NCBI RefSeq assembly: GCF_015277735.1
Contig: NZ_JADHDA010000003.1
Location: 124,001 to 188,000, forward strand
Reading direction: 5' to 3'
Source of the DNA: Psychrobacter sp. NG254
GTDB taxonomy: Bacteria > Pseudomonadota > Gammaproteobacteria > Pseudomonadales > Moraxellaceae
DNA: 64,000 nt
Position 1 is the first letter of the stretch. Each line of letters opens with the position of its first letter. The notes below the pieces were generated by a model. That model saw nothing but the letters and a program-made list of their open reading frames with translations, did not search any database and was not told the DNA's origin. The position numbers and the translations under genes are program-made. Below, in pieces: positions 1-64,000 of the stretch.

Positions 1-1
1 A

Positions 2-715
2 AGAGAGCTAATAAATAACGATCCAAACGAATCAATTGAAATTGAAAGTGGCACTCCTTTAACTATTCCATGTACTGTTAACGGGCAAACAATAAAATGG
101 GCTTTTATTCCTTATAATTATGAAGATAAAGTACGCAGGATTGTGATAGATAGAGAGCTAAATAAAGCAGGAATTAGTACTAGTATATTGATGAGTAATC
201 CGAACTATGCTCTTAGCAATTTGGAAGACCTTGTCATTCGCAAGCAAAAGACAATGCATACCATCTACGATAAATTAAAAGGAAAAATTAATCAGAATTC
301 TATGTTGTTGTATTCTGGTCCAGATTTACCTAATGATCTGAACGACTGTAAACCTTATCATACCTGTCATTATAGAAGCTTCTCCTCTAATTTAAACTAT
401 TACCATACTTGTCTTTGTATGTCTGGTTGTATATATACAGGTGATAGCGACTTCAAATGTTTTAAATTGAAAGATATCTATAAAGGGTATGTCAATAATG
501 TCGATATCGTTCAAGTACCTCATCATGGGTCAAAGCACAATTTCGATTTGCAAGCACTTGAAGGTTTCAGTAACGCGATTTGTCCCATTTCTCATAGCAC
601 TAATAATCGTGATAAACATCCTCATGCAGAAGTTGTGAAGAAACTAACTATAAACGGCTTTCATGTCATTTCCGTTAATGAGAATAGAAATTCTGAATTT
701 AGACAATTTATTTAG
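2..715 (+). CDS. MBL-fold metallo-hydrolase, ComEC/Rec2-like, C-terminal part (5' end outside window)
   Basis: The reading frame is open from the left edge to a TAG stop, so the gene starts before the window and only about 237 residues are visible. Seen: a TGDSD segment, then PHHGSKHNF, then a CPISHSTNN...HPHAEVV stretch. This order matches the C-terminal half of the metallo-beta-lactamase domain of ComEC/Rec2-related proteins, where the GD Asp and HHGS His residues bind metal. No membrane segments are visible, so this is probably a soluble stand-alone hydrolase rather than the competence channel, but the N-terminus is unseen. An internal GTG at 143 gives a possible but unlikely start. It lies 146 bp upstream of hsdR on the same strand, a position often taken by accessory genes in type I restriction loci. 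The DNA looks AT-rich. Substrate unknown. Confidence 0.7.
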   Translation, partial: RELINNDPNESIEIESGTPLTIPCTVNGQTIKWAFIPYNYEDKVRRIVIDRELNKAGISTSILMSNPNYALSNLEDLVIRKQKTMHTIYDKLKGKINQNSMLLYSGPDLPNDLNDCKPYHTCHYRSFSSNLNYYHTCLCMSGCIYTGDSDFKCFKLKDIYKGYVNNVDIVQVPHHGSKHNFDLQALEGFSNAICPISHSTNNRDKHPHAEVVKKLTINGFHVISVNENRNSEFRQFI

Positions 716-861
716 TTGGTCACTCTACTTGTCTAGTGGAGTAACAAGAGATCTGCCCAAAATTGCTTGCTCTGAAGATAAACAAGCAGATACAGCGTAG
801 TATTAGATTTGCTACTCTGATGACACAATATTAAATACTCAATTGCTTACCCTATTACTCA

Positions 862-3800
862 ATGAGTTCGGCTATGAATATTAACTCCAGCATCAACTTT
901 GCAGAAGAGTTCAGCTCAAAAATCCCTGCTTTAACTTTACTCACCACGCTGGGCTACGAATTTATTCCACCCAGTCAATGCAATGCCATGCGCTCAAAAA
1001 CAGTGTCTAATAAAGCCACTAATCAAGTGGTGCTATTGCCAATCATGCGTGCATTTTTAGCCGAGCAAACTTTTACGTTTGAAGGTAAGGCGCATCATTT
1101 ATCAGACAGTGCTATTGATAAAATCATGCACGAGCTAAATCCTGCCATGAACTTAGGGATGCAGGCTGCAAATGAAGCGCTATATAACGCCATGCTGTAT
1201 GGCGTGACCGTAACAGAGTTTATCGACGGCAAAAAAACTTCCCAAACTATCGCTCTGATAGATTGGAATAATATCGATAATAATAGCTTTCACGTTACTG
1301 AAGAGTTGGTCGTGCTCAATAGCGAGGGTACGAGTAGTCGTAGGCCTGATATCGTCTGCTTTGTAAATGGGCTGCCGCTAGCAGTGATCGAAGCCAAACG
1401 CCCTGACTCCAGTAGAGAGTGGCAATCGACCAATGCTCAAGCAGTGTCCCAGCATATTCGCAATCAAAAGCCGAAAGAAATCCCGCATCTATTTGCCTAT
1501 AGCCAGTTATTACTGGCGGTCAATGGTAATGATGGGTTGTATGCCACCTGCGGTACGCCTGAGAAGTTTTGGGCAAAATGGGTCGAAGAAGAGATCTCTG
1601 AGCCTGAGTTTCATCGTTTAAAGAACCAAGCGCTCAGGCCTAAGCAAATTGAGAATTTGTTTGCTCATCGTCCTACCTCTATCAAAGGTGAATATAAATC
1701 ATTGATTGCTGGCGGTGATCTAGCCGTCACCGACCAAGACCGCTTAATCATCAGTCTTTTGCAGCCCCAGCGTCTGCTTGAGATGACGCGCATGTTTACT
1801 TTGTTTGATAAAAAGGCTGGCAAAATTGTTGCTCGTTATCAGCAAGTCTTTGGTATCAAAGCCTTGATTGAACGTATCAGCACTTTTGACGGCTCTGATG
1901 GTAAGTCGGGTAGTCGGCAAGGCGGTGTCATTTGGCATACCACAGGTAGTGGTAAGTCCTTTACGATGGTTTTCTTCTCCAAAGCACTTATTTGGTTAGA
2001 GGAGCTCGCCAAGTGCCGTGTCATTATCGTCACCGACCGTGTTGATCTTGAAACTCAGCTTAGTAAAACCTTTGCTTCTGGTGGTGTGCTTAGTGATCGC
2101 GACAAAATGGATGCGATGGCAACTTCTGGTCGCCGCCTAGCGCAGCAAATCGGGCATGGTAATGAACGCGTTATCTTCTCTATTATTAATAAGTTTGGCT
2201 CAGCCGTTAAGTATGATGAATGTTATAACGACAGTCCAAACATCATCGTCATGGTCGATGAAGGTCACCGTAGCCAAAATGGTGAGAATAATATTCGCAT
2301 GGCGCAAGCCCTGCCAAACGCGGCTTTTATTGCCTTTACGGGTACGCCATTGCTCAAGGATGACAAGACCGAAAACAAATTCGGTAGCATCATTCACTCT
2401 TATACCATGCAGCAAGCGGTCAAAGATAAGACCGTTACCCCACTGTTATACGAAGAGCGTATCCCTGAGCTCAATACCAATGACCAAGCTATTGATGCTT
2501 GGTTTGACCGTATTACCCAAAAGCTTACTGATGATCAAAAAACTGACCTCAAACGTAAGTTCTCCCAAAAAGGTCAAATCTATCAGGTTGAAGGTCGTAT
2601 TGAGCTGATCGCTCATGACATCTCTGATCACTTCCAAAACTTTAAACAGCAGCACCTTAAAGGTCAACTGGCTTGTGATTCTAAAGCCTCAGCTATCCGC
2701 TATAAGATGGCGTTAGATAAGATTGGTAAAGTGACCTCAGTGGTCGCTATGTCACCACCTGATACCCGTGAAGGGCATGACACCGTCGATGGTGAGTCAA
2801 AAGACATTGTCCAGAATTGGTGGCAAGATAATGTCGCCAATCAGTATGGTGGTGACGAAAAAGCCTATACCAAAGCCATTATAGAAGCCTTTAGTCAAGA
2901 CGATGGTCCGGATATTATGATTGTCGTTGATAAGCTATTAACGGGCTTTGATGAGCCAAAGAATACCGTGCTGTATATCGATAAACCCCTAAAGCAGCAC
3001 AACCTCATTCAAGCGATTGCACGGGTAAACCGCTTGCATGAAAAGAAACGCTTTGGTTATCTGATTGACTATCGTGGCATCTTAAAAGAGCTGGATATCA
3101 CCATTGAGAAATACCAAGACTTAGCCGAGCGTACACAAGGTGGCTTCGATATCGAAGACCTTAAAGGTCTGTATAACGCGATGGATACTGAGTATAAGCA
3201 GCTACCCAGACTGCATAGCGAGCTGTGGGCGATATTCTCATCAGTGAAGAATAAACAGGATGGGCAGGCGTTAAGACAAGTGCTTGCACCAAAAATGCAG
3301 GAGATAGATGGTAGGGTAGTCGATACCAAGCTCAAAGAACGTGATGATTTCTATGCGGCTTTGACCACATTTTCTAACGCCATGAAAATTGCGTTGCAAT
3401 CGGCGTCTTTCTTTGAAGATAAATCATTTGATAGCAAGCGTGATCGCTACAAAGCCGATCTAAAAGCCTTTATCAATCTACGTAAGCAAGTGCGCGAGGA
3501 TGCTGATGAAACCATCGATTACGATGAGTATGAAGCAGATATTCGCAGCTTACTCGATAAGCATATTGCAGGGCTTGAGGTGAAAGAAGCAAAGGGCGTT
3601 TATCTAGTCGATAACTTAGGTAAGCTGGGAGAAAATGTTAAGCCTGAAGCGATGAGTGACGATGAAGCACGCAACCAAACCGATAAAATCACTGGTCGTG
3701 TCACTAAGATGATTGAGCAGGATTTGGCTGATGACCCTTATGCCCAAGAGTATTTTTCTAAATTGCTCAAGCAAGCGATTGCTGATGCTAAAGCCATGTT

Positions 3801-4197
3801 CGATGCACCCGTGAAGCAATACATGATGTTTGCTGACTTTGAGCAAGCCGTCAAAGACCGTGATGTCGCTGATGTGCCGAATGCGTTTATCGATGATAGT
3901 GGTAAGTTAAACAAACATGCCCAGGCGTATTTTGGTCTGTTTAAGCACTTATTTGATATTGATTTCTTGGTAGATAAAGATTTAGATAACGACAAGCTAG
4001 TCGCTTACGCCTTTGAGATTGATAATATCGTTAAAACAGCAGTGGCTGAGTATTCTATTAATCCAGCAGAAATTGAGAATGCTATTAGTGTCAAATTGCT
4101 GCCGATGTTATTTATGGATTTGGGTATCGATAAAGCGCAACAGCTCATCGAGGAAGTGCTAAAGATTACCCGTCTTGGACTTTCGAGAGACAAGTAG
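862..4197 (+). CDS. hsdR: Type I restriction endonuclease, R (HsdR) subunit
   Basis: The 1111-residue length is normal for HsdR, the motor and nuclease subunit that translocates and cleaves DNA when the HsdM2S complex finds unmodified sites. The N-terminal PD-(D/E)xK nuclease is visible as RPDIVCF followed by VIEAK (about D163, E177, K179). Superfamily 2 helicase motifs follow: Walker A TGSGKS near 361, DEGH near 466, AFTGTPL near 494, a LLTGFDEPK motif near 690 and QAIARVNR near 717. The rest is the helical HsdM-contacting tail. All catalytic residues looked for are present. The ATG at 862 has a poor ribosome site; an ATG at 874 is possible. hsdM and hsdS are not visible and would have to lie left of the window. 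A DUF45 peptidase follows after 28 bp, a common arrangement in type I loci. Confidence 0.95.
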   Translation: MSSAMNINSSINFAEEFSSKIPALTLLTTLGYEFIPPSQCNAMRSKTVSNKATNQVVLLPIMRAFLAEQTFTFEGKAHHLSDSAIDKIMHELNPAMNLGMQAANEALYNAMLYGVTVTEFIDGKKTSQTIALIDWNNIDNNSFHVTEELVVLNSEGTSSRRPDIVCFVNGLPLAVIEAKRPDSSREWQSTNAQAVSQHIRNQKPKEIPHLFAYSQLLLAVNGNDGLYATCGTPEKFWAKWVEEEISEPEFHRLKNQALRPKQIENLFAHRPTSIKGEYKSLIAGGDLAVTDQDRLIISLLQPQRLLEMTRMFTLFDKKAGKIVARYQQVFGIKALIERISTFDGSDGKSGSRQGGVIWHTTGSGKSFTMVFFSKALIWLEELAKCRVIIVTDRVDLETQLSKTFASGGVLSDRDKMDAMATSGRRLAQQIGHGNERVIFSIINKFGSAVKYDECYNDSPNIIVMVDEGHRSQNGENNIRMAQALPNAAFIAFTGTPLLKDDKTENKFGSIIHSYTMQQAVKDKTVTPLLYEERIPELNTNDQAIDAWFDRITQKLTDDQKTDLKRKFSQKGQIYQVEGRIELIAHDISDHFQNFKQQHLKGQLACDSKASAIRYKMALDKIGKVTSVVAMSPPDTREGHDTVDGESKDIVQNWWQDNVANQYGGDEKAYTKAIIEAFSQDDGPDIMIVVDKLLTGFDEPKNTVLYIDKPLKQHNLIQAIARVNRLHEKKRFGYLIDYRGILKELDITIEKYQDLAERTQGGFDIEDLKGLYNAMDTEYKQLPRLHSELWAIFSSVKNKQDGQALRQVLAPKMQEIDGRVVDTKLKERDDFYAALTTFSNAMKIALQSASFFEDKSFDSKRDRYKADLKAFINLRKQVREDADETIDYDEYEADIRSLLDKHIAGLEVKEAKGVYLVDNLGKLGENVKPEAMSDDEARNQTDKITGRVTKMIEQDLADDPYAQEYFSKLLKQAIADAKAMFDAPVKQYMMFADFEQAVKDRDVADVPNAFIDDSGKLNKHAQAYFGLFKHLFDIDFLVDKDLDNDKLVAYAFEIDNIVKTAVAEYSINPAEIENAISVKLLPMLFMDLGIDKAQQLIEEVLKITRLGLSRDK

Positions 4198-4225
4198 CCT
4201 AAGAGCAGCAAGAGGGTAGTAGGTA

Positions 4226-5050
4226 ATGACTGAGAATGGTGTGTTTTATTATGGTCAAGATAAAATTGACTATGAAGTTGTGCGTAAAGAAGTAACTTAT
4301 AAAGAAAAGATAAAACAGCTTGAAAGCGATCAGCTGATTGCTAAAAAGACCAAGCCTCGAAAAGTGGTTATCAAGGTACATCCTGATCAGCGTGTGGTTG
4401 TGACCGCACCTGTCGATGCTACCGATGAGGTGATTTATGATGCGATAATGAAACGTGCTCGCTGGATATGGCAAAGCCTACAGGACTTTGCCAAGCAACA
4501 AGATCATGTATTGCCCAAGCGCTATGTCAGCGGTGAGACCCAATTTTATCTGGGTCGTCGTTACGTGTTAAAAGTGATAACCAATATAGAAACTGCCAAT
4601 GTAATACATAGCACTGTGAAGCTTAGTCGCGGTAAGTTAAATATAGAATTGTCTGAAGTCGATTCTACATTAAATAGTGAAGAACGAACTGCTATCGTCA
4701 AAAGCCTAATTGATGAATGGTATAAAAATAAAGCCAAGCTTATCTTTATAGAACGCCTAGAGGTGGTATTACCTAAAGCAGCGTGGGTAACTGGTACGCC
4801 AGCTTTCAGACTGTTAGTTATGAAGAAGCAGTGGGGCAGCTGCTCTACTAAAGGCAATCTAATCCTTAATCCTCATTTGGTTAAAGCACCAAAGGAATGC
4901 ATCGATTACGTGATACTACATGAGCTGTGTCATATCGCTGAGCACAACCATAGCGAGCACTTCTGGCGGTTACTAATGCAAGTAATGCCGAACTGGAAAG
5001 AGGTAAAAGCGAGGCTTGATGGAATGGCTGAGCTTTATTTGAATGAGTGA
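4226..5050 (+). CDS. YgjP-like (DUF45) M48-family zinc metallopeptidase
   Basis: This 274-residue protein carries the metallopeptidase signature HELCHIAEHNHSEHFW near residues 232-247: His232 and His236 as zinc ligands, Glu233 as general base and His242 as the likely third ligand. An upstream WGSCSTKGNLILNPHL stretch is typical of the YgjP/DUF45 family. Residues about 45-95 (KVVIKVHPDQRVVVTAP...ARWIWQ) match the family's N-terminal part. There is no signal peptide, so it is cytoplasmic. It begins 28 bp after hsdR and is probably cotranscribed with it. Members of this family are known companions of hsdR, but their role is not settled; proteolytic control of HsdR is inference only. Catalytic residues look intact. 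Confidence 0.85.
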   Translation: MTENGVFYYGQDKIDYEVVRKEVTYKEKIKQLESDQLIAKKTKPRKVVIKVHPDQRVVVTAPVDATDEVIYDAIMKRARWIWQSLQDFAKQQDHVLPKRYVSGETQFYLGRRYVLKVITNIETANVIHSTVKLSRGKLNIELSEVDSTLNSEERTAIVKSLIDEWYKNKAKLIFIERLEVVLPKAAWVTGTPAFRLLVMKKQWGSCSTKGNLILNPHLVKAPKECIDYVILHELCHIAEHNHSEHFWRLLMQVMPNWKEVKARLDGMAELYLNE

Positions 5051-5156
5051 GCATAGACAGTGTAATGATATACAGTGATAGAAATCTAGATTTAATTTGA
5101 TATTGTTAGAGCAGAGTGCAACTAATACACTTAAAACTTAATTAAAAGGGATTATT

Positions 5157-7001
5157 ATGGGAAAAAGTCATACTGAAACAGCTAGTTGGACTGTAGCAAA
5201 CTTAGTAAGTGCAATAACAGACAACTCAAATAATAAAAAAGTTTTGATACCTAAGTTTCAAAGAAACTTAGTATGGCGCCCACACCAAAAAAAAGCTTTC
5301 ATCGACTCTATTAAGAAAGGTTTCCCCGTTGGAGCGCTTCTTTTATTTGACGCAGGGGCAAGAGATAATATTGTAACCTACAGTCTCATTGATGGTCTGC
5401 AGAGAGCGACTACACTAAAGCAATATTCAGAAAAGCCGACAAGCAGTCTATTTTTTGATGATACGAATATTGATTTTAAACTGCTAAAAGATCTGAAAGA
5501 TGCAATAGATAAAGAAAATTTAGAACTAGATCAATTATCGATGACTATCGTAAGCTGGGTAACCAATCTAAGCGGCTTTCAAGAGTCAGAAGGGTTTAGC
5601 TCGTTTGATTTAGTGAGTCATCTAGATGAAAGTTTAGATTTGAATATGGATATGGAAAAGGCAAAAAAGCTACAAAGGAAGATGATATCTTTTATAAAAA
5701 AGATAAAAGATGATGCCGATATAAGCTCATTTAATATACCTCTATTGATCTATAGTGGTCCTGACGATAACTTACCAATAATTTTTGAAAGACTCAACTC
5801 TAAGGGTACGCAGCTAAGTAAATACCAAATTTATGCTGCGGCATGGAACGACGCACCTTTTGGAATATCAAATACAAAGATAATCGATAAGATTCAGGCG
5901 AAATACGAGTCTCTGATTACCGAGGGTTATGAAGTTGATAACTATGATTCAGATACTTTTAATACTTCGAAATTTTCTTGCTTTGAATATATTTTTGGGT
6001 TTGGGAAGCTTCTTACAGAAGATTATCCTTTATTGTTTTCAGCTAGCTCTAAAGAGGCACAAGAAGACTCTATAGGTTTCAATATAGTTAATTTATGTTT
6101 GGGGAAAGCTTTTAATGAGATGAGAACACTGCCTAAGGATTTTTCAAAATATAAAATCGAAGATTTAGAGACATGTATTTTAGATGCTATTGATTTTGTG
6201 AATAACTGTCTAAAAACTCAGCTAGCTTTGAAAATGAATAACAAAAAAACTCCACCTGTTATTCATACTGAAATGCAAATTGTTTCGATGATTGGAAAAG
6301 CTTTTCACTCTAAATATGATGAAAATCTCAAAGTTAGAGATTCTTGGAAAGCAAATGGAGTTAAGCTAAAAGAAAATTTAAAGTTTCACTATCTTTTTGA
6401 TATTTTAAAAGAATCATGGAAGGGTTCAGGAGATACAAAGGCGTATAATGCGATTCATGATGATCATTACTATAAGCCAGTTGATAGAAAGCAGTGGGAA
6501 AGTGTGTTTGAAGACTGGTTAGCTAGTGACTTACAAAAAAGAGAAACTAAAAGAATAACTATCAAGCCACAAAGTACATTGTTTTTAAAATATATTTATG
6601 TTCGCGTCCTACCAGTAGAACATCAAACATCAGAGCTAACGTTCGATATCGAACATTTAGTTCCTGTAGATAGACTGAAAAAAATTGCGCTAGGGGAAGG
6701 AGAAGGGCTTCCAATTAGTGCCTTTCCTAACTTGTGCTTATTGGCCTCAGAGCTTAACAGAAAAAAAGCCGACAAAACCTTCTATGAGTATTATGTAAAC
6801 TCTGTAGACAATCAAGAGATGACTGATGAGCAAGCGAATAAGCAGATTAATAGTATTGAACAGTATTCCTTTACTACGCGAAATGATCTTGATTTTGTAA
6901 AGAATGGTCAATCATTTAATTCTGAAACTTATGAGGAGTTTCTAACAAACAGGTTTAGGCTACTGACGGAAAAATTCTTTGATCTTTATGATATATATTA
7001 A
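5157..7001 (+). CDS. DUF262/DUF1524 protein, GmrSD-like (candidate type IV restriction / anti-phage nuclease)
   Basis: This 614-residue protein starts at ATG 5157 behind a good ribosome site (AAAAGGGA, 5-bp gap). The N-terminal DUF262 (ParB/sulfiredoxin-like, NTP-binding) domain shows IPKFQRNLVWRPHQ near 33-46 and LIDGLQRATTL near 82-92, matching the family's PxxQR...W and DGQQR motifs. The C-terminal DUF1524 HNH-type nuclease shows DIEHLVP (His500) and FPNLCLLASELNRKKADK near 523-541. This architecture is that of GmrSD and SspE-like enzymes, which restrict modified phage DNA. It lies 106 bp after the DUF45 gene on the same strand and may have its own promoter. The sequence looks more AT-rich than hsdR, suggesting separate acquisition. 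The modification it senses cannot be read from sequence. Confidence 0.82.
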   Translation: MGKSHTETASWTVANLVSAITDNSNNKKVLIPKFQRNLVWRPHQKKAFIDSIKKGFPVGALLLFDAGARDNIVTYSLIDGLQRATTLKQYSEKPTSSLFFDDTNIDFKLLKDLKDAIDKENLELDQLSMTIVSWVTNLSGFQESEGFSSFDLVSHLDESLDLNMDMEKAKKLQRKMISFIKKIKDDADISSFNIPLLIYSGPDDNLPIIFERLNSKGTQLSKYQIYAAAWNDAPFGISNTKIIDKIQAKYESLITEGYEVDNYDSDTFNTSKFSCFEYIFGFGKLLTEDYPLLFSASSKEAQEDSIGFNIVNLCLGKAFNEMRTLPKDFSKYKIEDLETCILDAIDFVNNCLKTQLALKMNNKKTPPVIHTEMQIVSMIGKAFHSKYDENLKVRDSWKANGVKLKENLKFHYLFDILKESWKGSGDTKAYNAIHDDHYYKPVDRKQWESVFEDWLASDLQKRETKRITIKPQSTLFLKYIYVRVLPVEHQTSELTFDIEHLVPVDRLKKIALGEGEGLPISAFPNLCLLASELNRKKADKTFYEYYVNSVDNQEMTDEQANKQINSIEQYSFTTRNDLDFVKNGQSFNSETYEEFLTNRFRLLTEKFFDLYDIY

Positions 7002-7079
7002 ACGTCCATTCCTAAAAGTTCCAATAAAAACATATTGAACTCTGTTCAAAAAAAATAAAATGTCAGTTATATACTAATT

Positions 7080-7108
7080 AAAATAACCCGCATCAGGCGG
7101 GTTATTTT
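7080..7108. terminator. Bidirectional intrinsic terminator
   Basis: An 11-bp perfect stem (AAAATAACCCG / CGGGTTATTTT) with a 7-nt loop lies between the convergent DUF262 and SMP-30 genes. A-rich and T-rich flanks suit termination from both sides. Confidence 0.85.
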
Positions 7109-7134
7109 AAGTTCAGTTCTGAAAAACTTTCTAA

Positions 7135-8034
7135 TTATGGCGTACCTGCATGCCCCACCTTAACTTGCACAGCTAACATACGTCCTTTAGTTTCTGCCTT
7201 GCGAGAGGCCTCATCCCAGTCTGGAGCCGCGCACATAAATAGTGTCTTACCATCTTGTCCACCAAGAGTAACCGCAAAGATACCATCAGGTGCAGTATCG
7301 ATAGTTTCTAAAATTTCACCACCCTCTGCTATGCGTACCGCTCGCTGATTTATGGTATCTGCGATCCACACAGCACCCTCGGCATCCAAGGTCAAACCAT
7401 CAGGTAATATGCTAGCATTTTCTATACGTAGACCAAGATTTGGCTCATCACCTAATTCTCCAAAATTAGCAAAGTCACGCTTTTCTCCGAGGCTACCATC
7501 CTCCTTGATATCAAACTGCGTGACTTTATTACCAAATAGCTCGTTAACGATCAATGTTTTCTGATCTGCAGAGATAACCATCCCATTTGGAAATGCCAAT
7601 CCTTCAGCGACAACCTGTGAGCTTCCATCAGGCTTAACCAACACAAGCCCTGTGTTTTCATGGTCAGCGCCACCCATCAAATCAAAACCAAAGTTGCCGA
7701 CATAAGCATTACCATTGGCTGAAACCACCATGTCATTTGCATGACCACCGCAATGCTCCCAAATATCAGCGTGAACGACCAAGTTACCATCATTTTCTAG
7801 TCGTAAGACTTTGCGGTCTTTCATCGACACAACCAGCAAACGCCCATCAGGCAACCATCCTAAACCGGAAGGTTGCTGTTCAACATGGATGATTTTCTCT
7901 GCTACTCCTTCATTGTTAACTCGATAAACGCCTTGAGTATAGAAATCGACAAACCATAGCGCATTTTGATACCAGCGAGGTCCTTCTAAATAGTGAAAGC
8001 CATCAACAGCAACTTTTATTTCATATTTCGACAT
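7135..8034 (-). CDS. SMP-30/gluconolactonase/LRE family protein
   Basis: This approximately 299-residue beta-propeller of the SMP-30/gluconolactonase family probably hydrolyses a sugar or hydroxy-acid lactone using a divalent metal. Visible family features are YLEGPRW near the N-terminus (Glu as metal ligand), PSGLGWLPDGRLLV, GGHANDMVV (Asn/Asp ligands), FPNGMVIS and a final PDGLTLDAEGAVWIAD. Two ATGs are possible. The one at 8034 sits 6 nt after AAGGAAG and is preferred over the ATG at 8040, which abuts that site. There is no signal peptide. The gene follows the iron alcohol dehydrogenase by about 50 bp, so the two likely form an operon for oxidation of an alcohol or sugar derivative. The substrate is unknown. 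Confidence 0.85.
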   Translation of the reverse strand: MSKYEIKVAVDGFHYLEGPRWYQNALWFVDFYTQGVYRVNNEGVAEKIIHVEQQPSGLGWLPDGRLLVVSMKDRKVLRLENDGNLVVHADIWEHCGGHANDMVVSANGNAYVGNFGFDLMGGADHENTGLVLVKPDGSSQVVAEGLAFPNGMVISADQKTLIVNELFGNKVTQFDIKEDGSLGEKRDFANFGELGDEPNLGLRIENASILPDGLTLDAEGAVWIADTINQRAVRIAEGGEILETIDTAPDGIFAVTLGGQDGKTLFMCAAPDWDEASRKAETKGRMLAVQVKVGHAGTP

Positions 8035-8083
8035 AATCATCTTCCTTGATTGATAGACAAAATTATTTAAACAATATTTCTTA

Positions 8084-9247
8084 TCAGGCTATTTCTTCAT
8101 ATATTGCAGTGACTTCCTCTAAAGTCATATCTTTGGGATTGGTCGCGATTAGTCGTGCATAGGTATTGATAACTATGTCGGCTAAGGCAGGAATATCGTT
8201 CTTTGTAATATCCAATTCACTCAAATGGTATTTAAGACCACTGTTTTCCAAAAACATTTTTAGTTGACTAATAAATGAAGTCGCTGCGTCTAAATCTGTC
8301 ATTCCAGCTGTCTGAGTAGGCATGACAGCACGAGCAAGCTCTGCGTATAGAGGAGCAGCTTCTGATAAGTTAAATGTGAAAACACCACACATGACGAGTG
8401 CATTAGCATGTCCATGTGGAATGTGGAAGTTAATACTAAGAGGGTAGGAGAGCCCGTGAACAGCGGCTACAGAGGCATTGACGAAGGCGATGCCTGCCAG
8501 TGTGGAACCTAACAGCATATCGGCACGAGCATCAATATCGTCACCTTGGTTTAACACTTTTTCAAAATTATTCCAAAGCATCTGTAAGCCTTTTAGGGCT
8601 AGTGCATCTGAAATAGGATTCTTTTTAGTACGACTTGTATAGGCCTCAATACAATGCACCATGGCATCAAGCGCGGTTGCTGCAGTGATATGACGTGGTA
8701 ATTTTAGTGTCAGTGTTGCATCTAAAATGGCGACGTCAGGTAAGATTTTAGGAGTATAAATAGCTTTTTTACTGCCATCTTTTGCGGTAATCACGGAGAC
8801 AAAGGTAGACTCTGCACCCGTACCAGCAGTGGTCGGTATGGCAAATAGCGGCAGTTTTTTGAACCCACTAATATCTCTATCTAAAATATCGTTAACGGAC
8901 TGAAAGTCGTTTGGATACAAAGCGACAATCTTCGCTGTATCAATAGAGCTTCCGCCCCCTAAGCCAATGATCAAGTCACATTGATTGTCTCTTGCACGCT
9001 CAATAGCGCTTTCAACAATTTCAATGGGCGGGTCTGCAACGACACTATCGAACACAACGACATTAACACCGGCTTCCTGTAAGGATTGCTGAGCGATATC
9101 GACATAGCCTAATTCGGAGATACCAGCATCTGTAATAATGATGGCTGATGTTGCAGAATATTGTTTTGCTAAAACACCTAGCTTTTGGCGCATGCTGTCA
9201 GCTTCGCTGACAATATGACCATTAGTATAAAATTCAATCCCTGTCAT
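8084..9247 (-). CDS. Iron-containing (group III) alcohol dehydrogenase
   Basis: This 387-residue protein has the usual length for the family, which reduces or oxidises short alcohols/aldehydes with NAD(P). The nucleotide loop GGGSSID is at 97-103. Metal ligands are readable as Asp194, His198 (TALDAMVHCIEAY), His264 (AAVHGLSYPL) and His278 (HIPHGH). The start at 9247 (MTGIEFY) is chosen because AAGGAAG lies just upstream; a longer frame to 9298 has no ribosome site. It is the first gene of an operon with the SMP-30 lactonase and is divergent from the TRAP binding protein, suggesting a shared catabolic role. Maleylacetate reductase, lactaldehyde reductase and butanol dehydrogenase relatives cannot be told apart from sequence alone. 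Confidence 0.88.
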   Translation of the reverse strand: MTGIEFYTNGHIVSEADSMRQKLGVLAKQYSATSAIIITDAGISELGYVDIAQQSLQEAGVNVVVFDSVVADPPIEIVESAIERARDNQCDLIIGLGGGSSIDTAKIVALYPNDFQSVNDILDRDISGFKKLPLFAIPTTAGTGAESTFVSVITAKDGSKKAIYTPKILPDVAILDATLTLKLPRHITAATALDAMVHCIEAYTSRTKKNPISDALALKGLQMLWNNFEKVLNQGDDIDARADMLLGSTLAGIAFVNASVAAVHGLSYPLSINFHIPHGHANALVMCGVFTFNLSEAAPLYAELARAVMPTQTAGMTDLDAATSFISQLKMFLENSGLKYHLSELDITKNDIPALADIVINTYARLIATNPKDMTLEEVTAIYEEIA

Positions 9248-9751
9248 TTTATTCTTCCTTGATATAGGCGCACTTAGATATTGTTTTCTTAAATTCAATC
9301 AATGCCATAGTAAGAATGCTTTTATATCGATTAGACTCTTATAAGGCATCAATGCATTTTAATGGTACTAGGTACCTATTTATCTTATTAAACTTCTTTA
9401 TCTCCAATGCATTTTTTATAAGAAAATCGCTTGTAGTGGGTGACTAAAATAACGCGTTAAAAGAATCTGGATATCAGAAAAATTATGCAACGTCTAAATT
9501 TCTTAGATCACCTAACTAGCCGATGTTTGTAAGATATTACATTAGCATAAACATCAGAGAATAGTCATTAAATGATTTGACAGCTATCACTTTAGTTGAT
9601 AATTTCAGGTGAGTATTTAAGTACACGTTAAGTATATATTGACCTACCTATGTGCAACCATTACTAATGGTGTATTTAACTTACTCGTCAAATACTATAA
9701 AAACGTAAGTTAAATTAATGAACTTATGACTACTATCAAAAGGAATTGATA
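9248..9751. promoter_or_regulatory. Divergent regulatory region between the ADH operon and TRAP gene
   Basis: This is about 500 bp without a gene. It holds an 11-bp perfect inverted repeat, ATTTAACTTAC (9674-9684) and GTAAGTTAAAT (9705-9715), with centres 31 bp apart and a TATAAA-like box in the spacer, ending 36 bp before the TRAP start. There is also a direct repeat CAATGCATTTT at 9350-9360 and 9405-9415, and a GGTAC-type palindrome near 9364-9376. A possible promoter, TTGACA (9577-9582) with GATAAT (9598-9603), has a short 15-bp spacer. No regulator gene is adjacent. Confidence 0.5.
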
Positions 9752-10798
9752 ATGAAATTAGCACCCATTTTTTCGATAAGTGTGCTAGCCGCGATGGGCC
9801 TTTTAGGTTGTTCAAATCAATCTAGTAATGGTACGACTTCCTCAGAAGAGATAACTGTTTTACGTTTCTCACATTTCTATCCTGCAACCTCTGATATTAA
9901 TGAGGAGATTTTTGAACCTTGGGCAAAAAAAATCGAAGCTGACTCGGGTGGGCGTCTCAAAGTTGAAGTATATCCTTCGGCCACCATTAGTAAAGCGGAT
10001 ACAGCTTATGAGTCTGCTGTAAAAGGAACCATTGATATTGGCTCACAAGTACAAGGTTATACAAGTGGTCGATTCCCACTATCTCAGATTGCAGAGCTTC
10101 CAGGGTTATCTAACTCATCAACACAAACAGGCTGTATGCTACAAACCCTTTATGATAACGGTACGATTGCTGATGAGTATGAGGATTCACACTTGCTCTT
10201 TATGTTTGCCACAGGTCCTGGAACCTTGCATAGTACCGACAAATTGATAAGAACTCCTGAGGATATGAGAGGTATGCGTATTCGTAGGCCCTCAGCAGTT
10301 GCAGGTGATATCATAGAGAGTATGGGAGCCTCCCCGGTTGGGCTACCTGCCAATGACATATATACTTCTTTACAGCGTGGAGTCGTTGATGGATTGAGCT
10401 TTCCATGGGAAGCTATGGAAACTTTCAAACTAAATGAGTTGACGAAGTATCATACCAATATGCCATTTTATAGTTCTGCTTTGATGGTCACTATGAATAG
10501 TGATAAGTATGAAAGTCTGCCAGAAGATTTAAAACAAGTTATTGATGACAATTCAGGTATGGCCCTTAGCAAAAAAGTAGGGGCTATGTGGGATAAGACT
10601 TATTCGACACAGCTACAAGCAGCCATCGATCAAGGAGACGAAGTTGTCGATATTCTAGACCCACTCAATGACCCAGACTGGAAAGGTCCACTTGAAAAAG
10701 GTACAAAGAAATATCTTGATGATGTAGAGTCTTTAGGACTAGATGCTTACGGGGTCTATGATAAGGCTAAAGAAGCTAGCGTAGTCTGTAAAGTGTAA
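9752..10798 (+). CDS. TRAP transporter DctP-family solute-binding lipoprotein
   Basis: This 348-residue protein starts at ATG 9752, 7 nt after AAAAGGA; a TTG two codons earlier is less likely. The N-terminus MKLAPIFSISVLAAMGLLGC is a lipoprotein signal with lipobox LLGC (Cys20), so it is membrane-anchored in the periplasm. The DctP fold signature is seen as MRGMRIRRPSA, then GASPVGLPANDIYTSLQRGVVDG: the Arg is the usual carboxylate clamp and the second motif is typical of the family. TRAP systems need DctQ and DctM membrane subunits, but neither is next to it; a terminator follows at 10844. It is therefore an orphan binding protein that may use a distant permease. It may supply the substrate for the divergent dehydrogenase/lactonase operon (inference). 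Confidence 0.88.
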   Translation: MKLAPIFSISVLAAMGLLGCSNQSSNGTTSSEEITVLRFSHFYPATSDINEEIFEPWAKKIEADSGGRLKVEVYPSATISKADTAYESAVKGTIDIGSQVQGYTSGRFPLSQIAELPGLSNSSTQTGCMLQTLYDNGTIADEYEDSHLLFMFATGPGTLHSTDKLIRTPEDMRGMRIRRPSAVAGDIIESMGASPVGLPANDIYTSLQRGVVDGLSFPWEAMETFKLNELTKYHTNMPFYSSALMVTMNSDKYESLPEDLKQVIDDNSGMALSKKVGAMWDKTYSTQLQAAIDQGDEVVDILDPLNDPDWKGPLEKGTKKYLDDVESLGLDAYGVYDKAKEASVVCKV

Positions 10799-10843
10799 TC
10801 TTATAAAAATTTTAGTTAAAATATAGCTGAACTGACTAAACTG

Positions 10844-10875
10844 AAAAAGCCTCAACTTATGAGCTGAGGCTTTTT
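10844..10875. terminator. Bidirectional intrinsic terminator
   Basis: An 11-bp stem (AAAAAGCCTCA / TGAGGCTTTTT) with a 10-nt loop and A/T runs on both sides lies between the TRAP gene (+) and the small-protein operon (-). Confidence 0.88.
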
Positions 10876-10923
10876 CTATTTTTCTGATTCAAATCTAGCA
10901 GGTACTCATCACTATCTAAAGCT

Positions 10924-11244
10924 CTACCTACCTAAGACAAGCTGTCCACCAGAAAAGCTGATACACCCGTCACAGAACCAAGAATTTAAACGTCTTGCAT
11001 AAGGTACATCTGCTGGGACATCTAATTGATAGGGACGACCACAGTACTCACAGTGTATGTCATCTAAATAAACCTGACATTTTGCAAGCGTAGCAAATAA
11101 TGCATCAAGCTCCATGTCGTGGTCGCAACAAAGTATTTTCAAATGCGCTATATAATCACTAGGGGACACATAAGACCAATACTCATGGCACAAATGCTTT
11201 GCTGTATCCTCTAGAGCTAAATCAAAGACGAAGTTCATACTCAT
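10924..11244 (-). CDS. Small zinc-ribbon-like hypothetical protein (integrase operon cargo)
   Basis: This roughly 106-residue protein starts MSMNFVFDLALED, chosen because AAGGAGG lies 5 nt before ATG 11244; a frame extending to 11331 overlaps the previous gene and lacks a ribosome site. I do not recognise the family. The C-terminal half has two CxxC pairs (CEYCGRPYQ and WFCDGCIS), which looks like a small zinc ribbon. The first half is acidic and probably helical, with further Cys residues (CHEYW, CCDHD). It lies 10 bp after the 96-residue gene, likely the last gene of the xis-int operon before the terminator at 10844. Possible roles include a DNA- or protein-binding accessory of the element; nothing in the sequence decides this. 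Confidence 0.65.
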   Translation of the reverse strand: MSMNFVFDLALEDTAKHLCHEYWSYVSPSDYIAHLKILCCDHDMELDALFATLAKCQVYLDDIHCEYCGRPYQLDVPADVPYARRLNSWFCDGCISFSGGQLVLGR

Positions 11245-11254
11245 AATATCCTCC

Positions 11255-11545
11255 TTAGTATCCATAGCCAGTTTGTGGTAAAAGTCCGTAAAGCTCACTC
11301 TGTAGCTGACTACACATATCATCAACGGCATAGCCGAGATTAGCGTCTAAGCGCTTCTGAACCCATATGCGCAGCGCCATATGATTATCAAAGCAACTAT
11401 CCACATTTAAGAAACGAGCCAAACCACTACCTGACTGAATACAGAGCTCACAAATGAGATAATTAGCAATATTATCTGCGCCATTACTGACATAGCCACT
11501 AGGCTTAAACGTTGCATGCAGCTTATCGTAATCAATCATTTTCAT
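11255..11545 (-). CDS. Small hypothetical protein translationally coupled to the integrase
   Basis: This 96-residue protein starts MKMIDYDKLHATF. Its ATG overlaps the integrase TGA (ATGA, 11542-11545), indicating translational coupling; AAGGAG lies 11 nt upstream. No family is recognised. It has a central CELC pair and reads ICELCIQSGSGLARFL followed by a region with two Trp/Arg-rich helices, without signal peptide or membrane segment. Together with the next gene it forms the cargo of a small integrated element. It could be an excision/replication accessory or a defence component; function unknown. Confidence 0.65.
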   Translation of the reverse strand: MKMIDYDKLHATFKPSGYVSNGADNIANYLICELCIQSGSGLARFLNVDSCFDNHMALRIWVQKRLDANLGYAVDDMCSQLQSELYGLLPQTGYGY

Positions 11546-12744
11546 CGTGACGTCTCCTTGTCAGTAGATACCTGAGCAATCTGACTGCGATTGACCAATG
11601 CTTCAAATGCACTACCATCCTGCCTAGTCATATTCGGTACGTAACGGCTATACGTGTTGAATAGCATCTTAGTCGTAGAGTGTCCCATTTGGCTGGCTAT
11701 CCACTCAGGACTTTCGCCAGCAGCTAACCATAACGTCGCTGCAGTATGACGGCTCTGATAGGCATTACGCTTCTTGAGACCCAAGATCTTAAGAGTAGGG
11801 TGCCAAACACGCTTATTCACGTTGTTATAGTCAAGTGGTTCACCTGTATGCGCGCAAAACACATAGTCAGATCGCTTATAAGTGATCGTCTGTTGTTCCT
11901 TCAGAGCATCATAGACCCAAGGTGACATTTGAATCGCACGGTAAGATTCCTGAGTCTTAGGAGGAACAATCTTGCCTTTGACATAAGCTTGTTTGATCAC
12001 AATCTCACGTCGATCAAAGTCAATGTTCTCCCATGTCAAACCATCAATCTCACTCGTACGCATCCCTGTGAAAAATCGTACCAGATAATAATTGCGATAG
12101 TCTGTTCTCACACCATTAATAAACGTCCAAACCTCATTCAGTGTGAATGGTTGAATATCCGTTTTAGGTTGCTTGAGCGCATTGATATCGTAATAAGGGT
12201 TGTCAAACTGATAGCGTTTAGCCGCTTCTTTTAGTATCATACCTAAAGGTACCATGATCGAATTGATGCGTGCCGCTGACAGATGTTTGTTAGCTTTTCC
12301 GTACGTTACTTTGGCGAGCGATGAACGGAAGGCTAATACATCTGTCTTTTTTATGAGATGAATGGGCTTAGTCCCAAACTTAACAATCAAGTACATATCA
12401 ATAATCTCCTTTATTTTGCGCTTATAAGTATCACGCCATTCAATTTCTTTTTCAGAAAACCATAATTTTGCAAACTGCTCAAAGGAAGGTGAATTAGTGT
12501 TGATACATTCCTTGCGATCGTTCAACGCTACCATTTCTGCCGCTTTATCACTTTTTGGAAAGTACTTAGCGTAGTTGAATAAACCTAGGATGATTTCTGC
12601 TTCCATTTTCTCAATCACTTTTTCAAGCTTTTTGCGATTCGCTGGCGTGTCCGTCAGGTTTGTCGTCTCCCGACAGCGTATACCCATATAATAAAAATCG
12701 ACGAATAGCATATTGCTACCTCTGCGGGTTCTAATACTAGCCAT
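11542..12744 (-). CDS. Tyrosine recombinase / integrase of a tRNA-Val-associated element
   Basis: This is a 400-residue site-specific recombinase. The N-terminus (ASIRTRRGSNMLFVDFYY...CRETTNL) matches the arm-DNA-binding domain (DUF3596 type) of phage-like integrases. A SAM-like core-binding domain spans about 85-185. The catalytic domain shows TGMRTSEIDGLTW (first Arg), SRHTAATLW (Arg-His), MGHS and the nucleophile Tyr in TYSRYVP. All active-site residues looked for are present, so it may be functional. It starts 11 bp after the Xis-like gene and overlaps the next small gene by 4 bp. The 3' end of tRNA-Val, the typical target of such enzymes, is about 850 bp upstream. Confidence 0.92.
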   Translation of the reverse strand: MASIRTRRGSNMLFVDFYYMGIRCRETTNLTDTPANRKKLEKVIEKMEAEIILGLFNYAKYFPKSDKAAEMVALNDRKECINTNSPSFEQFAKLWFSEKEIEWRDTYKRKIKEIIDMYLIVKFGTKPIHLIKKTDVLAFRSSLAKVTYGKANKHLSAARINSIMVPLGMILKEAAKRYQFDNPYYDINALKQPKTDIQPFTLNEVWTFINGVRTDYRNYYLVRFFTGMRTSEIDGLTWENIDFDRREIVIKQAYVKGKIVPPKTQESYRAIQMSPWVYDALKEQQTITYKRSDYVFCAHTGEPLDYNNVNKRVWHPTLKILGLKKRNAYQSRHTAATLWLAAGESPEWIASQMGHSTTKMLFNTYSRYVPNMTRQDGSAFEALVNRSQIAQVSTDKETSR

Positions 12745-12755
12745 CCTATTTCTCC

Positions 12756-12971
12756 TTATTGTAGTGCCATGGCGTTGATGCTACCGGCGATGCCAGTGCG
12801 CATATCTTTTTCAATCTCTTCCCAAATGTACAAAATCTTACGACCACCGAACGGGCGTATATAATGAATGCCCTCGATAAGCACACTATCCTTGAGCTCA
12901 TTACGGATAGTACGAGGGTTATATTTGATGAGCTCAGAAAGCTCTTGGGTAGTTAGGTAGGTATGTGACAT
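12756..12971 (-). CDS. Excisionase-like MerR/HTH_17-type DNA-binding protein
   Basis: This protein of about 71 residues starts MSHTYLTTQELSEL. ATG 12971 is chosen for its AAGGA site 7 nt upstream; a longer frame to 12992 has none. The stretch LTTQELSELIKYNPRTIRNELKD resembles the helix-turn-helix of excisionases and MerR-like DNA-binding proteins, followed by a GIHYIRPFGGRKILYIWEEIEKDM segment typical of small Xis-like proteins next to integrases. It is the first gene of the operon with the integrase and is divergent from the XRE regulator, with the operator-like repeats between them. Role as recombination directionality factor is inferred. Confidence 0.72.
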   Translation of the reverse strand: MSHTYLTTQELSELIKYNPRTIRNELKDSVLIEGIHYIRPFGGRKILYIWEEIEKDMRTGIAGSINAMALQ

Positions 12972-13030
12972 AATAAATTCCTTGTAAGCCAATTAAATAA
13001 CTAGGTTGTTTTATCAAAATAACAAATAAT

Positions 13031-13098
13031 TCTATAAAAGTAATTTGTTATTCGATAGAAGTACTTTACTAGCTATCGTTAGTCGATACAAGTACTTT
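13031..13098. promoter_or_regulatory. Three phased operator-like direct repeats between xis and the XRE gene
   Basis: Three 16-bp copies occur: TCTATAAAAGTAATTT (13031-13046), TCGATAGAAGTACTTT (13052-13067) and TCGATACAAGTACTTT (13083-13098). Their starts are 21 and 31 bp apart, close to two and three helical turns, so the sites would face the same side of DNA. They lie in the 150-bp gap between the divergent Xis-like and XRE genes, where a Cro/CI-type switch would bind. A TATCG at 13074 is an inverted half-copy of the CGATA part. Confidence 0.6.
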
Positions 13099-13121
13099 TT
13101 TAGTCTATTAAGGAATTATTA

Positions 13122-13346
13122 ATGATTTTATGTAATTTACCAGTGCTACTAGCTGAACGACGTATGAAGGTTGCAGATCTAATAAGAATGACAGGAATTA
13201 GCAAGTCGACAGTGCACAAGATATATAACGAACAGACTTCAAGAATAGATTTTGACACTATGGATAAAATTTGTGAGGCACTAGATATTGAAGTAGGTGA
13301 TTTATTTACTTATGTACCTAACGAGCCACTAGATAAAGAGAAGTAA
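13122..13346 (+). CDS. XRE (Cro/CI)-family transcriptional regulator
   Basis: This 74-residue protein is essentially a single helix-turn-helix domain: VLLAERRMKVADLIRMTG then ISKSTVHKIYNEQTSRIDFDTMDKICEALDIEVGDLF, the classic HTH_26/Cro pattern with recognition helix around STVHKIYN. ATG 13122 has AAGGA 7 nt upstream. It is transcribed away from the xis-int operon, with three operator-like repeats in the shared gap, so it is likely the repressor that keeps the integrated element quiet and controls itself (inference). No C-terminal cleavage domain is present, so induction would not follow the LexA-type self-cleavage route. Confidence 0.85.
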   Translation: MILCNLPVLLAERRMKVADLIRMTGISKSTVHKIYNEQTSRIDFDTMDKICEALDIEVGDLFTYVPNEPLDKEK

Positions 13347-13546
13347 ATTAATTTTAAAGTGATTTTAGATAATCTAGGGTAGAGGTCGAAAGTGCTACTC
13401 TGAAAGAAAGGCAAAATAGAGAGCAGGCGCAACTTAGGCACAATTTAGGCACACACGTTTTTTGATGACGTTTGCGGAAAGTGAGAAAAGAGGAAATTTG
13501 CATCGACGTATAGTTTCCTTTTTCGCTACAGCCCATATATTACAGA
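13347..13546. other. Probable attachment-region DNA of the integrated element
   Basis: This gene-free stretch lies between the XRE regulator and the 3' side of tRNA-Val. It contains a tandem near-repeat AACTTAGGCACA (13431-13442) and AATTTAGGCACA (13442-13453), exactly one helical turn (11 bp) apart, which could be arm-type integrase or Xis sites. A loose inverted pair (AGAGGAAA near 13486 and TTTCCTTTTT near 13513) follows. I could not find a second copy of the tRNA 3' end in the window that would mark the other attachment site. Confidence 0.4.
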
Positions 13547-13577
13547 CAAAAAAAGCCCCAATCGTGAGATTGGGGCT
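13547..13577 (-). terminator. Terminator downstream of tRNA-Val
   Basis: A 10-bp perfect stem (AGCCCCAATC / GATTGGGGCT) with a 4-nt loop is followed on the minus strand by a run of seven T, 12 bp past the tRNA 3' end. Confidence 0.9.
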
Positions 13578-13588
13578 TTCTAAATATT

Positions 13589-13665
<77 letters not shown>

Positions 13666-13678
13666 ATTTAGGTTGAGC

Positions 13679-13706
13679 ATTTTAGCAAGTTTCTCAGACT
13701 TTGCAA
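13679..13706 (-). promoter_or_regulatory. tRNA-Val promoter
   Basis: On the minus strand TTGCAA (13706-13701) and TAAAAT (13684-13679) are spaced 16 bp apart, ending 13 bp before the mature tRNA 5' end. Confidence 0.7.
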
Positions 13707-13965
13707 GTCTTTTTTATCGTAATTCTAATTTATTATCATAATATTTGGTATTGAGATTTATATTAAGGCTTTTCGTGTATTTTTTCTAAACATTTAATTT
13801 AATTGGTGTAGTTTTTCTTGTTAATAAGAGAGCGAACTTTAATGGATAAGAGCCTATAACTGGTATGATATCTCTCTAACTGAAGTGAGAGTCATAATAA
13901 TAATGACTTAGAGTCAGTCATGCCTAACAGCGTTGAATAGAAACGAGACATAGTCGGAGAATAAT

Positions 13966-14943
13966 ATGGGCTTATTGGTCGATGGACAGTGGCAGGACAA
14001 ATGGTATGACACAAAAGCCAATGGTGGCCGCTTTCAACGTGAGGATGCCGGTTTTAGGAACTGGGTGACCGTGGATGGCAATGCAGGACCAACAGGTATT
14101 GAGGGTTTTAAAGCCGAACCTGACCGTTACCATCTATATGTGTCGCTCGCCTGTCCTTGGGCGCATCGTGCTTTGATTTATCGTAAGCTCAAAGGTTTGG
14201 AGGATATCATCCCGATATCTGTAGTGCATCCCTTTATGGCAGAGTATGGTTGGACATTTGCAGCGGGCGAAGGTGTGGTTACCGATCCGAATATCCATGC
14301 AGACTATGCCTATGAGCTCTATACCAAGGCCAAGCCAGATTATACAGGGCGCGTCACGGTACCTATTTTATGGGACAAGAAGACCAATACGATCGTTAGT
14401 AATGAGTCGTCAGAAATCATCCGTATGTTTAATTCAGCTTTTGATGAGGTTGGCGCAGTAGCAGGTAATTTTGTACCATCAGAGCTGTTGAGCAACATCG
14501 ACGATATCAATACCTTTGTCTATTCTACGATTAATAATGGGGTGTACAAAACTGGATTTTCAACCACACAAGAGGCCTACGAAGAGGCAGTGGTTGAATT
14601 GTTTGCAGCGCTAGATACACTTGAAGGTCGCTTAGCAACTCAGCGTTATTTGGTGGGTAATACGATCACTGAGGCCGATTGGCGACTGTTTACCACTTTG
14701 GTACGTTTCGACGCCGTTTATGTTGGGCATTTTAAATGTAATCTGCGTCGTATTGTTGATTATCCAAATCTTTGGGGCTATCTACGTGATTTATACCAAG
14801 TGCCTGGCATCGCTGAGACGGTGAATATGGTGCACATCAAGCAGCATTATTACACCAGTCACGCCAGTATAAATCCTACGCGTATCGTCCCTGTCGGCCC
14901 TGTGATTGATTTTACGACAGCGCATGATCGTGCTCAGTTATAG
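13966..14943 (+). CDS. yqjG: Glutathionyl-hydroquinone reductase (YqjG/ECM4 family)
   Basis: This 325-residue protein of the Xi-class glutathione transferases reductively removes glutathione from glutathionyl-hydroquinones using a Cys. The active site SLACPWAHRALI is seen with Cys63. Family landmarks also present are VVHPFMAEYGWTF, a VPILWDKKTNTIVSNESSEI glutathione-binding stretch, and the C-terminal helical region EADWRLFTTLVRFDAVYVGHFKCN with YPNLWGYLRDLYQ. There is no signal peptide. The 300 bp upstream contain no gene; ATG 13966 has GGAG nearby. It stands alone and converges on hemB with a shared terminator. A soluble detoxification or lignin/quinone-metabolism role is typical of the family. 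Confidence 0.93.
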   Translation: MGLLVDGQWQDKWYDTKANGGRFQREDAGFRNWVTVDGNAGPTGIEGFKAEPDRYHLYVSLACPWAHRALIYRKLKGLEDIIPISVVHPFMAEYGWTFAAGEGVVTDPNIHADYAYELYTKAKPDYTGRVTVPILWDKKTNTIVSNESSEIIRMFNSAFDEVGAVAGNFVPSELLSNIDDINTFVYSTINNGVYKTGFSTTQEAYEEAVVELFAALDTLEGRLATQRYLVGNTITEADWRLFTTLVRFDAVYVGHFKCNLRRIVDYPNLWGYLRDLYQVPGIAETVNMVHIKQHYYTSHASINPTRIVPVGPVIDFTTAHDRAQL

Positions 14944-15000
14944 ATGTTTTCTATACATACAACTAAAAACTGTTCATTATAAAAGAATAGCATCATAAAA

Positions 15001-15035
15001 AAGCCCCAGCTACTCATAAGCAGTTGGGGCTTTTT
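15001..15035. terminator. Bidirectional intrinsic terminator
   Basis: Stem GCCCCAGCTAC...GCAGTTGGGGC with A and T runs lies between convergent yqjG and hemB. Confidence 0.85.
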
Positions 15036-15059
15036 GACGACATGACAGGTAGTTCAATA

Positions 15060-16076
<1,017 letters not shown>

Positions 16077-16269
16077 TTACTGTTTTTTAATAGTTATGGT
16101 GTTGCTTGGTAGAGATGTCGCTATTGATAAGTTGATTCTACAGGGCACTGACTACTGTGTATTAACAGTCATATATTTATAGACAATGTAGTTAAAAAAC
16201 ACGGATGTATAAACGGCTTCTATGTAAACAGATGAGGGCTATACTATACCCAAAAGCGGTGATAAAAAC

Positions 16270-16301
16270 CAAAAAGCCCTACCACGTTCAGCTGGTAGGG
16301 C
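16270..16301 (-). terminator. Terminator of the RND efflux operon
   Basis: A 9-bp stem (GCCCTACCA / TGGTAGGGC) with an 8-nt loop is followed on the minus strand by TTTTTGG. It lies 135 bp past the outer-membrane factor stop codon. Confidence 0.82.
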
Positions 16302-16356
16302 AAGTTGTACTTATCGACTGTCAATATAATGACACCGTGATATCACAAAGTAGTAG

Positions 16357-16394
16357 TTTCATAAGTGATGATTTCATAAGTGATGATTTCATAA
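16357..16394. repeat. 15-bp tandem repeat, 2.5 copies
   Basis: The unit TTTCATAAGTGATGA occurs at 16357 and 16372, with a partial third copy from 16387. It lies in the 3' untranslated part of the efflux operon, before its terminator. Confidence 0.85.
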
Positions 16395-16435
16395 CTTCAT
16401 GAATGACGACTCAATCAACCACAAACCATAAACCC

Positions 16436-18250
16436 TTATGGCTCAACAATCTGTGTAACAGGAACCGCTTCGACCGTATTGTCATCATAGCGAGTCTCTT
16501 CAGTCATCACACCCACTGCTGCATCTTTTCTACCATCATCGTTAACATCAACGATAGCAGTCGGTTTGAAAGTCGTGGTTTCGACCCCTTGCGATTGCTT
16601 AATGGCGACAGCCTCTTGCGTAGAGGTCACACGTGCTGAACCCGCTGCCTTGATCGCATTTGTGGCCTTGGTTTTGGCACTCGTCACAGAGCCTGTGACA
16701 ATTTGAGCCAAATTGCTATGCTGCGGCACAGGGATAGCTGTTGGTACATCCAGATTGGCACCACCACCTAACGCTTGGTATAGCTCGATTTGGCTGACGA
16801 TTTTTTGTAGCTCTAAATCCAAGATGCCTTGTTGCGTAGAAAACAACGAGCGCTGAGCATCAAGCACGTCTAAGTAATTATCAAGACCCGCTTTAAAACG
16901 TGCATCAGCTATTTGATAGGTCTGCTCAAAATTATCTTGCAAGCGGTACTGAGCTTCTAACTGCTCGCCAAGCGTGGCACGGGTGGCCAGTACGTCTGAC
17001 ACTTCACGGAAAGCCGTCTGGATAGAGGCTTCGTAACTTGTCAGCGTTTGGTCACGCTCGATCTGAGCCACGTCGTAATTGGCATCTAGACGTCCTGCAT
17101 CAAAAATCGGCACGCTAACGCTTGGGCCAAACGACCAACCAACAGAACCATTTTTAAACAAATCATTCAAACTGCCGCTACTGACACCCACGCTACTGGT
17201 CAAACTAATAGAGGGGAAGTAAGAGGCGCGTGCCACTTCGATATTGGCACCAGCCGCTTTTAGGCTATATTCTGCTTGTAGCACGTCAGGACGGTAGCGT
17301 AGCAGCTCACTTGGCAGACCTGCATTAAAGATCTGCTGATTGGTGATATTGCTGACTGCAGGCGTTGGAATTAGCTCGCTTGGAATCGGACCACCGACCA
17401 AGTATTGCAGTGCATTTCGTGCCTTTAAGATACTGCTTTGAGCACGCAATACGGCAAGCTTGGCATTTTCAAGCGACGCACTGGCTTGCAGTGATGGCAG
17501 CTTAGGATCAATACCTGCTTCAAAACGCTTGTTTGCGATAAATAACGAACGTTCACGACTCTCAACGGTTGCCTCAGCCAGCTTTAGCTGAGCCAAGCTA
17601 TAACTTAGATTGGCATAGCTTTGTGAGATATTGCTGACCAGACTGATTTGGGTCGCGTCTTTGGCTGCGGTGGTTGCCAAAAAGTTCTGTAGTGCTTGAT
17701 CTTTTAGGCTAGATATTTTACCCCAAAAATCTAGCTCGTAATTGGCAAGACCTAGGTTGACGTTGTAGCTACTGCTAGCATTTCGATCCGTACGATTCTG
17801 CGCTTGGCGTGTATAACCTGCACTGCCATTGATGGCTGGCAGGTCATTGATATCGGTGATTTGATACTGCGCACGCGCCTTCTCAATCGCTAGACGAGCA
17901 CTTTCAAAGTCTTTGTTGTTCTCAAGACCCAAGGCGATGAGGCCTTTGAGGCGTTCGTCATTATAAAAGCTCTGCCAGCGTTGACTGGCAATACTTGGCT
18001 GTTCGACTGAGCTGACCGTTTCTTTGTCAAATGCGCCATAACTCTGCTGCATTGCAATGTTAGGCTCAACTAGGACAGGACGCATATCCGCTTTTGGGAT
18101 CGTGTTACAAGCGGCCATACTCATCGCAAGAGCGGTTAGTCCTAGCAAACGACCGCTGTTTCTGCGAATCCGAGATAATGCGGGTTGAGCAAGGGTCGCT
18201 GTCATAGCGACCGGTGATGCGTTAGAAGTAATTGTTTTTTGAGCACTCAT
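16436..18250 (-). CDS. RND efflux outer-membrane factor lipoprotein (OprM/NodT family)
   Basis: This 604-residue outer-membrane channel works with the adjacent pump. The lipoprotein signal ends ALAMSMAAC (Cys48) after a long basic N-terminal region; a start at Met16 is possible. The body shows the duplicated NodT pattern: [19 protein letters not shown], a [19 protein letters not shown] segment, [22 protein letters not shown] and [14 protein letters not shown], ending near [12 protein letters not shown] (about 480). Beyond that is an unusual ~110-residue tail with alternating A/T/K stretches and a [10 protein letters not shown] loop that resembles a calcium-binding DxNxDG loop. The ATG overlaps the RND stop (18247-18250), so the two are translationally coupled. 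Confidence 0.92.
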
Positions 18251-21200
18251 TGTGTGTTGTCTCCAAGGCTTGCAGGCTGATAACTCTCAGAAGTCGTTGG
18301 GTGTGAGTCAGGCGTATCGCCACCGTCTCTGTCATTTGGCTTGTTATTGTCGTATTTGTGCGGGAACGCACTACGTACCCAGACGTAGAACATTGGGATA
18401 AAAAAGATACCCAATAGCGTTGCGGTTACCACACCGCCAATCACACTGGTACCGATAGCATTTTGACTGCCTGAACCTGGACCATTTGCCAAGAATAATG
18501 GCACAACACCTAACCCAAAGGCAAGTGAGGTCATAATAATCGGACGTAAGCGCTGGCGTGCCGCAGTCATGACAGCTTCTCTTAGACTGTAGCCTTCCTC
18601 TTGATGCTCTTTTGCAAACTCAATAATCAAGATGGCATTTTTGGCGGACAGACCGACAACAGTCAATAGACCAACTTGCAGGTAAACATCGTTGGCAAAA
18701 CCGCGTAGCCACGTAAATATCACCGCACCCAGTACCCCAAGTGGTATCACTAGTAGAACAGAGACGGGGATAGACCAACTCTCATAGAGCGCTGCTAGAC
18801 ACAAGAATACCACTAGGATTGAAAGCGCATAAAGCATCGGCGCCTGGGCACCTGACTTTTGCTCTTCTAGCGACATACCTGTCCACTCGTAACTGATACC
18901 CTCAGGGAGCTTGTCTATCATCGCCTCCATCGAGCTCATTGCATCACCAGTACTCAGGCCTGGCGCAGCGCTACCTTGGATATTCATGGATGGTAAGCTG
19001 TTGTAGCGAGTGAGACGCGGTGAGCCTGATTGCCATTCACTGCTAGAAAACGCATCGAACGGAATCATACTATTCATGTCATTTCGTACATACCATTTGC
19101 CGATATCATCAGGATTGGTACGGCTGCTCGCTTCACCTTGTACATAGACGCGCTTAATACGGCCACGGTCGATGAAATCATTGACGTAGCTTGAGCCCCA
19201 CGCAGTAGAGATGACACTGTTGATACTACTTAGCGACAAGCCATAAGCGGCGGCTTGCTCTTGATTGATATTGATTTTTAATTGTGGAGAGTCTTCTTGA
19301 CCATTAGGACGGACACCGGCGACTTGGTCGTTCTGTCCGGCCATACCCAGCAGCATATTACGGGCTTCAAGTAGCCCATCGTGTCCGAGGTTACCGCTAT
19401 CTTGGAGCATTAAATCAAAACCACTGGCATTACCAAGCTCAGTAATGGCAGGTGGTACAATCGCAAAGACTTGTGCTTCGTTTAACTGGGTAAAGAAATA
19501 CCCCATTGCTCGTCCAGCCACCGCTTGGGCGGTATTTTCATCACCAGAGCGTTCCTCCCAGTCTGATAAACGAACAAACGCCAGCCCCATGTTTTGTCCT
19601 TGTCCGGCAAAACTAAAGCCTGCAATGGTAAAGACAGAAGCGATGTTGTCTGTTTCTTGGGTGTCGTAATAGTTTCTGACTTTATCCAGTACGTCTTGGG
19701 TTTCGTCTAATGTAGAACCAGCAGGCAACTGAACCAAGGTAAACATAATACCTTGATCTTCTTCTGGCAAGAATGAACCAGGAATGCGTAAGAATACAAC
19801 CGCCATGATACCGATGATGGCTGCATAACCAATCATATATAGCCATTTAAAACGAATACTTTTACCAACGAAGTTTTCGTAAGAGCGGCTAAGTTTAAAG
19901 AAACCACGGTTGAACCAGCCAAAGAAACCTTTTTGCTTTTCAGTACTGCTTTTTTCATGGCTCTTGCCACGTTTGAGCAGTGTCACACATAGAGCAGGGG
20001 TGAACACCAATGCGACCATGGCTGATAGCACCATACTGGTAATCAAAGTGATCGAGAACTGGCGATAAATCACACCTGTTGAGCCGCCAAAGAAGGCCAT
20101 CGGTACAAAAACTGCAGATAGAATCAGCGCAATACCAATAACGATCTTACTGATCTCACCCATGGATTTGGTGGTCGCGTCTTTGATAGAAATATCAGGA
20201 TCTTCTTCCAATATTCGCTCGACGTTTTCTACCACAACGATTGCATCATCGACCAGTAGACCAATGGACAATACCATAGCAAACATGGTCAGTACGTTGA
20301 TACTAAAGCCTGCAATATACAGCACGGCAAACGTACCGAGTAGCACGACAGGTACCGCAAGCGTTGGAATAATCGTGGCACGCCAGTTCTGTAAGAAAAT
20401 GAACATGACGATGAATACTAAGACAATGGCTTCGATCAGCGTATGTACCACCTGCTCGATAGACAAGCGTACGAAAGGCGTGGTGTCATAAGGAACGACT
20501 GAGGCAAGACCCGTTGGGAAGTTCTTTTCAAGCTCTGCCATACGCGCGCCAACGGCCTCGCGAGTTTCTAACGCATTGGCACCGCCAGCAAGTGAGATAC
20601 CCAAACCAGCTGCTTCTTGTCCATTATACAAAGACAAAACACTGTAATTTTCACTACCGATCTCGACTCTAGCCACATCGCCTAAGCGTACTTGCGCACC
20701 AGAGGTGTCTGTTTTTAACAGAATATTTTTGAACTCTTCAGGGGTTTGTAGATAGCTTTGAACGGTAACGGTCGCGTTGATGACCTGTTGGTCGGTATCA
20801 GCAGGGGCTTGTCCTAACTGACCCGCAGATACTTGAGCGTTTTGTGCTTGTATCGCACCAACGACATCCGACGGCACCATGTTGTAGCTACGTAAGCGCG
20901 AAGGGTCAAGCCAAACACGCATCGCGTAAGTAGAACCAAAGACCTGAACATCACCCACACCTTCTACACGACTGATTGAGTCAAGGATATTGGAGTTAAT
21001 GTAATCGGCAATATCACTACGATCCATACTGCCATCTTCAGAGATGAATGCCTGAACCATCATAAAGCTACTAGATGATTTATTGACGTTGACACCTTGA
21101 CGCTGTACCGATTCAGGTAAGGCACTCATTGCCGCTTGTAATTTGTTCTGTACTTGTACCTGAGCGGTATCGGAATCTGTACCGTTTTCAAAGGTCAGCG

Positions 21201-21471
21201 TCACTGACGCACTACCGTTTGATGAGCTCGATGATGACATGTACATCAGGCCATCAAGCCCTTTCATACGTTGCTCGATAACCTGAATGACTGAGTTTTC
21301 AACGGTTTTTGCATTAGCACCAGGATAGTTTGCACTGACCGAAATCGTCGGTGGTGCAATACGTGGATACTGTTCAATCGGCAGATTAAGAACCGATAAC
21401 ACCCCGATGAGCATGACCAATATAGCCAGCACCCATGCAAAAATAGGGCGATTAATAAAAAAACGTGACAT
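18247..21471 (-). CDS. RND multidrug efflux permease, HAE-1 family (AcrB/MexB/AdeJ-like)
   Basis: This 1074-residue inner-membrane proton/drug antiporter has the usual length for AcrB-like pumps. Seen: the N-terminal [21 protein letters not shown] helix, porter-domain motifs ([28 protein letters not shown]), the TM4 pair [17 protein letters not shown] with two proton-relay Asp residues, [10 protein letters not shown], a second half with [17 protein letters not shown] and [16 protein letters not shown], and [20 protein letters not shown]. The membrane fusion protein lies 35 bp upstream and the outer-membrane factor overlaps by 4 bp, giving a complete tripartite operon. Substrates cannot be assigned from sequence. 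Confidence 0.95.
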
Positions 21472-21506
21472 AGTATATCCCTAAGTCTTCCTGTCTTTGA
21501 ATGGAA

Positions 21507-22907
21507 TTAGTTAGCAGCGGCTTCTGTTGATTTTGCGTTAGAAGTCTCATTACCAGCTGGCTTTTTATCCACGGTCTTTGCCGCTTGTTGCGGTGTTTTA
21601 GCATTAGGCACAGCTTTTGCAGAGGGTGCTGGATTTGCGCTTTCTAATGGCTTTGCGACCACTTCTTGCTCAGGTTTGACCTTAGATCCGCCAATGATAA
21701 CCACCTTGTCACCAGCTTTTAAGCCATCAGTGACCACCCATTGTCCGTCATACGTACCATTAATGGTGACTGGACGAACTTGAATTTTGTTGTTTTCATC
21801 AACGATATAAACTTGTGTCTCACTCTTAGGCGTACGTGTGACCGCGCTCTGTGGCACGAGGGCTGCATTGGTAATCACGCTCTGTGTCAGACGTGCAGTG
21901 ACATACATACCGGGCAGCAAGATATTGTTGCTGTTTGGAAAAATAGCACGCAAGGTGACAGCGCCAGTTGACGCATCAACCTTGGCTTCAGACAAAGCAA
22001 GCTTGCCGCGTACGGGATAGACTGAGCCATCCTCTAACACCAATTCCACAGAGTTCATACCTGCCTGAGCGCTACCATCAGCAATCTGCTGACGCAGTTT
22101 CAACAGCTCAGATGAGGACTGACTGATATCGACATAGATAGGATCTAGGCGTGAGATGGTTACCAGTGGATCAGCTTGACCAGCGCTAACCAGCGTACCA
22201 GCGGTCACGCTAGAGCGATCGGTTCGACCAGTAAGAGGCGCACGTACGATAGTACGATTAAGATCCAAGGTGCTGGCATCTAGGCCTGACTTTGCCGTTT
22301 GAATACCAGCTTTGGCGCTTTCGATACCGGCTTGTGTCTGTCCAACCGCCGCCGCAGCGCTCTGAACAGCCGCTTGTGCAGTACGAACGGTCGTTTGTGC
22401 TTGATCATATTGCTGTTTTGAGATGGCGTCGATGCTGACTAAGCCTTGCAAACGCTGCAAATCGTTTTGTGCTTGTGCTAGCGAGGCTTGACGACTTACC
22501 ATTTCAGCTTTTGCACTGGCATTGTTGGCCAGTGATGTTTGATAGTTGGCCTCTGCCTGCTGTACTGATGCCTGTCCGCTTGTGACAGAAGACGCATAGT
22601 TGTCGGTATTAATACGGTACAGTGGCTGTCCTTTTTTGACGTTGCTTCCTTCACGGAACAACACCTCGTCAATCACCCCATTGACCTGTGGGCGGACATC
22701 AGCAGTTTGATAGGCTGCTGTACGTCCAGAAAAAGTCTGTACTTGAGGGACGGTCTCAAAAGTGACGGTCTGAACGTTGACAACTGCAGGAGGCATTTGC
22801 TGCTGCGCGGCCTGCTCACCAGCCGCGTCATCGTTTTTGTCACAGCCAACCAGTACCGCTGTAGATAGTACAGATGCTATTACAAGCGCAAGATAAGAAT
22901 GCTTCAT
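21507..22907 (-). CDS. RND efflux periplasmic adaptor (membrane fusion) lipoprotein, AcrA/MexA-like
   Basis: This 466-residue adaptor links the pump to the outer-membrane factor. The start at ATG 22907 (MKHSYLAL) is chosen because GAGG lies upstream; a TTG at 22922 is less likely. The lipobox is LVGC, so it is membrane-anchored. Order: beta-barrel start VVNVQTVTFETVPQVQTFSGR, lipoyl half GVIDEVLFREGSNVKKGQPL, a long Ala/Gln-rich coiled-coil hairpin (about 85-200), the second lipoyl half RAPLTGRTDRSSVTAGTLVS, then LLPGMYVTARL and the membrane-proximal domain. The C-terminal ~50 residues are a low-complexity A/K/P/N tail. It is the first gene of the operon and no regulator gene is adjacent. Confidence 0.94.
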   Translation of the reverse strand: MKHSYLALVIASVLSTAVLVGCDKNDDAAGEQAAQQQMPPAVVNVQTVTFETVPQVQTFSGRTAAYQTADVRPQVNGVIDEVLFREGSNVKKGQPLYRINTDNYASSVTSGQASVQQAEANYQTSLANNASAKAEMVSRQASLAQAQNDLQRLQGLVSIDAISKQQYDQAQTTVRTAQAAVQSAAAAVGQTQAGIESAKAGIQTAKSGLDASTLDLNRTIVRAPLTGRTDRSSVTAGTLVSAGQADPLVTISRLDPIYVDISQSSSELLKLRQQIADGSAQAGMNSVELVLEDGSVYPVRGKLALSEAKVDASTGAVTLRAIFPNSNNILLPGMYVTARLTQSVITNAALVPQSAVTRTPKSETQVYIVDENNKIQVRPVTINGTYDGQWVVTDGLKAGDKVVIIGGSKVKPEQEVVAKPLESANPAPSAKAVPNAKTPQQAAKTVDKKPAGNETSNAKSTEAAAN

Positions 22908-23717
22908 CAAGGTCCTCGGCAATATATAAATAATGACTGTATAAAAAGTGAATCAATAAATTTTGATGTATTGAATATGAAATTTCTATATATAGGCTTT
23001 ACTTAGACTAAGCGCCAATAACCTCTCTGCCAAGTGCATTTTTGAATAAATGAACTTGGTAGAGAGACGATAATAGGGTATCTAATACTGATATATTAAA
23101 GACCCATGCATCAAACACCAATGCGGTATTTTTTAGCAGCGAAGTTGTAGATAAAACCCAAAGTATATTCGTAAATTTGGTGACGTATTATAAACTATTG
23201 GGGTAACCCCACAGTCAAGCGATTTAAGAGAGAGGGATTGCGAAGAGACAGCCATATTACATTTTACGGATACAAAAAATACCGCTATGGTAAGTGTCGC
23301 GTTAGCTAACAGCTAATAGAAGGCTCTACAAGATACTGTTACCACTTAGTGTAAATTTTTGTTATTTTTATAAAACCCTAGGTGTATAAAGGTCTTTAAG
23401 TAGTAAGAATAGTGGTTTGTCAACAAAATGACAATTTTAGCAACCCCTAATTACAGCCATAAAAAGTAACTGTCCGCAAGTCTCTATTAAACGTGATCAA
23501 GCATCATCCGAACGTCAGAAAAACACTTACACGATTATAGTACTGCACGGATTTATGAAACTTAAAGAAAGGTAACGATTTAGCTGAAAAATTAGTCTTT
23601 GAAGGGCTGGTTTTTTGGTTGTTGACTTTTCATATGATAATCACTAAAAAATGCTACTAAAAAAATGTTGTTAGAAAAGGAGCCGTCTGATCAATAATAA
23701 AGACGACCCCTATTTAA
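22908..23717. promoter_or_regulatory. Long gene-free upstream region of the efflux operon
   Basis: About 800 bp without a convincing gene on either strand. It holds an inverted repeat with 13-bp arms, CTCTCTGCCAAGT (23023-23035) and ACTTGGTAGAGAG (23054-23066), one G-T mismatch, about 120 bp before the adaptor start; it would form a hairpin in the leader or bind a regulator. A second palindrome, TGGGGTAACCCCA, lies at 23199-23211. No tetR-like gene is found in the gap. I could not assign a promoter with confidence. Confidence 0.5.
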
Positions 23718-24743
23718 TTATACTAAGCGTGCACTGGCAAGCTCTGTCAGTTGATATAGACCTTGACGGTAGCGGTTGTCCGGCAAGCTGCTAAGTGCTT
23801 GCTGTGCCAGCTTGGTTTCGTCGAGCGCGCGCTGTTTGCAATAGTCTAATGAGCCTGACTTGTTGACCAGCTCGATAAGCTGAGCTGCATTTGGTGTTTT
23901 ACCTGTTTGCACCGCAATACGGAGCTGCTCATAGCCTTCGGTATCACTGTCTTTTAGTAACTCAAGCGCTTTGATGGTAGGTAACGTAGGCTTGCCTTCT
24001 GCCAGATCATCCCCGAGGTTTTTGCCCATCACATCGCTATCACCACTATAATCAAGCACATCATCAATGATTTGAAAAGCATTGCCAAAGTGCTGACCAA
24101 AATCACCCAATGCCGCCATGTGCTCTGTTTTATCTTGCAAAATAGCAGCGCCTTGGGTTGCCATCATAAACAGTCGTGAGGTTTTGCCATCGATAATGCG
24201 TAAATAATCTTCTTCCGTCGCGGCAGGGTTATGCTGATGCTGTAGCTGTAACACTTCGCCTTCGGCAATGTCACAGGTGCCGTCTGAGAACACTTGCAAC
24301 AACGGTAAGCTTTGAAAGCCAACCAATAGATTGAACGCACGGGCGATCAGATAATCACCGACCAGTACGGCAGTAGCGTTGTCCCAAGTGGCATTGGCCG
24401 TTGGCTTACCACGGCGCTGTCCTGATTCATCAATCACATCGTCATGGACTAAGGTTGCGGTATGTAGCATCTCGGTAATCGCGGCTAGATGCATCGCTTG
24501 TTCTGATGGATTGTCATCAAACATGCGAGCACACAACAGCGTGATGAGCGGGCGCATGCGCTTGCCGCCAGCATTAATCACATGCTGAGAGACGCTCATA
24601 ACGAGTTGTACTTTTGAGTTGAGACTGCCGAATACTTGCTTGTCCATGACCTCAAAGTCATTCGCCACGATACCTTGGATATCAGCATAGCTAGGAGTTG
24701 ATGGAGATTTGGAAGGGGTGTTATCTAAAGAGATACTGGTCAT
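23718..24743 (-). CDS. ispB: Octaprenyl (polyprenyl) diphosphate synthase
   Basis: This 341-residue trans-prenyltransferase makes the long isoprenoid side chain of ubiquinone. The first Asp-rich motif is LVHDDVIDESGQRRGKPTAN, preceded by GGKRMRPLITLL; the second is FQIIDDVLDYSG followed by MGKNLGDDLAEGKPTLP. Both DDxxD sites are intact and the length is normal. It is divergent from rplU-rpmA, the same neighbourhood as in E. coli, which supports ispB over other prenyl synthases. Start ATG 24743 follows a short gap with no strong ribosome site. Chain length cannot be read reliably. Confidence 0.95.
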   Translation of the reverse strand: MTSISLDNTPSKSPSTPSYADIQGIVANDFEVMDKQVFGSLNSKVQLVMSVSQHVINAGGKRMRPLITLLCARMFDDNPSEQAMHLAAITEMLHTATLVHDDVIDESGQRRGKPTANATWDNATAVLVGDYLIARAFNLLVGFQSLPLLQVFSDGTCDIAEGEVLQLQHQHNPAATEEDYLRIIDGKTSRLFMMATQGAAILQDKTEHMAALGDFGQHFGNAFQIIDDVLDYSGDSDVMGKNLGDDLAEGKPTLPTIKALELLKDSDTEGYEQLRIAVQTGKTPNAAQLIELVNKSGSLDYCKQRALDETKLAQQALSSLPDNRYRQGLYQLTELASARLV

Positions 24744-25289
24744 AATAAGTAGTCATATTAATAATGATAAGGAAAGTTTTTATTGCCTTCACTATGAGCA
24801 TGCATAAGGAAAGCATTATTTTACTTATGATAGCATAGCTATATCTCGAAATTGTGCGTTAAAACGTCTCATAAATAAAATGAGCGTCTCCTTTTGATAG
24901 ATATTATTGCTGATAAATCATAACGCAGGCATGACATAGAATGACCAATTAACTAATGGAATAGACTGCTTAATAAATGAGTGATAAAAGGCTGTAAGTA
25001 ACTGATTGCATAAGTTATAATAGCCCCTGTTGGGCACAGGCTACTATTTTTATTGACTGTTTTATATGTGCTGATGTAGATCGTCATCGATGGCGTCTCT
25101 ATCATTTATCATATAAGTAGCAGTAATTATGATGCTTCTTTAGATAACCACCTTACAAAAACGAGATGAGCGGCTTGCTTTTTTGAGCAAAAAGCCGTAA
25201 AATCTTGCCTTTAATTTTTCCCTGTCGTGTTCGTCGTAAAAGCGTTGGTATAATATCATCCACGGCACACGGGTTAAACGGAGTCATAT
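24744..25289. promoter_or_regulatory. Divergent ispB / rplU regulatory region
   Basis: About 545 bp without a gene. For rplU, an extended -10 promoter TGGTATAAT is at 25246-25254, giving a short leader before ATG 25290; no good -35 was seen. A TATAAT at 25016-25021 on the + strand is followed directly by a hairpin (TAGCCCCTGT...ACAGGCTA, about 25021-25034) and a T-rich run, which could be a short non-coding transcript or only a structural element. Nothing else was recognised. Confidence 0.5.
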
Positions 25290-25601
25290 ATGTACGCAGT
25301 AATCAAAACTGGTGGTAAACAGCACCGTGTAGTCGTCGATGAATTGCTTAAAGTAGAATTACTAAAAGCAGAAAAAGGCGAAACAATCAAATTTGAAGAC
25401 GTATTGATGGTTGTTGACGGCGATAACGTCAAAATCGGTCAGCCTGTTGTTGATGGCGCTAGCGTTGAAGTTGAAGTTGTTGAGCATGGTCGCGGCGAAA
25501 AAATCCGTATCGTCAAGCACAACCGTCGTAAGCATTATCACAAAGAACAAGGTCACCGCCAATGGTACACCTTGTTAAAAATCAAAGCCATTAATGCCTA
25601 A
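25290..25601 (+). CDS. rplU: 50S ribosomal protein L21
   Basis: This 103-residue protein has the exact family length: [20 protein letters not shown] start, VGQPVV-type core ([20 protein letters not shown]), and the RNA-binding end [20 protein letters not shown]. It binds 23S rRNA near L20. It is the first gene of the rplU-rpmA operon, with a GGAG ribosome site and a strong extended -10 promoter just upstream. Confidence 0.98.
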
Positions 25602-25692
25602 TTACCCATTTAGCAATTTTTGCTAAACAGTGCACTAAATGCTTAAGAGTTATCGCATCAGCGGTAAGTCAAATTAACAAGGAGATTTTCTC

Positions 25693-25950
25693 ATGGCACA
25701 TAAAAAAGCTGCCGGTTCGAGCCGTAACGGTCGTGATTCAAACCCAAAAATGCTAGGCGTAAAAATCTTTGGTGGCCAAGCTATCACAGCTGGTAACATC
25801 ATCGTTCGTCAACGTGGTACAGAATTCCACGCAGGCGAAGGCGTTGGCATGGGTCGTGACCATACTTTATTTGCACTGAATGATGGTGTTGTAAAGTTTG
25901 CGACCAAAGGCAAATTTAACCGTCGTTATGTGACGGTTGAAAACGCATAA
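25693..25950 (+). CDS. rpmA: 50S ribosomal protein L27
   Basis: This 85-residue protein has the typical [20 protein letters not shown]-terminus, whose flexible tail reaches the peptidyl-transferase centre, followed by LGVKIFGGQ and [19 protein letters not shown]. It lies 91 bp after rplU behind a clear AAGGAG site and is closed by a terminator at 26005. Confidence 0.98.
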
Positions 25951-26004
25951 TTATCTATTTAAATCATTTTCTTCTTTGAATAAAGTGATTGGATAATTAA
26001 AAAA

Positions 26005-26037
26005 GCCCCTGCTGCCTTATGGTAGTAGGGGTTTTTT
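26005..26037 (+). terminator. rplU-rpmA operon terminator
   Basis: An 11-bp stem (CCCCTGCTGCC / GGTAGTAGGGG) with a 4-nt loop is followed by TTTTTT. Confidence 0.9.
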
Positions 26038-26371
26038 ATGTTTATAAGGTTATTCTTTTTATAGATAATGCTTAATATTGGTACTGTCAAATAGTTAGTA
26101 TGTCAAAGCGTCCCCTCTCTGTGATAGCTGTTGGTATATATGCAAATTGCTATTGTGTAACGGCATTGGTTACAAGCGTGTATGGCAGCCGTAGTAAAGA
26201 TTGCAAATCGTGACTAGGCGCGTAATAAAAAAACTGGCACACTGTTGCCATTGCTGATGGTTACCAGTTTTAGCTTGGTAAGGTCAGTATTTATAGAAAA
26301 CAAAAATTTCAATAGAACATTTTATTTTTAGCAACAACTTTAAAGCGATTATGCTTTTTTAGAGAGGATTT
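26038..26371. other. Gene-free gap upstream of lolA
   Basis: Apart from a long-range inverted pair (AAAACTGG near 26228 and CCAGTTTT near 26265) that could fold into a hairpin, nothing was recognised. It must hold the lolA promoter, which I could not place confidently. Confidence 0.4.
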
Positions 26372-27058
26372 ATGATGAACTTATCTACGAAAAAATCAAC
26401 CAAACAAAAAATGATGAGTGGTGCGCTAGCGGGTGTATTGATGACATCGCTTGGTGTGGCAGCGCCTATGATGGCATTGACCCAGTCTGCTACAGCAGCC
26501 CCAGCGGACAATATCACCGCAGCCACACGTTTGAATAAACTGCTGACCAATACGAAAAGCATGACGGCCAATTTTAGCCAAACGACCAAAGGCGCAAGTA
26601 GTGGTACGTTTAGCGGCTCTATGAGTGTCCAACGTCCAAACAATTTCCGCTGGGAAACCAAATCACCATCAGAGCAGCTCATTATTGCCAACGGCAACTC
26701 TATGTGGGTCTATGACAAAGATCTAGAGCAAGCAACCAAGCAAAATGTAGACAGCCAAGTAGGTAATACGCCAGCGCTATTATTGTCAGGCGACCCAAGT
26801 AAACTTGATAAAAACTTTAAGATTACCCAGCCATACGACAACAAAAACTACTATGTGCTGTATCCAAAATCAGACAGTGCCAGTTTTAAGAGCTTATCAA
26901 TGAGCTTTAGTGGTGGTAAGCCTGTCATGATGGTACTAAACGATACACTTGGTCAAACGACTTCTATCAAGTTTAGTGGTATTAAGCTCAATCCAAGTAT
27001 CAGCAGCAGCCAGTTTAAATTTACGCCGCCTAAAGGGGTTGATGTTATTAATCAGTAG
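26372..27058 (+). CDS. lolA: Outer-membrane lipoprotein carrier protein LolA
   Basis: This 228-residue periplasmic chaperone ferries lipoproteins from LolCDE to the outer-membrane receptor LolB. It begins with two Met codons, either usable, after AGAGG. A signal peptide with a long basic region and the hydrophobic SGALAGVLMTSLGVAAPMMAL is cleaved near SATAAPA. The body shows the LolA pattern LNKLLTNTKSMTANFSQTTKG, SGSMSVQRPNNFRWETKSPSEQLIIANGNSMWVYDKDLEQ, and a C-terminal MVLNDTLGQTTSIKFSGIKLNPSISSSQFKFTPPKGVDVI. The Arg in RPNNFRWE is the conserved lid residue. Single gene, convergent with scpB. Confidence 0.95.
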   Translation: MMNLSTKKSTKQKMMSGALAGVLMTSLGVAAPMMALTQSATAAPADNITAATRLNKLLTNTKSMTANFSQTTKGASSGTFSGSMSVQRPNNFRWETKSPSEQLIIANGNSMWVYDKDLEQATKQNVDSQVGNTPALLLSGDPSKLDKNFKITQPYDNKNYYVLYPKSDSASFKSLSMSFSGGKPVMMVLNDTLGQTTSIKFSGIKLNPSISSSQFKFTPPKGVDVINQ

Positions 27059-27111
27059 AGACATGCTAGAGCATATCTTCATATTACTGATTTAATGACG
27101 TGATTTAATAA

Positions 27112-27144
27112 AAAGGACAGATCCTATGCGGTCTGTCCTTTTTT
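27112..27144. terminator. Bidirectional terminator lolA / scpB
   Basis: A stem (AGGACAGA / TCTGTCCT) with A-run before and T-run after lies between the convergent genes. Confidence 0.88.
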
Positions 27145-27183
27145 GTGAGATAAGATTTATGTTAGTAGAGGCTGTAACAGTAT

Positions 27184-27798
27184 CTATGGCAATGCTCTGA
27201 TAGCGTCCATGTTTGGCAGCGGTGGTAACTCATCTAAATGACTGAGCCCAAATGCATCTAAGAATTGCGGCGTGGTATGCAGCAGTGCAGGGCGACCTAA
27301 GGTATCTTTATAGCCTTTCTCAATGATCCAGCCTTTATCAAACAGTTGCCGCAATATATTACTCGATAGCGTGACACCGCGTACTTGTTCGATATCACCT
27401 CGTGTCACCGGCTGTTTGTAAGCAATGACGCTTAGCGTTTCAAGCAGGGCTTGGCTAAGACGCTCTTGACGCTGCGGGAATATACGCTGAATCAATCGAC
27501 TATAGTCATCTGCTATTTGCAAACGATAGCCACTGGCAGTCTCATGTAGATGGAGTACACCTGCATCTAGGCGTTGCTGTAGTAGCGTTAATGCCTGCTG
27601 CAACTCTTTGGTAGACAGTGACAAGTGCTTTTTTAAGGCCTGGGCAGTGAGCGGCGCTTCTGAGGCATGCAATAGCACTTCAATATGCTTGCTGATGTTC
27701 TCTAAATGCTGAAGCTGCCCATCGGTCAATGAGAGTAGTGCTGCTGATGGTGATGCCTGTTTTTCATGACGTTGCTTTGAGTTATATGTATCTGTCAT
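27184..27798 (-). CDS. scpB: Segregation and condensation protein B (ScpB)
   Basis: This 204-residue winged-helix protein pairs with ScpA and SMC in the condensin complex. Landmarks: HIEVLLHASEAPLTAQALKKHL at the first winged helix, ETLSVIAYKQPVTRGDIEQVRGV at the second, and GWIIEKGYKDTLGRPALLHTT, the typical ScpB end. Length is normal. It is the third gene of the trpS-scpA-scpB set, 67 bp after scpA. No smc gene is in the window. Confidence 0.94.
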   Translation of the reverse strand: MTDTYNSKQRHEKQASPSAALLSLTDGQLQHLENISKHIEVLLHASEAPLTAQALKKHLSLSTKELQQALTLLQQRLDAGVLHLHETASGYRLQIADDYSRLIQRIFPQRQERLSQALLETLSVIAYKQPVTRGDIEQVRGVTLSSNILRQLFDKGWIIEKGYKDTLGRPALLHTTPQFLDAFGLSHLDELPPLPNMDAIRALP

Positions 27799-27865
27799 TA
27801 GAAGGCGGCTCTTTTTAGATTGTGGTATGTATCAATATTTATATCAGTAAGTACGCTACTGATGA

Positions 27866-28729
27866 TTAGGCAAGCCACTGTAAAGTGAGTGTTGAGGCTT
27901 CATTGTCTGAGCTAAGAGCGCCGATTTCATTAGTGTTATCACTACTATCTACATCAGTATATCGGTCTGCTTCAAGGCTGATCACACCAACCAATTGCCG
28001 CTTGATTAGCTCAAGCACTGCCACGAAACTCACGACCACACCAATTTTACCTTGTGCTTTATCTAGCAACTCATAAAAGGAGCGCGTACCCTGAGTACTC
28101 AGTTGCCGACTGATGTTGGCAATTCGATCAGCAAGTGGTACAGCATCAATCTTAATAGTATGCATTTGATAGTCAGGCTGTAGTTGCATCTTAAACAAGC
28201 TATCAATCAGCAGATTGGCCGAGTAGTTTGGTAATTCTGCATTCATGATGTCTTGGCTGGGCATGCTGACCATCGCTAAGAACACATCGCGTTCTAAACG
28301 TACTAGATCATCTAAGCGCTGACTAACCACTTTAATTTGCGCATAGGCTTCTAAGCGCTCAATCAACTCTGCTTTTGGGTCGCGCTCATCGGTCGGTGTT
28401 TCAGGAGCTGGCAATAGTAGCTCTGTCTTGATGGCAATGAGTGTTGATGCCATCAGCAGATAATCACCTGCCAATTCAAAATGCTCGGTATCCAATTCGC
28501 TGATATAGGCTAAGTACTGCTCAGTGATTGGTAAAATTGGCATTTGTGTCAAATCAACATTGTTCTTTTTGACCAAGTACAGCAGAAAATCCAACGGCCC
28601 TGCAAATTGCTCTAACCAAATTGCAAAGGCTTGCGGTGGCACATACAGGTCATCTGGCAGGTGATGTACTGGTGTCTGATAGATGCGCAATGACATATCA
28701 TGAGCACTGTCAACAGATACCGGTTTCAT
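27866..28729 (-). CDS. scpA: Segregation and condensation protein A (ScpA)
   Basis: This kleisin of about 287 residues bridges SMC heads. Typical features: FAIWLEQFAGPLDFLLYLVKKNNVDLTQMPILPITEQYLAYI near the N-terminus and DYLLMASTLIAIKTELLLP, with a C-terminal winged helix TRSFYELLDKAQGKIGVVVSFVAVLELIKRQLV. The start is uncertain: the open frame reaches a TTG at 28789 overlapping trpS, an ATG at 28729 (MKPVSV) is chosen here, and ATG 28696 (MSLRIY) is also possible; none has a strong ribosome site. Tightly linked to trpS and scpB. Confidence 0.9.
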   Translation of the reverse strand: MKPVSVDSAHDMSLRIYQTPVHHLPDDLYVPPQAFAIWLEQFAGPLDFLLYLVKKNNVDLTQMPILPITEQYLAYISELDTEHFELAGDYLLMASTLIAIKTELLLPAPETPTDERDPKAELIERLEAYAQIKVVSQRLDDLVRLERDVFLAMVSMPSQDIMNAELPNYSANLLIDSLFKMQLQPDYQMHTIKIDAVPLADRIANISRQLSTQGTRSFYELLDKAQGKIGVVVSFVAVLELIKRQLVGVISLEADRYTDVDSSDNTNEIGALSSDNEASTLTLQWLA

Positions 28730-28757
28730 ACTTGAAAAATGACTCGTATCCAATGAA

Positions 28758-29843
28758 TTATTTAAGTTTGGCAAGCGGACGAATACCAATAGCGCGGCGA
28801 GTCTTGTCTAATTGCTTACGGCTATGGCGACGGGCTTTATCTGCGCCCATCTGCAAGATTTCTTCCAGCTCTTTTGGATTGGCCATGAGTTCCTCATAAC
28901 GTGCACGGAATGGGGCAATCTCATCATTTATTTTATCAAATAGTGCTTGCTTAGCGTCTCCCCAACCAATACCAGCGGCAAACTTCTCACGCATATCAGC
29001 AATCTCTTCTTGGGTGGCAAAGGCTTTATAAATCTCAAAGATGGCTGAGTCATCAGGATCTTTTGGCTCATCAGGCAGCTGAGAGTTGGTGACGATTTTC
29101 ATAATGGCTTTGTGCATTTGTTTCTCAGCACTCACTTGCGGATTTGAATCACCAAATAGGGGAATGGTGTTGCTATAGCTCTTACTCATCTTACGACCAT
29201 CGAGCCCCGTTAATAGCGGGATATTATCGTCAACGACCGCTGAAGGGAGAGTAAAGAGCGTTTTGTAACGGTGATTGAACGTACCAGCGATATCACGCGC
29301 CATTTCAATGTGCTGAATTTGATCACGACCAACAGGGACGTGCGTGGCATTGAACATCAAGATATCCGCGGCCATCAGTACAGGATAGCCGAATAGCCCC
29401 ATGTTGATACCTTGGTCAGCATCGACATCTTCTTTTTCCATATTGATATCGACAGCCGCCTTGTAAGCATGGGCACGGTTCATCAGTCCCTTGGCACATG
29501 AGCAATTTAACACCCAAGCCAGCTCTGGAATCTCAGGCACATCTGATTGACGATAAAAAGTCACACGCTCAGGGTCGAGACCGCATGCGATCCAAGTCGC
29601 GGCAATGGCTTTAGTCGATTCATGAATGATCGCAGGATCATAGCAGCCAATAATGCCATGATAGTCTGCCAAAAAGAAAAACGCTTCATCATCACTATTT
29701 TGAATAGCTTGGATGGCAGGACGTATTGCACCAACATAGTTACCCAAATGTAGCGTACCTGTTGGCTTGATGCCCGTCAAAATGCGTTTAACTGGGGCTG
29801 AGATATCAGAAGCTTGCTTGTCAGAGGTGCTGTTAGTACTCAT
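28758..29843 (-). CDS. trpS: Tryptophanyl-tRNA synthetase
   Basis: This 361-residue class I synthetase charges tRNA-Trp. The HIGH-type motif is in [17 protein letters not shown], the tryptophan pocket includes FFLADYHG and [21 protein letters not shown] follows, and the KMSKS motif is exact ([10 protein letters not shown]). The length is slightly longer than the 334-residue E. coli enzyme because of an N-terminal extension rich in S/T/D. First gene of an operon with scpA and scpB, an arrangement common in this family. Confidence 0.96.
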
Positions 29844-29966
29844 GGAAAATCCGTTATTTGGTTTATCAAATTATTATAAGTTCGTTGCTATTTATACGCT
29901 ATTTAAGGCACTAAATATTAGCTGCAAAGTATAGCAAAATTTACCAGTATTTTTGGGAATAAAGCG

Positions 29967-31052
29967 CTACTTATAAATATTGCTGCGACCGTTTGGCCCA
30001 TGTTTAAAGCGACGATGAAACCACATCCACTGGGTGGGATCGATACGAATCAGCCCTTCTAGTACTTCATTGACCCGAGTGGCATCAGCGACCTCGTCAT
30101 TGCTAGGATACTGATCTAACTCTGGCGTAATCGTTAGATGATAATGTGGACGCTTACCACGTGGCAGATTGTCAGGTGTCTGACGGTAGGTATGTAGTGC
30201 CATAATAGCAGGCGGATGTGTCTTGCTACCCAGCTTTGCCATACGACGAGATGCAGTAATCGTTGCTGCAGGCACGCCAAAGAATGGTGCCATGACGCCT
30301 TGCTTTAGACCGTAGTCCTGATCAGGAGAGTACCAAATAACGTGTCCTGCCTTAATAGAGGTCACCAAGTTTCGCATGTCTCGGCTGGAGATTTGCTTAC
30401 CAAATATGTTGGTACGACCATTATAGATAAACCAATCAAGTAAAGGATTGTTTTGCGTGCGATACATACAGTCTACAGGGAAAAACTGCGCACATAGTAA
30501 TCCGCCCAAATCGAGCATCGTATAGTGTGCACCTAGCAGGATAACTGGACGCTGCTCATTTTGCGCATTGACGAGATGCTGTAGTCCCGAAATAGAAACC
30601 GTGCGGGTAAACACATTGGGACGAAACCAAGCACACAAGGTTTCAAACACGCCAATGCCTTGATTGACAAAGACTTGCTTGGCCATCAATTCGCGTTCAG
30701 CTTCTGGCTTTTCTGGGAAAGCCAGTTTGAGGTTGATTAGCGTGTCGCGTCTGCGAGAGCCTGCAGCACTATAAATCAAAATACCAAGCTTGCGACCTAA
30801 CCAGAACTGCCAACGTAGCGGCAGATATATCAGCGGCAGCATGACCAAAAACAGTAACCAAATGCCCCAGTATTTAGGAGATAAAAAATGCCACTGAAAA
30901 GGCTTGTGATCTGCCTGAGCAGTACGTTTTTGATTCTGCGTAATCGTTGGAGTGCCAGCTGGTATGGCAGGCGACCTATGAGACTGCTGTTTCTTTGGTG
31001 GCACGCCATCGGTAGATGGCTTGCTTGGGTCGTATTGTTCAGGCGCTTTCAT
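29967..31052 (-). CDS. LpxL/HtrB-type Kdo-lipid A acyltransferase
   Basis: This 361-residue inner-membrane acyltransferase adds a secondary acyl chain to lipid A. A hydrophobic anchor (YWGIWLLFLVMLPLIYLPLRWQFWLG) lies near residues 58-85 after an unusual ~50-residue hydrophilic P/K/Q-rich N-terminus. The HxxxxD catalytic motif is HYTMLD in RPVILLGAHYTMLDLGG, followed by YRTQNNPLLDWFIYNGR and WYSPDQDYG, all family landmarks. LpxL and LpxM cannot be separated with certainty; LpxL is more likely. It stands alone on the minus strand. Confidence 0.9.
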   Translation of the reverse strand: MKAPEQYDPSKPSTDGVPPKKQQSHRSPAIPAGTPTITQNQKRTAQADHKPFQWHFLSPKYWGIWLLFLVMLPLIYLPLRWQFWLGRKLGILIYSAAGSRRRDTLINLKLAFPEKPEAERELMAKQVFVNQGIGVFETLCAWFRPNVFTRTVSISGLQHLVNAQNEQRPVILLGAHYTMLDLGGLLCAQFFPVDCMYRTQNNPLLDWFIYNGRTNIFGKQISSRDMRNLVTSIKAGHVIWYSPDQDYGLKQGVMAPFFGVPAATITASRRMAKLGSKTHPPAIMALHTYRQTPDNLPRGKRPHYHLTITPELDQYPSNDEVADATRVNEVLEGLIRIDPTQWMWFHRRFKHGPNGRSNIYK

Positions 31053-31262
31053 AATATCCTTCTACAGCATTGTCTATAACATCGCGGCTAATGATAAAAA
31101 GTTATCAATATGATGGGGTAGCGTCAAACGCTTTGCAAGTTAGAATGTGATGGGCTATTGACTGTACCGTACTGATTAATAGCACTCAGCATAAGAAGAT
31201 AGGATGTGATGAACATTCGACCATCGCATTGCTAGAGACTATTAAGCATAAAAAACTTAGAC

Positions 31263-31300
31263 ATAAAAAAACCTTATAAGCTGTGACCAGCTTATAAGGT
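31263..31300 (-). terminator. rplM-rpsI operon terminator
   Basis: A 12-bp perfect stem (ACCTTATAAGCT / AGCTTATAAGGT) with a 6-nt loop is followed on the minus strand by a run of T, 87 bp after the rpsI stop. Confidence 0.88.
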
Positions 31301-31386
31301 TTTGCAAAACTGTACTCTTATTCAGTATTGCTGCATTGGCTCCGAGAAAAAGCACACAGCAGCAAAGAAATAAGAGAACGTTTTGA

Positions 31387-31773
31387 TTAACGTTTTGAGA
31401 ACTGTGGACGTTTACGTGCTTTACGTAGACCCAGTTTCTTACGTTCAACTTGACGTGAATCACGAGTAACAAAACCAGCTGCTTTTAGGGCAGGCTTCAA
31501 AGTTTCGTCAGCTTCGATCAATGCACGTGTGATGCCGTGGCGGATTGCGCCAGCTTGACCACTAATACCACCACCTGCAACAGTTACATATAAGTCATAT
31601 GCGTTGCCAGAGTTTAGTAGTTCTAATGGCTGACGAACAACCATGCGTGAAGTTTCACGGCTGAAGTATTCGTCAAGCGGCTTGCCGTTAACGACGATGC
31701 TACCAGTACCTTTTGATAAAAAGACACGAGCAGTAGAAGTCTTACGACGACCAGTTCCGTAATTGCGTTCCAT
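31387..31773 (-). CDS. rpsI: 30S ribosomal protein S9
   Basis: This 128-residue S9 shows [15 protein letters not shown] at the start, [23 protein letters not shown] in the centre and a highly basic [18 protein letters not shown] end whose tail contacts P-site tRNA. It begins 10 bp after rplM, its usual operon partner. Confidence 0.98.
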
Positions 31774-31783
31774 AAGTGTATCC

Positions 31784-32212
31784 TTAGATGTCTAGTGCTT
31801 TAGGTTGCTGTGCTTCATGTGGATGATCAGTACCCGCATAAAGTTTTAGCTTCTTGATCATCGCATAGCCAAGAGGGCCCTTTGGAAGCATACCCTTAAC
31901 TGCTTTGTGTAGAACATCTTCAGGCTTATGTGCAAGCAACTTACTGAAGTTGGTTTCTTTGATACCACCTGGGTAGCCACTGTGACGATAGTACTTTTTG
32001 TCTTGCGCTTTTTTACCCGTTACCGTGATTTTGTCAGCGTTGATGACAACAATGAAGTCACCAGTGTCAACGTGCGGCGTAAAAGAAGGCTTATGCTTGC
32101 CACGTAAGCGACTAGCGATTTGAGTGGCTAAGCGACCAAGGGTTTTGCCGTCAGCATCTACGACATACCAGTCATGGGTCACTTCAGCTGGTTTTGCACT
32201 AAGTGTTTTCAT
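31784..32212 (-). CDS. rplM: 50S ribosomal protein L13
   Basis: This 142-residue L13 has [30 protein letters not shown] at the start, a central [18 protein letters not shown] segment and [22 protein letters not shown] near the end. It is the first gene of the rplM-rpsI operon. In E. coli L13 represses its own operon through the mRNA leader; a candidate leader hairpin is present here (32238-32268). Confidence 0.98.
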
Positions 32213-32237
32213 GATAAAACCTTAAAATTAGAATTCG

Positions 32238-32268
32238 TTGAGAGTTTAGCTGGGAACGGGGCTCTCAA
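32238..32268 (-). promoter_or_regulatory. Leader hairpin upstream of rplM (candidate L13 autoregulatory element)
   Basis: The rplM leader carries an inverted repeat TTGAGAG ... CTCTCAA (7-bp arms, 17-nt loop rich in C and G), 25 nt before the start codon and AAGGT site. Its position in a short leader behind a strong promoter fits a translational control element. Confidence 0.45.
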
Positions 32269-32282
32269 AAAACAGACTGCAC

Positions 32283-32311
32283 ATTATAAGCAGTAGCGCC
32301 TACGCTTGCAA
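32283..32311 (-). promoter_or_regulatory. rplM-rpsI promoter
   Basis: On the minus strand TTGCAA (32311-32306) and consensus TATAAT (32288-32283) are spaced exactly 17 bp, predicting a leader of about 65 nt. Confidence 0.85.
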
Positions 32312-32422
32312 GCTGCATTGGGGTTTATTTTCGCCTTATATACATTAAACTGCAGCGTTGGCCAGTTTTTAGCGGTTCTAAACATTTATAAAAGTCGTTA
32401 ACGGCTTTCATTAACTAGGCAA

Positions 32423-33127
32423 TTATGACGATGATAGGCGATAAAGTCCAGCAACAACTTGTCCGACTTTGGTTTGCTTCAAGCATTCAAAGCGGATTAT
32501 TTGCTGGGTAGTGCCTGATTGGGTACCTAGATTTTTATTAAGCGTCTCTTCCAATTGCTGCAGCTGCGTGGCCAAATCCTTGTCCGCTTCTAGATAAATG
32601 AGCGTGTTTGCATCCACTAAATCATGAGTAATCAAGGTGGTTAAAATAGGCTGCCATAAATCCTGAGCATAAGGTGGATCGATGAACACAATGTCAAAAT
32701 GACGCGGTGTTAGCTGTTCTTGAGCTAATACCTGTTCGGCAGTACCAACCATGATTTGATAAGCCGTCTCATCGAGCCGTAGTTGTTCAGCACTCTGATG
32801 TAACATCTTGGCTTGTGCATTATTTACTTCAATAAAAGTTGTGTGCGCAGCGCCGCGAGACAATGCTTCAAACCCTAATACGCCACTGCCAGCACAGCTA
32901 TCGAGCACATGGGCACCATGAATATCAGCCAACAGCCAGTTAAATAAAGTTTCACGCAGGCGATCTGGTGTGGGACGCAAGCCATCTGCATCGATAAAAC
33001 TCACGACACGACGTTTGAACTGCCCACCGATGATACGCACGTCACCTGCCGCTGCTTTTTTGGCGGTAGTGCCATGCTTCGTTGTGCGCCCGTTTGCAGT
33101 ACCCTTCATGCTTGCGGTTTTTCTCAT
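32423..33127 (-). CDS. rsmD: 16S rRNA (guanine-966-N2)-methyltransferase
   Basis: This 234-residue SAM-dependent methyltransferase modifies 16S rRNA G966. The SAM motif is VLDSCAGSGVLGFEALSRGA, the catalytic DPPY is in DIVFIDPPYAQDLW, and RIIGGQFKRRVVSF with GLRPTPDRLRETLFNWL is the RsmD signature. The N-terminal ~28 residues are basic and low-complexity, so the true start could be a little downstream. It is monocistronic here. Confidence 0.94.
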   Translation of the reverse strand: MRKTASMKGTANGRTTKHGTTAKKAAAGDVRIIGGQFKRRVVSFIDADGLRPTPDRLRETLFNWLLADIHGAHVLDSCAGSGVLGFEALSRGAAHTTFIEVNNAQAKMLHQSAEQLRLDETAYQIMVGTAEQVLAQEQLTPRHFDIVFIDPPYAQDLWQPILTTLITHDLVDANTLIYLEADKDLATQLQQLEETLNKNLGTQSGTTQQIIRFECLKQTKVGQVVAGLYRLSSS

Positions 33128-33313
33128 GATCGTGTCTCGCTCACTTTTTATTACTTATTTTATATTGCTTGACCATGGCTTCTGAGATAACGCTACTTAT
33201 GTGGTTTCATGCTAGCGCCTCTCAAACTATTTCAATATCTTTAGCTCGGATCAGTAACATTAGTTCAATATCGGTAAATAGAGTTAGTTAGATATCGTGA
33301 TTATTCAGCACTA

Positions 33314-35299
33314 TTATTCAGCAATGTCTTCTTGCTTTGTTGCTTCTGCAGATTTTTTCTCTTCTAATGCTTTGGCCTCTTTGTCTCGTATGGCATCCCG
33401 CAAGGCTTTGTCAAAGGCTTTCTGACGTTTGATAACTTTTAGCTCATCAGCAGAAGGTGGCAGGATAGGGTCGGTTTTGCGCTGCAACATCCAATAGTCA
33501 AATAGGGCGCGACCAATAGGGGCGGCAACGGCACTACCACCACCGCCATTTTCGACCAAGACGGCAAGCGCAATCTCGGGGTCTTCTACTGGTGCAAAAC
33601 CATTGAACCATGCATGATCCCAGTGGCGCTTATCGATCGCTGATTTGTCATAGCGTTTGCCCTGAGCGATAGACTTCACCTGTGCCGTCCCTGTTTTGCC
33701 AGCGATACGATAGCGCGGCGTATATATACCGCGCCCTGTACCCTCTTTTACCACGCTCTCCATGGCATCATGCATGCGTAGCCAGTCAGAGGGTTTGCCG
33801 TTATAGTTAATTTTGCCATCTGGTTTGGTAATGACTTTAACCTCTGCGGCCCCATCGCTGCTTTTTAATAAATGCGGAGTGATATGATGGCCTTTATTGG
33901 CTGTCATGGCGGTTGCATTAGCAATCTGTAGCGGCGTCGCCAAAAAGTAACCCTGCCCAATACTGACGGAGATGGTTTCACCTGGTAGCCAACCCTTACC
34001 GTAAGTGTCTTTTTTCCACTGTGGTGATGGCATAATCCCTGATTTTTCGTTAGGCAGATCGATACCTGTTTTTTCACCAAAGCCAAACTGCACCATCCAG
34101 TCGTGTAAGCGTTGGATGCCCATCTCATAAGCCAGTTTATAATAATAAGTATCGACCGACATCGCGATAGATTTCTTTAAATTTACCGTGCCGTGACCAC
34201 CGCGTTTCCAGTCACGGAATCGATGCGAGTCCCCAGGCAAGCTAAAATAGCCTGGATCATAAATGGTAGTATCCCAGTTGCGTAGACCATAATGAATACC
34301 GCCCAAACCCTCAAATGGTTTGATGGTAGAGCCCGGTGGGTAAGTGCCTTGCAGGGCACGGTTGTATAGAGGCTGATCAAGATCTTCACGCAGACCGTCA
34401 TAGTCTTTGAATGAGATGCCAGATATAAAGGGGTTGGGGTCATAGCTTGGGTTACTAACAAACGCTAGTACATCGCCGTTTTTGGGATCTATCGCTACAA
34501 TCGCGCCGCGCCGACCATCCAGCTGCTGCTGTGCGATCGTCTGTAAACCGTAATCTAGGCTCAATGTGATGTCATTGCCAGCGGTTGGCGGCTTGGTATC
34601 TAATTGACGTAATATATTGCCATGAGCATCGGTTTCAACAGATTGATAGCCTGGCTGCCCAAGCAAGATGTCCTCATAGTAGTCTTCGATACCGATTTTA
34701 CCGATCAGATCTGTACCAGCATAACGGTCTTTATCAATGCGCTTGGACTCTTTATCGTTAATACGGCCGACGTAACCGATGACATGAGCAAACAGCTCAT
34801 CATAAGGGTAGTCACGTGTCAGCTTACTCTGAATAGAGACACCGCGAAAAAAAGGCTTACGCTCACTAAACTGCGCCAATTGTGCATCGGTCAAGTCAAT
34901 TTTTATGGTCACGGGATCGTTTTTATTTTTGCTCAGCCGCGCCAAAATATCGGTGATGTCTTCTTCTGTCAAGTCAAAGATAGGGGCGAGCAGATGCAGT
35001 GTGCGCTCAGGATTATCGATTTCGTCAGGACTCATCATGGCAGTAAACACAGGCTGATTGTCCGCCAGTATCACGCCATTACGATCATAGATATAGCCAC
35101 GGCTAGGTGGGGCAGATATCAGTTTAATACGATTGTTGTCTGCTTGCGTGGTGTATTTATCATGAGCATACACCTGCAAATAACCGTAACGCGTTATCAA
35201 GCCGCCCAAACCAAGCAATATGACTATGCCAAAAATAATAATACGATTGGTAAAAACACTATTGGCTTGTTCGGTGTTGGGAGTTAACGGTTTATTCAT
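33314..35299 (-). CDS. mrdA: Penicillin-binding protein 2 (peptidoglycan transpeptidase of the elongasome)
   Basis: This 661-residue class B PBP is required for rod-shaped growth. A single N-terminal membrane anchor (IIIFGIVILLGLGGLITRYGYLQVY) is followed by the pedestal domain with APPSRGYIYDRNGVILADN. In the transpeptidase domain the catalytic SxxK is in TYPPGSTIKPFEGL, the second motif is SVD in SMSVDTYYYKLA and KTGTAQ is intact. A charged K/E-rich tail of ~30 residues ends the protein. The usual partner rodA is not adjacent. A 221-codon frame on the opposite strand (34622-35287) is a shadow. Confidence 0.96.
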   Translation of the reverse strand: MNKPLTPNTEQANSVFTNRIIIFGIVILLGLGGLITRYGYLQVYAHDKYTTQADNNRIKLISAPPSRGYIYDRNGVILADNQPVFTAMMSPDEIDNPERTLHLLAPIFDLTEEDITDILARLSKNKNDPVTIKIDLTDAQLAQFSERKPFFRGVSIQSKLTRDYPYDELFAHVIGYVGRINDKESKRIDKDRYAGTDLIGKIGIEDYYEDILLGQPGYQSVETDAHGNILRQLDTKPPTAGNDITLSLDYGLQTIAQQQLDGRRGAIVAIDPKNGDVLAFVSNPSYDPNPFISGISFKDYDGLREDLDQPLYNRALQGTYPPGSTIKPFEGLGGIHYGLRNWDTTIYDPGYFSLPGDSHRFRDWKRGGHGTVNLKKSIAMSVDTYYYKLAYEMGIQRLHDWMVQFGFGEKTGIDLPNEKSGIMPSPQWKKDTYGKGWLPGETISVSIGQGYFLATPLQIANATAMTANKGHHITPHLLKSSDGAAEVKVITKPDGKINYNGKPSDWLRMHDAMESVVKEGTGRGIYTPRYRIAGKTGTAQVKSIAQGKRYDKSAIDKRHWDHAWFNGFAPVEDPEIALAVLVENGGGGSAVAAPIGRALFDYWMLQRKTDPILPPSADELKVIKRQKAFDKALRDAIRDKEAKALEEKKSAEATKQEDIAE

Positions 35300-35803
35300 A
35301 GAAAGTCAGCGCCCAAACGGTCAGTAGACATGAGTAAATAAAAAAATAGAGGGATGGTTGAGTCAACCAAAGTGCGGCGAGTTTAAAGGATAAATCAAAG
35401 GCTTTCAATAACATAGGGTGATTTGAGTCAAAAAGGACAGCATCAGCTTACACACACTAGCGCTTTGTGGCCTCACTACAAATTATAACAGAACAAATGA
35501 GAGGGCGCAGTAAGTAGGTTGCTATTTTATACGCCAGTATAGATCGTCGCAGGAGTAGGTGTATTGGAACTTTGCCATAAAGTAGCCATATAGAAAGCAC
35601 TGATAAAATAGGCACCTGAGTCACAGATGACCATAGCTGTCTAGGCATTACTACAGGGTGCTAATAAATGGCAAAGTATGCTAAAATCAGGCGATTTATT
35701 TTATCGTGGTTATTACGAGCAGAGCGTCAATTTGAAACGTTCTAATTTTGCTAAGCACATTTGATTAGCAACGACCATCAACTTGTCAGGGACTAGTTAA
35801 GTC
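35300..35803. other. Divergent gap between mrdA and the DUF445 gene
   Basis: About 500 bp without a gene. A perfect 15-bp palindrome TGGTTGAGTCAACCA is at 35355-35369, 56 bp before the mrdA start, and could be a regulator site. No other structure was recognised. Confidence 0.45.
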
Positions 35804-37138
35804 ATGGACGTAAATTCATTGTGGCAGACGATAGCTGAACACCCAGAGTTTTTCGCCATGCTAACCATTCCACCAGTGACGGCATTCGTCACTTGGATAC
35901 ATGTGTGGATGGCGCTTAAAATGCTGTTTTACCCTGTTAAGTTTTGGGGCATCCGTATTCCTAACTTTCCGTTTTTTGGATTACCGGGTATTGGGTGGCA
36001 GGGTATCGTCCCGCGTAAGGCTGGTAAGATATCTGGTGTGATCGTTGATCAGACGCTCTCAAAGCTTGGCTCGCTCGATGAGTTCTTTCAGGCGATGGAG
36101 CCTGAGCAAATGGCGATATTTGTCACCGATACCGTGGACAAAAATCTCGAGCCATTGATTGATGAAATTATGCTTGACCACTCACCAGCACTGTGGGGCA
36201 ACTTGCCTTATGCGTTAAAGCGCCGCGTCTATGCCCAAGCGCATAAAGAGCTGCCTAGCATCATGCAGTCGCTAGTGATAGATTTGACCCACCATGTCGA
36301 AGATTTGGTCGATATGCGCAAAATGATCGTCAATACGATGGAAAAAGACCGTCGCTTGATGGTCAATATGTTTTTAAAAGTTGGTCAAAAAGAAATTGAT
36401 TTTATTTGGCATATCAGTGCATTGATTGGTCTGATATTCGGTATTATCCAAATGTTTATATTTTTGGTGGTGCCGCAGCATTGGACCGTGCCGTTTTTTG
36501 CGGCTATTTGGGGATTTCTCACCAACTGGATTGCGATTTGGATGGTTTTTAATCCAGTTGAGCCGCATTTTATCCCTTATTTAAAGTTGTTTACGGTACA
36601 GAGTCGTTTCCCCTTTATCAAGCCAGTGATGCCGCATATCGCACGATATCGTTTGCAGGGCGGCTTTATGAAGCGCCAAGAGGAAGTCTCTGAGGTTTTC
36701 GCTGAAATCGTCGTACGAGATTTGGTCACTTTAGAGAACATCATGAATGAGATGATGTATGGTGATAAAGCCGCGCAAACCCGTGAGTTGATGAAGTCGC
36801 ATTTGTACGACGTGCTAGAGTCGCCAGTGATCAGTACCACGCTACGTGTCGGACTGGGCCGGCGTGACTATGGTCAACTGAAGAACACCATCATTGATAA
36901 ATCGATTGTTGCAACGATGGTGCCATTACGTGATCCTGAGCTAAATGAGAGCCGAGCCAGCAAGATATTTGGTTTGTTCCGCGATAGGATACGTGCGTTG
37001 ACACCCAATGAGTTTCAGAACCTGTTGCGTCCAGCCTTTCGTGAAGACGAGATGACCTTGATTGTATTGGGCGGCTTGACAGGGTTTTTGGCAGGTTGGT
37101 TGCATTTGGTATTGGTGTTTTTTCCTTCAATGCAATGA
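35804..37138 (+). CDS. DUF445 family membrane protein
   Basis: This 444-residue protein matches the DUF445 family: an N-terminal membrane helix (EFFAMLTIPPVTAFVTWIHVWMALKML), the WGIRIPNFPFFGLPGIGWQGIVPRKAGK signature, a helical soluble middle, two more membrane segments around residues 200-240 (FIWHISALIGLIFGIIQMFIFLVV and FFAAIWGFLTNWIAIWMVF), and a last one near the C-terminus (LGGLTGFLAGWLHLVLVFF). The function of the family is unknown; it is probably an inner-membrane protein. It stands alone between mrdA and the ccm operon. Confidence 0.85.
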   Translation: MDVNSLWQTIAEHPEFFAMLTIPPVTAFVTWIHVWMALKMLFYPVKFWGIRIPNFPFFGLPGIGWQGIVPRKAGKISGVIVDQTLSKLGSLDEFFQAMEPEQMAIFVTDTVDKNLEPLIDEIMLDHSPALWGNLPYALKRRVYAQAHKELPSIMQSLVIDLTHHVEDLVDMRKMIVNTMEKDRRLMVNMFLKVGQKEIDFIWHISALIGLIFGIIQMFIFLVVPQHWTVPFFAAIWGFLTNWIAIWMVFNPVEPHFIPYLKLFTVQSRFPFIKPVMPHIARYRLQGGFMKRQEEVSEVFAEIVVRDLVTLENIMNEMMYGDKAAQTRELMKSHLYDVLESPVISTTLRVGLGRRDYGQLKNTIIDKSIVATMVPLRDPELNESRASKIFGLFRDRIRALTPNEFQNLLRPAFREDEMTLIVLGGLTGFLAGWLHLVLVFFPSMQ

Positions 37139-37485
37139 GGCATTAATCGCCCTTTATTATCGCTTAATTTTACATTGCCGTTTTTTTAGTTTAATACCGT
37201 TAGTCGATGACTATTTAACATTGTTGAACGCTGTCGAGCACATTAGTATTAGCACCTCCCTGTCAGTATCATCATTACCCCTGACAGACAAGCAGTTTGT
37301 ATCAGTTATTCGTATTGATATATCACCATGATAGTAGCGGGTTTTGGGTGCTTCTATAGCCATTGAAACCTCAGTTTTTAATCGTAAACTTATGACCGCA
37401 TAAAGGACTATTTAGCGTTTACCAGTGGCTCGCAATGCCATCGGTGAGCCTTTAATTGTATCCAAGGTAAACAAGGTTAGACCGT
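37139..37485. other. Gap upstream of the ccm operon
   Basis: 347 bp without a gene. A short inverted pair CTGTCAG (37260) / CTGACAG (37281) is the only structure seen. It must contain the ccmF promoter, which I could not place. Confidence 0.35.
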
Positions 37486-39516
37486 ATGTTAATCACAGAA
37501 TTGGGTTATTTTGCTTTGCTGGCCGCTTTTATATTGGCGATCTTGCAGGTAGTACTACCAACCGTTGGCGTCATGCGTGACCACGTGGCTTGGCAGCGTT
37601 TGGCACCAAGCCTAGCATGGGCGCAGTTTGCAGCAATGATTACCTCATTTGCTGCACTGATGGCAGGTTTTTATTACAATGATTTTAGTCTCGTCTATGT
37701 CACTCAGCATTCCAACACGCTATTGCCTTGGTATTACAAGCTGTCAGCGACGTGGGGCGGGCATGAAGGATCATTGCTGCTATGGATGACCATCATGGCC
37801 ACTTGGTGTGCGCTGGTCTCTTATTTTAGCCGTGGTCTACCGTTGTCTATGCGCGCACGCGTGCTGGTGATATTGGCAGGCGTGCAGATGATGATGCTGG
37901 CGATGCTGATCTTTACTTCATCGCCCTTTGATCGCACGTTGCCCAATCTACCTGTGGATGGGGCTGATCTAAACCCTGTGCTACAAGATTTTGGTCTTAT
38001 TATTCACCCACCGATGCTCTATATGGGTTATGTGGGCTTGGTTGTGCCCTTTGCTTTTTGTATGGCGGCACTGTGGGAAGGGCGTTTGGATGCGGTATGG
38101 ACCCGCTGGTCGCGTCCATGGGCGCTAGCTGCTTGGGGCTTCTTGACAGTTGGTATCGCACTTGGCTCATGGTGGGCTTATTATGAGCTTGGCTGGGGCG
38201 GCTGGTGGTTCTGGGATCCAGTAGAGAACGCCTCACTGATGCCGTGGCTGGCAGGTACGGCATTGCTACATTCGATGGCGGTCACCGAAAAGCGCGGGGT
38301 ATTCAAGGCATGGACGATCATGCTGGCAATCTTTGCTTTTGCACTCAGTTTGCTGGGTACATTCCTAGTACGCTCAGGCGTTATCACCTCCGTGCATTCA
38401 TTTGCAGCTGACCCAACCCGTGGTCTAGTCATTTTAGCCATACTTGGTGTAATTATCGGCGGTGGTCTATTGATGTTCGCGGTACGCGGCTGGCGTTTGA
38501 CGGTTGAGAGTCAGTATCGACTGATTTCACGCGAGTCATTCTTAGTGATTAACAACGTCATTATCTTGATTGCAACTTTGGTGGTACTGCTCGGTACGCT
38601 ATATCCTATTATTGCTGACTCCTTTAACTTGGGTCAGGTATCAGTTGGCCCTCCTTATTTTAATGCGCTGTTTGTTCCTTTAACATGGCTGCTGCTAGTG
38701 GCAATGGGTATGGGTTCCAACATCCGCTGGAAAAAAGACAGTCGACCATTACTAGGCGTCGGCATGGTCATTGCGGCGAGCAGTTTGGTATTGGCTGCAA
38801 TCATTGCCTACTTTACCAGCCCGTCAGCCATGCTCAATATTGGCGTGACCTTGGCGATTAGTTTTTGGGTGTTGCTATGGATGGTGGTCGATTTCAAAGA
38901 CAAAACCAAAAATGCACCAAGCCGACTGAGGGGCCTACGTCAATTGCATCTCAGCTATTGGGGTCAACAGACTGCCCATATCGGTGTCATCGTGGCAGTC
39001 ATTGGTATCGCCTTTACGAGCACGTTGAGTATTGAGCGAGATGTAGCGCTAGGGCCAAATGACAGTGTCAATGTCCAAGGCTACGATTTTACGATTAAAG
39101 GCTTTAGTGAAGTCAAAGGCAGTAACTTTGATGCCACACAAGCAGAAGTCACGGTCAGCAAAAACGGTCAAGATGTGACTACCTTGCATCCTGAAAAACG
39201 CAACTATATTATCAGCATGATGCCGATGACCGAGGCGGCGATTGATGCCAGTCTCATGCGTGATGTCTATGTGGCCCTTGGTGAGCCAATTGCTGAAGAC
39301 AGCAACCAGTGGGCGTTCCGTATCTACGTCAAACCACTGATTCGCTGGATATGGCTAGGTGCCCTTATTATGGCGTTTGGTGCATTGCTCAGCATGCTAG
39401 ACCATCGCTATCGTATCAAAAAAACCAAAACACCAGCACAAATCGCTGCCAAAAAAACAGGTTTTGCTACCGCTGAAGATTTGGATACGTCAGTTACAAA
39501 GATAGGGGAACGTTAA
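37486..39516 (+). CDS. ccmF: Cytochrome c maturation protein CcmF (heme lyase)
   Basis: This 676-residue polytopic membrane protein attaches heme to apocytochrome c in the periplasm together with CcmH/CcmI. The diagnostic tryptophan-rich motif is seen as WAYYELGWGGWWFWDPVENASL, with KLSATWGGHEGSLLLW near the N-terminus and many hydrophobic helices. Four conserved His are expected; HEG and VIH/HPP positions are visible (GGHEGS, GLIIHPPMLY). Length is normal. It leads a four-gene ccmFGHI operon with 1-bp gap to ccmG. The ccmABCDE genes are not in the window, so the pathway is split in this genome. Confidence 0.96.
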   Translation: MLITELGYFALLAAFILAILQVVLPTVGVMRDHVAWQRLAPSLAWAQFAAMITSFAALMAGFYYNDFSLVYVTQHSNTLLPWYYKLSATWGGHEGSLLLWMTIMATWCALVSYFSRGLPLSMRARVLVILAGVQMMMLAMLIFTSSPFDRTLPNLPVDGADLNPVLQDFGLIIHPPMLYMGYVGLVVPFAFCMAALWEGRLDAVWTRWSRPWALAAWGFLTVGIALGSWWAYYELGWGGWWFWDPVENASLMPWLAGTALLHSMAVTEKRGVFKAWTIMLAIFAFALSLLGTFLVRSGVITSVHSFAADPTRGLVILAILGVIIGGGLLMFAVRGWRLTVESQYRLISRESFLVINNVIILIATLVVLLGTLYPIIADSFNLGQVSVGPPYFNALFVPLTWLLLVAMGMGSNIRWKKDSRPLLGVGMVIAASSLVLAAIIAYFTSPSAMLNIGVTLAISFWVLLWMVVDFKDKTKNAPSRLRGLRQLHLSYWGQQTAHIGVIVAVIGIAFTSTLSIERDVALGPNDSVNVQGYDFTIKGFSEVKGSNFDATQAEVTVSKNGQDVTTLHPEKRNYIISMMPMTEAAIDASLMRDVYVALGEPIAEDSNQWAFRIYVKPLIRWIWLGALIMAFGALLSMLDHRYRIKKTKTPAQIAAKKTGFATAEDLDTSVTKIGER

Positions 39517-39517
39517 T

Positions 39518-40165
39518 ATGACGACCTCAAACAACACGCCTGATAAGGAAGCGAGTGGTCATACTCAGGTCAAACGCAAAAAGTCACTGAAAATTGGATT
39601 TTTGATTCCCTTAGTGATTTTTATTGGTTTGCTTGCCATGCTATATATGCGTTTGGGTAAGCCGACTGATATCGTGACCAATACTGCGCTTGAACGTCCT
39701 GTCCCTGCGTTTGAGCTGCCGCTATTGTCAGACACCAGTCGTATCATGACCAATGATAATTTGCCTGATAAGCCGTTTTTGATGAATATTTGGGGCTCAT
39801 GGTGTCCCACTTGTATCATCGAGCATCCTTTTTTGATGAAGCTTGAGGAGCGCGGTGTCAACTTGGTGGGCATCAATTATAAAGATGAGATTGGGGATGC
39901 CTTTGGATACTTGAACCGAGGCGGTGATCCGTTTTCGATGTCTATTCAAGACTTATCTGGTCAGTTTGCGCTCGATTTGGGTCTGACGGGTGCACCTGAG
40001 ACATTCATTGTCGATGGAGAAGGGATTATTCGTCAGCATATTATTGGTGAGATCAATGAGAGCAATTGGCAAAGTCGTATCGCGCCTTGCTTAATGGTAC
40101 TCAATGATGCTAGTAGCAATAACGTCAGTCCAGATCCGAGTCAGGTTGCGGAGGCTTGTCAATGA
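39518..40165 (+). CDS. ccmG: Thiol:disulfide interchange protein CcmG/DsbE
   Basis: This 215-residue thioredoxin-fold protein keeps apocytochrome c and CcmH thiols reduced. One N-terminal membrane anchor (IGFLIPLVIFIGLLAMLYMRL), then WGSWCPTCIIEHPFLMKLE with the redox pair CPTC, GINYKDEIGDAFGYL and DLGLTGAPETFIVDGEGIIRQHIIG (cis-Pro) are the CcmG landmarks. Starts right after ccmF and overlaps ccmH by ATGA. Confidence 0.95.
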   Translation: MTTSNNTPDKEASGHTQVKRKKSLKIGFLIPLVIFIGLLAMLYMRLGKPTDIVTNTALERPVPAFELPLLSDTSRIMTNDNLPDKPFLMNIWGSWCPTCIIEHPFLMKLEERGVNLVGINYKDEIGDAFGYLNRGGDPFSMSIQDLSGQFALDLGLTGAPETFIVDGEGIIRQHIIGEINESNWQSRIAPCLMVLNDASSNNVSPDPSQVAEACQ

Positions 40166-40722
40166 TAGCCAATCAAATGAAATCGTTAGCGGTAAAGCTC
40201 GCAAGCCTCATCATCGCCTGTCTATTTAGTGTGGCCAGTTTTGCAGCGATTGATGTCTATGATTTTGACTCTGTGCAACAAGAGGCGCAGTATCGTGGCC
40301 TTATCGAAGAGCTGCGCTGTCCCAAATGCCAAAATCAAAATCTGGCAGGGTCTGATGCTCCTATTGCTCAAGACTTAAAACAAAAAACCTATGACCTAAT
40401 AAAAGAGGGTCGTAGTGATGGCGAGATTCGAGCCTACATGCAGGAACGCTACGGTGACTTTATCAGTTATAAGCCGCCTGTACGTCCCTCAACATGGATC
40501 CTGTGGTTCTTCCCGCCATTGTTGCTCATCTTTCTATTAGTCGGGTGGTTTTGGCAAAGCAAACGACGTCAGCTGGTCGCTAGTGGCGCAAGCGGAGGCA
40601 AGATAGATAGCCCATCAGAAGCACTGTCTGTCGCCGAAAAAGCCGAACTTGATCGTCTATTATCACGTGCTGATAACGATACAGATGATCACGATATTAC
40701 CAGCCTTGGGGGCAAAAAATGA
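40162..40722 (+). CDS. ccmH: Cytochrome c maturation protein CcmH
   Basis: This approximately 186-residue protein has a signal/anchor (KLASLIIACLFSVASFAAID), the redox motif LRCPKCQNQNLAGSDAPIAQDLK (CxxC) and KPPVRPSTWILWFFPPLLLIFLLVGWFW as a membrane segment. It reduces the apocytochrome heme-binding Cys pair. The start at ATG 40162 forms an ATGA overlap with the ccmG stop; a TTG two codons earlier is less likely. Its stop overlaps ccmI likewise. Confidence 0.94.
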   Translation: MIANQMKSLAVKLASLIIACLFSVASFAAIDVYDFDSVQQEAQYRGLIEELRCPKCQNQNLAGSDAPIAQDLKQKTYDLIKEGRSDGEIRAYMQERYGDFISYKPPVRPSTWILWFFPPLLLIFLLVGWFWQSKRRQLVASGASGGKIDSPSEALSVAEKAELDRLLSRADNDTDDHDITSLGGKK

Positions 40723-41999
40723 CCATATTTTCTACTATTGGCTTATTCATTGCGTTAAGCTTACTCATGGCTTTAGTGCTCGCTATGATTGCGATCGTAC
40801 CGTGGCTAAGAGCCCCGCGCACGCATAGCAAGTCTGTCGACAATCAGTTGTTAGACATCAATGTGGCTGTGTTTCGTGAGCGGCTAGCAGAGCTAAAAAC
40901 AGATAAAGACAGTGGTATCATTGATGACAATCACTATGACAACCAAAAGCTTGAGCTGGAACGCCAGCTATTAGATGCTCAGCGTGAAGTTGCGCCAATG
41001 GTCACACCAGGTATCAAAAGCCGTTTGATTATCATGGTCTGGGTACCAGTGCTGGCAGCAATGGCATACCTCATGGTTGGCAATCGTACGCCGGTGTTTG
41101 AGTTGTGGGCGGCTGAGGACAAAGTCGGTCAAGTGGCTGATGATTTATTAACGGGTAAAATTGATCAGCCACCGGCTTGGGCCATCGAAGATGGTAATCA
41201 ACTGATCAGTGCCATGCAGACCAATGTCTATCGCCATGCAGACGATTACAATCGCTGGATGCGCCTCTCAGAGCTTTTCTTATCATTAGAAGCCACCGAT
41301 TCGGCGCTAGAGGCACTGTCACGTGCTTATCGTCTGTCACCTGACAACGAAGAGATTGCCACGACGTATGCACAGATCAGCTTCTTTGCCAATAAAGGCC
41401 AGCTAGATGCCAATACACGCCGCGTATTAGAAGACGTACTGGCTAAGAACCCAGCTCATGAAGGCGCGCAAATGCTGATGGCAATGGGTGAAGCACGTGC
41501 CAGTAACTTTGACCAAGCACAGGGCTGGATCAAGCGCTTACGTGATAGTATCTCTGCCAAACCAGGCGATCACACGCAGGCATTGTCAAGCCTAGATGAG
41601 CTGAGTGCTAATGTGACGGTTCAGAAGCAGCAAGCCTCTGAAGGCGTCGAGGTAACGGTTAAAATTGATGCAAGTTTATTACCCTTGGTCAGACCTGATG
41701 ATGTACTGTTTGTGGCCATTCGTGATGTCAACGGTGGTCCGCCATTTGCTGCCAAACGCTTGCCGATTACTGCTATTAAGCAAGGTGAAGTTGTTATTAG
41801 CCTAAGTGATCTGGATGCGATGATGCCAGAGCGTACGCTGGGATCTGCTCGCTCAGATAAAGTACAATTAGCGGTCATCGCCCGTATCAGTCATAGTGGA
41901 ACAGCGAGCGCTGAGTCAGGAGATCTGTCAGGCAATCCTGTCGTGATTAGTGCTGACCAAACTCAGGCCAATGTTGAGATTAATCAACAAATCCCATAG
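40719..41999 (+). CDS. ccmI: Cytochrome c maturation protein CcmI (apocytochrome chaperone)
   Basis: This 426-residue protein has two N-terminal membrane helices (TIFSTIGLFIALSLLMALVLAMI and IIMVWVPVLAAMAYLMVG) flanking an NVAVFRERLAELKTDKDSGIID segment typical of CcmI. A periplasmic TPR region follows (YNRWMRLSELFLSLEATDSALEALSRAYRLSPDNEEI), and a C-terminal beta domain with VTVKIDASLLPLVRPDDVLFVAIRD. It escorts apocytochrome c to CcmF. ATG 40719 overlaps the ccmH stop. Last gene of the operon; no clear terminator follows, only a repeat element. Confidence 0.92.
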   Translation: MTIFSTIGLFIALSLLMALVLAMIAIVPWLRAPRTHSKSVDNQLLDINVAVFRERLAELKTDKDSGIIDDNHYDNQKLELERQLLDAQREVAPMVTPGIKSRLIIMVWVPVLAAMAYLMVGNRTPVFELWAAEDKVGQVADDLLTGKIDQPPAWAIEDGNQLISAMQTNVYRHADDYNRWMRLSELFLSLEATDSALEALSRAYRLSPDNEEIATTYAQISFFANKGQLDANTRRVLEDVLAKNPAHEGAQMLMAMGEARASNFDQAQGWIKRLRDSISAKPGDHTQALSSLDELSANVTVQKQQASEGVEVTVKIDASLLPLVRPDDVLFVAIRDVNGGPPFAAKRLPITAIKQGEVVISLSDLDAMMPERTLGSARSDKVQLAVIARISHSGTASAESGDLSGNPVVISADQTQANVEINQQIP

Positions 42000-42004
42000 T
42001 ATGG

Positions 42005-42106
42005 CTATAGCCAACTTGCTATAAAAGAGTGACGGCGTTACCCTTGAATGAAGTATGAACTCTGCATTCGGTTGATGCTTCATTCTTTTAAATGTGACCG
42101 ACCACA
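42005..42106. repeat. Interspersed ~100-bp repeat, related to 58725-58831
   Basis: The left end CTATAGCCAAC and the internal TATAAAAGAGTGACGGCGTTA match the copy at 58725, as do TCTGCATTCGGTTGATG (compare TCTGCGCTTGGTTGCC) and CTTTTAA near the right end. The right end is degenerate. No coding capacity. It lies just after ccmI. Confidence 0.65.
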
Positions 42107-42127
42107 GGCTTATTGGTTTGTTGCTGA

Positions 42128-42187
42128 TATAGTCAGTTCGAAATAAAATTAATGTACCGATAGTACAGTATTAATTTTGAAGTGACC
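42128..42187. repeat. Imperfect palindrome with TATAGTCA end, upstream of adk
   Basis: Arms GTCAGTTCGAAATAAAATTA and TAATTTTGAAGTGAC flank an inner GTAC-CGATA-GTAC core, giving a near-palindrome of about 55 bp. The left end TATAGTCAG resembles the ends of the other repeats in the window. The remaining DNA up to adk (42188-42412) shows no gene. Confidence 0.5.
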
Positions 42188-42412
42188 CAACGACACAACA
42201 CATGATATTAATAGCCTTGATGCCATTGATTTCATTGCTAAGAGCATCAAGGCGCAACTGCGTTATATGAACAGGTAAGTCATAGACACACACTGCAGCA
42301 ATAATTAAAATACTTGAGGTTTGCAAAGCCACAAGGTAAGGTAGCCTTGCAAACAACCAATCCCTAAGTTTTATTAATCCCTAAAATCCTATCTATTGAG
42401 GAGACTCGTATA

Positions 42413-43069
42413 ATGATGCGTATTATTTTGCTAGGTCCACCAGGCGCCGGTAAAGGTACCCAAGCCCAGTTTATTTCTAAAGAATATGATATTCCGCAGA
42501 TCTCAACTGGCGATATGCTGCGTGCAGCAATCCAAGAAGGCAGCGAGCTTGGCAAAAAAGCCAAAGATATCATGAACGCTGGTGGTCTGGTTTCTGATGA
42601 TCTCATTATCAACCTAGTGAAAGAGCGTATCGCTAAGCCTGATTGTGTCAATGGTTGTATTTTTGACGGTTTCCCGCGTACGATTCCACAGGCGCAAGCG
42701 CTTGCAGATGCTGACGTTGCAATCAATCACGTGGTAGAAATCAGCGTACCTGATGATGAAATTGTCAACCGTCTCTCTGGTCGTCGCCAACATCCAGGCT
42801 CAGGCCGTGTATATCATGTTCATCACAATCCACCAAAGGTCGACGGTATTGATGACGTGACTGGTGAAGCATTAATCCAACGTGAAGATGACAAAGAATC
42901 GACCATTCGTGACCGTTTAGCGACGTATCATGAGCAGACATCAGCGCTCGTTGGTTTCTATCAAGACAAAGCTAGCAAAGGTGCTGATGCGCCTAAGTAT
43001 GACAAGTTTGATGGCACGCAAGGCATTGATGATGTTAAGCAGCAAATCTTGTCTGCACTAAAAGGCTAA
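42413..43069 (+). CDS. adk: Adenylate kinase
   Basis: This 218-residue enzyme interconverts ATP+AMP and 2 ADP. P-loop [13 protein letters not shown]-binding [12 protein letters not shown] and [13 protein letters not shown], and the LID region [32 protein letters not shown] with [15 protein letters not shown] are all present; the LID lacks zinc Cys residues, as in gram-negative enzymes. Either of the two first Met codons could be used, behind TTGAGGAG. Monocistronic with its own terminator. Confidence 0.98.
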
Positions 43070-43097
43070 TGATTGATTGTAGATAGCCTATTAGACA

Positions 43098-43130
43098 TAA
43101 AAAAACCCTGTTTATTAGCAGGGTTTTTTT
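43098..43130 (+). terminator. adk terminator
   Basis: Short GC stem (AACCCTG / CAGGGTT) extended by A/T pairs and followed by a run of seven T. Confidence 0.88.
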
Positions 43131-43198
43131 ATGCTTAATTTAAAAGCTGTCAAGAGACTCTCGGGTTGAAGCCAAATAACACTCAAATAGCAGCCACA

Positions 43199-43235
43199 AA
43201 AAAACCGCCTACTTATAAAAAGTAAACGGCTTTTT
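43199..43235 (-). terminator. secB terminator
   Basis: On the minus strand a stem GCCGTTTACTT / AAGTAGGCGGT (two G-T pairs) is followed by TTTTTTT, 47 bp after the secB stop. Confidence 0.75.
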
Positions 43236-43281
43236 ATCAAAACATGCTATTTATAACGCTAGCATACTTATGATTTAAAAC

Positions 43282-43734
43282 TTATGCATTACCTTCAGCA
43301 TCGATTTGCGCTTGCTGTTGGCTCTGTGCGTAAGCTTGGTCAAAGTTGACAGGGGCTAATAGCAATTGCGGGAAGCTACCACGTGTCACGATGTCACTGA
43401 TGACTTCACGAGCGTATGGGAATAGCACGTTCGGGCAATATGCACCTAAGATTTGACCGATTTGGTCTTCTGGAATGTCTTTTAGCAAGAAAATACCTGC
43501 TTGATGCACTTCAGCGATAAATGCTGCTTCATCAGCATTCTTTGCAGTCACGCTGACGGTCAAGATGACTTGATAGTGATCATCATCCAGTTTTTCTGCA
43601 TTGCTAGACAAGTTGATATCCAGCTCTGGGTTCCACTCTTTGGTGAATACGCTAGCGCCTGGTACTTCAAGTGATAAATCTTTTACGTAGATACGCTCTA
43701 GTGCCAATTGTGGTTGTGCTTGTTCTTCAGCCAT
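43282..43734 (-). CDS. secB: Protein-export chaperone SecB
   Basis: This 150-residue tetrameric chaperone holds preproteins unfolded for SecA. Landmarks: [92 protein letters not shown], essentially the family consensus. It is followed by its own terminator. grxC lies upstream on the same strand, a conserved neighbour, though 190 bp away. Confidence 0.97.
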
Positions 43735-43875
43735 GATAAATCCTCTAAAATCGAATCAAATAATTGGGAAAAGGTCACTTTAATCAAAGGTCATTGTAAT
43801 ATAAATAGAGACTATTTTTCGATATTGTCTCGATATTTTTTAGCTTGATGTCTTTGGATGACTTCCATGCTCGCT

Positions 43876-43909
43876 ACTGTCTGTCTTTGTATAAACAAAG
43901 ACAGACAGT
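43876..43909. other. Perfect 15-bp-stem hairpin after grxC
   Basis: ACTGTCTGTCTTTGT (43876-43890), a 4-nt loop, then the exact reverse complement (43895-43909). No T-run follows on either strand, so it is not a standard terminator; it could protect the grxC mRNA 3' end. Confidence 0.7.
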
Positions 43910-43925
43910 AAAGCAAGGTAGCAGA

Positions 43926-44189
43926 TTAACCTGCCAATAGCTCGTCAAGTTTGCCCTGCTGGTTCATTTGATTGAGTTCATCAAAACCACCAACGAAGGT
44001 ATCGCCAACGAAGATTTGCGGCACAGTGCGATAGTTATTGGTTTTGGCCATCAGTGCTTGGCGCTCTTCACGGCTCATGTCATGCATGCCGATTTCTTCA
44101 TAATCAACGCCTTTGGTTTTTAATAGTTGTTTGGCGTTTGAGCAGTATGGGCAGATTGGCGTGGTATAAACTTTAACAGAAACAGTCAT
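43926..44189 (-). CDS. grxC: Glutaredoxin 3
   Basis: This 87-residue thioredoxin-fold protein has the dithiol site CPYCSNAK near the N-terminus, TVPQIFVGDTFVGGFDEL with the cis-Pro and GG motifs, and the length of GrxC. It reduces glutathione-mixed disulfides. Good ribosome site (AAGGA) before ATG 44189. Neighbour of secB and a rhodanese, as in many gammaproteobacteria. Confidence 0.95.
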   Translation of the reverse strand: MTVSVKVYTTPICPYCSNAKQLLKTKGVDYEEIGMHDMSREERQALMAKTNNYRTVPQIFVGDTFVGGFDELNQMNQQGKLDELLAG

Positions 44190-44350
44190 GATAAATCCTT
44201 ATTTATAAATGTGTGCGATAACAGCGAGATTATAGATATAGTCTGTTATCAATCAATAGAGTGCAACGGTATTCGGTGATGCTCATTACTAAAGTGGGGA
44301 TGGCCATGGCAAATTCAAGACGTCTTAACTTAAAACGTTTTATAGCATAA

Positions 44351-44382
44351 AAAAAGACACCTTATAAGAAGGTGTCTTTTTT
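44351..44382 (-). terminator. Terminator after the rhodanese gene
   Basis: A perfect stem AAAAGACACCTT / AAGGTGTCTTTT with a 6-nt loop and flanking A/T runs, between the rhodanese and grxC. Confidence 0.85.
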
Positions 44383-44487
44383 GGTGTCGTCAATGAGCCA
44401 GTAGCAATATAAGCTGAGTATCTTGTATAAGCACTTAAATCAAACACTTTATAGAAGACGTTTCATTCAAGCACTTATATCGATTCG

Positions 44488-44943
44488 CTATTTGCTTAGA
44501 CTTGGTTTTGTCTTACCTTTGGTTTTCGACTTGGCGTCTTTGATACCCACCAATGGCATACCAGCGCCTTGCCAGCCGCCAATACCGCCCTCTAGGCGAT
44601 AGACTTCAGCTTTGCCAATCATCTGAATGGCAGCGCCTGCTTGCACGCCCATGTCGCAGATGATGATTACTGGATGCTCAATCGCGCGAATTTCTTCTAA
44701 GCGGTCTTTGAGGTCAGTAAAAGGTATGTTGCGGCTGCCTTGAATATAGCCTGATTCAAACTTCTTTTTCGCACGGATGTCAATCAGCTGCGCGTTTTGA
44801 GAGTTGACCATCATGCCAAGGGTGTTGGGCGATATTTTTCTGCCGCTACGTTTGTTCTCAATAGTAAAGAACAGTATCGCAAGTACGGCCAATATACCAA
44901 ATAAAAACGGGTGGTTGCCCACAAATTCCAGCGCACGATCCAA
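44488..44943 (-). CDS. Membrane-anchored rhodanese-like protein (YibN family)
   Basis: This 151-residue protein begins with one membrane helix (HPFLFGILAVLAILFFTI), then a rhodanese domain: LIDIRAKKKFESGYIQGSRNIPF and the active-site loop IIICDMGVQAGAA with Cys, followed by YRLEGGIGGWQGAGMPL. The start is placed at TTG 44943 because GGAGG lies exactly 6 nt upstream and the encoded MDRALEFVGNHPF aligns with YibN starts; a longer frame to 45006 also begins with TTG but lacks a good site. The secB-grxC-rhodanese order is conserved in gammaproteobacteria. The substrate is unknown. Confidence 0.88.
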   Translation of the reverse strand: MDRALEFVGNHPFLFGILAVLAILFFTIENKRSGRKISPNTLGMMVNSQNAQLIDIRAKKKFESGYIQGSRNIPFTDLKDRLEEIRAIEHPVIIICDMGVQAGAAIQMIGKAEVYRLEGGIGGWQGAGMPLVGIKDAKSKTKGKTKPSLSK

Positions 44944-45151
44944 ACCATACCTCCAAAAAATAAGTGTTCTGTTAAGCTGAACAGACAGCCTAACGATATC
45001 GAACAAGGCGCTATTATACCGATAAGGTCATCTATAGTAAACGGGCGATAACTTAGCAGCAATTTTACCTATGAGTCTCATAAAAATATCGACTAAAAAG
45101 CATCTGCTAACAGGCCGCGATTCATTCAGGCGGACACGAATAGAGCAAATA

Positions 45152-46255
45152 TTAATAGGGCTTAGTATCAGCCTCTTCTCTCAATGTAACGAGATTTTCG
45201 ACGCGCCGCTGCAATACCGTGCCAGCGGCTACCGCTTCCCATAGCGCACAGCCTTTGCTGTTGTGAGTATGGCGACAGTCACGGAACTGGCAGTAACCTG
45301 CTAGCGGTGCTAGCTCGACGAAGCCCGATATAATGTCATCTGGACTCAAGTGCCAAATACCGTACTCACGGATACCGGGGGTGTCGACGATGCCACCTTG
45401 GGTCAAGTCGTCTGGGTTAAACGGTAATAAACGGCTGGTGGTGGTGGTATGCTGACCGAGCTTCGAGTTTTCAGAGATGATATTTACCACTTGACCAGAT
45501 TCTGGCAGTAGCGCATTGATTAGACTGCTCTTGCCAACACCAGACTGTCCTGCAAAGATAACCAGCTTTTTATCTATGTAGCGTTTTAGCTCATCTAGTC
45601 CTTCTTGCTCATCACTATCCGCGACATTTTCAGGACAATCAACAGAGGTTAAGACGCTCTCGTAGCCCAGTGCGGCATATTGTGCCAATAGCTCATTGGT
45701 ATCGACGCCGTTTTCTTGCGCCAGTAAATCGGCTTTATTCAGCACCAATAATGGCTTCACATTAGCAAGATGACAAACCACTAGATAGCGATCAATCAGT
45801 GTGGGGGCAGCAGCAGGCAGTGGTGCAAAGACAATGGCTAAAATATCGACGTTGGCGGCGACTGGTTTGAGCTTATGATAGCGGTCAGGGCGAGAGACGA
45901 GAGAGGTGCGCGGTTTGACGGACTCGATACGGCCAAAGCCTGTATTGGAATCAGCATTCCAGCGCACTTGGTCGCCTGCCGCTAGCATTGGCAGGTTGGT
46001 ACGCACATGACAACGCCAAATATCACCCAGCTCAAGCGTTTGCCAAAACGGCTCAGGATCATCAGGCCCAATCTCTGGCTGCTCAGGTATCACTGCAGGC
46101 AAACTGGTGACTTGCACCTCTAGTTGCTTACCGTAATGCGCCATGACCACACCATCCATCAAGCTGTCGTCGATACTGTCTTGACTTAATAATTGCTGCT
46201 TGTCAATGCGACGAATCTGTTGTTTAGTCAGTTTGCGCTGCCGGATTAATGCCAT
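45152..46255 (-). CDS. rsgA: Ribosome small-subunit-dependent GTPase A
   Basis: This roughly 367-residue circularly permuted GTPase helps mature the 30S subunit. The start MALIRQRKLTKQQIRRI at 46255 is typical; the frame continues further up without support. The OB-fold domain is followed by permuted G motifs: NKADLL (G4), GQSGVGKSSLINAL (G1), the switch THTTTTSRLL-like QHTTTTSRLLPF and DTPGIREYG (G3). The C-terminal zinc finger CQFRDCRHTHNSKGC is intact. It is divergent from orn, the usual pairing of these two genes. Confidence 0.95.
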   Translation of the reverse strand: MALIRQRKLTKQQIRRIDKQQLLSQDSIDDSLMDGVVMAHYGKQLEVQVTSLPAVIPEQPEIGPDDPEPFWQTLELGDIWRCHVRTNLPMLAAGDQVRWNADSNTGFGRIESVKPRTSLVSRPDRYHKLKPVAANVDILAIVFAPLPAAAPTLIDRYLVVCHLANVKPLLVLNKADLLAQENGVDTNELLAQYAALGYESVLTSVDCPENVADSDEQEGLDELKRYIDKKLVIFAGQSGVGKSSLINALLPESGQVVNIISENSKLGQHTTTTSRLLPFNPDDLTQGGIVDTPGIREYGIWHLSPDDIISGFVELAPLAGYCQFRDCRHTHNSKGCALWEAVAAGTVLQRRVENLVTLREEADTKPY

Positions 46256-46473
46256 GGGTTTTTGACCTATTATAAAAATATTGCTAAGTGTAGCGTGAAA
46301 ATTTGCTAACATACAGCCTAAAGCGCCTGTGACAGGCAGTGGTTTTGTAATGTTTTAGATGTCGGCGAGATTTTAGCCACTCATTAACGCTTATCATACT
46401 GTCTGAGCACCATACTTTTGCGCCATATGTTTTTCTAAAACTGTCTCACAATTTATTGACCATAGGATATTTT

Positions 46474-47061
46474 ATGACCACCGGTGACCATCCCAATAAG
46501 ATTAAAATCAGAAATCAAGGCAAAAAAGGGCTGGTGTGGATTGATTTAGAAATGACCGGACTTGATACCTTAAACGATGAGATTATCGAGATTGCTACTG
46601 TTGTCACTGACGAAGATTTAAATGTGCTTGCCGAAGGTCCTGTTTTTGCGATCAAAGTATCGGATCAAGTCCTAAATAAGATGGATGATTGGAATACCAA
46701 GCAACATGGCCAGTCAGGACTGGTCGACCGTGTGCGCCGTAGTACGGTGACTTTGGCAGAAGCGGAAGCGGAAACCATCAAATTCCTGAATAAATGGGTC
46801 GATAGCGGTAAGTCGCCTATGTGTGGCAACTCTATCTGTCAAGATCGCCGGTTTATGGCGCGCCAAATGCCAGAGCTTGAGCGCTTCTTCCATTATCGCA
46901 ATCTGGATGTGTCGTCGATTAAAGAGCTGTGTTTTCGCTGGCGTCCTGATATCTTAAGAAACTTTGAAAAAGGTGGCAGTCATTTAGCATTGGATGATAT
47001 TCGCGATTCAATCCGTGAGCTTAAGCACTATCGTCAGCACTTTTTTAAATTGATTGTTTAA
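46474..47061 (+). CDS. orn: Oligoribonuclease
   Basis: This roughly 195-residue DEDDh 3'-5' exonuclease degrades short RNA oligomers. Motifs: [10 protein letters not shown] (first Asp/Glu), [13 protein letters not shown] (third Asp region) and the end [24 protein letters not shown] with the His/Asp pair. The start is placed at ATG 46474 with AGGA upstream; a longer frame to 46456 is less likely. A short basic N-terminal extension precedes the usual start of the domain. Convergent with lpxH over a very strong hairpin. Confidence 0.96.
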
Positions 47062-47134
47062 ATTAATTGTTTAAATTTAGAGTCGAGTTAGAAAAGGTTT
47101 AGATGGCAAAGCTGTATGAGTCTCTACTATGACA

Positions 47135-47180
47135 AACGCAAAAAGGGTCTGTTGAACTGTCAACAGACCCTTTTTGCGTT
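47135..47180. terminator. Bidirectional terminator orn / lpxH (21-bp perfect stem)
   Basis: The arms 47135-47155 and 47160-47180 are perfect reverse complements around a 4-nt loop, with A5 and T5 runs inside each arm, so it can end transcription from both sides. Confidence 0.9.
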
Positions 47181-47229
47181 CAAACAATATTATTTAAAAT
47201 ATCTTATGTTAAAAACAGCCAAACGCTAT

Positions 47230-48105
47230 TTATCTGGTAAGCATTTTAAATTCAAACAGCTCAAACTGAGCGTCGTTATTGTCTAAACCGTCATCTGCTG
47301 TCACAGCGCCAATCACAGCGCTTACCTTTGGCTGGCGAGTATCTTTATCTAATAAGCGCCAGTCGCCAAGCACATAGCGTTTTTTATCAGCGGTCGCTTG
47401 ATGTATGTCTGGACGATGGGTATGTCCGTGTAATAGCGCATCGCTCGCCGTGATGGCTTGACGTACGGCTTTATCGTTCACATCCATGATGTGCGCCGCT
47501 TTATTGGCATTGTTCTGCTGACTGCGTTGACGCATGTTGTCTGCGATAGCCAAGCGCTTTTCTAGAGATTTATTGAGCAGGTACCACTGGGTCAAACGGT
47601 TACGCATGACTTTGCGGAAAAACTGATACTTTTTATCATCGGTGCATAACGCATCGCCGTGTTCCAAGCGGTAGCTCTGCGTTCCGACAGTCAAGGTGTA
47701 TGGCTCATAAATCAGCTCACCACCGAACAGATTACAAAACGGCTGACCTAAGAGAAAATCACGATTGCCATGCATGACCAGTATCTCGCACCCATTGATG
47801 CGTAACTGCTTGAGCTTTATGATAAGCGGTGTCAGCCAATGCGCTTTTTGTTCACCCTCTGGCTGCTCGTCCTCTGACCCTTTCTCTTTTAATAGGGAAA
47901 GATACATATCATCGCCCAGCCATACCTCAAACCAATCACCTAAGATGAATAAGCGTTTGAGCGCTGGCAAGGCGAGACAGTCATCTAGCAGCGCCAAAAA
48001 AGCCTGCACTAAGGCAGGCTCTTCAGGTGATAAATGCAAATCGCTAATCAATACCTGCCGCACCTGATGCGGGCGGGTCGTGATTAAATGATTAAAACTT
48101 TGCAT
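47230..48105 (-). CDS. lpxH: UDP-2,3-diacylglucosamine diphosphatase
   Basis: This 291-residue metallophosphoesterase makes lipid X from UDP-2,3-diacylglucosamine in lipid A synthesis. Motifs: LISDLHLS, LGDWFEVWLGDD, MHGNRDFLLG, LEHGDALCTDD and HGHTHRPDIH, all five in order. It is about 50 residues longer than the E. coli enzyme because of inserts (for example an EKGSEDEQPEGEQK stretch and a Q/N-rich piece). ppiB lies just upstream on the same strand, the usual lpxH-ppiB neighbourhood, so they are likely cotranscribed. Confidence 0.94.
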   Translation of the reverse strand: MQSFNHLITTRPHQVRQVLISDLHLSPEEPALVQAFLALLDDCLALPALKRLFILGDWFEVWLGDDMYLSLLKEKGSEDEQPEGEQKAHWLTPLIIKLKQLRINGCEILVMHGNRDFLLGQPFCNLFGGELIYEPYTLTVGTQSYRLEHGDALCTDDKKYQFFRKVMRNRLTQWYLLNKSLEKRLAIADNMRQRSQQNNANKAAHIMDVNDKAVRQAITASDALLHGHTHRPDIHQATADKKRYVLGDWRLLDKDTRQPKVSAVIGAVTADDGLDNNDAQFELFEFKMLTR

Positions 48106-48188
48106 TTATTGGTGTCCTTATCATGGTTGCTACCTTGGTAACGCTATGTACCTAGGTAGCTGTGGCAATGCTCTTTTAGAAACAATCG

Positions 48189-48704
48189 TTATTCAGAAAC
48201 GATGGTCGCTGAAGTGATCACGACTGGCTCTTTTGGCACATCAGCATGCATACCGAAACGACCTGTTGGTACGCCGCGCATTTTTTCGATAACGTCCATA
48301 CCGCTAGTGACTTTACCAAACACGGTGTAACCCCAACCTTGCATGTTTTTGCCAGTGTGGTTTAGGAAGTCATTGTCTTTTACATTGATAAAAAACTGGC
48401 TAGTCGCTGAATGCGGATCTTGCGTACGTGCCATCGCAATCGTACCTTTATCATTCTTTAGGCCGTTGTCCGCTTCGTTTTCAACAGGTGCGTTGGTTGG
48501 TTTTTCATTCATCTCAGCGTCCATTCCACCGCCTTGAATCATGAAACCATCAATGATGCGATGGAAAATGGTACCGTCATACTGACCAGATTTTACATAG
48601 TTCAAAAAGTTTTCGACAGTCTTTGGTGCCTTTTCTTCGTTGAGTTCGATAACGATCGCACCCATATTGGTTTCAAGTTCTACTACTGGTGGCATGTCTA
48701 CCAT
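48189..48704 (-). CDS. ppiB: Peptidyl-prolyl cis-trans isomerase B (cyclophilin)
   Basis: This 171-residue cytoplasmic cyclophilin has the core [30 protein letters not shown], the active-site Arg in [17 protein letters not shown], and [19 protein letters not shown]. No signal peptide. Upstream of lpxH on the same strand and divergent from glnS. Confidence 0.96.
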
Positions 48705-49011
48705 GGGATATTCCTCTTTGATTGCAGCGCCTTAAATGACACTGTCAAGTGGTGGGTAAAAAGTTGATGGATAAAAAGTTACGGGTAGTCTAACGGCTTT
48801 TTTATCCCGTGTCATGTATCAGGCTGTTAATGCGTTTGTGAAACCTGATAGAATAACGCAACTTTACCCATTTCTGACGAATTTTGATGATGCGGTCGCA
48901 CTGTCTGAGTTTTTAATATTTCCATTTTATTTTAATACTTTAGTTTGAATGTCTCGTGCTACGTGATGGCATGTAGCATGAGCTGACAATTTGCGTTAGG
49001 AGCAATGCCCG
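48705..49011. other. Divergent gap between ppiB and glnS
   Basis: About 307 bp. It contains two GATAAAAAGTT/GGTAAAAAGTT copies (near 48755 and 48770) on the ppiB side and the glnS ribosome site (AGGAG) at the right end. No promoter could be placed with confidence. Confidence 0.35.
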
Positions 49012-50751
49012 ATGAGTGAACACTCAAGCAATAATGCACAAAAAGACGAACCAAAAAACGATTTTATCCGTAATATCATTCGTGATGATGTCAGTGCGCA
49101 AAAATACCCACAAATTGTCACGCGCTTTCCCCCTGAGCCAAATGGCTACTTGCACTTAGGTCACGTAAAGTCTATCTGCCTAAACTTTGGGGTGGCCAAA
49201 GAGTTCGGCGGTGTGTGCAACCTGCGTTTTGATGACACCAACCCGACTGCCGAAAAGCAAGATTTCATCGATAATATCGAAAACGATGTCAAATGGCTTG
49301 GTTTTGAGTGGGCAGGGGATGCGCATCATGCCTCAGGTTACTTTGATCAGTTGCATGCATGGGCAATCCAATTGATTAAGCAAGGTGATGCGTATGTGGA
49401 TTTACAGTCAGCTGAGCAAATCAAAGAAAACCGTGGCTCATTTACTGAAGCTGGTACTTCGTCTCCGCAGCGTGATGCTAGTGTCGAAGAAAACCTAGCA
49501 CTTTTCAATGATATGAAAGAGGGCAAGTACGCGGAAGGCAAGGCTATTTTGCGCGCCAAGATTGATATGGCAAGCCCAAACATGAATCTGCGTGACCCTG
49601 TCATCTACCGTGTTATGCATCAATCGCATCATCAAACGGGCGACAAATGGTGCATCTATCCGATGTATGACTTTGCGCATCCGCTCTCTGACGCGCTAGA
49701 AGGGATTACCCACTCGCTGTGTACGCTTGAGTTTGAAGATCATCGTCCATTCTATGATTGGGTTATCGCAAAAATAGGCTTTGATGTGCCGCCGCATCAG
49801 TACGAGTTTAGCCGCTTGAACGTTGATCACACATTGACCAGCAAGCGTAAGCTCAAGCAATTGGTCGATGAAAATATCGTGAGCGGTTGGGATGATCCAC
49901 GTATGCCGACCGTTGCTGGTATGCGTCGCCGTGGTTATACGCCAGAGGGTTTGCGTGATTTTTGTGAGCGTGTGGGTGTGACCAAAGCCGATAGCGTGGT
50001 TGATTTTCGCTTATTGGAATTTAGCGTTCGTCAGTCTTTAGAGACGACAACGGGTCGCGGCATGGCAGTCTTAAAGCCACTAAAAGTGACCATTACGAAC
50101 TTTGCAGAAGCGGTTAGCAGCTGGGAATCTGAAAAAGCGGATAGCGTTATTGCGCGCTTTGATGATACGACGCAGACGCTTTGGTTGACTCAGCCGAATC
50201 ATCCTAACGTCGATATGGGCGAGCGTGAAATTCCATTCACTGAGACAATCTATATCGACCAAGGCGATTACGAGATTGAGCCGCCAGCAGGATATAAGCG
50301 CTTGTCACCAGAAAAGCCAGAAATCCGCCTGCGCAATACTTATGTGCTTGCAGTGACCGAGCATGTTACTGACGACGCTGGTAATGTCGTTGAGCTAAAA
50401 GCAACGATTGACCCAACTACTTTGGGTCAAAATCCTGAAGGTCGCAAGGTGAAAGGTGTGATTCACTGGGTATCGGCCAGTCAAGGCGTCCCAGCGACCG
50501 TGCGCATGTATGAGCAGCTATTTAGCGTTGAAGACCCAAGTAGCGTCGCTGACGTCCATCAGGCGTTAAATCCAAACTCATTGACTGAGTTAAATGCTGT
50601 GGTTGAGCCGTCGCTAGTCAATGCGGACGCTGGCACGCGCTTCCAGTTCGAGCGTGAAGGCTACTTCATCTCTGACAGTGAAGATCATAGCACTGACAAA
50701 CCTGTATTTAACCAAATCGTTAGCTTGCGTGACAGCTATAAGCCTACTTAA
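49012..50751 (+). CDS. glnS: Glutaminyl-tRNA synthetase
   Basis: This 579-residue class I synthetase charges tRNA-Gln. Motifs: TRFPPEPNGYLHLGHVKSI (HIGH region), LRFDDTNPTAEK, YPMYDFAHPLSDALEGITHSLCTLEFEDHRPFYDW and LTSKRKLKQLV (KMSKS counterpart). The C-terminal anticodon-binding beta barrels end at KPVFNQIVSLRDSYK. Length slightly above the E. coli enzyme. Monocistronic, divergent from ppiB. Confidence 0.97.
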   Translation: MSEHSSNNAQKDEPKNDFIRNIIRDDVSAQKYPQIVTRFPPEPNGYLHLGHVKSICLNFGVAKEFGGVCNLRFDDTNPTAEKQDFIDNIENDVKWLGFEWAGDAHHASGYFDQLHAWAIQLIKQGDAYVDLQSAEQIKENRGSFTEAGTSSPQRDASVEENLALFNDMKEGKYAEGKAILRAKIDMASPNMNLRDPVIYRVMHQSHHQTGDKWCIYPMYDFAHPLSDALEGITHSLCTLEFEDHRPFYDWVIAKIGFDVPPHQYEFSRLNVDHTLTSKRKLKQLVDENIVSGWDDPRMPTVAGMRRRGYTPEGLRDFCERVGVTKADSVVDFRLLEFSVRQSLETTTGRGMAVLKPLKVTITNFAEAVSSWESEKADSVIARFDDTTQTLWLTQPNHPNVDMGEREIPFTETIYIDQGDYEIEPPAGYKRLSPEKPEIRLRNTYVLAVTEHVTDDAGNVVELKATIDPTTLGQNPEGRKVKGVIHWVSASQGVPATVRMYEQLFSVEDPSSVADVHQALNPNSLTELNAVVEPSLVNADAGTRFQFEREGYFISDSEDHSTDKPVFNQIVSLRDSYKPT

Positions 50752-50830
50752 TCTATACTGATTTGGTATAGAAGTATCATTGTTCAAACGAATGTTTTGA
50801 CATAATACTGAACAATAGTAGTTTGCAAAT

Positions 50831-50866
50831 AAGCCCATTTCTAGTACGCTAGGGATGGGCTTTTTT
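50831..50866 (+). terminator. glnS terminator
   Basis: A 14-bp stem with G-T pairs (AAGCCCATTTCTAG / CTAGGGATGGGCTT) is followed by T6. Confidence 0.85.
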
Positions 50867-50910
50867 ATGCAACTCTAAAGTGGTTGGTAGTGATCTTTGA
50901 GGGAATGACA

Positions 50911-51663
50911 ATGGCAAAATTTCTAAACAGTAGTGGCACGACCTATCATTTAGAAGAGTTGATTAAAAATGCTTCTGATAGGCTAATCATTATTAGTCCG
51001 TATTTAAAGCTTAATGAACGTATTAAAGAGCTACTAGAAGACCGTAACCGTCTGAAAATTGATATTAGAATTGTCTATGGCAAAAATGACCTGCATCCTG
51101 AAGAGATAAATTGGCTCAAGAATCTGACCTTTATTCGCACCAGCTTTTGTAAAAACCTGCACGCTAAATGCTACCTCAATGAAAATGAATGCATTATCAC
51201 CAGTTTGAACCTTTACGAGTTTAGCCAAGTCAATAACAACGAGATGGGCGTACTCATTTATCGTAATGACGATGCCAAACTTTATGCCGACACTTATGAA
51301 GAAGCGCAACGCATTATTCGTATCAGTGATGAAGTCAGAATGTCCCTTGAGAAAGTAACCGAAACTGAGAGTAAGCCTGAACATAATGTTAAAGCAGCAA
51401 ACATTGCGACTCATTCGACAGTGACGTCGACTACGCCTACGACAGAAGCCGCACCTAACTATTCTAAGCTGACCACAGCCAAGCTTGCTAAAGAGTTGGG
51501 CTTTAAAACTCAAGAGTTAAATGATAAGTTACTTGCAGCAGGTTATTTAGAAGCGCAAGATGGTGAGCTGGTATTGACGGATGCTGGACGTACAGCTGGT
51601 GGTACTAGCAAAAAGGGTAAGTTCGGCGAGTTTTGTCTATGGGATGCAGGTATGGTGGTCTAG
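50911..51663 (+). CDS. Phospholipase D-like domain protein with C-terminal helical domain
   Basis: This roughly 250-residue protein starts at ATG 50911, 6 nt after GAGGGA; a longer frame has no site. The N-terminal half (1-150) is a single PLD-like unit: LEELIKNASDRLIIISPYLKLNERI, then HAKCYLNENECIITSLNLYEFSQVNNNEMGVLI, matching HxK(x4)D...GS.N...E with Asp replaced by Glu. PLD enzymes need two such units, so it would act as a dimer, or be binding-only. A Thr/Ser/Ala-rich linker (170-195) leads to a C-terminal domain KLAKELGFKTQELNDKLLAAGYLEAQDGELVLTDAGR...GKFGEFCLW, like the DNA-binding tails of phage-type proteins. Function unknown; nucleases of defence or repair type are possible. Confidence 0.7.
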   Translation: MAKFLNSSGTTYHLEELIKNASDRLIIISPYLKLNERIKELLEDRNRLKIDIRIVYGKNDLHPEEINWLKNLTFIRTSFCKNLHAKCYLNENECIITSLNLYEFSQVNNNEMGVLIYRNDDAKLYADTYEEAQRIIRISDEVRMSLEKVTETESKPEHNVKAANIATHSTVTSTTPTTEAAPNYSKLTTAKLAKELGFKTQELNDKLLAAGYLEAQDGELVLTDAGRTAGGTSKKGKFGEFCLWDAGMVV

Positions 51664-51905
51664 TTATTGATTCAAACTACTGGTTTCCCAAAGCAACTTT
51701 TATCAAAGTATCTGTTCATCTACTTAGAGGTAAATGGAATAACCGCATTACAATCCGTCACAAGACATTCATAACCAGTTTGATAAGATAAAGTCAGTTT
51801 TACGGATGTGCTTTGCTTTTTTATGGTGAGCACGTCGATGATAATAATAGAGCGCGAGGCCACAGGTCGATACAAGCGTTCATCAACATAGCTAAGGAAT
51901 AAAGC

Positions 51906-52544
51906 ATGGCACATTTACGTTTAGGTGATACCGCACCGAATTTTGACGCGGCAACCACAGAAGGTGATATCAATTTCCATGAGTGGGCAGGCGATCATTG
52001 GGTGGTATTTTTTTCGCATCCAGCAGACTTTACCCCCGTATGTACCACTGAGCTTGGCCGCGCAGCCGCCCTCAATGGCGAGTTCCAAAAGCGCAATGTC
52101 AAGCCGATTTGTATCTCTGTTGATAGCTTAGAAGACCACAAAGCATGGGCGAGTGATATCGGTGAGACCCAAGGGACAGAGATGAATTTTCCAATCATCG
52201 CTGATCCAAATAAAAAAGTCGCTGAATTGTATGACATGATGCACCCAAATGCCGATAGCACGCATACCGTACGCAGTGTCTTTATCATTGATCCAAATAA
52301 GAAAGTTCGCCTAACGCTCACATACCCTGCTAGCTGTGGCCGTAACTTTGATGAAATTATCCGTGTCATTGATGCGATGCAATTATCAGATGAGTACAAC
52401 ATCGCGACGCCAGTAGATTGGAAAGACGGTGATGATGTCATCATTCCACCAAGTGTCAAAAACGAAGATATCGCCGCGAAGTATCCTAAAGGTTATACCG
52501 AGGTGAAGCCTTATCTACGTACCACACCTGCACCAAACAAGTAA
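51906..52544 (+). CDS. 1-Cys peroxiredoxin (Prx6 type)
   Basis: This 212-residue peroxidase shows the peroxidatic Cys in FFSHPADFTPVCTTELGRAA, then SVDSLEDHKAWASDI, FPIIADPNKKVAELYDMMHPN and TVRSVFIIDPNKKVRLTLTYPASCGRNFDEIIRVIDAMQ, the Prx6 pattern including the Arg partner. It removes hydrogen peroxide and organic peroxides. AAGGA ribosome site before ATG 51906. Monocistronic. Confidence 0.94.
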   Translation: MAHLRLGDTAPNFDAATTEGDINFHEWAGDHWVVFFSHPADFTPVCTTELGRAAALNGEFQKRNVKPICISVDSLEDHKAWASDIGETQGTEMNFPIIADPNKKVAELYDMMHPNADSTHTVRSVFIIDPNKKVRLTLTYPASCGRNFDEIIRVIDAMQLSDEYNIATPVDWKDGDDVIIPPSVKNEDIAAKYPKGYTEVKPYLRTTPAPNK

Positions 52545-52580
52545 GCTGAGTGATCTTATTGTCCTTTAGCTAAAAATAAA

Positions 52581-52612
52581 AGCCCTGTAACGTGACGTTA
52601 TGGGGTTTTTTG
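52581..52612 (+). terminator. Peroxiredoxin gene terminator
   Basis: Stem CCCTGTAACG / CGTTATGGGG (wobble pairs) with a 3-nt loop and following T6. Confidence 0.75.
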
Positions 52613-52774
52613 CTATGAAGGTAAAAAGTCATCAATTATATTTAGGTAATATCGTTTTTGAATGATATATTTTCGATAAGCATTATTTATTATAAGAAAA
52701 TAGCCATAAAAACGAACCGCTATAAAAACCAACTGCACTGAGTCAATGCTTAATCATCTTACAAGGAGTTTGCC

Positions 52775-53437
52775 ATGAAAAAATTATACGTCACTCGTAC
52801 GGCACCGAACCCACGCAAAGCACTAATTTTATTAGCATCAAAAGGAATCGATGTTGATGATATGGACGACATTGATGTCATTGATATTGATTTCGCCGCT
52901 AATGAGCAAAATTCAGATGAGTTCACTGCAATGAACCCAATGCGTACTGTGCCCGTTTTAAAATTGTCTGATGGTACTGTACTCAATGATTCACAGGCCG
53001 TTTGCGAATACCTCGACCGCGTTTATGGCGAGCGCTCGGTGATGGGTAATGATGTCATACAACGCGCGCAAGTCTGCTCTATGCGCCGAATCGCTGAGTT
53101 TGAAGTATTGTACAACTTGATGCTGGCATTCCAGCACAGTAACCCAGCCAAAGCCCAACGTGTTGAGCAAGTACCAGAGTTCGTTGCACCCTCTATCGCT
53201 CGTGCTGTCAAGGCACTGTCCTATTTTGAGACAGTACTAGAAGGCCATGAGTATTTGGTGGGCGAGCAATTAAGCTTTGCTGACATCGTATTGTACTTGG
53301 GATTGGATTTTGGCAAAGTATTGAAAGTCAATCCGAATGAGCAAGGTGAAAACTTGGCCCGTTTTTATCAAATGATGAATGAGCGTTTCAGTATCAAAAA
53401 TATGGCAAAAGCCAAACCTGCCGTAGCCAACGATTAA
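52775..53437 (+). CDS. Glutathione S-transferase family protein
   Basis: This 220-residue protein has a thioredoxin-like N-terminal domain (MKKLYVTRTAPNPRKALILLASKGI, then NPMRTVPVLKLSDGTVLNDSQAVCEYLDRVYG with the cis-Pro and SQAVCEYL glutathione-binding motif) and an all-helical C-terminal domain (RRIAEFEVLYNLMLAFQHSNPAKAQ, LSFADIVLYLGLDFGKVLK). The N-terminal Ser/Tyr catalytic residue is not obvious. It was first considered as SspA but lacks that family's start. A detoxification role is likely; the substrate is unknown. AAGGAG site before ATG 52775. Confidence 0.85.
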   Translation: MKKLYVTRTAPNPRKALILLASKGIDVDDMDDIDVIDIDFAANEQNSDEFTAMNPMRTVPVLKLSDGTVLNDSQAVCEYLDRVYGERSVMGNDVIQRAQVCSMRRIAEFEVLYNLMLAFQHSNPAKAQRVEQVPEFVAPSIARAVKALSYFETVLEGHEYLVGEQLSFADIVLYLGLDFGKVLKVNPNEQGENLARFYQMMNERFSIKNMAKAKPAVAND

Positions 53438-53506
53438 ATAGATAAATAGACAGACAGCTGGCAAGATTGACTCATCTTTAGAGGATGACTTGTCACAGAC
53501 AATATC

Positions 53507-53543
53507 AAGGGGAGCTAACACTTTATGTTGGCTCTCCTTTTTT
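53507..53543 (+). terminator. GST gene terminator
   Basis: Stem AAGGGGAGCTAAC / GTTGGCTCTCCTT with a 6-nt loop and a following T-run. Confidence 0.8.
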
Positions 53544-53577
53544 ATTGATGACATAGCATAGCTAACCAATAGATAGA

Positions 53578-53685
53578 TACAGTCAGAGAATTGCTAAACG
53601 GCTACGGCGTTATTCTCCCTAGATTTACTACTTGTACAATCTTTGGCCAGCTGCCTTGTATCCACTTTAGACTTCTTTGACTATA
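53578..53685. repeat. 108-bp MITE-like repeat, copy A
   Basis: It aligns over its full 108 bp with the copy at 58828-58935, with roughly 15 differences by my count. Ends are TACAGTCAGAGAA and TTCTTTGACTATA, imperfect terminal inverted repeats. No coding capacity. The rest of the 430-bp gap (53438-53871) shows no gene. Confidence 0.8.
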
Positions 53686-53871
53686 CCTTTTGAAATATAA
53701 TAAAACTCAACATTTTATTACATAAGGTAATAGCGTCAAGGTTATAGTGGTTAGTCTATCTCCATTACACTAATGATAATCCAAAGCAGTCATTTGAGAG
53801 ATGAAAGCAAAGCAAGTATGAGAAACAAGCAACAGAGAAAAGTGATACACGCTTACTAAGAGGTACATCAT

Positions 53872-54825
53872 ATGGTAGGTAGAGCCAAACAATCAGCAAT
53901 GACCCTGTTTTTATTGCCAAGCGTATTGATAGCAAGTTTGATGCTAAGCGCTTGTCAAAAAGAAACAGTACCTGAATCATTATCTAGCGAAGATGACGCA
54001 TCAGGTATCACTGACCCTAGTGATGTGGTGGCTAGCGAAAGCTTGGCATCTAATGTGAGTCCTGTAACAATTGCAGTTGATTCGACCGAAATCACGTCTG
54101 AGAGAAAAATGATAACGATTTTGTCTCAACATCGCTGGACATTGACGAGTGCGATGGATGCGAACCATAATTCTATGGCTGATTTTACAAATATTAAAGA
54201 TCAGGTAACGCTTGCATTTAACCAATATCAAGGGCAAGACACGCTAAGTTTTAGCGTAGGTTGTAACTTGATTAGTGCAGCCTATCAGCTACAAGGTCAA
54301 ACTGTGACTATTGAGGATGGCATGAGTACCAAAATGTCTTGTGGCGATCTTGATAAAGCCGAAAACACTTTGAATACGTTGATGGTAGGCAGCAGTGAAA
54401 TAAAAGTTGAGCAAGGTGAGCATCCAGTATTGACACAGCTTACCAGTAACAATGTCACTTTGGTTTGGAATGGTAGACTGACCTCTCAAGAAAAATACAA
54501 TAGTAAGGGCGAGACGGTGTTTTTGGCAGTCAGCCTCAAAAAAATCGCTTGTGAAGAGCATGGCAACCAGCAGTGCTTACAAATTAGACCCGTCACCTAT
54601 AACGATCAAGGCATCAAAATTCATGAAGGAGAATGGCGACTGTTTGCTGGTGAAATTGACGGCTATCAGCATGATAATAGGCATGAAGAAGTGTTACGCG
54701 TGCAGCGCTATCAGCTAGATAATGGCAATTTATTAGCCATCGATGAGTCATCAGTAGATGATACCGATGATAAACAGTATGCTTATGTATTAGACGCTGT
54801 TATTGAAAGCGAAGTCGCAGAGTGA
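53872..54825 (+). CDS. META and DUF4377 domain lipoprotein
   Basis: This 317-residue protein has a lipoprotein signal ending LIASLMLSAC (LSAC lipobox). A Ser/Glu/Asp-rich spacer leads to a META (HslJ-like) domain at about 80-205: LSQHRWTLTSAMD, FSVGCNLISAAYQLQGQTVTI, MSCGDLDKAENTLNTLM. A DUF4377 domain follows (CLQIRP...EWRLFAGEIDGYQHDNRHEEVLRVQRYQLDN). Envelope stress or adhesion roles are known for META proteins; the exact function is unknown. It stands alone, converging on ruvC. Confidence 0.85.
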   Translation: MVGRAKQSAMTLFLLPSVLIASLMLSACQKETVPESLSSEDDASGITDPSDVVASESLASNVSPVTIAVDSTEITSERKMITILSQHRWTLTSAMDANHNSMADFTNIKDQVTLAFNQYQGQDTLSFSVGCNLISAAYQLQGQTVTIEDGMSTKMSCGDLDKAENTLNTLMVGSSEIKVEQGEHPVLTQLTSNNVTLVWNGRLTSQEKYNSKGETVFLAVSLKKIACEEHGNQQCLQIRPVTYNDQGIKIHEGEWRLFAGEIDGYQHDNRHEEVLRVQRYQLDNGNLLAIDESSVDDTDDKQYAYVLDAVIESEVAE

Positions 54826-54877
54826 TTTGCTATCATTTAGCATTTTAAAGATTGAAAACTACCATGATTGTTCTCAC

Positions 54878-54910
54878 AAAAAAATACGCGTTCAATAGCG
54901 CGTGTTTTTT
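54878..54910. terminator. Bidirectional terminator (META lipoprotein / ruvC)
   Basis: Stem AAAAATACGCG / CGCGTGTTTTT with flanking A and T runs between convergent genes. Confidence 0.75.
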
Positions 54911-54930
54911 ATTGCCTATCTATTCCAATT

Positions 54931-55515
54931 TTAGCGTAGGTTACCCAAATCTTCCTCAGTCAAACGCCAGCGTCCCTTTTTCTTAGAACCACCGCGTCCT
55001 CGCATAGAGCTGTTGAGTAGTAGTTTATTCATGGAATGGCTTGAGTGTGCGTGACAAATGGCACAGGCCAGACCGTCGGCCGCATCCTGTTGGGGTACAA
55101 CGTCTAGTGAGAGTATCCGGCAGACCATCTCCTGTACTTGCTCTTTAGCCGCCGCACCATAGCCGCATACCGCTTGCTTAATCTGACGAGCCGTATATTC
55201 TGATACTTCTAAATCCAATGCCACCATGGCTGCAATCGCAGCACCCCGTGCTTGCCCAAGCTTAAGCGCAGAATCAGGATTTTCTGCCATAAATACTTGC
55301 TCAATTGCCGTATAAATGGGTTCGTCAGCATATTTTAAATGGTGCTGTGTGATGCGCGTTAAGCCATTAAAAATACGCTTGAGACGTTCAGGCATCTCTT
55401 TGGTATCTGTGCGAATCGTCCCAGCATCGATGTAGGTGAGCTTATCTCCCGTCTGCTGCACGATGCCATAACCCGTCATGCGTGATCCTGGGTCAATCCC
55501 GATAATAATTGCCAT
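54931..55515 (-). CDS. ruvC: Holliday junction resolvase RuvC
   Basis: This 194-residue resolvase has [14 protein letters not shown] (first Asp), [25 protein letters not shown] (Glu and the family block), [23 protein letters not shown] and [14 protein letters not shown] (two acidic residues near the C-terminus). The active site is complete. It is not next to ruvA/ruvB here, unlike in many gammaproteobacteria. A basic tail ([14 protein letters not shown]) extends beyond the normal end. Confidence 0.96.
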
Positions 55516-55668
55516 AGTATTCCATCTTGCTTACATTTTGTTTTATGGCTTAAAAATTAGCCTTAAGTTTGATAGTATAGCAACCAATCCCCATATACAT
55601 CATATGTTAGCCATTTTAATTTGCATGGCGCTCAATTTATTGGTTTTTATTTTATAGGACGACACTTT

Positions 55669-56289
55669 ATGGGTCAGATAGTTGGTATAGCCATCGTTTG
55701 GTTTATTATCGAGATGCTACTGTGGTATTTGCTTGCTCAATTCATGAGTGGCTGGTGGGTGTTCATGTGGTTTATTATCGCTGCCGTCATTGGTATCTCA
55801 CTCATACGTAAGGGCATGGCATCGCTCAATCCAATGGCCCAGCAGATGAAAGCGGGTGGCATGATGAATCCTGCGATGCGTCCGCCAGAGACGACCATGA
55901 TTAAGAGCATCGCGATGGCTGCCGCGGGTATTTTATTACTGATCCCTGGAGTGCTCAGTGATCTGCTCGCACTGTTGGTGATATTGCCACCAGTACAAAA
56001 GAAGCTAAAAGATTTTGCCAATAATTACGTCATGAACAATCAACAAAAAATGATGGAAATGATGGCAAAGCAGATGGGTGGAAAAATGGGCGGTCAAAAT
56101 CCATTTGGTGGCATGGGTGGACAAAACCCATTTGGCGGCGCAAATGGTATGAATAGTCAAAATCCGTTTGGTCAGCAGCAACAAAACCCATTTGGTGATG
56201 TGTTCAAACAACATACCACGGTTGATGGCACTGCCAAAAATATTCCTAAAGATGTCAAGAAAATTACGAAGTCTGCCAATGATGAGTAG
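55669..56289 (+). CDS. fxsA: FxsA-family membrane protein with NPFGG-repeat tail
   Basis: This roughly 206-residue protein starts MGQIVGIAIVWF at 55669; an upstream frame to 55621 lacks support. FxsA core: IVWFIIEMLLWYLLAQFMSGWWVFMWFIIAAVIGISLIRKG, then MIKSIAMAAAGILLLIPGVLSDLLALLVILPPVQ, together about three membrane helices. FxsA reduces F exclusion of phage T7 when overexpressed in E. coli. The C-terminus is unusual: four QNPFG(G) units (GGQNPFGGMGGQNPFGG, SQNPFGQ, QQNPFGD) in a Met/Gln/Gly-rich stretch after residue ~130. Confidence 0.88.
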   Translation: MGQIVGIAIVWFIIEMLLWYLLAQFMSGWWVFMWFIIAAVIGISLIRKGMASLNPMAQQMKAGGMMNPAMRPPETTMIKSIAMAAAGILLLIPGVLSDLLALLVILPPVQKKLKDFANNYVMNNQQKMMEMMAKQMGGKMGGQNPFGGMGGQNPFGGANGMNSQNPFGQQQQNPFGDVFKQHTTVDGTAKNIPKDVKKITKSANDE

Positions 56290-56312
56290 TCAATAACTCA
56301 AATAGCAGACAT

Positions 56313-56351
56313 AAAAAAAGCCCCTTTCGTCAATGACAGAAGGGGCTTTTT
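56313..56351. terminator. Terminator between fxsA and 6S RNA
   Basis: Stem AAAAAGCCCCTTTC / GAAGGGGCTTTTT; A and T runs suit both the + strand fxsA and the minus-strand 6S transcript. Confidence 0.88.
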
Positions 56352-56404
56352 AGTGGCGGTAAACATATTGATTATAGGCAATATAGTTACAAACCGAATG
56401 AAAC

Positions 56405-56591
56405 AACCGAAGTGCCGCTGTAAGATGGTGACCCATGAACCGTGAAGTTCAGGGCGGATGCGTCATTACCTCTGCAGGTTTCCTGATACACCGCAAGCGG
56501 TGCAGGCATACACAATGAGACAATAGGTACCACATCCTGGTAAAGCATTATCGGCTCAGGGAATAAACATCTACTAGCCAACACTTCAGAA
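56405..56591 (-). ncRNA. ssrS: 6S RNA
   Basis: This roughly 187-nt transcript binds sigma70 RNA polymerase and mimics an open promoter. The minus strand contains CCCTGAGCCGATAATG and a CCAGGATGTGG segment matching the conserved 5' part, and CCTGAACTTCACGGTTCA with TTACAGCGGCACTTCGG matching the 3' part. The ends pair (CTGAAGTG at 56589-56582 with CACTTCGG at 56414-56407), leaving the expected long irregular hairpin with a central bubble. A promoter sits directly upstream and a terminator about 55 bp downstream. No ygfA (formyl-THF cyclo-ligase) follows, unlike in enterobacteria. A 65-codon frame across it is not a gene. Confidence 0.92.
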
Positions 56592-56598
56592 TATAATT

Positions 56599-56627
56599 AT
56601 CTTAACCAATGAAATGAGTGATTGCAA
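56599..56627 (-). promoter_or_regulatory. 6S RNA promoter
   Basis: TTGCAA (56627-56622) and TAAGAT (56604-56599) with a 17-bp spacer on the minus strand, predicting a start at about 56591, where the conserved 6S 5' stem begins. Confidence 0.75.
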
Positions 56628-56842
56628 GTATGATTTACAGATTAATACGTAGCGTCACTTATCAGCAGTGTTGGTAGTGCGCTGATTATAGCTATCATGG
56701 TATTGCTGCTCTATTGAATCATTCCTATATAAGTGAAAGATTGTCAGTTTTTCAGCTATTTTGAGATTTGTGTTAATATAGAGGGCTTTCGATATCCCAA
56801 TACAGCACGATAGGCGTTCATTCACGTGAGGAGCGGTAATAT

Positions 56843-58522
56843 ATGACCAGTACCAAGCAAGCATCAGAATCTATTAATGATACTCAAGCGCAGCACAGCA
56901 CTAGCAGTAACAGTGCTAGTAACGATAACAATAGCGCACAGAACAAGAAAACACCGCACGTCTTAATGATTTTGGACGGCTTTGGTCATCGTGAAGAAGA
57001 TAAAGACAATGCCATTGCGGCGGCAAACATGCCAAATTTAGACAAGATTTATCAGCAGTATCCTCATGGACTTATTTCTGCCTCAGGGGAAGACGTGGGT
57101 CTGCCAGATGGTCAGTTTGGTAATTCAGAAGTCGGCCACATGAACTTGGGCGCTGGCCGTGTCCTTTATCAAGACTCTACTCGTATCTCAAGCGAGGTTG
57201 TCAATCGTGAGTTTTATAAAAATGAGGCACTGGTCAATGCCGTAAAAGCCGCCAATAAGTTGGGCGGCAATGTGCATATTATGGGTCTGCTCTCTGATGG
57301 CGGTGTGCATTCGCACCAAGATCATATTGAAGCGATGTGTCATTCAGCACTCGTCCATGGTGCCAAGAACGTCTTTATCCATTGTTTTTTAGATGGTCGT
57401 GACACACCGCCTAAATCGGCTGATAAATATATCAATCGTTTGCGTGAGCACATCAACAAGCTCAATGCACACTATGAAGGTGGACGCGTACAGATTGCCA
57501 GTATTATTGGTCGCTATTATGCGATGGATCGAGACAACCGCTGGGATCGAGTACAAAAAGCTTATGAGTTGATCACTGAGGGCAAAGCTGATCGCTTGTC
57601 AACTCGAGCAGATGGTGCGGTTCAAGCCGCTTATAAAGCGCGTGAGACAGATGAATTTATCAGTCCAACGACCGTGATTGGTCGTGATGAAGTGCCATAT
57701 ACTGTTGAAGACAATGACGCACTGATATTTATGAATTTTCGTGCTGACCGTGCTCGTGAGTTGGCTCAAGCCTTTGTTTTGCCAGACCATGAGTTTTCAG
57801 GATTTGCTCGCCAGAAGCAACCGAAACTTGCGGCATTTGTGATGCTGACTAAGTATTCAGATGTCTTAGCGGATAATGCAAAAACCAGCATTGCTTATTA
57901 TCCGACGTCTTTGACCAATACATTGGGAGAGTACCTACAGGATCAAGGCAAAACACAGCTACGTATCGCCGAGACTGAAAAATATGCGCATGTGACGTTT
58001 TTCTTTAGCGGCGGCCGTGAGGAAGAGTATAAAGGCGAGACACGCATCTTAGTGCCTTCTCCTGATGTTGCCACTTATGATTTGCAGCCTGAAATGAGCG
58101 CGCCGGAAGTGACTGATAAACTGGTCGCTGCGATTGAGTCTGGTAAATACGATGTGCTCGTGGTGAATTACGCAAACGGTGATATGGTCGGACATACGGG
58201 TATTTTTGATGCTGCAGTAAAAGCAGTAGAAGCTTTAGATGTGTGTGTGGGCCGCATCGAATCAGCGGTGCGAGCCGCCGGTGGCGATATGCTGATCACC
58301 GCAGATCACGGCAACTGCGAACAGATGCAAGACTATGAAAGCGGTCAAGTACATACACAGCATACAACCGAGCATGTGCCGCTGATTTATGTGGGTGAGC
58401 AAAAACTGCACGTGCGTCAGGGTGGTAAGCTGAGTGATATTGCGCCAACCATTTTAGCGCTTATGAATATCGATGCGCCTGCTGAGATGACTGGAAAGAC
58501 GCTATTGCTTCCAATGTCGTAA
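56843..58522 (+). CDS. gpmI: 2,3-bisphosphoglycerate-independent phosphoglycerate mutase
   Basis: This 559-residue manganese enzyme of the alkaline phosphatase superfamily interconverts 3- and 2-phosphoglycerate. Metal and catalytic motifs: [12 protein letters not shown] (Asp), [16 protein letters not shown] (nucleophile Ser), [35 protein letters not shown], and the C-terminal [13 protein letters not shown] and ADHGNCEQM metal sites. The first ~35 residues are an S/N/Q-rich extension not needed for the fold. GAGGAG site before ATG 56843. The gene has its own terminator. Confidence 0.97.
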
Positions 58523-58561
58523 TTTGGCTCTCTATGGTCAGAGTAGGTTGGAATGAAAAAT

Positions 58562-58597
58562 AAAAAGGAAGCGATATGAATTATCGCTTCCTTTTTT
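58562..58597 (+). terminator. gpmI terminator
   Basis: A 15-bp perfect stem (AAAAAGGAAGCGATA / TATCGCTTCCTTTTT) with a 5-nt loop and T-run. Confidence 0.92.
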
Positions 58598-58724
58598 GTG
58601 GTACATTTTATATCGCTATTTCCTCATTGGGCTTATCAAGTATTTCGATGGGCATTATAATGAGGCATGGCCACTCGGTCGCTTTACATGTTACGTATAT
58701 TGAAGCGACAATATATAATTATAA

Positions 58725-58831
58725 TATAGTCAATCCTCTATAAAAGAGTGACAGCGTTAACCTCATTTGAGGTATCAAAGTTACCTCTGCGCTTGGTTGC
58801 CTTGACTCTCTTTTAAGCTGAATCAACTATA
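58725..58831. repeat. ~107-bp MITE-like repeat, copy C
   Basis: Ends TATAGTCAATCC and GAATCAACTATA are imperfect inverted repeats. Internal CTATAAAAGAGTGACAGCGT is shared with 42005-42106. Its right TATA is also the left end of copy B at 58828, so the two elements abut or are nested. Confidence 0.75.
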
Positions 58832-58935
58832 GTCAGAGAACTACTAAACGGCTACAGCGTTACTCTCCCTAGATGTACTATTTGTACAATCTTCAGTCGG
58901 CTGCCTTGTACCCATTTTAGATTTCTTTGACTATA
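58828..58935. repeat. 108-bp MITE-like repeat, copy B
   Basis: Ends TATAGTCAGAGAA and TTCTTTGACTATA are 13-bp inverted repeats with one mismatch. The whole unit aligns to copy A (53578-53685). It lies 45 bp before the C-terminal protease gene, so it may influence its expression. Confidence 0.82.
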
Positions 58936-58980
58936 CAATAACCATTACTTCATATTTCTTATTATTTAAATGAGTTTTTT

Positions 58981-60426
58981 ATGTCTTTTATCTGCGTCAA
59001 GCGCTCAACGGTCTCTATAGTGACGATACTCTGTCAGCCTGCTTTATTCATTAGCCTGCTTGGCATCAGTGCGCTTGCGATGCATGCCCATGCGGCGACT
59101 TCTACAGAGGCCGCTAGCCCTACAGATGGTTTGCAGCTTATTAGCTTGAATGCCGATGAGATCGCTGCAGAGGAGAATGATGACAGCTTATCAGACATCG
59201 CAGATATGCTGGATGTCGCTGATGAGCCTGATGATTCAATAGACAGCATCGCCGATGAAAGCGCGTTAACCGATGATGCTAATGAGATTGACACCAGTAT
59301 TCCAGCAGAAGTGGCACAAGTATCATTGAATGCGATTTCTCCTGAAACGCTCAAGACTTTTGTGGCAGTGGTGGATTTAGTACGCCGTCAGTATGTAGAT
59401 GCGGTCAATGATGAAGAGCTGTTCAACAATGCAATGAGTGGTATGTTGACCAAGCTTGACAGCCATGCTGAGTTTTTGGATGCAGAGGCTTATGAGAATT
59501 TGCGCGCTTTTACAGAGGGTGACGTAGGCGATATCGGTATCAAGGTTGCTTATCAGCCAAGGGATGGATACTGGATCATTACAGACGTTATCGATGACTC
59601 ACCTGCGGACAAAAAAGGTATCGCTGTTGGTGATTACTTACACCAAGTTGATGAGTTCAAGCTTGATGAGGAACGACAAGTGAATGATGTCGAGCAGCTG
59701 TTAACAGGTATTGCTGGGACACAAGTCGACATCGTGACTTCTAAAGCTGGCCGACGTAAGCATACGACCACATTACAGCGAAATAACAGTCATCCTCAGC
59801 TTGTTGAGACCAAACTTGTCGACGGCATTGCCATTATTAAACTGCCCGCCTTTCAAAACAATAGCCGTGAAAGAGTGCTAGAGGGTCTGATTAATCTTGA
59901 TGCGCCTGTGTCAGGTATCTTATTAGACATGCGCGATAACCCAGGTGGCGTACTGACATCAGCGGTGAGTGTCGCCAGTTTGTTTATGAGCGATACGGAT
60001 GTGGTGCAAGTACAAGCACGTCAGAGTAAAGCGCGCGTGCTATCCACCCAAGGCACTGCGATACTCAAACCGCTACCCGTGGTGGTGTTACAGAACCGCT
60101 ATTCAGCATCAGCAGCAGAGGTATTATCTAGTAGTTTACAGGCACAAAAACGCGCAATAATCGTCGGTGAAGTCAGTTACGGTAAAGGGTCGGTGCAGTC
60201 AGTGATACCACTAAATGATGAGCAAGCGGTCAAACTGACGGTTGCCAACTATGTGACAGCGACAGGCAAACAGATTGATGGTATCGGTGTCACGCCTGAT
60301 GTGACCTTATCAGGTAGTGAGAGCACGTGGGAGCAGCAGGCGTTAGACTTGTTAAAAGCGCGTGCCCTTGATTCAGGTATTCGATTTATTCGTAAGGCCA
60401 CGACTATTGATCCGACTGTCAAGTAG
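58981..60426 (+). CDS. Carboxy-terminal processing peptidase, S41 family (CtpA-like)
   Basis: This 481-residue periplasmic serine protease has an N-terminal signal (STVSIVTILCQPALFISLLGISALAMHAHA), an unusual acidic Asp/Glu/Ala-rich stretch (about 50-110), the domain VVDLVRRQYVDAVNDEELFNNAMSGMLTKLDSHAEFLD, a PDZ domain (VGDIGIKVAYQPRDGYWIITDVIDDSPADKKGIAVGDYL) and the S41 core DNPGGVL...NRYSASAAEVLSSSLQ (catalytic Ser) ... GKGSVQ (Lys). Substrates may be envelope proteins or lipoproteins. Confidence 0.92.
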   Translation: MSFICVKRSTVSIVTILCQPALFISLLGISALAMHAHAATSTEAASPTDGLQLISLNADEIAAEENDDSLSDIADMLDVADEPDDSIDSIADESALTDDANEIDTSIPAEVAQVSLNAISPETLKTFVAVVDLVRRQYVDAVNDEELFNNAMSGMLTKLDSHAEFLDAEAYENLRAFTEGDVGDIGIKVAYQPRDGYWIITDVIDDSPADKKGIAVGDYLHQVDEFKLDEERQVNDVEQLLTGIAGTQVDIVTSKAGRRKHTTTLQRNNSHPQLVETKLVDGIAIIKLPAFQNNSRERVLEGLINLDAPVSGILLDMRDNPGGVLTSAVSVASLFMSDTDVVQVQARQSKARVLSTQGTAILKPLPVVVLQNRYSASAAEVLSSSLQAQKRAIIVGEVSYGKGSVQSVIPLNDEQAVKLTVANYVTATGKQIDGIGVTPDVTLSGSESTWEQQALDLLKARALDSGIRFIRKATTIDPTVK

Positions 60427-60567
60427 CGCATGGCTCACTATCAAAACCGTATTATGACAAATAAGTAGTCGTAGTTTGATGGACAAGATAGTTAAGGGAG
60501 CGCTGGCAGGTTTAAACGTAGTGAATAACTCAACAGACCTTAACCTTGTTAATCTGTCTATCAAAAG

Positions 60568-60604
60568 AGCCTGAATACTATCTCTAGTAATCAGGCTTTT
60601 TTTT
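60568..60604 (+). terminator. Terminator after the C-terminal protease gene
   Basis: Stem AGCCTGA-TACTA / TAGTA-TCAGGCT with a T8 run; could also serve pilR from the other side only weakly. Confidence 0.8.
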
Positions 60605-60635
60605 ATTATTCAAATTTTCAATCAAAAGATGGCCA

Positions 60636-62345
60636 TCAAGTTTGATCTTCATCAATATCTAGTTTTTTCATACGGTAGCGCAGAGAGCGAAAAGTGGTTC
60701 CTAGCAATTCAGCTGCTTGGGTTTTGTTCCAACCAGTCTGCTTAAGGGCAGTGATGATCAGTTGTTTTTCTTGCTCTTGTAAATAATGTTCTAATCCTTT
60801 GGGTGGAAGTTGACCATCTGACAGCTCTTGTAGATTGAGGGTATCATCGACTGCGAATGGAGCCGTTTCAACGGTTGGCTCTTTGTCATCCACCGTTATT
60901 GGCTTGGTTGATGCTTCTGAAACATTAGCGTGCGTAGAGGATGAGCGCTGCATCATTGAAGGGTAGTGGTTGGTATTGGTCCGATAGGGATGTAAATTGG
61001 TGGTTCTTTGGTTCATATGCGCGCTCATTGCATCGCTGGCAGATTGACTACTGAGAGGATGTGCTGATTGAGAGCTGCTCTGATGGTTTAGGTTTTCTAT
61101 ACTAGGGTCAGCTGGTTGCGTCTGATGAATGGGCGTGACTTCGTTTTGGGGTTGTGGGTTTTCATGCGGTTGCTCAATATCAGCAAGTCCCAACTGACTG
61201 ACATCAATCTGAGAGGTCTCAGCAAGGGTCACTGCACGTTCCAGCAAGTTTCGAAGCTCACGCACATTGCCAGCAAAGTCGTGACGTTGTAGACGCTCAC
61301 ACGCTTCATGCGTCAACGAGGGCGTTGCATCAAGTTGCCACTCAGCAGCAATCATGGTCAAAAAATGCTCTGCTAAAACAGGTATGTCATCACGGCGTGC
61401 ATTGAGAGTAGGCAGTTTTAGCTCAATGACATTGATGCGATAATACAAGTCTTGTCGAAATGCAGCATCTTGTACCAGTTGATTCAAATCTTTGTGAGTG
61501 GCGGACAAGATACGAATGTCGACGGGTATTTCTTTGGTGTCACCAATGGCTCGAACGGTTTTTTCTTGGATAGCACGCAGTAGTTTAACTTGCATCGCCA
61601 ATGGCAAATCTGCTACTTCATCTAAAAATAACGTACCACCATTGGCTTGCTGAAACAGTCCTTGTTTGTCAGTAACTGCGCCTGTAAAACTGCCTTTTTT
61701 GTGACCAAAAAACTCAGACTCTACTAGCTCAGAGGGTATCGCGCCACAATTGACAGGTACAAAGCTACCATCTCGTCGCGGGCTCAGATCATGAATCAGT
61801 CTGGCAACAACTTCCTTACCCGTACCTGAGGCCCCTGATAAAAAAACAGGTGCCTGTGACCGTGCCAGCTTTAAGATAGTGTTTTTGAGTGGGTGCATCA
61901 CAGCGGAGTTGCCAATCAGCCTAGTGTCTAACATTTTTTGCTCAGGAGAGCATTCGGGCGTGGCTTCTTCATTGTTGTCTTGATGCATAACTTTTAGAGC
62001 ATTTTCGACTAACTGACGTAAGCGTGGTAGCTCAAGCGGTTTGTTGACAAAGTCAAAAGCCCCAATTTTTAGAGCTTCTATGGCCAGATCCATACTACCA
62101 TGGGCCGTAATGACAGCGATTGGTGTGTTAGAGCTACTGCTAACCTCTTTGACCAATTCCAAACCTGAGCCATCAGGCAGATTTAGATCGGTCAGACAGA
62201 AATCATACTCATTATCCTGCCAGTATGATCTTGCCTGTGACAAAGTATAGGCCACATCACTCTTGATGCCCATTTTGGTCAACGTGATTTGCATCAATCT
62301 GCACAGATCTACTTCATCGTCGACGACTAGCGCACGTGTTGTCAT
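60636..62345 (-). CDS. pilR: Sigma54-dependent response regulator PilR (type IV pili)
   Basis: This 569-residue NtrC-type regulator activates pilin transcription with RpoN. The receiver has VVDDEVD and the phospho-acceptor Asp53 (FCLTDLNLPDGSG). The AAA+ domain shows FLSGASGTGKEVVARLIH (Walker A), HKKGSFTGAVTDKQG (GSFTGA, sigma54-contacting) and GGTLFLDEVADLP (Walker B). The C-terminal Fis-type helix-turn-helix is TGWNKTQAAELLGTTFRSLRYRMKKLDI. Between AAA+ and HTH there is a long S/Q/H/T/P-rich linker of about 125 residues, making it clearly longer than the usual ~445. The sensor PilS gene lies 132 bp upstream. Pilin genes are not in the window. Confidence 0.93.
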   Translation of the reverse strand: MTTRALVVDDEVDLCRLMQITLTKMGIKSDVAYTLSQARSYWQDNEYDFCLTDLNLPDGSGLELVKEVSSSSNTPIAVITAHGSMDLAIEALKIGAFDFVNKPLELPRLRQLVENALKVMHQDNNEEATPECSPEQKMLDTRLIGNSAVMHPLKNTILKLARSQAPVFLSGASGTGKEVVARLIHDLSPRRDGSFVPVNCGAIPSELVESEFFGHKKGSFTGAVTDKQGLFQQANGGTLFLDEVADLPLAMQVKLLRAIQEKTVRAIGDTKEIPVDIRILSATHKDLNQLVQDAAFRQDLYYRINVIELKLPTLNARRDDIPVLAEHFLTMIAAEWQLDATPSLTHEACERLQRHDFAGNVRELRNLLERAVTLAETSQIDVSQLGLADIEQPHENPQPQNEVTPIHQTQPADPSIENLNHQSSSQSAHPLSSQSASDAMSAHMNQRTTNLHPYRTNTNHYPSMMQRSSSTHANVSEASTKPITVDDKEPTVETAPFAVDDTLNLQELSDGQLPPKGLEHYLQEQEKQLIITALKQTGWNKTQAAELLGTTFRSLRYRMKKLDIDEDQT

Positions 62346-62477
62346 ACATCATCTCATTATGTTCGATGGTTACAAAATATTGGTACTCAGGGTAGGGCCT
62401 GTCATCCATTTACTATAGCAGCACATAATAAAACCCCATCCTGAGTTTTTAAAAATAGCTATATATCAATTAAAAAC

Positions 62478-63992
62478 TCACTCTGATATTTGAGCGTTGT
62501 TTTTAGAGTTGACGGCAGGTACCACTAAACGAAAGCAGGATTTTGGATGTTCAGGGATATAGAGTAAGCGTGCTTGATTGGCCTCACAAAATGCCTGTGA
62601 CAAATACAGTCCCAGCCCTGTACCTGCTTTGTCTGTGGTAAAAAATGGGTCAAATAAATAGGGCAGGTCAGCCTCGCTCACACCATGACCATTATCCAAT
62701 ACATCGATTATAACATCGTTGTCTGCACAGTAAATGTCCATCTCTACGTAGGCATGAGGATGGGCATAGCTGCTGTAACGCAGTCCATTATTGATGAGAT
62801 TGATTAATATCTGTTCTAGTTGATGCGTGTCAAATGATATAGTTGGCTGGGTCTTGACGCGTAGAAAAATATCATGACCTTGGAAATGATTGTCCAAAAA
62901 CTCTGGTAGCCACTGCGCCAAAACAATGGACTGCTGAGTGGCGGTTTGCTGGCGCGACAGTTTCAAAATGTCTTCAATAATGCGGTTTACCCGTTTTGTC
63001 TGTGAGAATATCATCTCATAAAGCTCATGATTGCCAGCCAGATCAACAGACATGCTGCTTGCCAATAGACCGTCATCTGTTGTGCTTTGTACATCGGCTT
63101 GTACGATATCTTCCATCAACAGCTGACTGGCTTGAGAGATGGCTGCTAAGGGGTTTCTAATTTCATGAGCGATACTGGCCGTTAACTGTCCCAAAGAGGC
63201 CAGTTTCAGTTGCTGAGCGCTGGCTTGTTCACGGCGCAAATCTTCTAATAGGATTAACTTGCTATCGTCCTTTAGTGGAATAATCTGTACACGTAATTTA
63301 CCGAATATAGAAGCGTTGGCTATCGCAGGCACATCGTAGGTGAAGGTACGCGACTGTCCTGTCGCAACAGACAAACAGGCTTTGAACAGCTGCGAATGTT
63401 GCTGGGTAAGCTGCTGTTCAAAGTGAGATAAAAGCGTGCTTTGCGTGTCGTCTAACACGTCATCTGCATTATTAAACGTACTACGAGTGGCTCGCAGTGG
63501 ACTGAGTGAAATACTGAGTAATTGGTGAGCGGCCAGATTTGCTAAGACGATATGATGTCGATCAATGACAATGACTCCATTGACCATCTGAGTAATGACT
63601 TCTTGATTGATGACATTCAGTCGCTCCACTTCTTTGGCATGGTTGGCCGCGACTTTTTCTAGCTGTACTAAGCGTTGTGAGATCGACCAGCTCAAGCCGC
63701 CAACGGCCAGAAAACTGGCTGACATTAATAAGGCATCACCCAAGTTGTTTAAGCTCATGCTATTGGCAATGGCATAAAAAAACTGCTGATAGATAACAAA
63801 AATGATCGCAAGCAAGGTAATGACAAGCGCTTGTGAGCTATGCAATAACATAAAGCTTGCGGCAACCACCACCATATATAGCATAGTCAGCTGCAAATCG
63901 GGCGCACCTGCTGTATAGAGTAACAAACTTAATATGATGACGTCTAAGACCAGTCCAACTGCTAGCTGACGCCGCATCTGAGTTCTAACCAC
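62478..63992 (-). CDS. pilS: Sensor histidine kinase PilS (start may lie beyond the window)
   Basis: At least 504 residues are visible. The N-terminus has about six hydrophobic segments (for example LAVGLVLDVIILSLLLYTAG, MLYMVVVAASFMLLH, ALVITLLAIIFVIYQQFF and LLMSASFLAVGGLSW), then a PAS-like region (NGVIVIDRHHIVLANLAAHQLL), the phospho-acceptor His in LTASIAHEIRNPLAAISQASQ (about 273) and the ATPase domain with LINLINNGLRYSS, DVLDNGHGVSEADLPYLFDPFFTTDKAGTGLGLYLSQ. The frame is open to the right edge; GTG 63992 is the first start seen and its ribosome site cannot be judged. It forms a two-component pair with PilR. Confidence 0.92.
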   Translation of the reverse strand: MVRTQMRRQLAVGLVLDVIILSLLLYTAGAPDLQLTMLYMVVVAASFMLLHSSQALVITLLAIIFVIYQQFFYAIANSMSLNNLGDALLMSASFLAVGGLSWSISQRLVQLEKVAANHAKEVERLNVINQEVITQMVNGVIVIDRHHIVLANLAAHQLLSISLSPLRATRSTFNNADDVLDDTQSTLLSHFEQQLTQQHSQLFKACLSVATGQSRTFTYDVPAIANASIFGKLRVQIIPLKDDSKLILLEDLRREQASAQQLKLASLGQLTASIAHEIRNPLAAISQASQLLMEDIVQADVQSTTDDGLLASSMSVDLAGNHELYEMIFSQTKRVNRIIEDILKLSRQQTATQQSIVLAQWLPEFLDNHFQGHDIFLRVKTQPTISFDTHQLEQILINLINNGLRYSSYAHPHAYVEMDIYCADNDVIIDVLDNGHGVSEADLPYLFDPFFTTDKAGTGLGLYLSQAFCEANQARLLYIPEHPKSCFRLVVPAVNSKNNAQISE

Positions 63993-64000
63993 ATAGAACA

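Follow-up and report, generated by a model that had tools for sequence, protein, structure and literature searches.

What kind of element lies on the 3′ side of a tRNA-Val(GAC) gene in Psychrobacter sp. NG254, and what do the two small genes that accompany its integrase contribute? The locus is part of a stretch of 64,000 nt, here called the window, in which the tRNA gene (13589..13665, minus strand) appears to be the integration target. The tyrosine integrase gene, int (11542..12744, minus strand), encodes 400 aa with Pfam matches to Arm-DNA-bind_2 (5.8e-22) and Phage_integrase (9.3e-18). It is followed by small1 (11255..11545, minus strand; 96 aa, acidic), whose first 4 nt are also the last 4 nt of int, and by small2 (10924..11244, minus strand; 106 aa, acidic, with a Cys4 motif). 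On the other side of int is a gene for an HTH protein of 71 aa, counted from its ATG (12756..12971, minus strand), with weak HTH matches only; its position and size suggest a Xis-like role. An XRE repressor, called cI (13122..13346, plus strand; 74 aa; HTH_26, 4.7e-23), is divergent from xis-int, and between them are three operator-like direct repeats similar to TCGATAnAAGTACTTT (13026..13103, spacing 21 and 31). All five ORFs are intact. Gene calls and Pfam thus confirm the original prediction of an integrase, a Xis-like protein, a divergent XRE repressor and two small ORFs behind int. Relatives of int are found in 33 of 57 genomes. Of 55 relatives, 42 have a 4-nt and 11 a 14-nt overlap between the int stop and the small1 start, and in 2 the genes do not overlap; from the 4-nt overlap in the sequence, translational coupling of the two genes is plausible.

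The extent of the element follows from its attachment repeats. The right repeat (13519..13638) comprises the terminator together with the 50 nt of tRNA-Val that run from its 3′ end to the anticodon loop. This 120-bp sequence has a direct copy 55,979 bp leftward, identical at 117 of 120 positions. The distal copy (G000:C13:81540-81659, window coordinate about -42,460) is outside the window, and both copies are on one 530-kb contig. As judged from these repeats, the island is about 56 kb long; it has the five genes at its right end and includes the type I restriction genes of the window. The suggestion that the left boundary might be further left and take in the defence genes is therefore upheld, and the description of the element as compact or minimal is not: the size is revised from 2.7 to about 56 kb, with restriction and nitrate-assimilation genes now placed on the island. 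Neither a direct-repeat search of positions 1-14,500 nor blastn of the tRNA region revealed an attachment copy near 10.9 kb. A left boundary there was rejected, given that no copy is nearby and that the matching partial-tRNA copy lies at a distance of 56 kb. Partial tRNA copies of 50-51 nt from the 3′ end occur in 9 of 25 sequence sets. The left end of the island, beside the distal copy, is common to four other genomes (G003, G009, G016 and G028; 82-87% identical). Between 82 and 131 kb homology to relatives is fragmented, and the 56 kb may represent several nested or stacked insertions.

Positions 1..10915 hold part of the variable cargo: the end of a gene for a metallo-beta-lactamase-fold protein, HsdR (862-4197), a YgjP metallopeptidase (4226-5050), a GmrSD_N protein (5157-7001), two genes judged by eye to be lactonase- and alcohol dehydrogenase-like, and DctP (9746-10798). 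Leftward from about 10,915, most of the compared islands have differing sequence; G003, G010, G025 and G026 have about 4 kb more in common there. Among the island proteins scanned, which were part of the cargo, there were no relaxase or type IV secretion genes. Islands that target tRNA genes typically have an integrase gene beside the tRNA, variable cargo and stacked insertions, and end at a partial copy of the tRNA. Here too the integrase gene adjoins the tRNA, the tRNA 3′ end is directly repeated at the far boundary, the cargo is variable and includes restriction genes, and insertions may be stacked. Unlike in such islands, two uncharacterised small genes are fixed in the integration module. 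The island itself is of an ordinary kind, and the shared cassette described below is the new part. Genomic islands that target tRNA genes by a tyrosine integrase are covered in a review (PMC2704930).

The same module, together with int, is present at tRNA-Val in 12 of 36 genomes of the genus, with differing cargo (in G026 the module is split across two contigs). This recurrence sets the arrangement apart from chance. An integrase-driven element on the 3′ side of tRNA-Val, as originally predicted, is upheld, and the module is not a constant neighbour of this tRNA in all relatives. In nine genomes read directly (G002, G004, G008, G009, G013, G018, G023, G028 and G035), tRNA-Val is intact and the stretch retrieved has no integrase of this family. 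Repressor genes or their remnants persist beside the tRNA in at least two of them (G009 and G023), and a pristine empty site was demonstrated in none of the nine. The left flank of the tRNA in G002 has scattered matches in the genome of the window, with no clean empty site. The module is also found at tRNA-Gly(GCC), with an integrase about 60% identical. In a third class of modules, small1-small2 is located in the repressor operon. Overall, a tRNA-Val or tRNA-Gly gene was near small2, mostly at a near-constant distance, in 54 of the 60 loci (out of 80) covered by the tRNA search.

The two small proteins are conserved, and they have no significant match in the family libraries searched. Median pI is 4.8 for both. 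Median dN/dS, from pairs with pS above 0.1 (140 and 147 pairs; 18 sequences each), is 0.16 for small2 and 0.19 for small1, indicating purifying selection. The small2 motif C65-x2-C68 ... C91-x2-C94 is invariant in all 60 alignment rows (the window's own and 59 of 71 distinct sequences); the small1 alignment has 54 rows (the window's own and 53 of 64 sequences). The predicted structure of small2 has a three-helix part and a zinc-ribbon-like end (pLDDT 86.9, pTM 0.73), and that of small1 is all-helical (pLDDT 79.2, pTM 0.69). There was no significant match to either in Pfam, NCBIfam, PHROGs or PADLOC. Fold searches gave none at E <= 0.001, and VIA Z did not exceed 3.7 for small2 and 4.7 for small1; a new fold does not follow from this. 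Resemblance of small2 to rubredoxin in a sequence search of solved structures (E 0.03) was attributed solely to a common Cys pattern, and its match to a plant zinc finger (E 0.6), like that of small1 to Cas5_IIId (E 0.036), was taken as chance. The search for phage genes covered the module's five proteins, scanned with PHROGs, and relatives of small1 and small2, of which there were none in 50,697 phage records or, in pattern-seeded scans, in viral contigs; a phage origin of the two was rejected on this account.

What distinguishes small1 and small2 is the company they keep. All 80 small2 loci are in Psychrobacter: 66 have small1, int and cI, ten have cI only, two small1 only, one small1 and int, and one none of these. 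Conversely, all 76 matches to cI (profile E <= 1e-20) in 1.09 Mb are within 3.5 kb of small2. The ten loci with cI and without small1 all contain a 770-aa gene of a different, multi-gene recombinase (truncated by a contig end in one). This linkage rules out the view of small1 and small2 as cargo taken in the original prediction; they belong to a conserved integration and control module. In other genera, cI is present at 36 of 40 small1 loci, in 27 as a direct divergent cI/small1 pair without this integrase and in nine with xis-int between. These rates rest on the 40 loci with flanks of about 4 kb (rows 32-79 of 119, less eight: two had been retrieved before, and six, those in G077, G088, G116, G120, G124 and G149, were dropped before inspection). 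Thirty further loci had flanks of 1.5 kb, too short to decide; int is seen without cI in 26 of these, and one place in G175 falls in both groups. Another 20 regions were chosen by hand for variety. In all, cI is absent from 4 of the 40 and 4 of the 80 loci, some of which are truncated by contig ends, and small2 is absent from some modules (L185, L291 and L292). At 16 of the 40 small1 loci there is another integrase, of P4 type; because its copies are 94-100% identical and convergent with small1, these loci are counted as one recent lineage.

The association extends to plasmids. Two different small1 queries, searched against 72,556 plasmid records, found relatives in 290 and 11 of them, the 290 not being independent cases, as the query concerned was drawn from the P4-type-integrase lineage; small2 had no match in these records. 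The records include Acinetobacter and Moraxella, and relatives sit on Acinetobacter and Psychrobacter plasmids. On plasmid-like contigs, Rep3, Replicase, ParA, MobA_MobL or Relaxase genes lie beside cI, small1 or small2. The literature search gave no paper on this module among its listings.

The repeats at 13026..13103 are putative operators. Of 63 int modules, 36 have an exact AAGTACTT upstream of cI, a figure inflated by related sequences, versus 0.9% of randomised sequences. The 11 third-class modules lack it there, as do 19 cassettes lacking this integrase; a one-mismatch copy is present in 11 of the 19. Because of these absences, the AAGTACTT operator is not common to all.

We favour, with a probability of about 0.6, the reading that these five genes serve integration and control at the right end of a ~56-kb island and include a portable cI-small1-small2 cassette, in which small1 and small2 are accessory regulators. 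Sequence shows the module with its attachment repeat and overlapping genes, as well as the conservation, the linkage and the purifying selection. The integrase would recombine tRNA-Val at an attachment core in its 3′ half, from the anticodon loop to the 3′ end. The tRNA would remain intact because the island supplies its own 3′ half and terminator, the displaced 3′ half marking the far left end. Bound to the operator repeats between the divergent promoters, cI would hold xis-int-small1-small2 off until release. The biochemical role of small1 and small2 would be that of switch components (co-repressor, anti-repressor or host-state sensor). The cassette, also on plasmids and beside other recombinases, would govern xis-int here.

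Other roles for the small proteins have been weighed against this reading. They may be anti-host-defence (for example, anti-restriction) proteins acting early on entry of the element, freed by the repressor only after entry or induction. Their acidity, the sharing of small1 between integrative elements and plasmids, and the restriction genes on this island fit such a role, but neither protein has a significant match in PADLOC, Pfam, PHROG or NCBIfam or any in the phage records, and the invariant Cys4 and three-helix part of small2 look more like a nucleic-acid binder; we consider this role unlikely. That they are recombination accessory factors, as directionality or synapsis partners of this integrase, is suggested by the overlap with int (53 of 55 loci) and the mostly near-constant distance of small2 from tRNA-Val or tRNA-Gly, yet small1-cI pairs occur without this integrase, at 27 of 40 loci and on plasmids, and the third-class genes sit in the repressor operon, which makes such a partnership quite improbable.

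A toxin-antitoxin style stability module, slightly less probable still, would account for a small HTH protein adjoining two small genes on mobile DNA and for HipA-like genes near small1 (8 of 40 loci). However, small1 or small2 can each be found alone with cI, neither matches a toxin family, and the genes trail int in integrase modules. Homology to several relatives does end close to 10,915, as expected if 10924-13589 were a minimal island of its own. Given the position of the attachment repeats, and since an inert remnant is hard to reconcile with five intact ORFs and purifying selection on the small ones, we regard either possibility as very remote.

The accessory-regulator reading invites comparison with known switches. 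ICEBs1 (ImmR/ImmA) and SXT (SetR) are repressor-controlled integrative elements, and as in these an XRE repressor is near, or divergent from, excision genes. Unlike in these, no ImmA-type protease or SetCD was seen here, the partners being small1 and small2, without family match. Ogr/Delta proteins are small Cys4 zinc-finger activators of phages; small2 is likewise a short Cys4 protein on mobile DNA, and the Ogr/Delta Pfam model gave no match at E up to 1.

In islands and plasmids of a bacterial family alike, two protein families with no significant Pfam, NCBIfam, PHROG or PADLOC match are regular companions of one repressor family. A broader and more tentative proposal, which we hold possible, is that mechanically unrelated elements in this bacterial family share one exchangeable control cassette, composed of an HTH_26 repressor plus small1, small2 or both, that has repeatedly been fitted to the recombinase or replicon at hand. 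These elements would comprise tyrosine-integrase islands (tRNA-Val and tRNA-Gly), P4-type integrase elements, a multi-gene recombinase set and Rep/Mob plasmids, and through the cassette, elements residing together may detect or silence each other. It is a testable candidate for how they decide when to move, and small1 and small2 may serve as a marker by which to find integrase modules, as well as the ends of islands, in Psychrobacter and its relatives. The module of the window, with its single 400-aa integrase, differs from the Gamma-Mobile-Trio (GMT). Some cassette copies adjoin a trio of genes (187-189, 770-774 and ~1084 aa) reminiscent of GMT, which is a candidate identity only; the largest product of this trio has a Phage_integrase domain.

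The genes for the integrase (int, 11542-12744), a Xis-like protein (12756-12971), an XRE repressor on the opposite strand (here called cI, 13122-13346) and two acidic proteins, small1 (96 aa, 11255-11545) and small2 (10924-11244), were found by ORF and domain searches beside tRNA-Val(GAC), just where the original prediction placed them. The maximal small2 ORF (10924-11331) is of 135 aa and runs into small1; from the conserved start, which AAGGAGG immediately precedes, small2 has 106 aa. The int and small1 genes share 4 nt; of 55 relatives, 42 have the same overlap, 11 have one of 14 nt and two have none.

The module had been predicted to be either a compact mobile element or part of one whose left boundary lies further left, possibly with the defence genes included. 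The second reading stood and the first did not: a repeat of the right end lies 55,979 bp away, with a restriction cluster inside. The right repeat (13519-13638) comprises the 3' half of tRNA-Val, ending at the anticodon loop, and the downstream terminator, and its direct repeat on the same contig (C13:81540-81659; C13, on which the window spans 124001-188000, belongs to the 3.33-Mb host genome, G000) is identical at 117 of 120 positions. A third copy (38041-38107) is weaker and has the terminator part only. Partial tRNA copies that reach 50 or 51 nt inward from the 3' end were seen in 9 of 25 sequence sets tested, and shorter ones additionally in genomes G016 and G018. On joined stretches holding copy, full tRNA and window-type integrase, copy and tRNA are separated by about 60 kb in G029, 46 kb in G010 and 39 kb in G021. 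The stretch directly right of the distal copy is 82-87% identical to sequences of G003, G009, G016 and G028, has no ORF of 100 aa, and probably represents the left end of the element. Here C13:81660-82003, conserved in distant relatives and without a long ORF, would mark the left island end and may hold integrase arm sites. We put the probability that the module is the end of an island at about 90%.

Pfam annotation of part of the island, and PADLOC analysis of three cargo proteins, revealed nitrite reductase, MFS transporter, molybdopterin oxidoreductase, TP-methylase, GntP permease and DctP proteins, a kinase/phosphatase protein, and a type I restriction cluster in the order HsdM, HsdS, HsdR, YgjP, GmrSD_N. 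HsdR, the YgjP metallopeptidase and the GmrSD_N protein occupy 862-7001 of the window; HsdM and HsdS lie just beyond its left edge. Further left, still inside the island, C13:111628-117568 holds a recombinase-like gene set; its 1172-aa member carries a Phage_integrase domain and shares 25% identity with a 1084-aa protein of locus L296. Distant relatives of this set adjoin cI with small1 or small2 in loci L155, L158, L295 and L296 of other genomes. The island may be composite, because relatives have only parts of its contents. Several insertions also appear to have been stacked into one tRNA, since the 200 bp that flank the distal copy on its left are similar to the tRNA-Val-adjoining right ends of G009 and G010, and in G009 and G023 repressor genes or remnants adjoin tRNA-Val with the integrase absent. 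The tRNA-Val 3' half (window 13589-13638 and relatives) exists in two versions in tRNAs about 90% identical, as if islands brought differing halves and exchanged the host's.

Relatives of int are present in 33 of 57 genomes. Those of at least 81% identity adjoin tRNA-Val in 12 of 36 Psychrobacter genomes, and those near 60% are mostly at tRNA-Gly(GCC), including a second complete module in G000 (C13:484-487 kb, in locus L053, C13:475001-495000). For those near 54%, the third class, no tRNA was found in the eight stretches scanned, and small1-small2 lie downstream of cI, divergent from the Xis-like and integrase genes (xis-int). Homology of tRNA-Val islands stops near the small2 stop in G024 (134915), G015 and G021 (both 134939), and runs about 4 kb beyond it in G003, G010, G025 and G026.

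Genomic islands at tRNAs are well known, and this island type is familiar; what is new is the small1 and small2 families and their cassette with cI. Neither family had a significant match in the Pfam, NCBIfam, PHROGs or PADLOC libraries, and no description of families or cassette was found in literature titles and abstract openings. The cassette has about an even chance of being regulatory, judging from linkage. Operator-like repeats are seen in sequence between cI and xis, but an exact AAGTACTT, present there in 36 of 63 window-type integrase modules, is absent from all 11 third-class modules and all 19 cassettes without that integrase. Across loci cI is the constant partner of small1 and small2. 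Without the window-type integrase, small1 mostly faces cI over one short intergenic region; with it, xis-int lies in the same operon, upstream of small1. In the simplest account, xis-int would have been fitted into a control cassette. Small1 is predicted to be all-helical. Because small2 has invariant Cys pairs in alignment and a predicted three-helix part, a nucleic-acid-binding regulator would suit it.

Small1 is encoded in 152 of 299 Moraxellaceae genomes. A second search covered all 69 carriers outside Psychrobacter, from which 40 loci were inspected with about 4 kb on either side. cI is present in 36, and 27 are divergent cI/small1 pairs (168-369 bp between domain matches) with no window-type integrase in these stretches; xis-int sits between cI and small1 in nine. 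In overlapping categories, the 40 loci have one near-identical P4-type integrase (16), window-type integrases (10), HipA (8), relaxase (5) and Rep3 (4), and seven have none of these.

Small2 is encoded in 90 of 127 candidate stretches of the public genome set, and all 80 loci listed of the 90 are from Psychrobacter. Small1, int and cI are near in 66, cI only in 10, small1 only in two, small1 and int in one, and none of the three in one. All ten cI-only loci have a gene for a 770-aa protein (cut by the contig end in locus L259); in the two mapped, the order is 189, 770 and a third gene, a relative of the L296 Phage_integrase-domain protein. L295 and L296 have a comparable recombinase set with small1 in place of small2. 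One small2 is downstream of another integrase type near tRNA-Leu (Phage_integrase; Arm-DNA-bind_3 match below cut-off). Among the 299 family genomes small2 was found in 83, of which 77 are Psychrobacter and the others weaker matches. A 388-aa protein from another genus (locus L300, 5504-6670) joins a small2-like N-terminus to a long C-terminal part.

On plasmid-like contigs of Psychrobacter and another genus, cI, small1 and at times small2 lie beside Replicase, Rep3, ParA, MobA_MobL or Relaxase. Named plasmid records confirm carriage of small1 by plasmids: of 72,556 records, one small1 query matched 290 (286 Acinetobacter, 4 Moraxella) and another 11 (8 Psychrobacter, 3 Moraxella), the matches listed being labelled hypothetical protein. 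The Acinetobacter plasmid small1 is nearly identical on many plasmids (at least 99% in 104 of the 290 records), which points to recent spread of that lineage.
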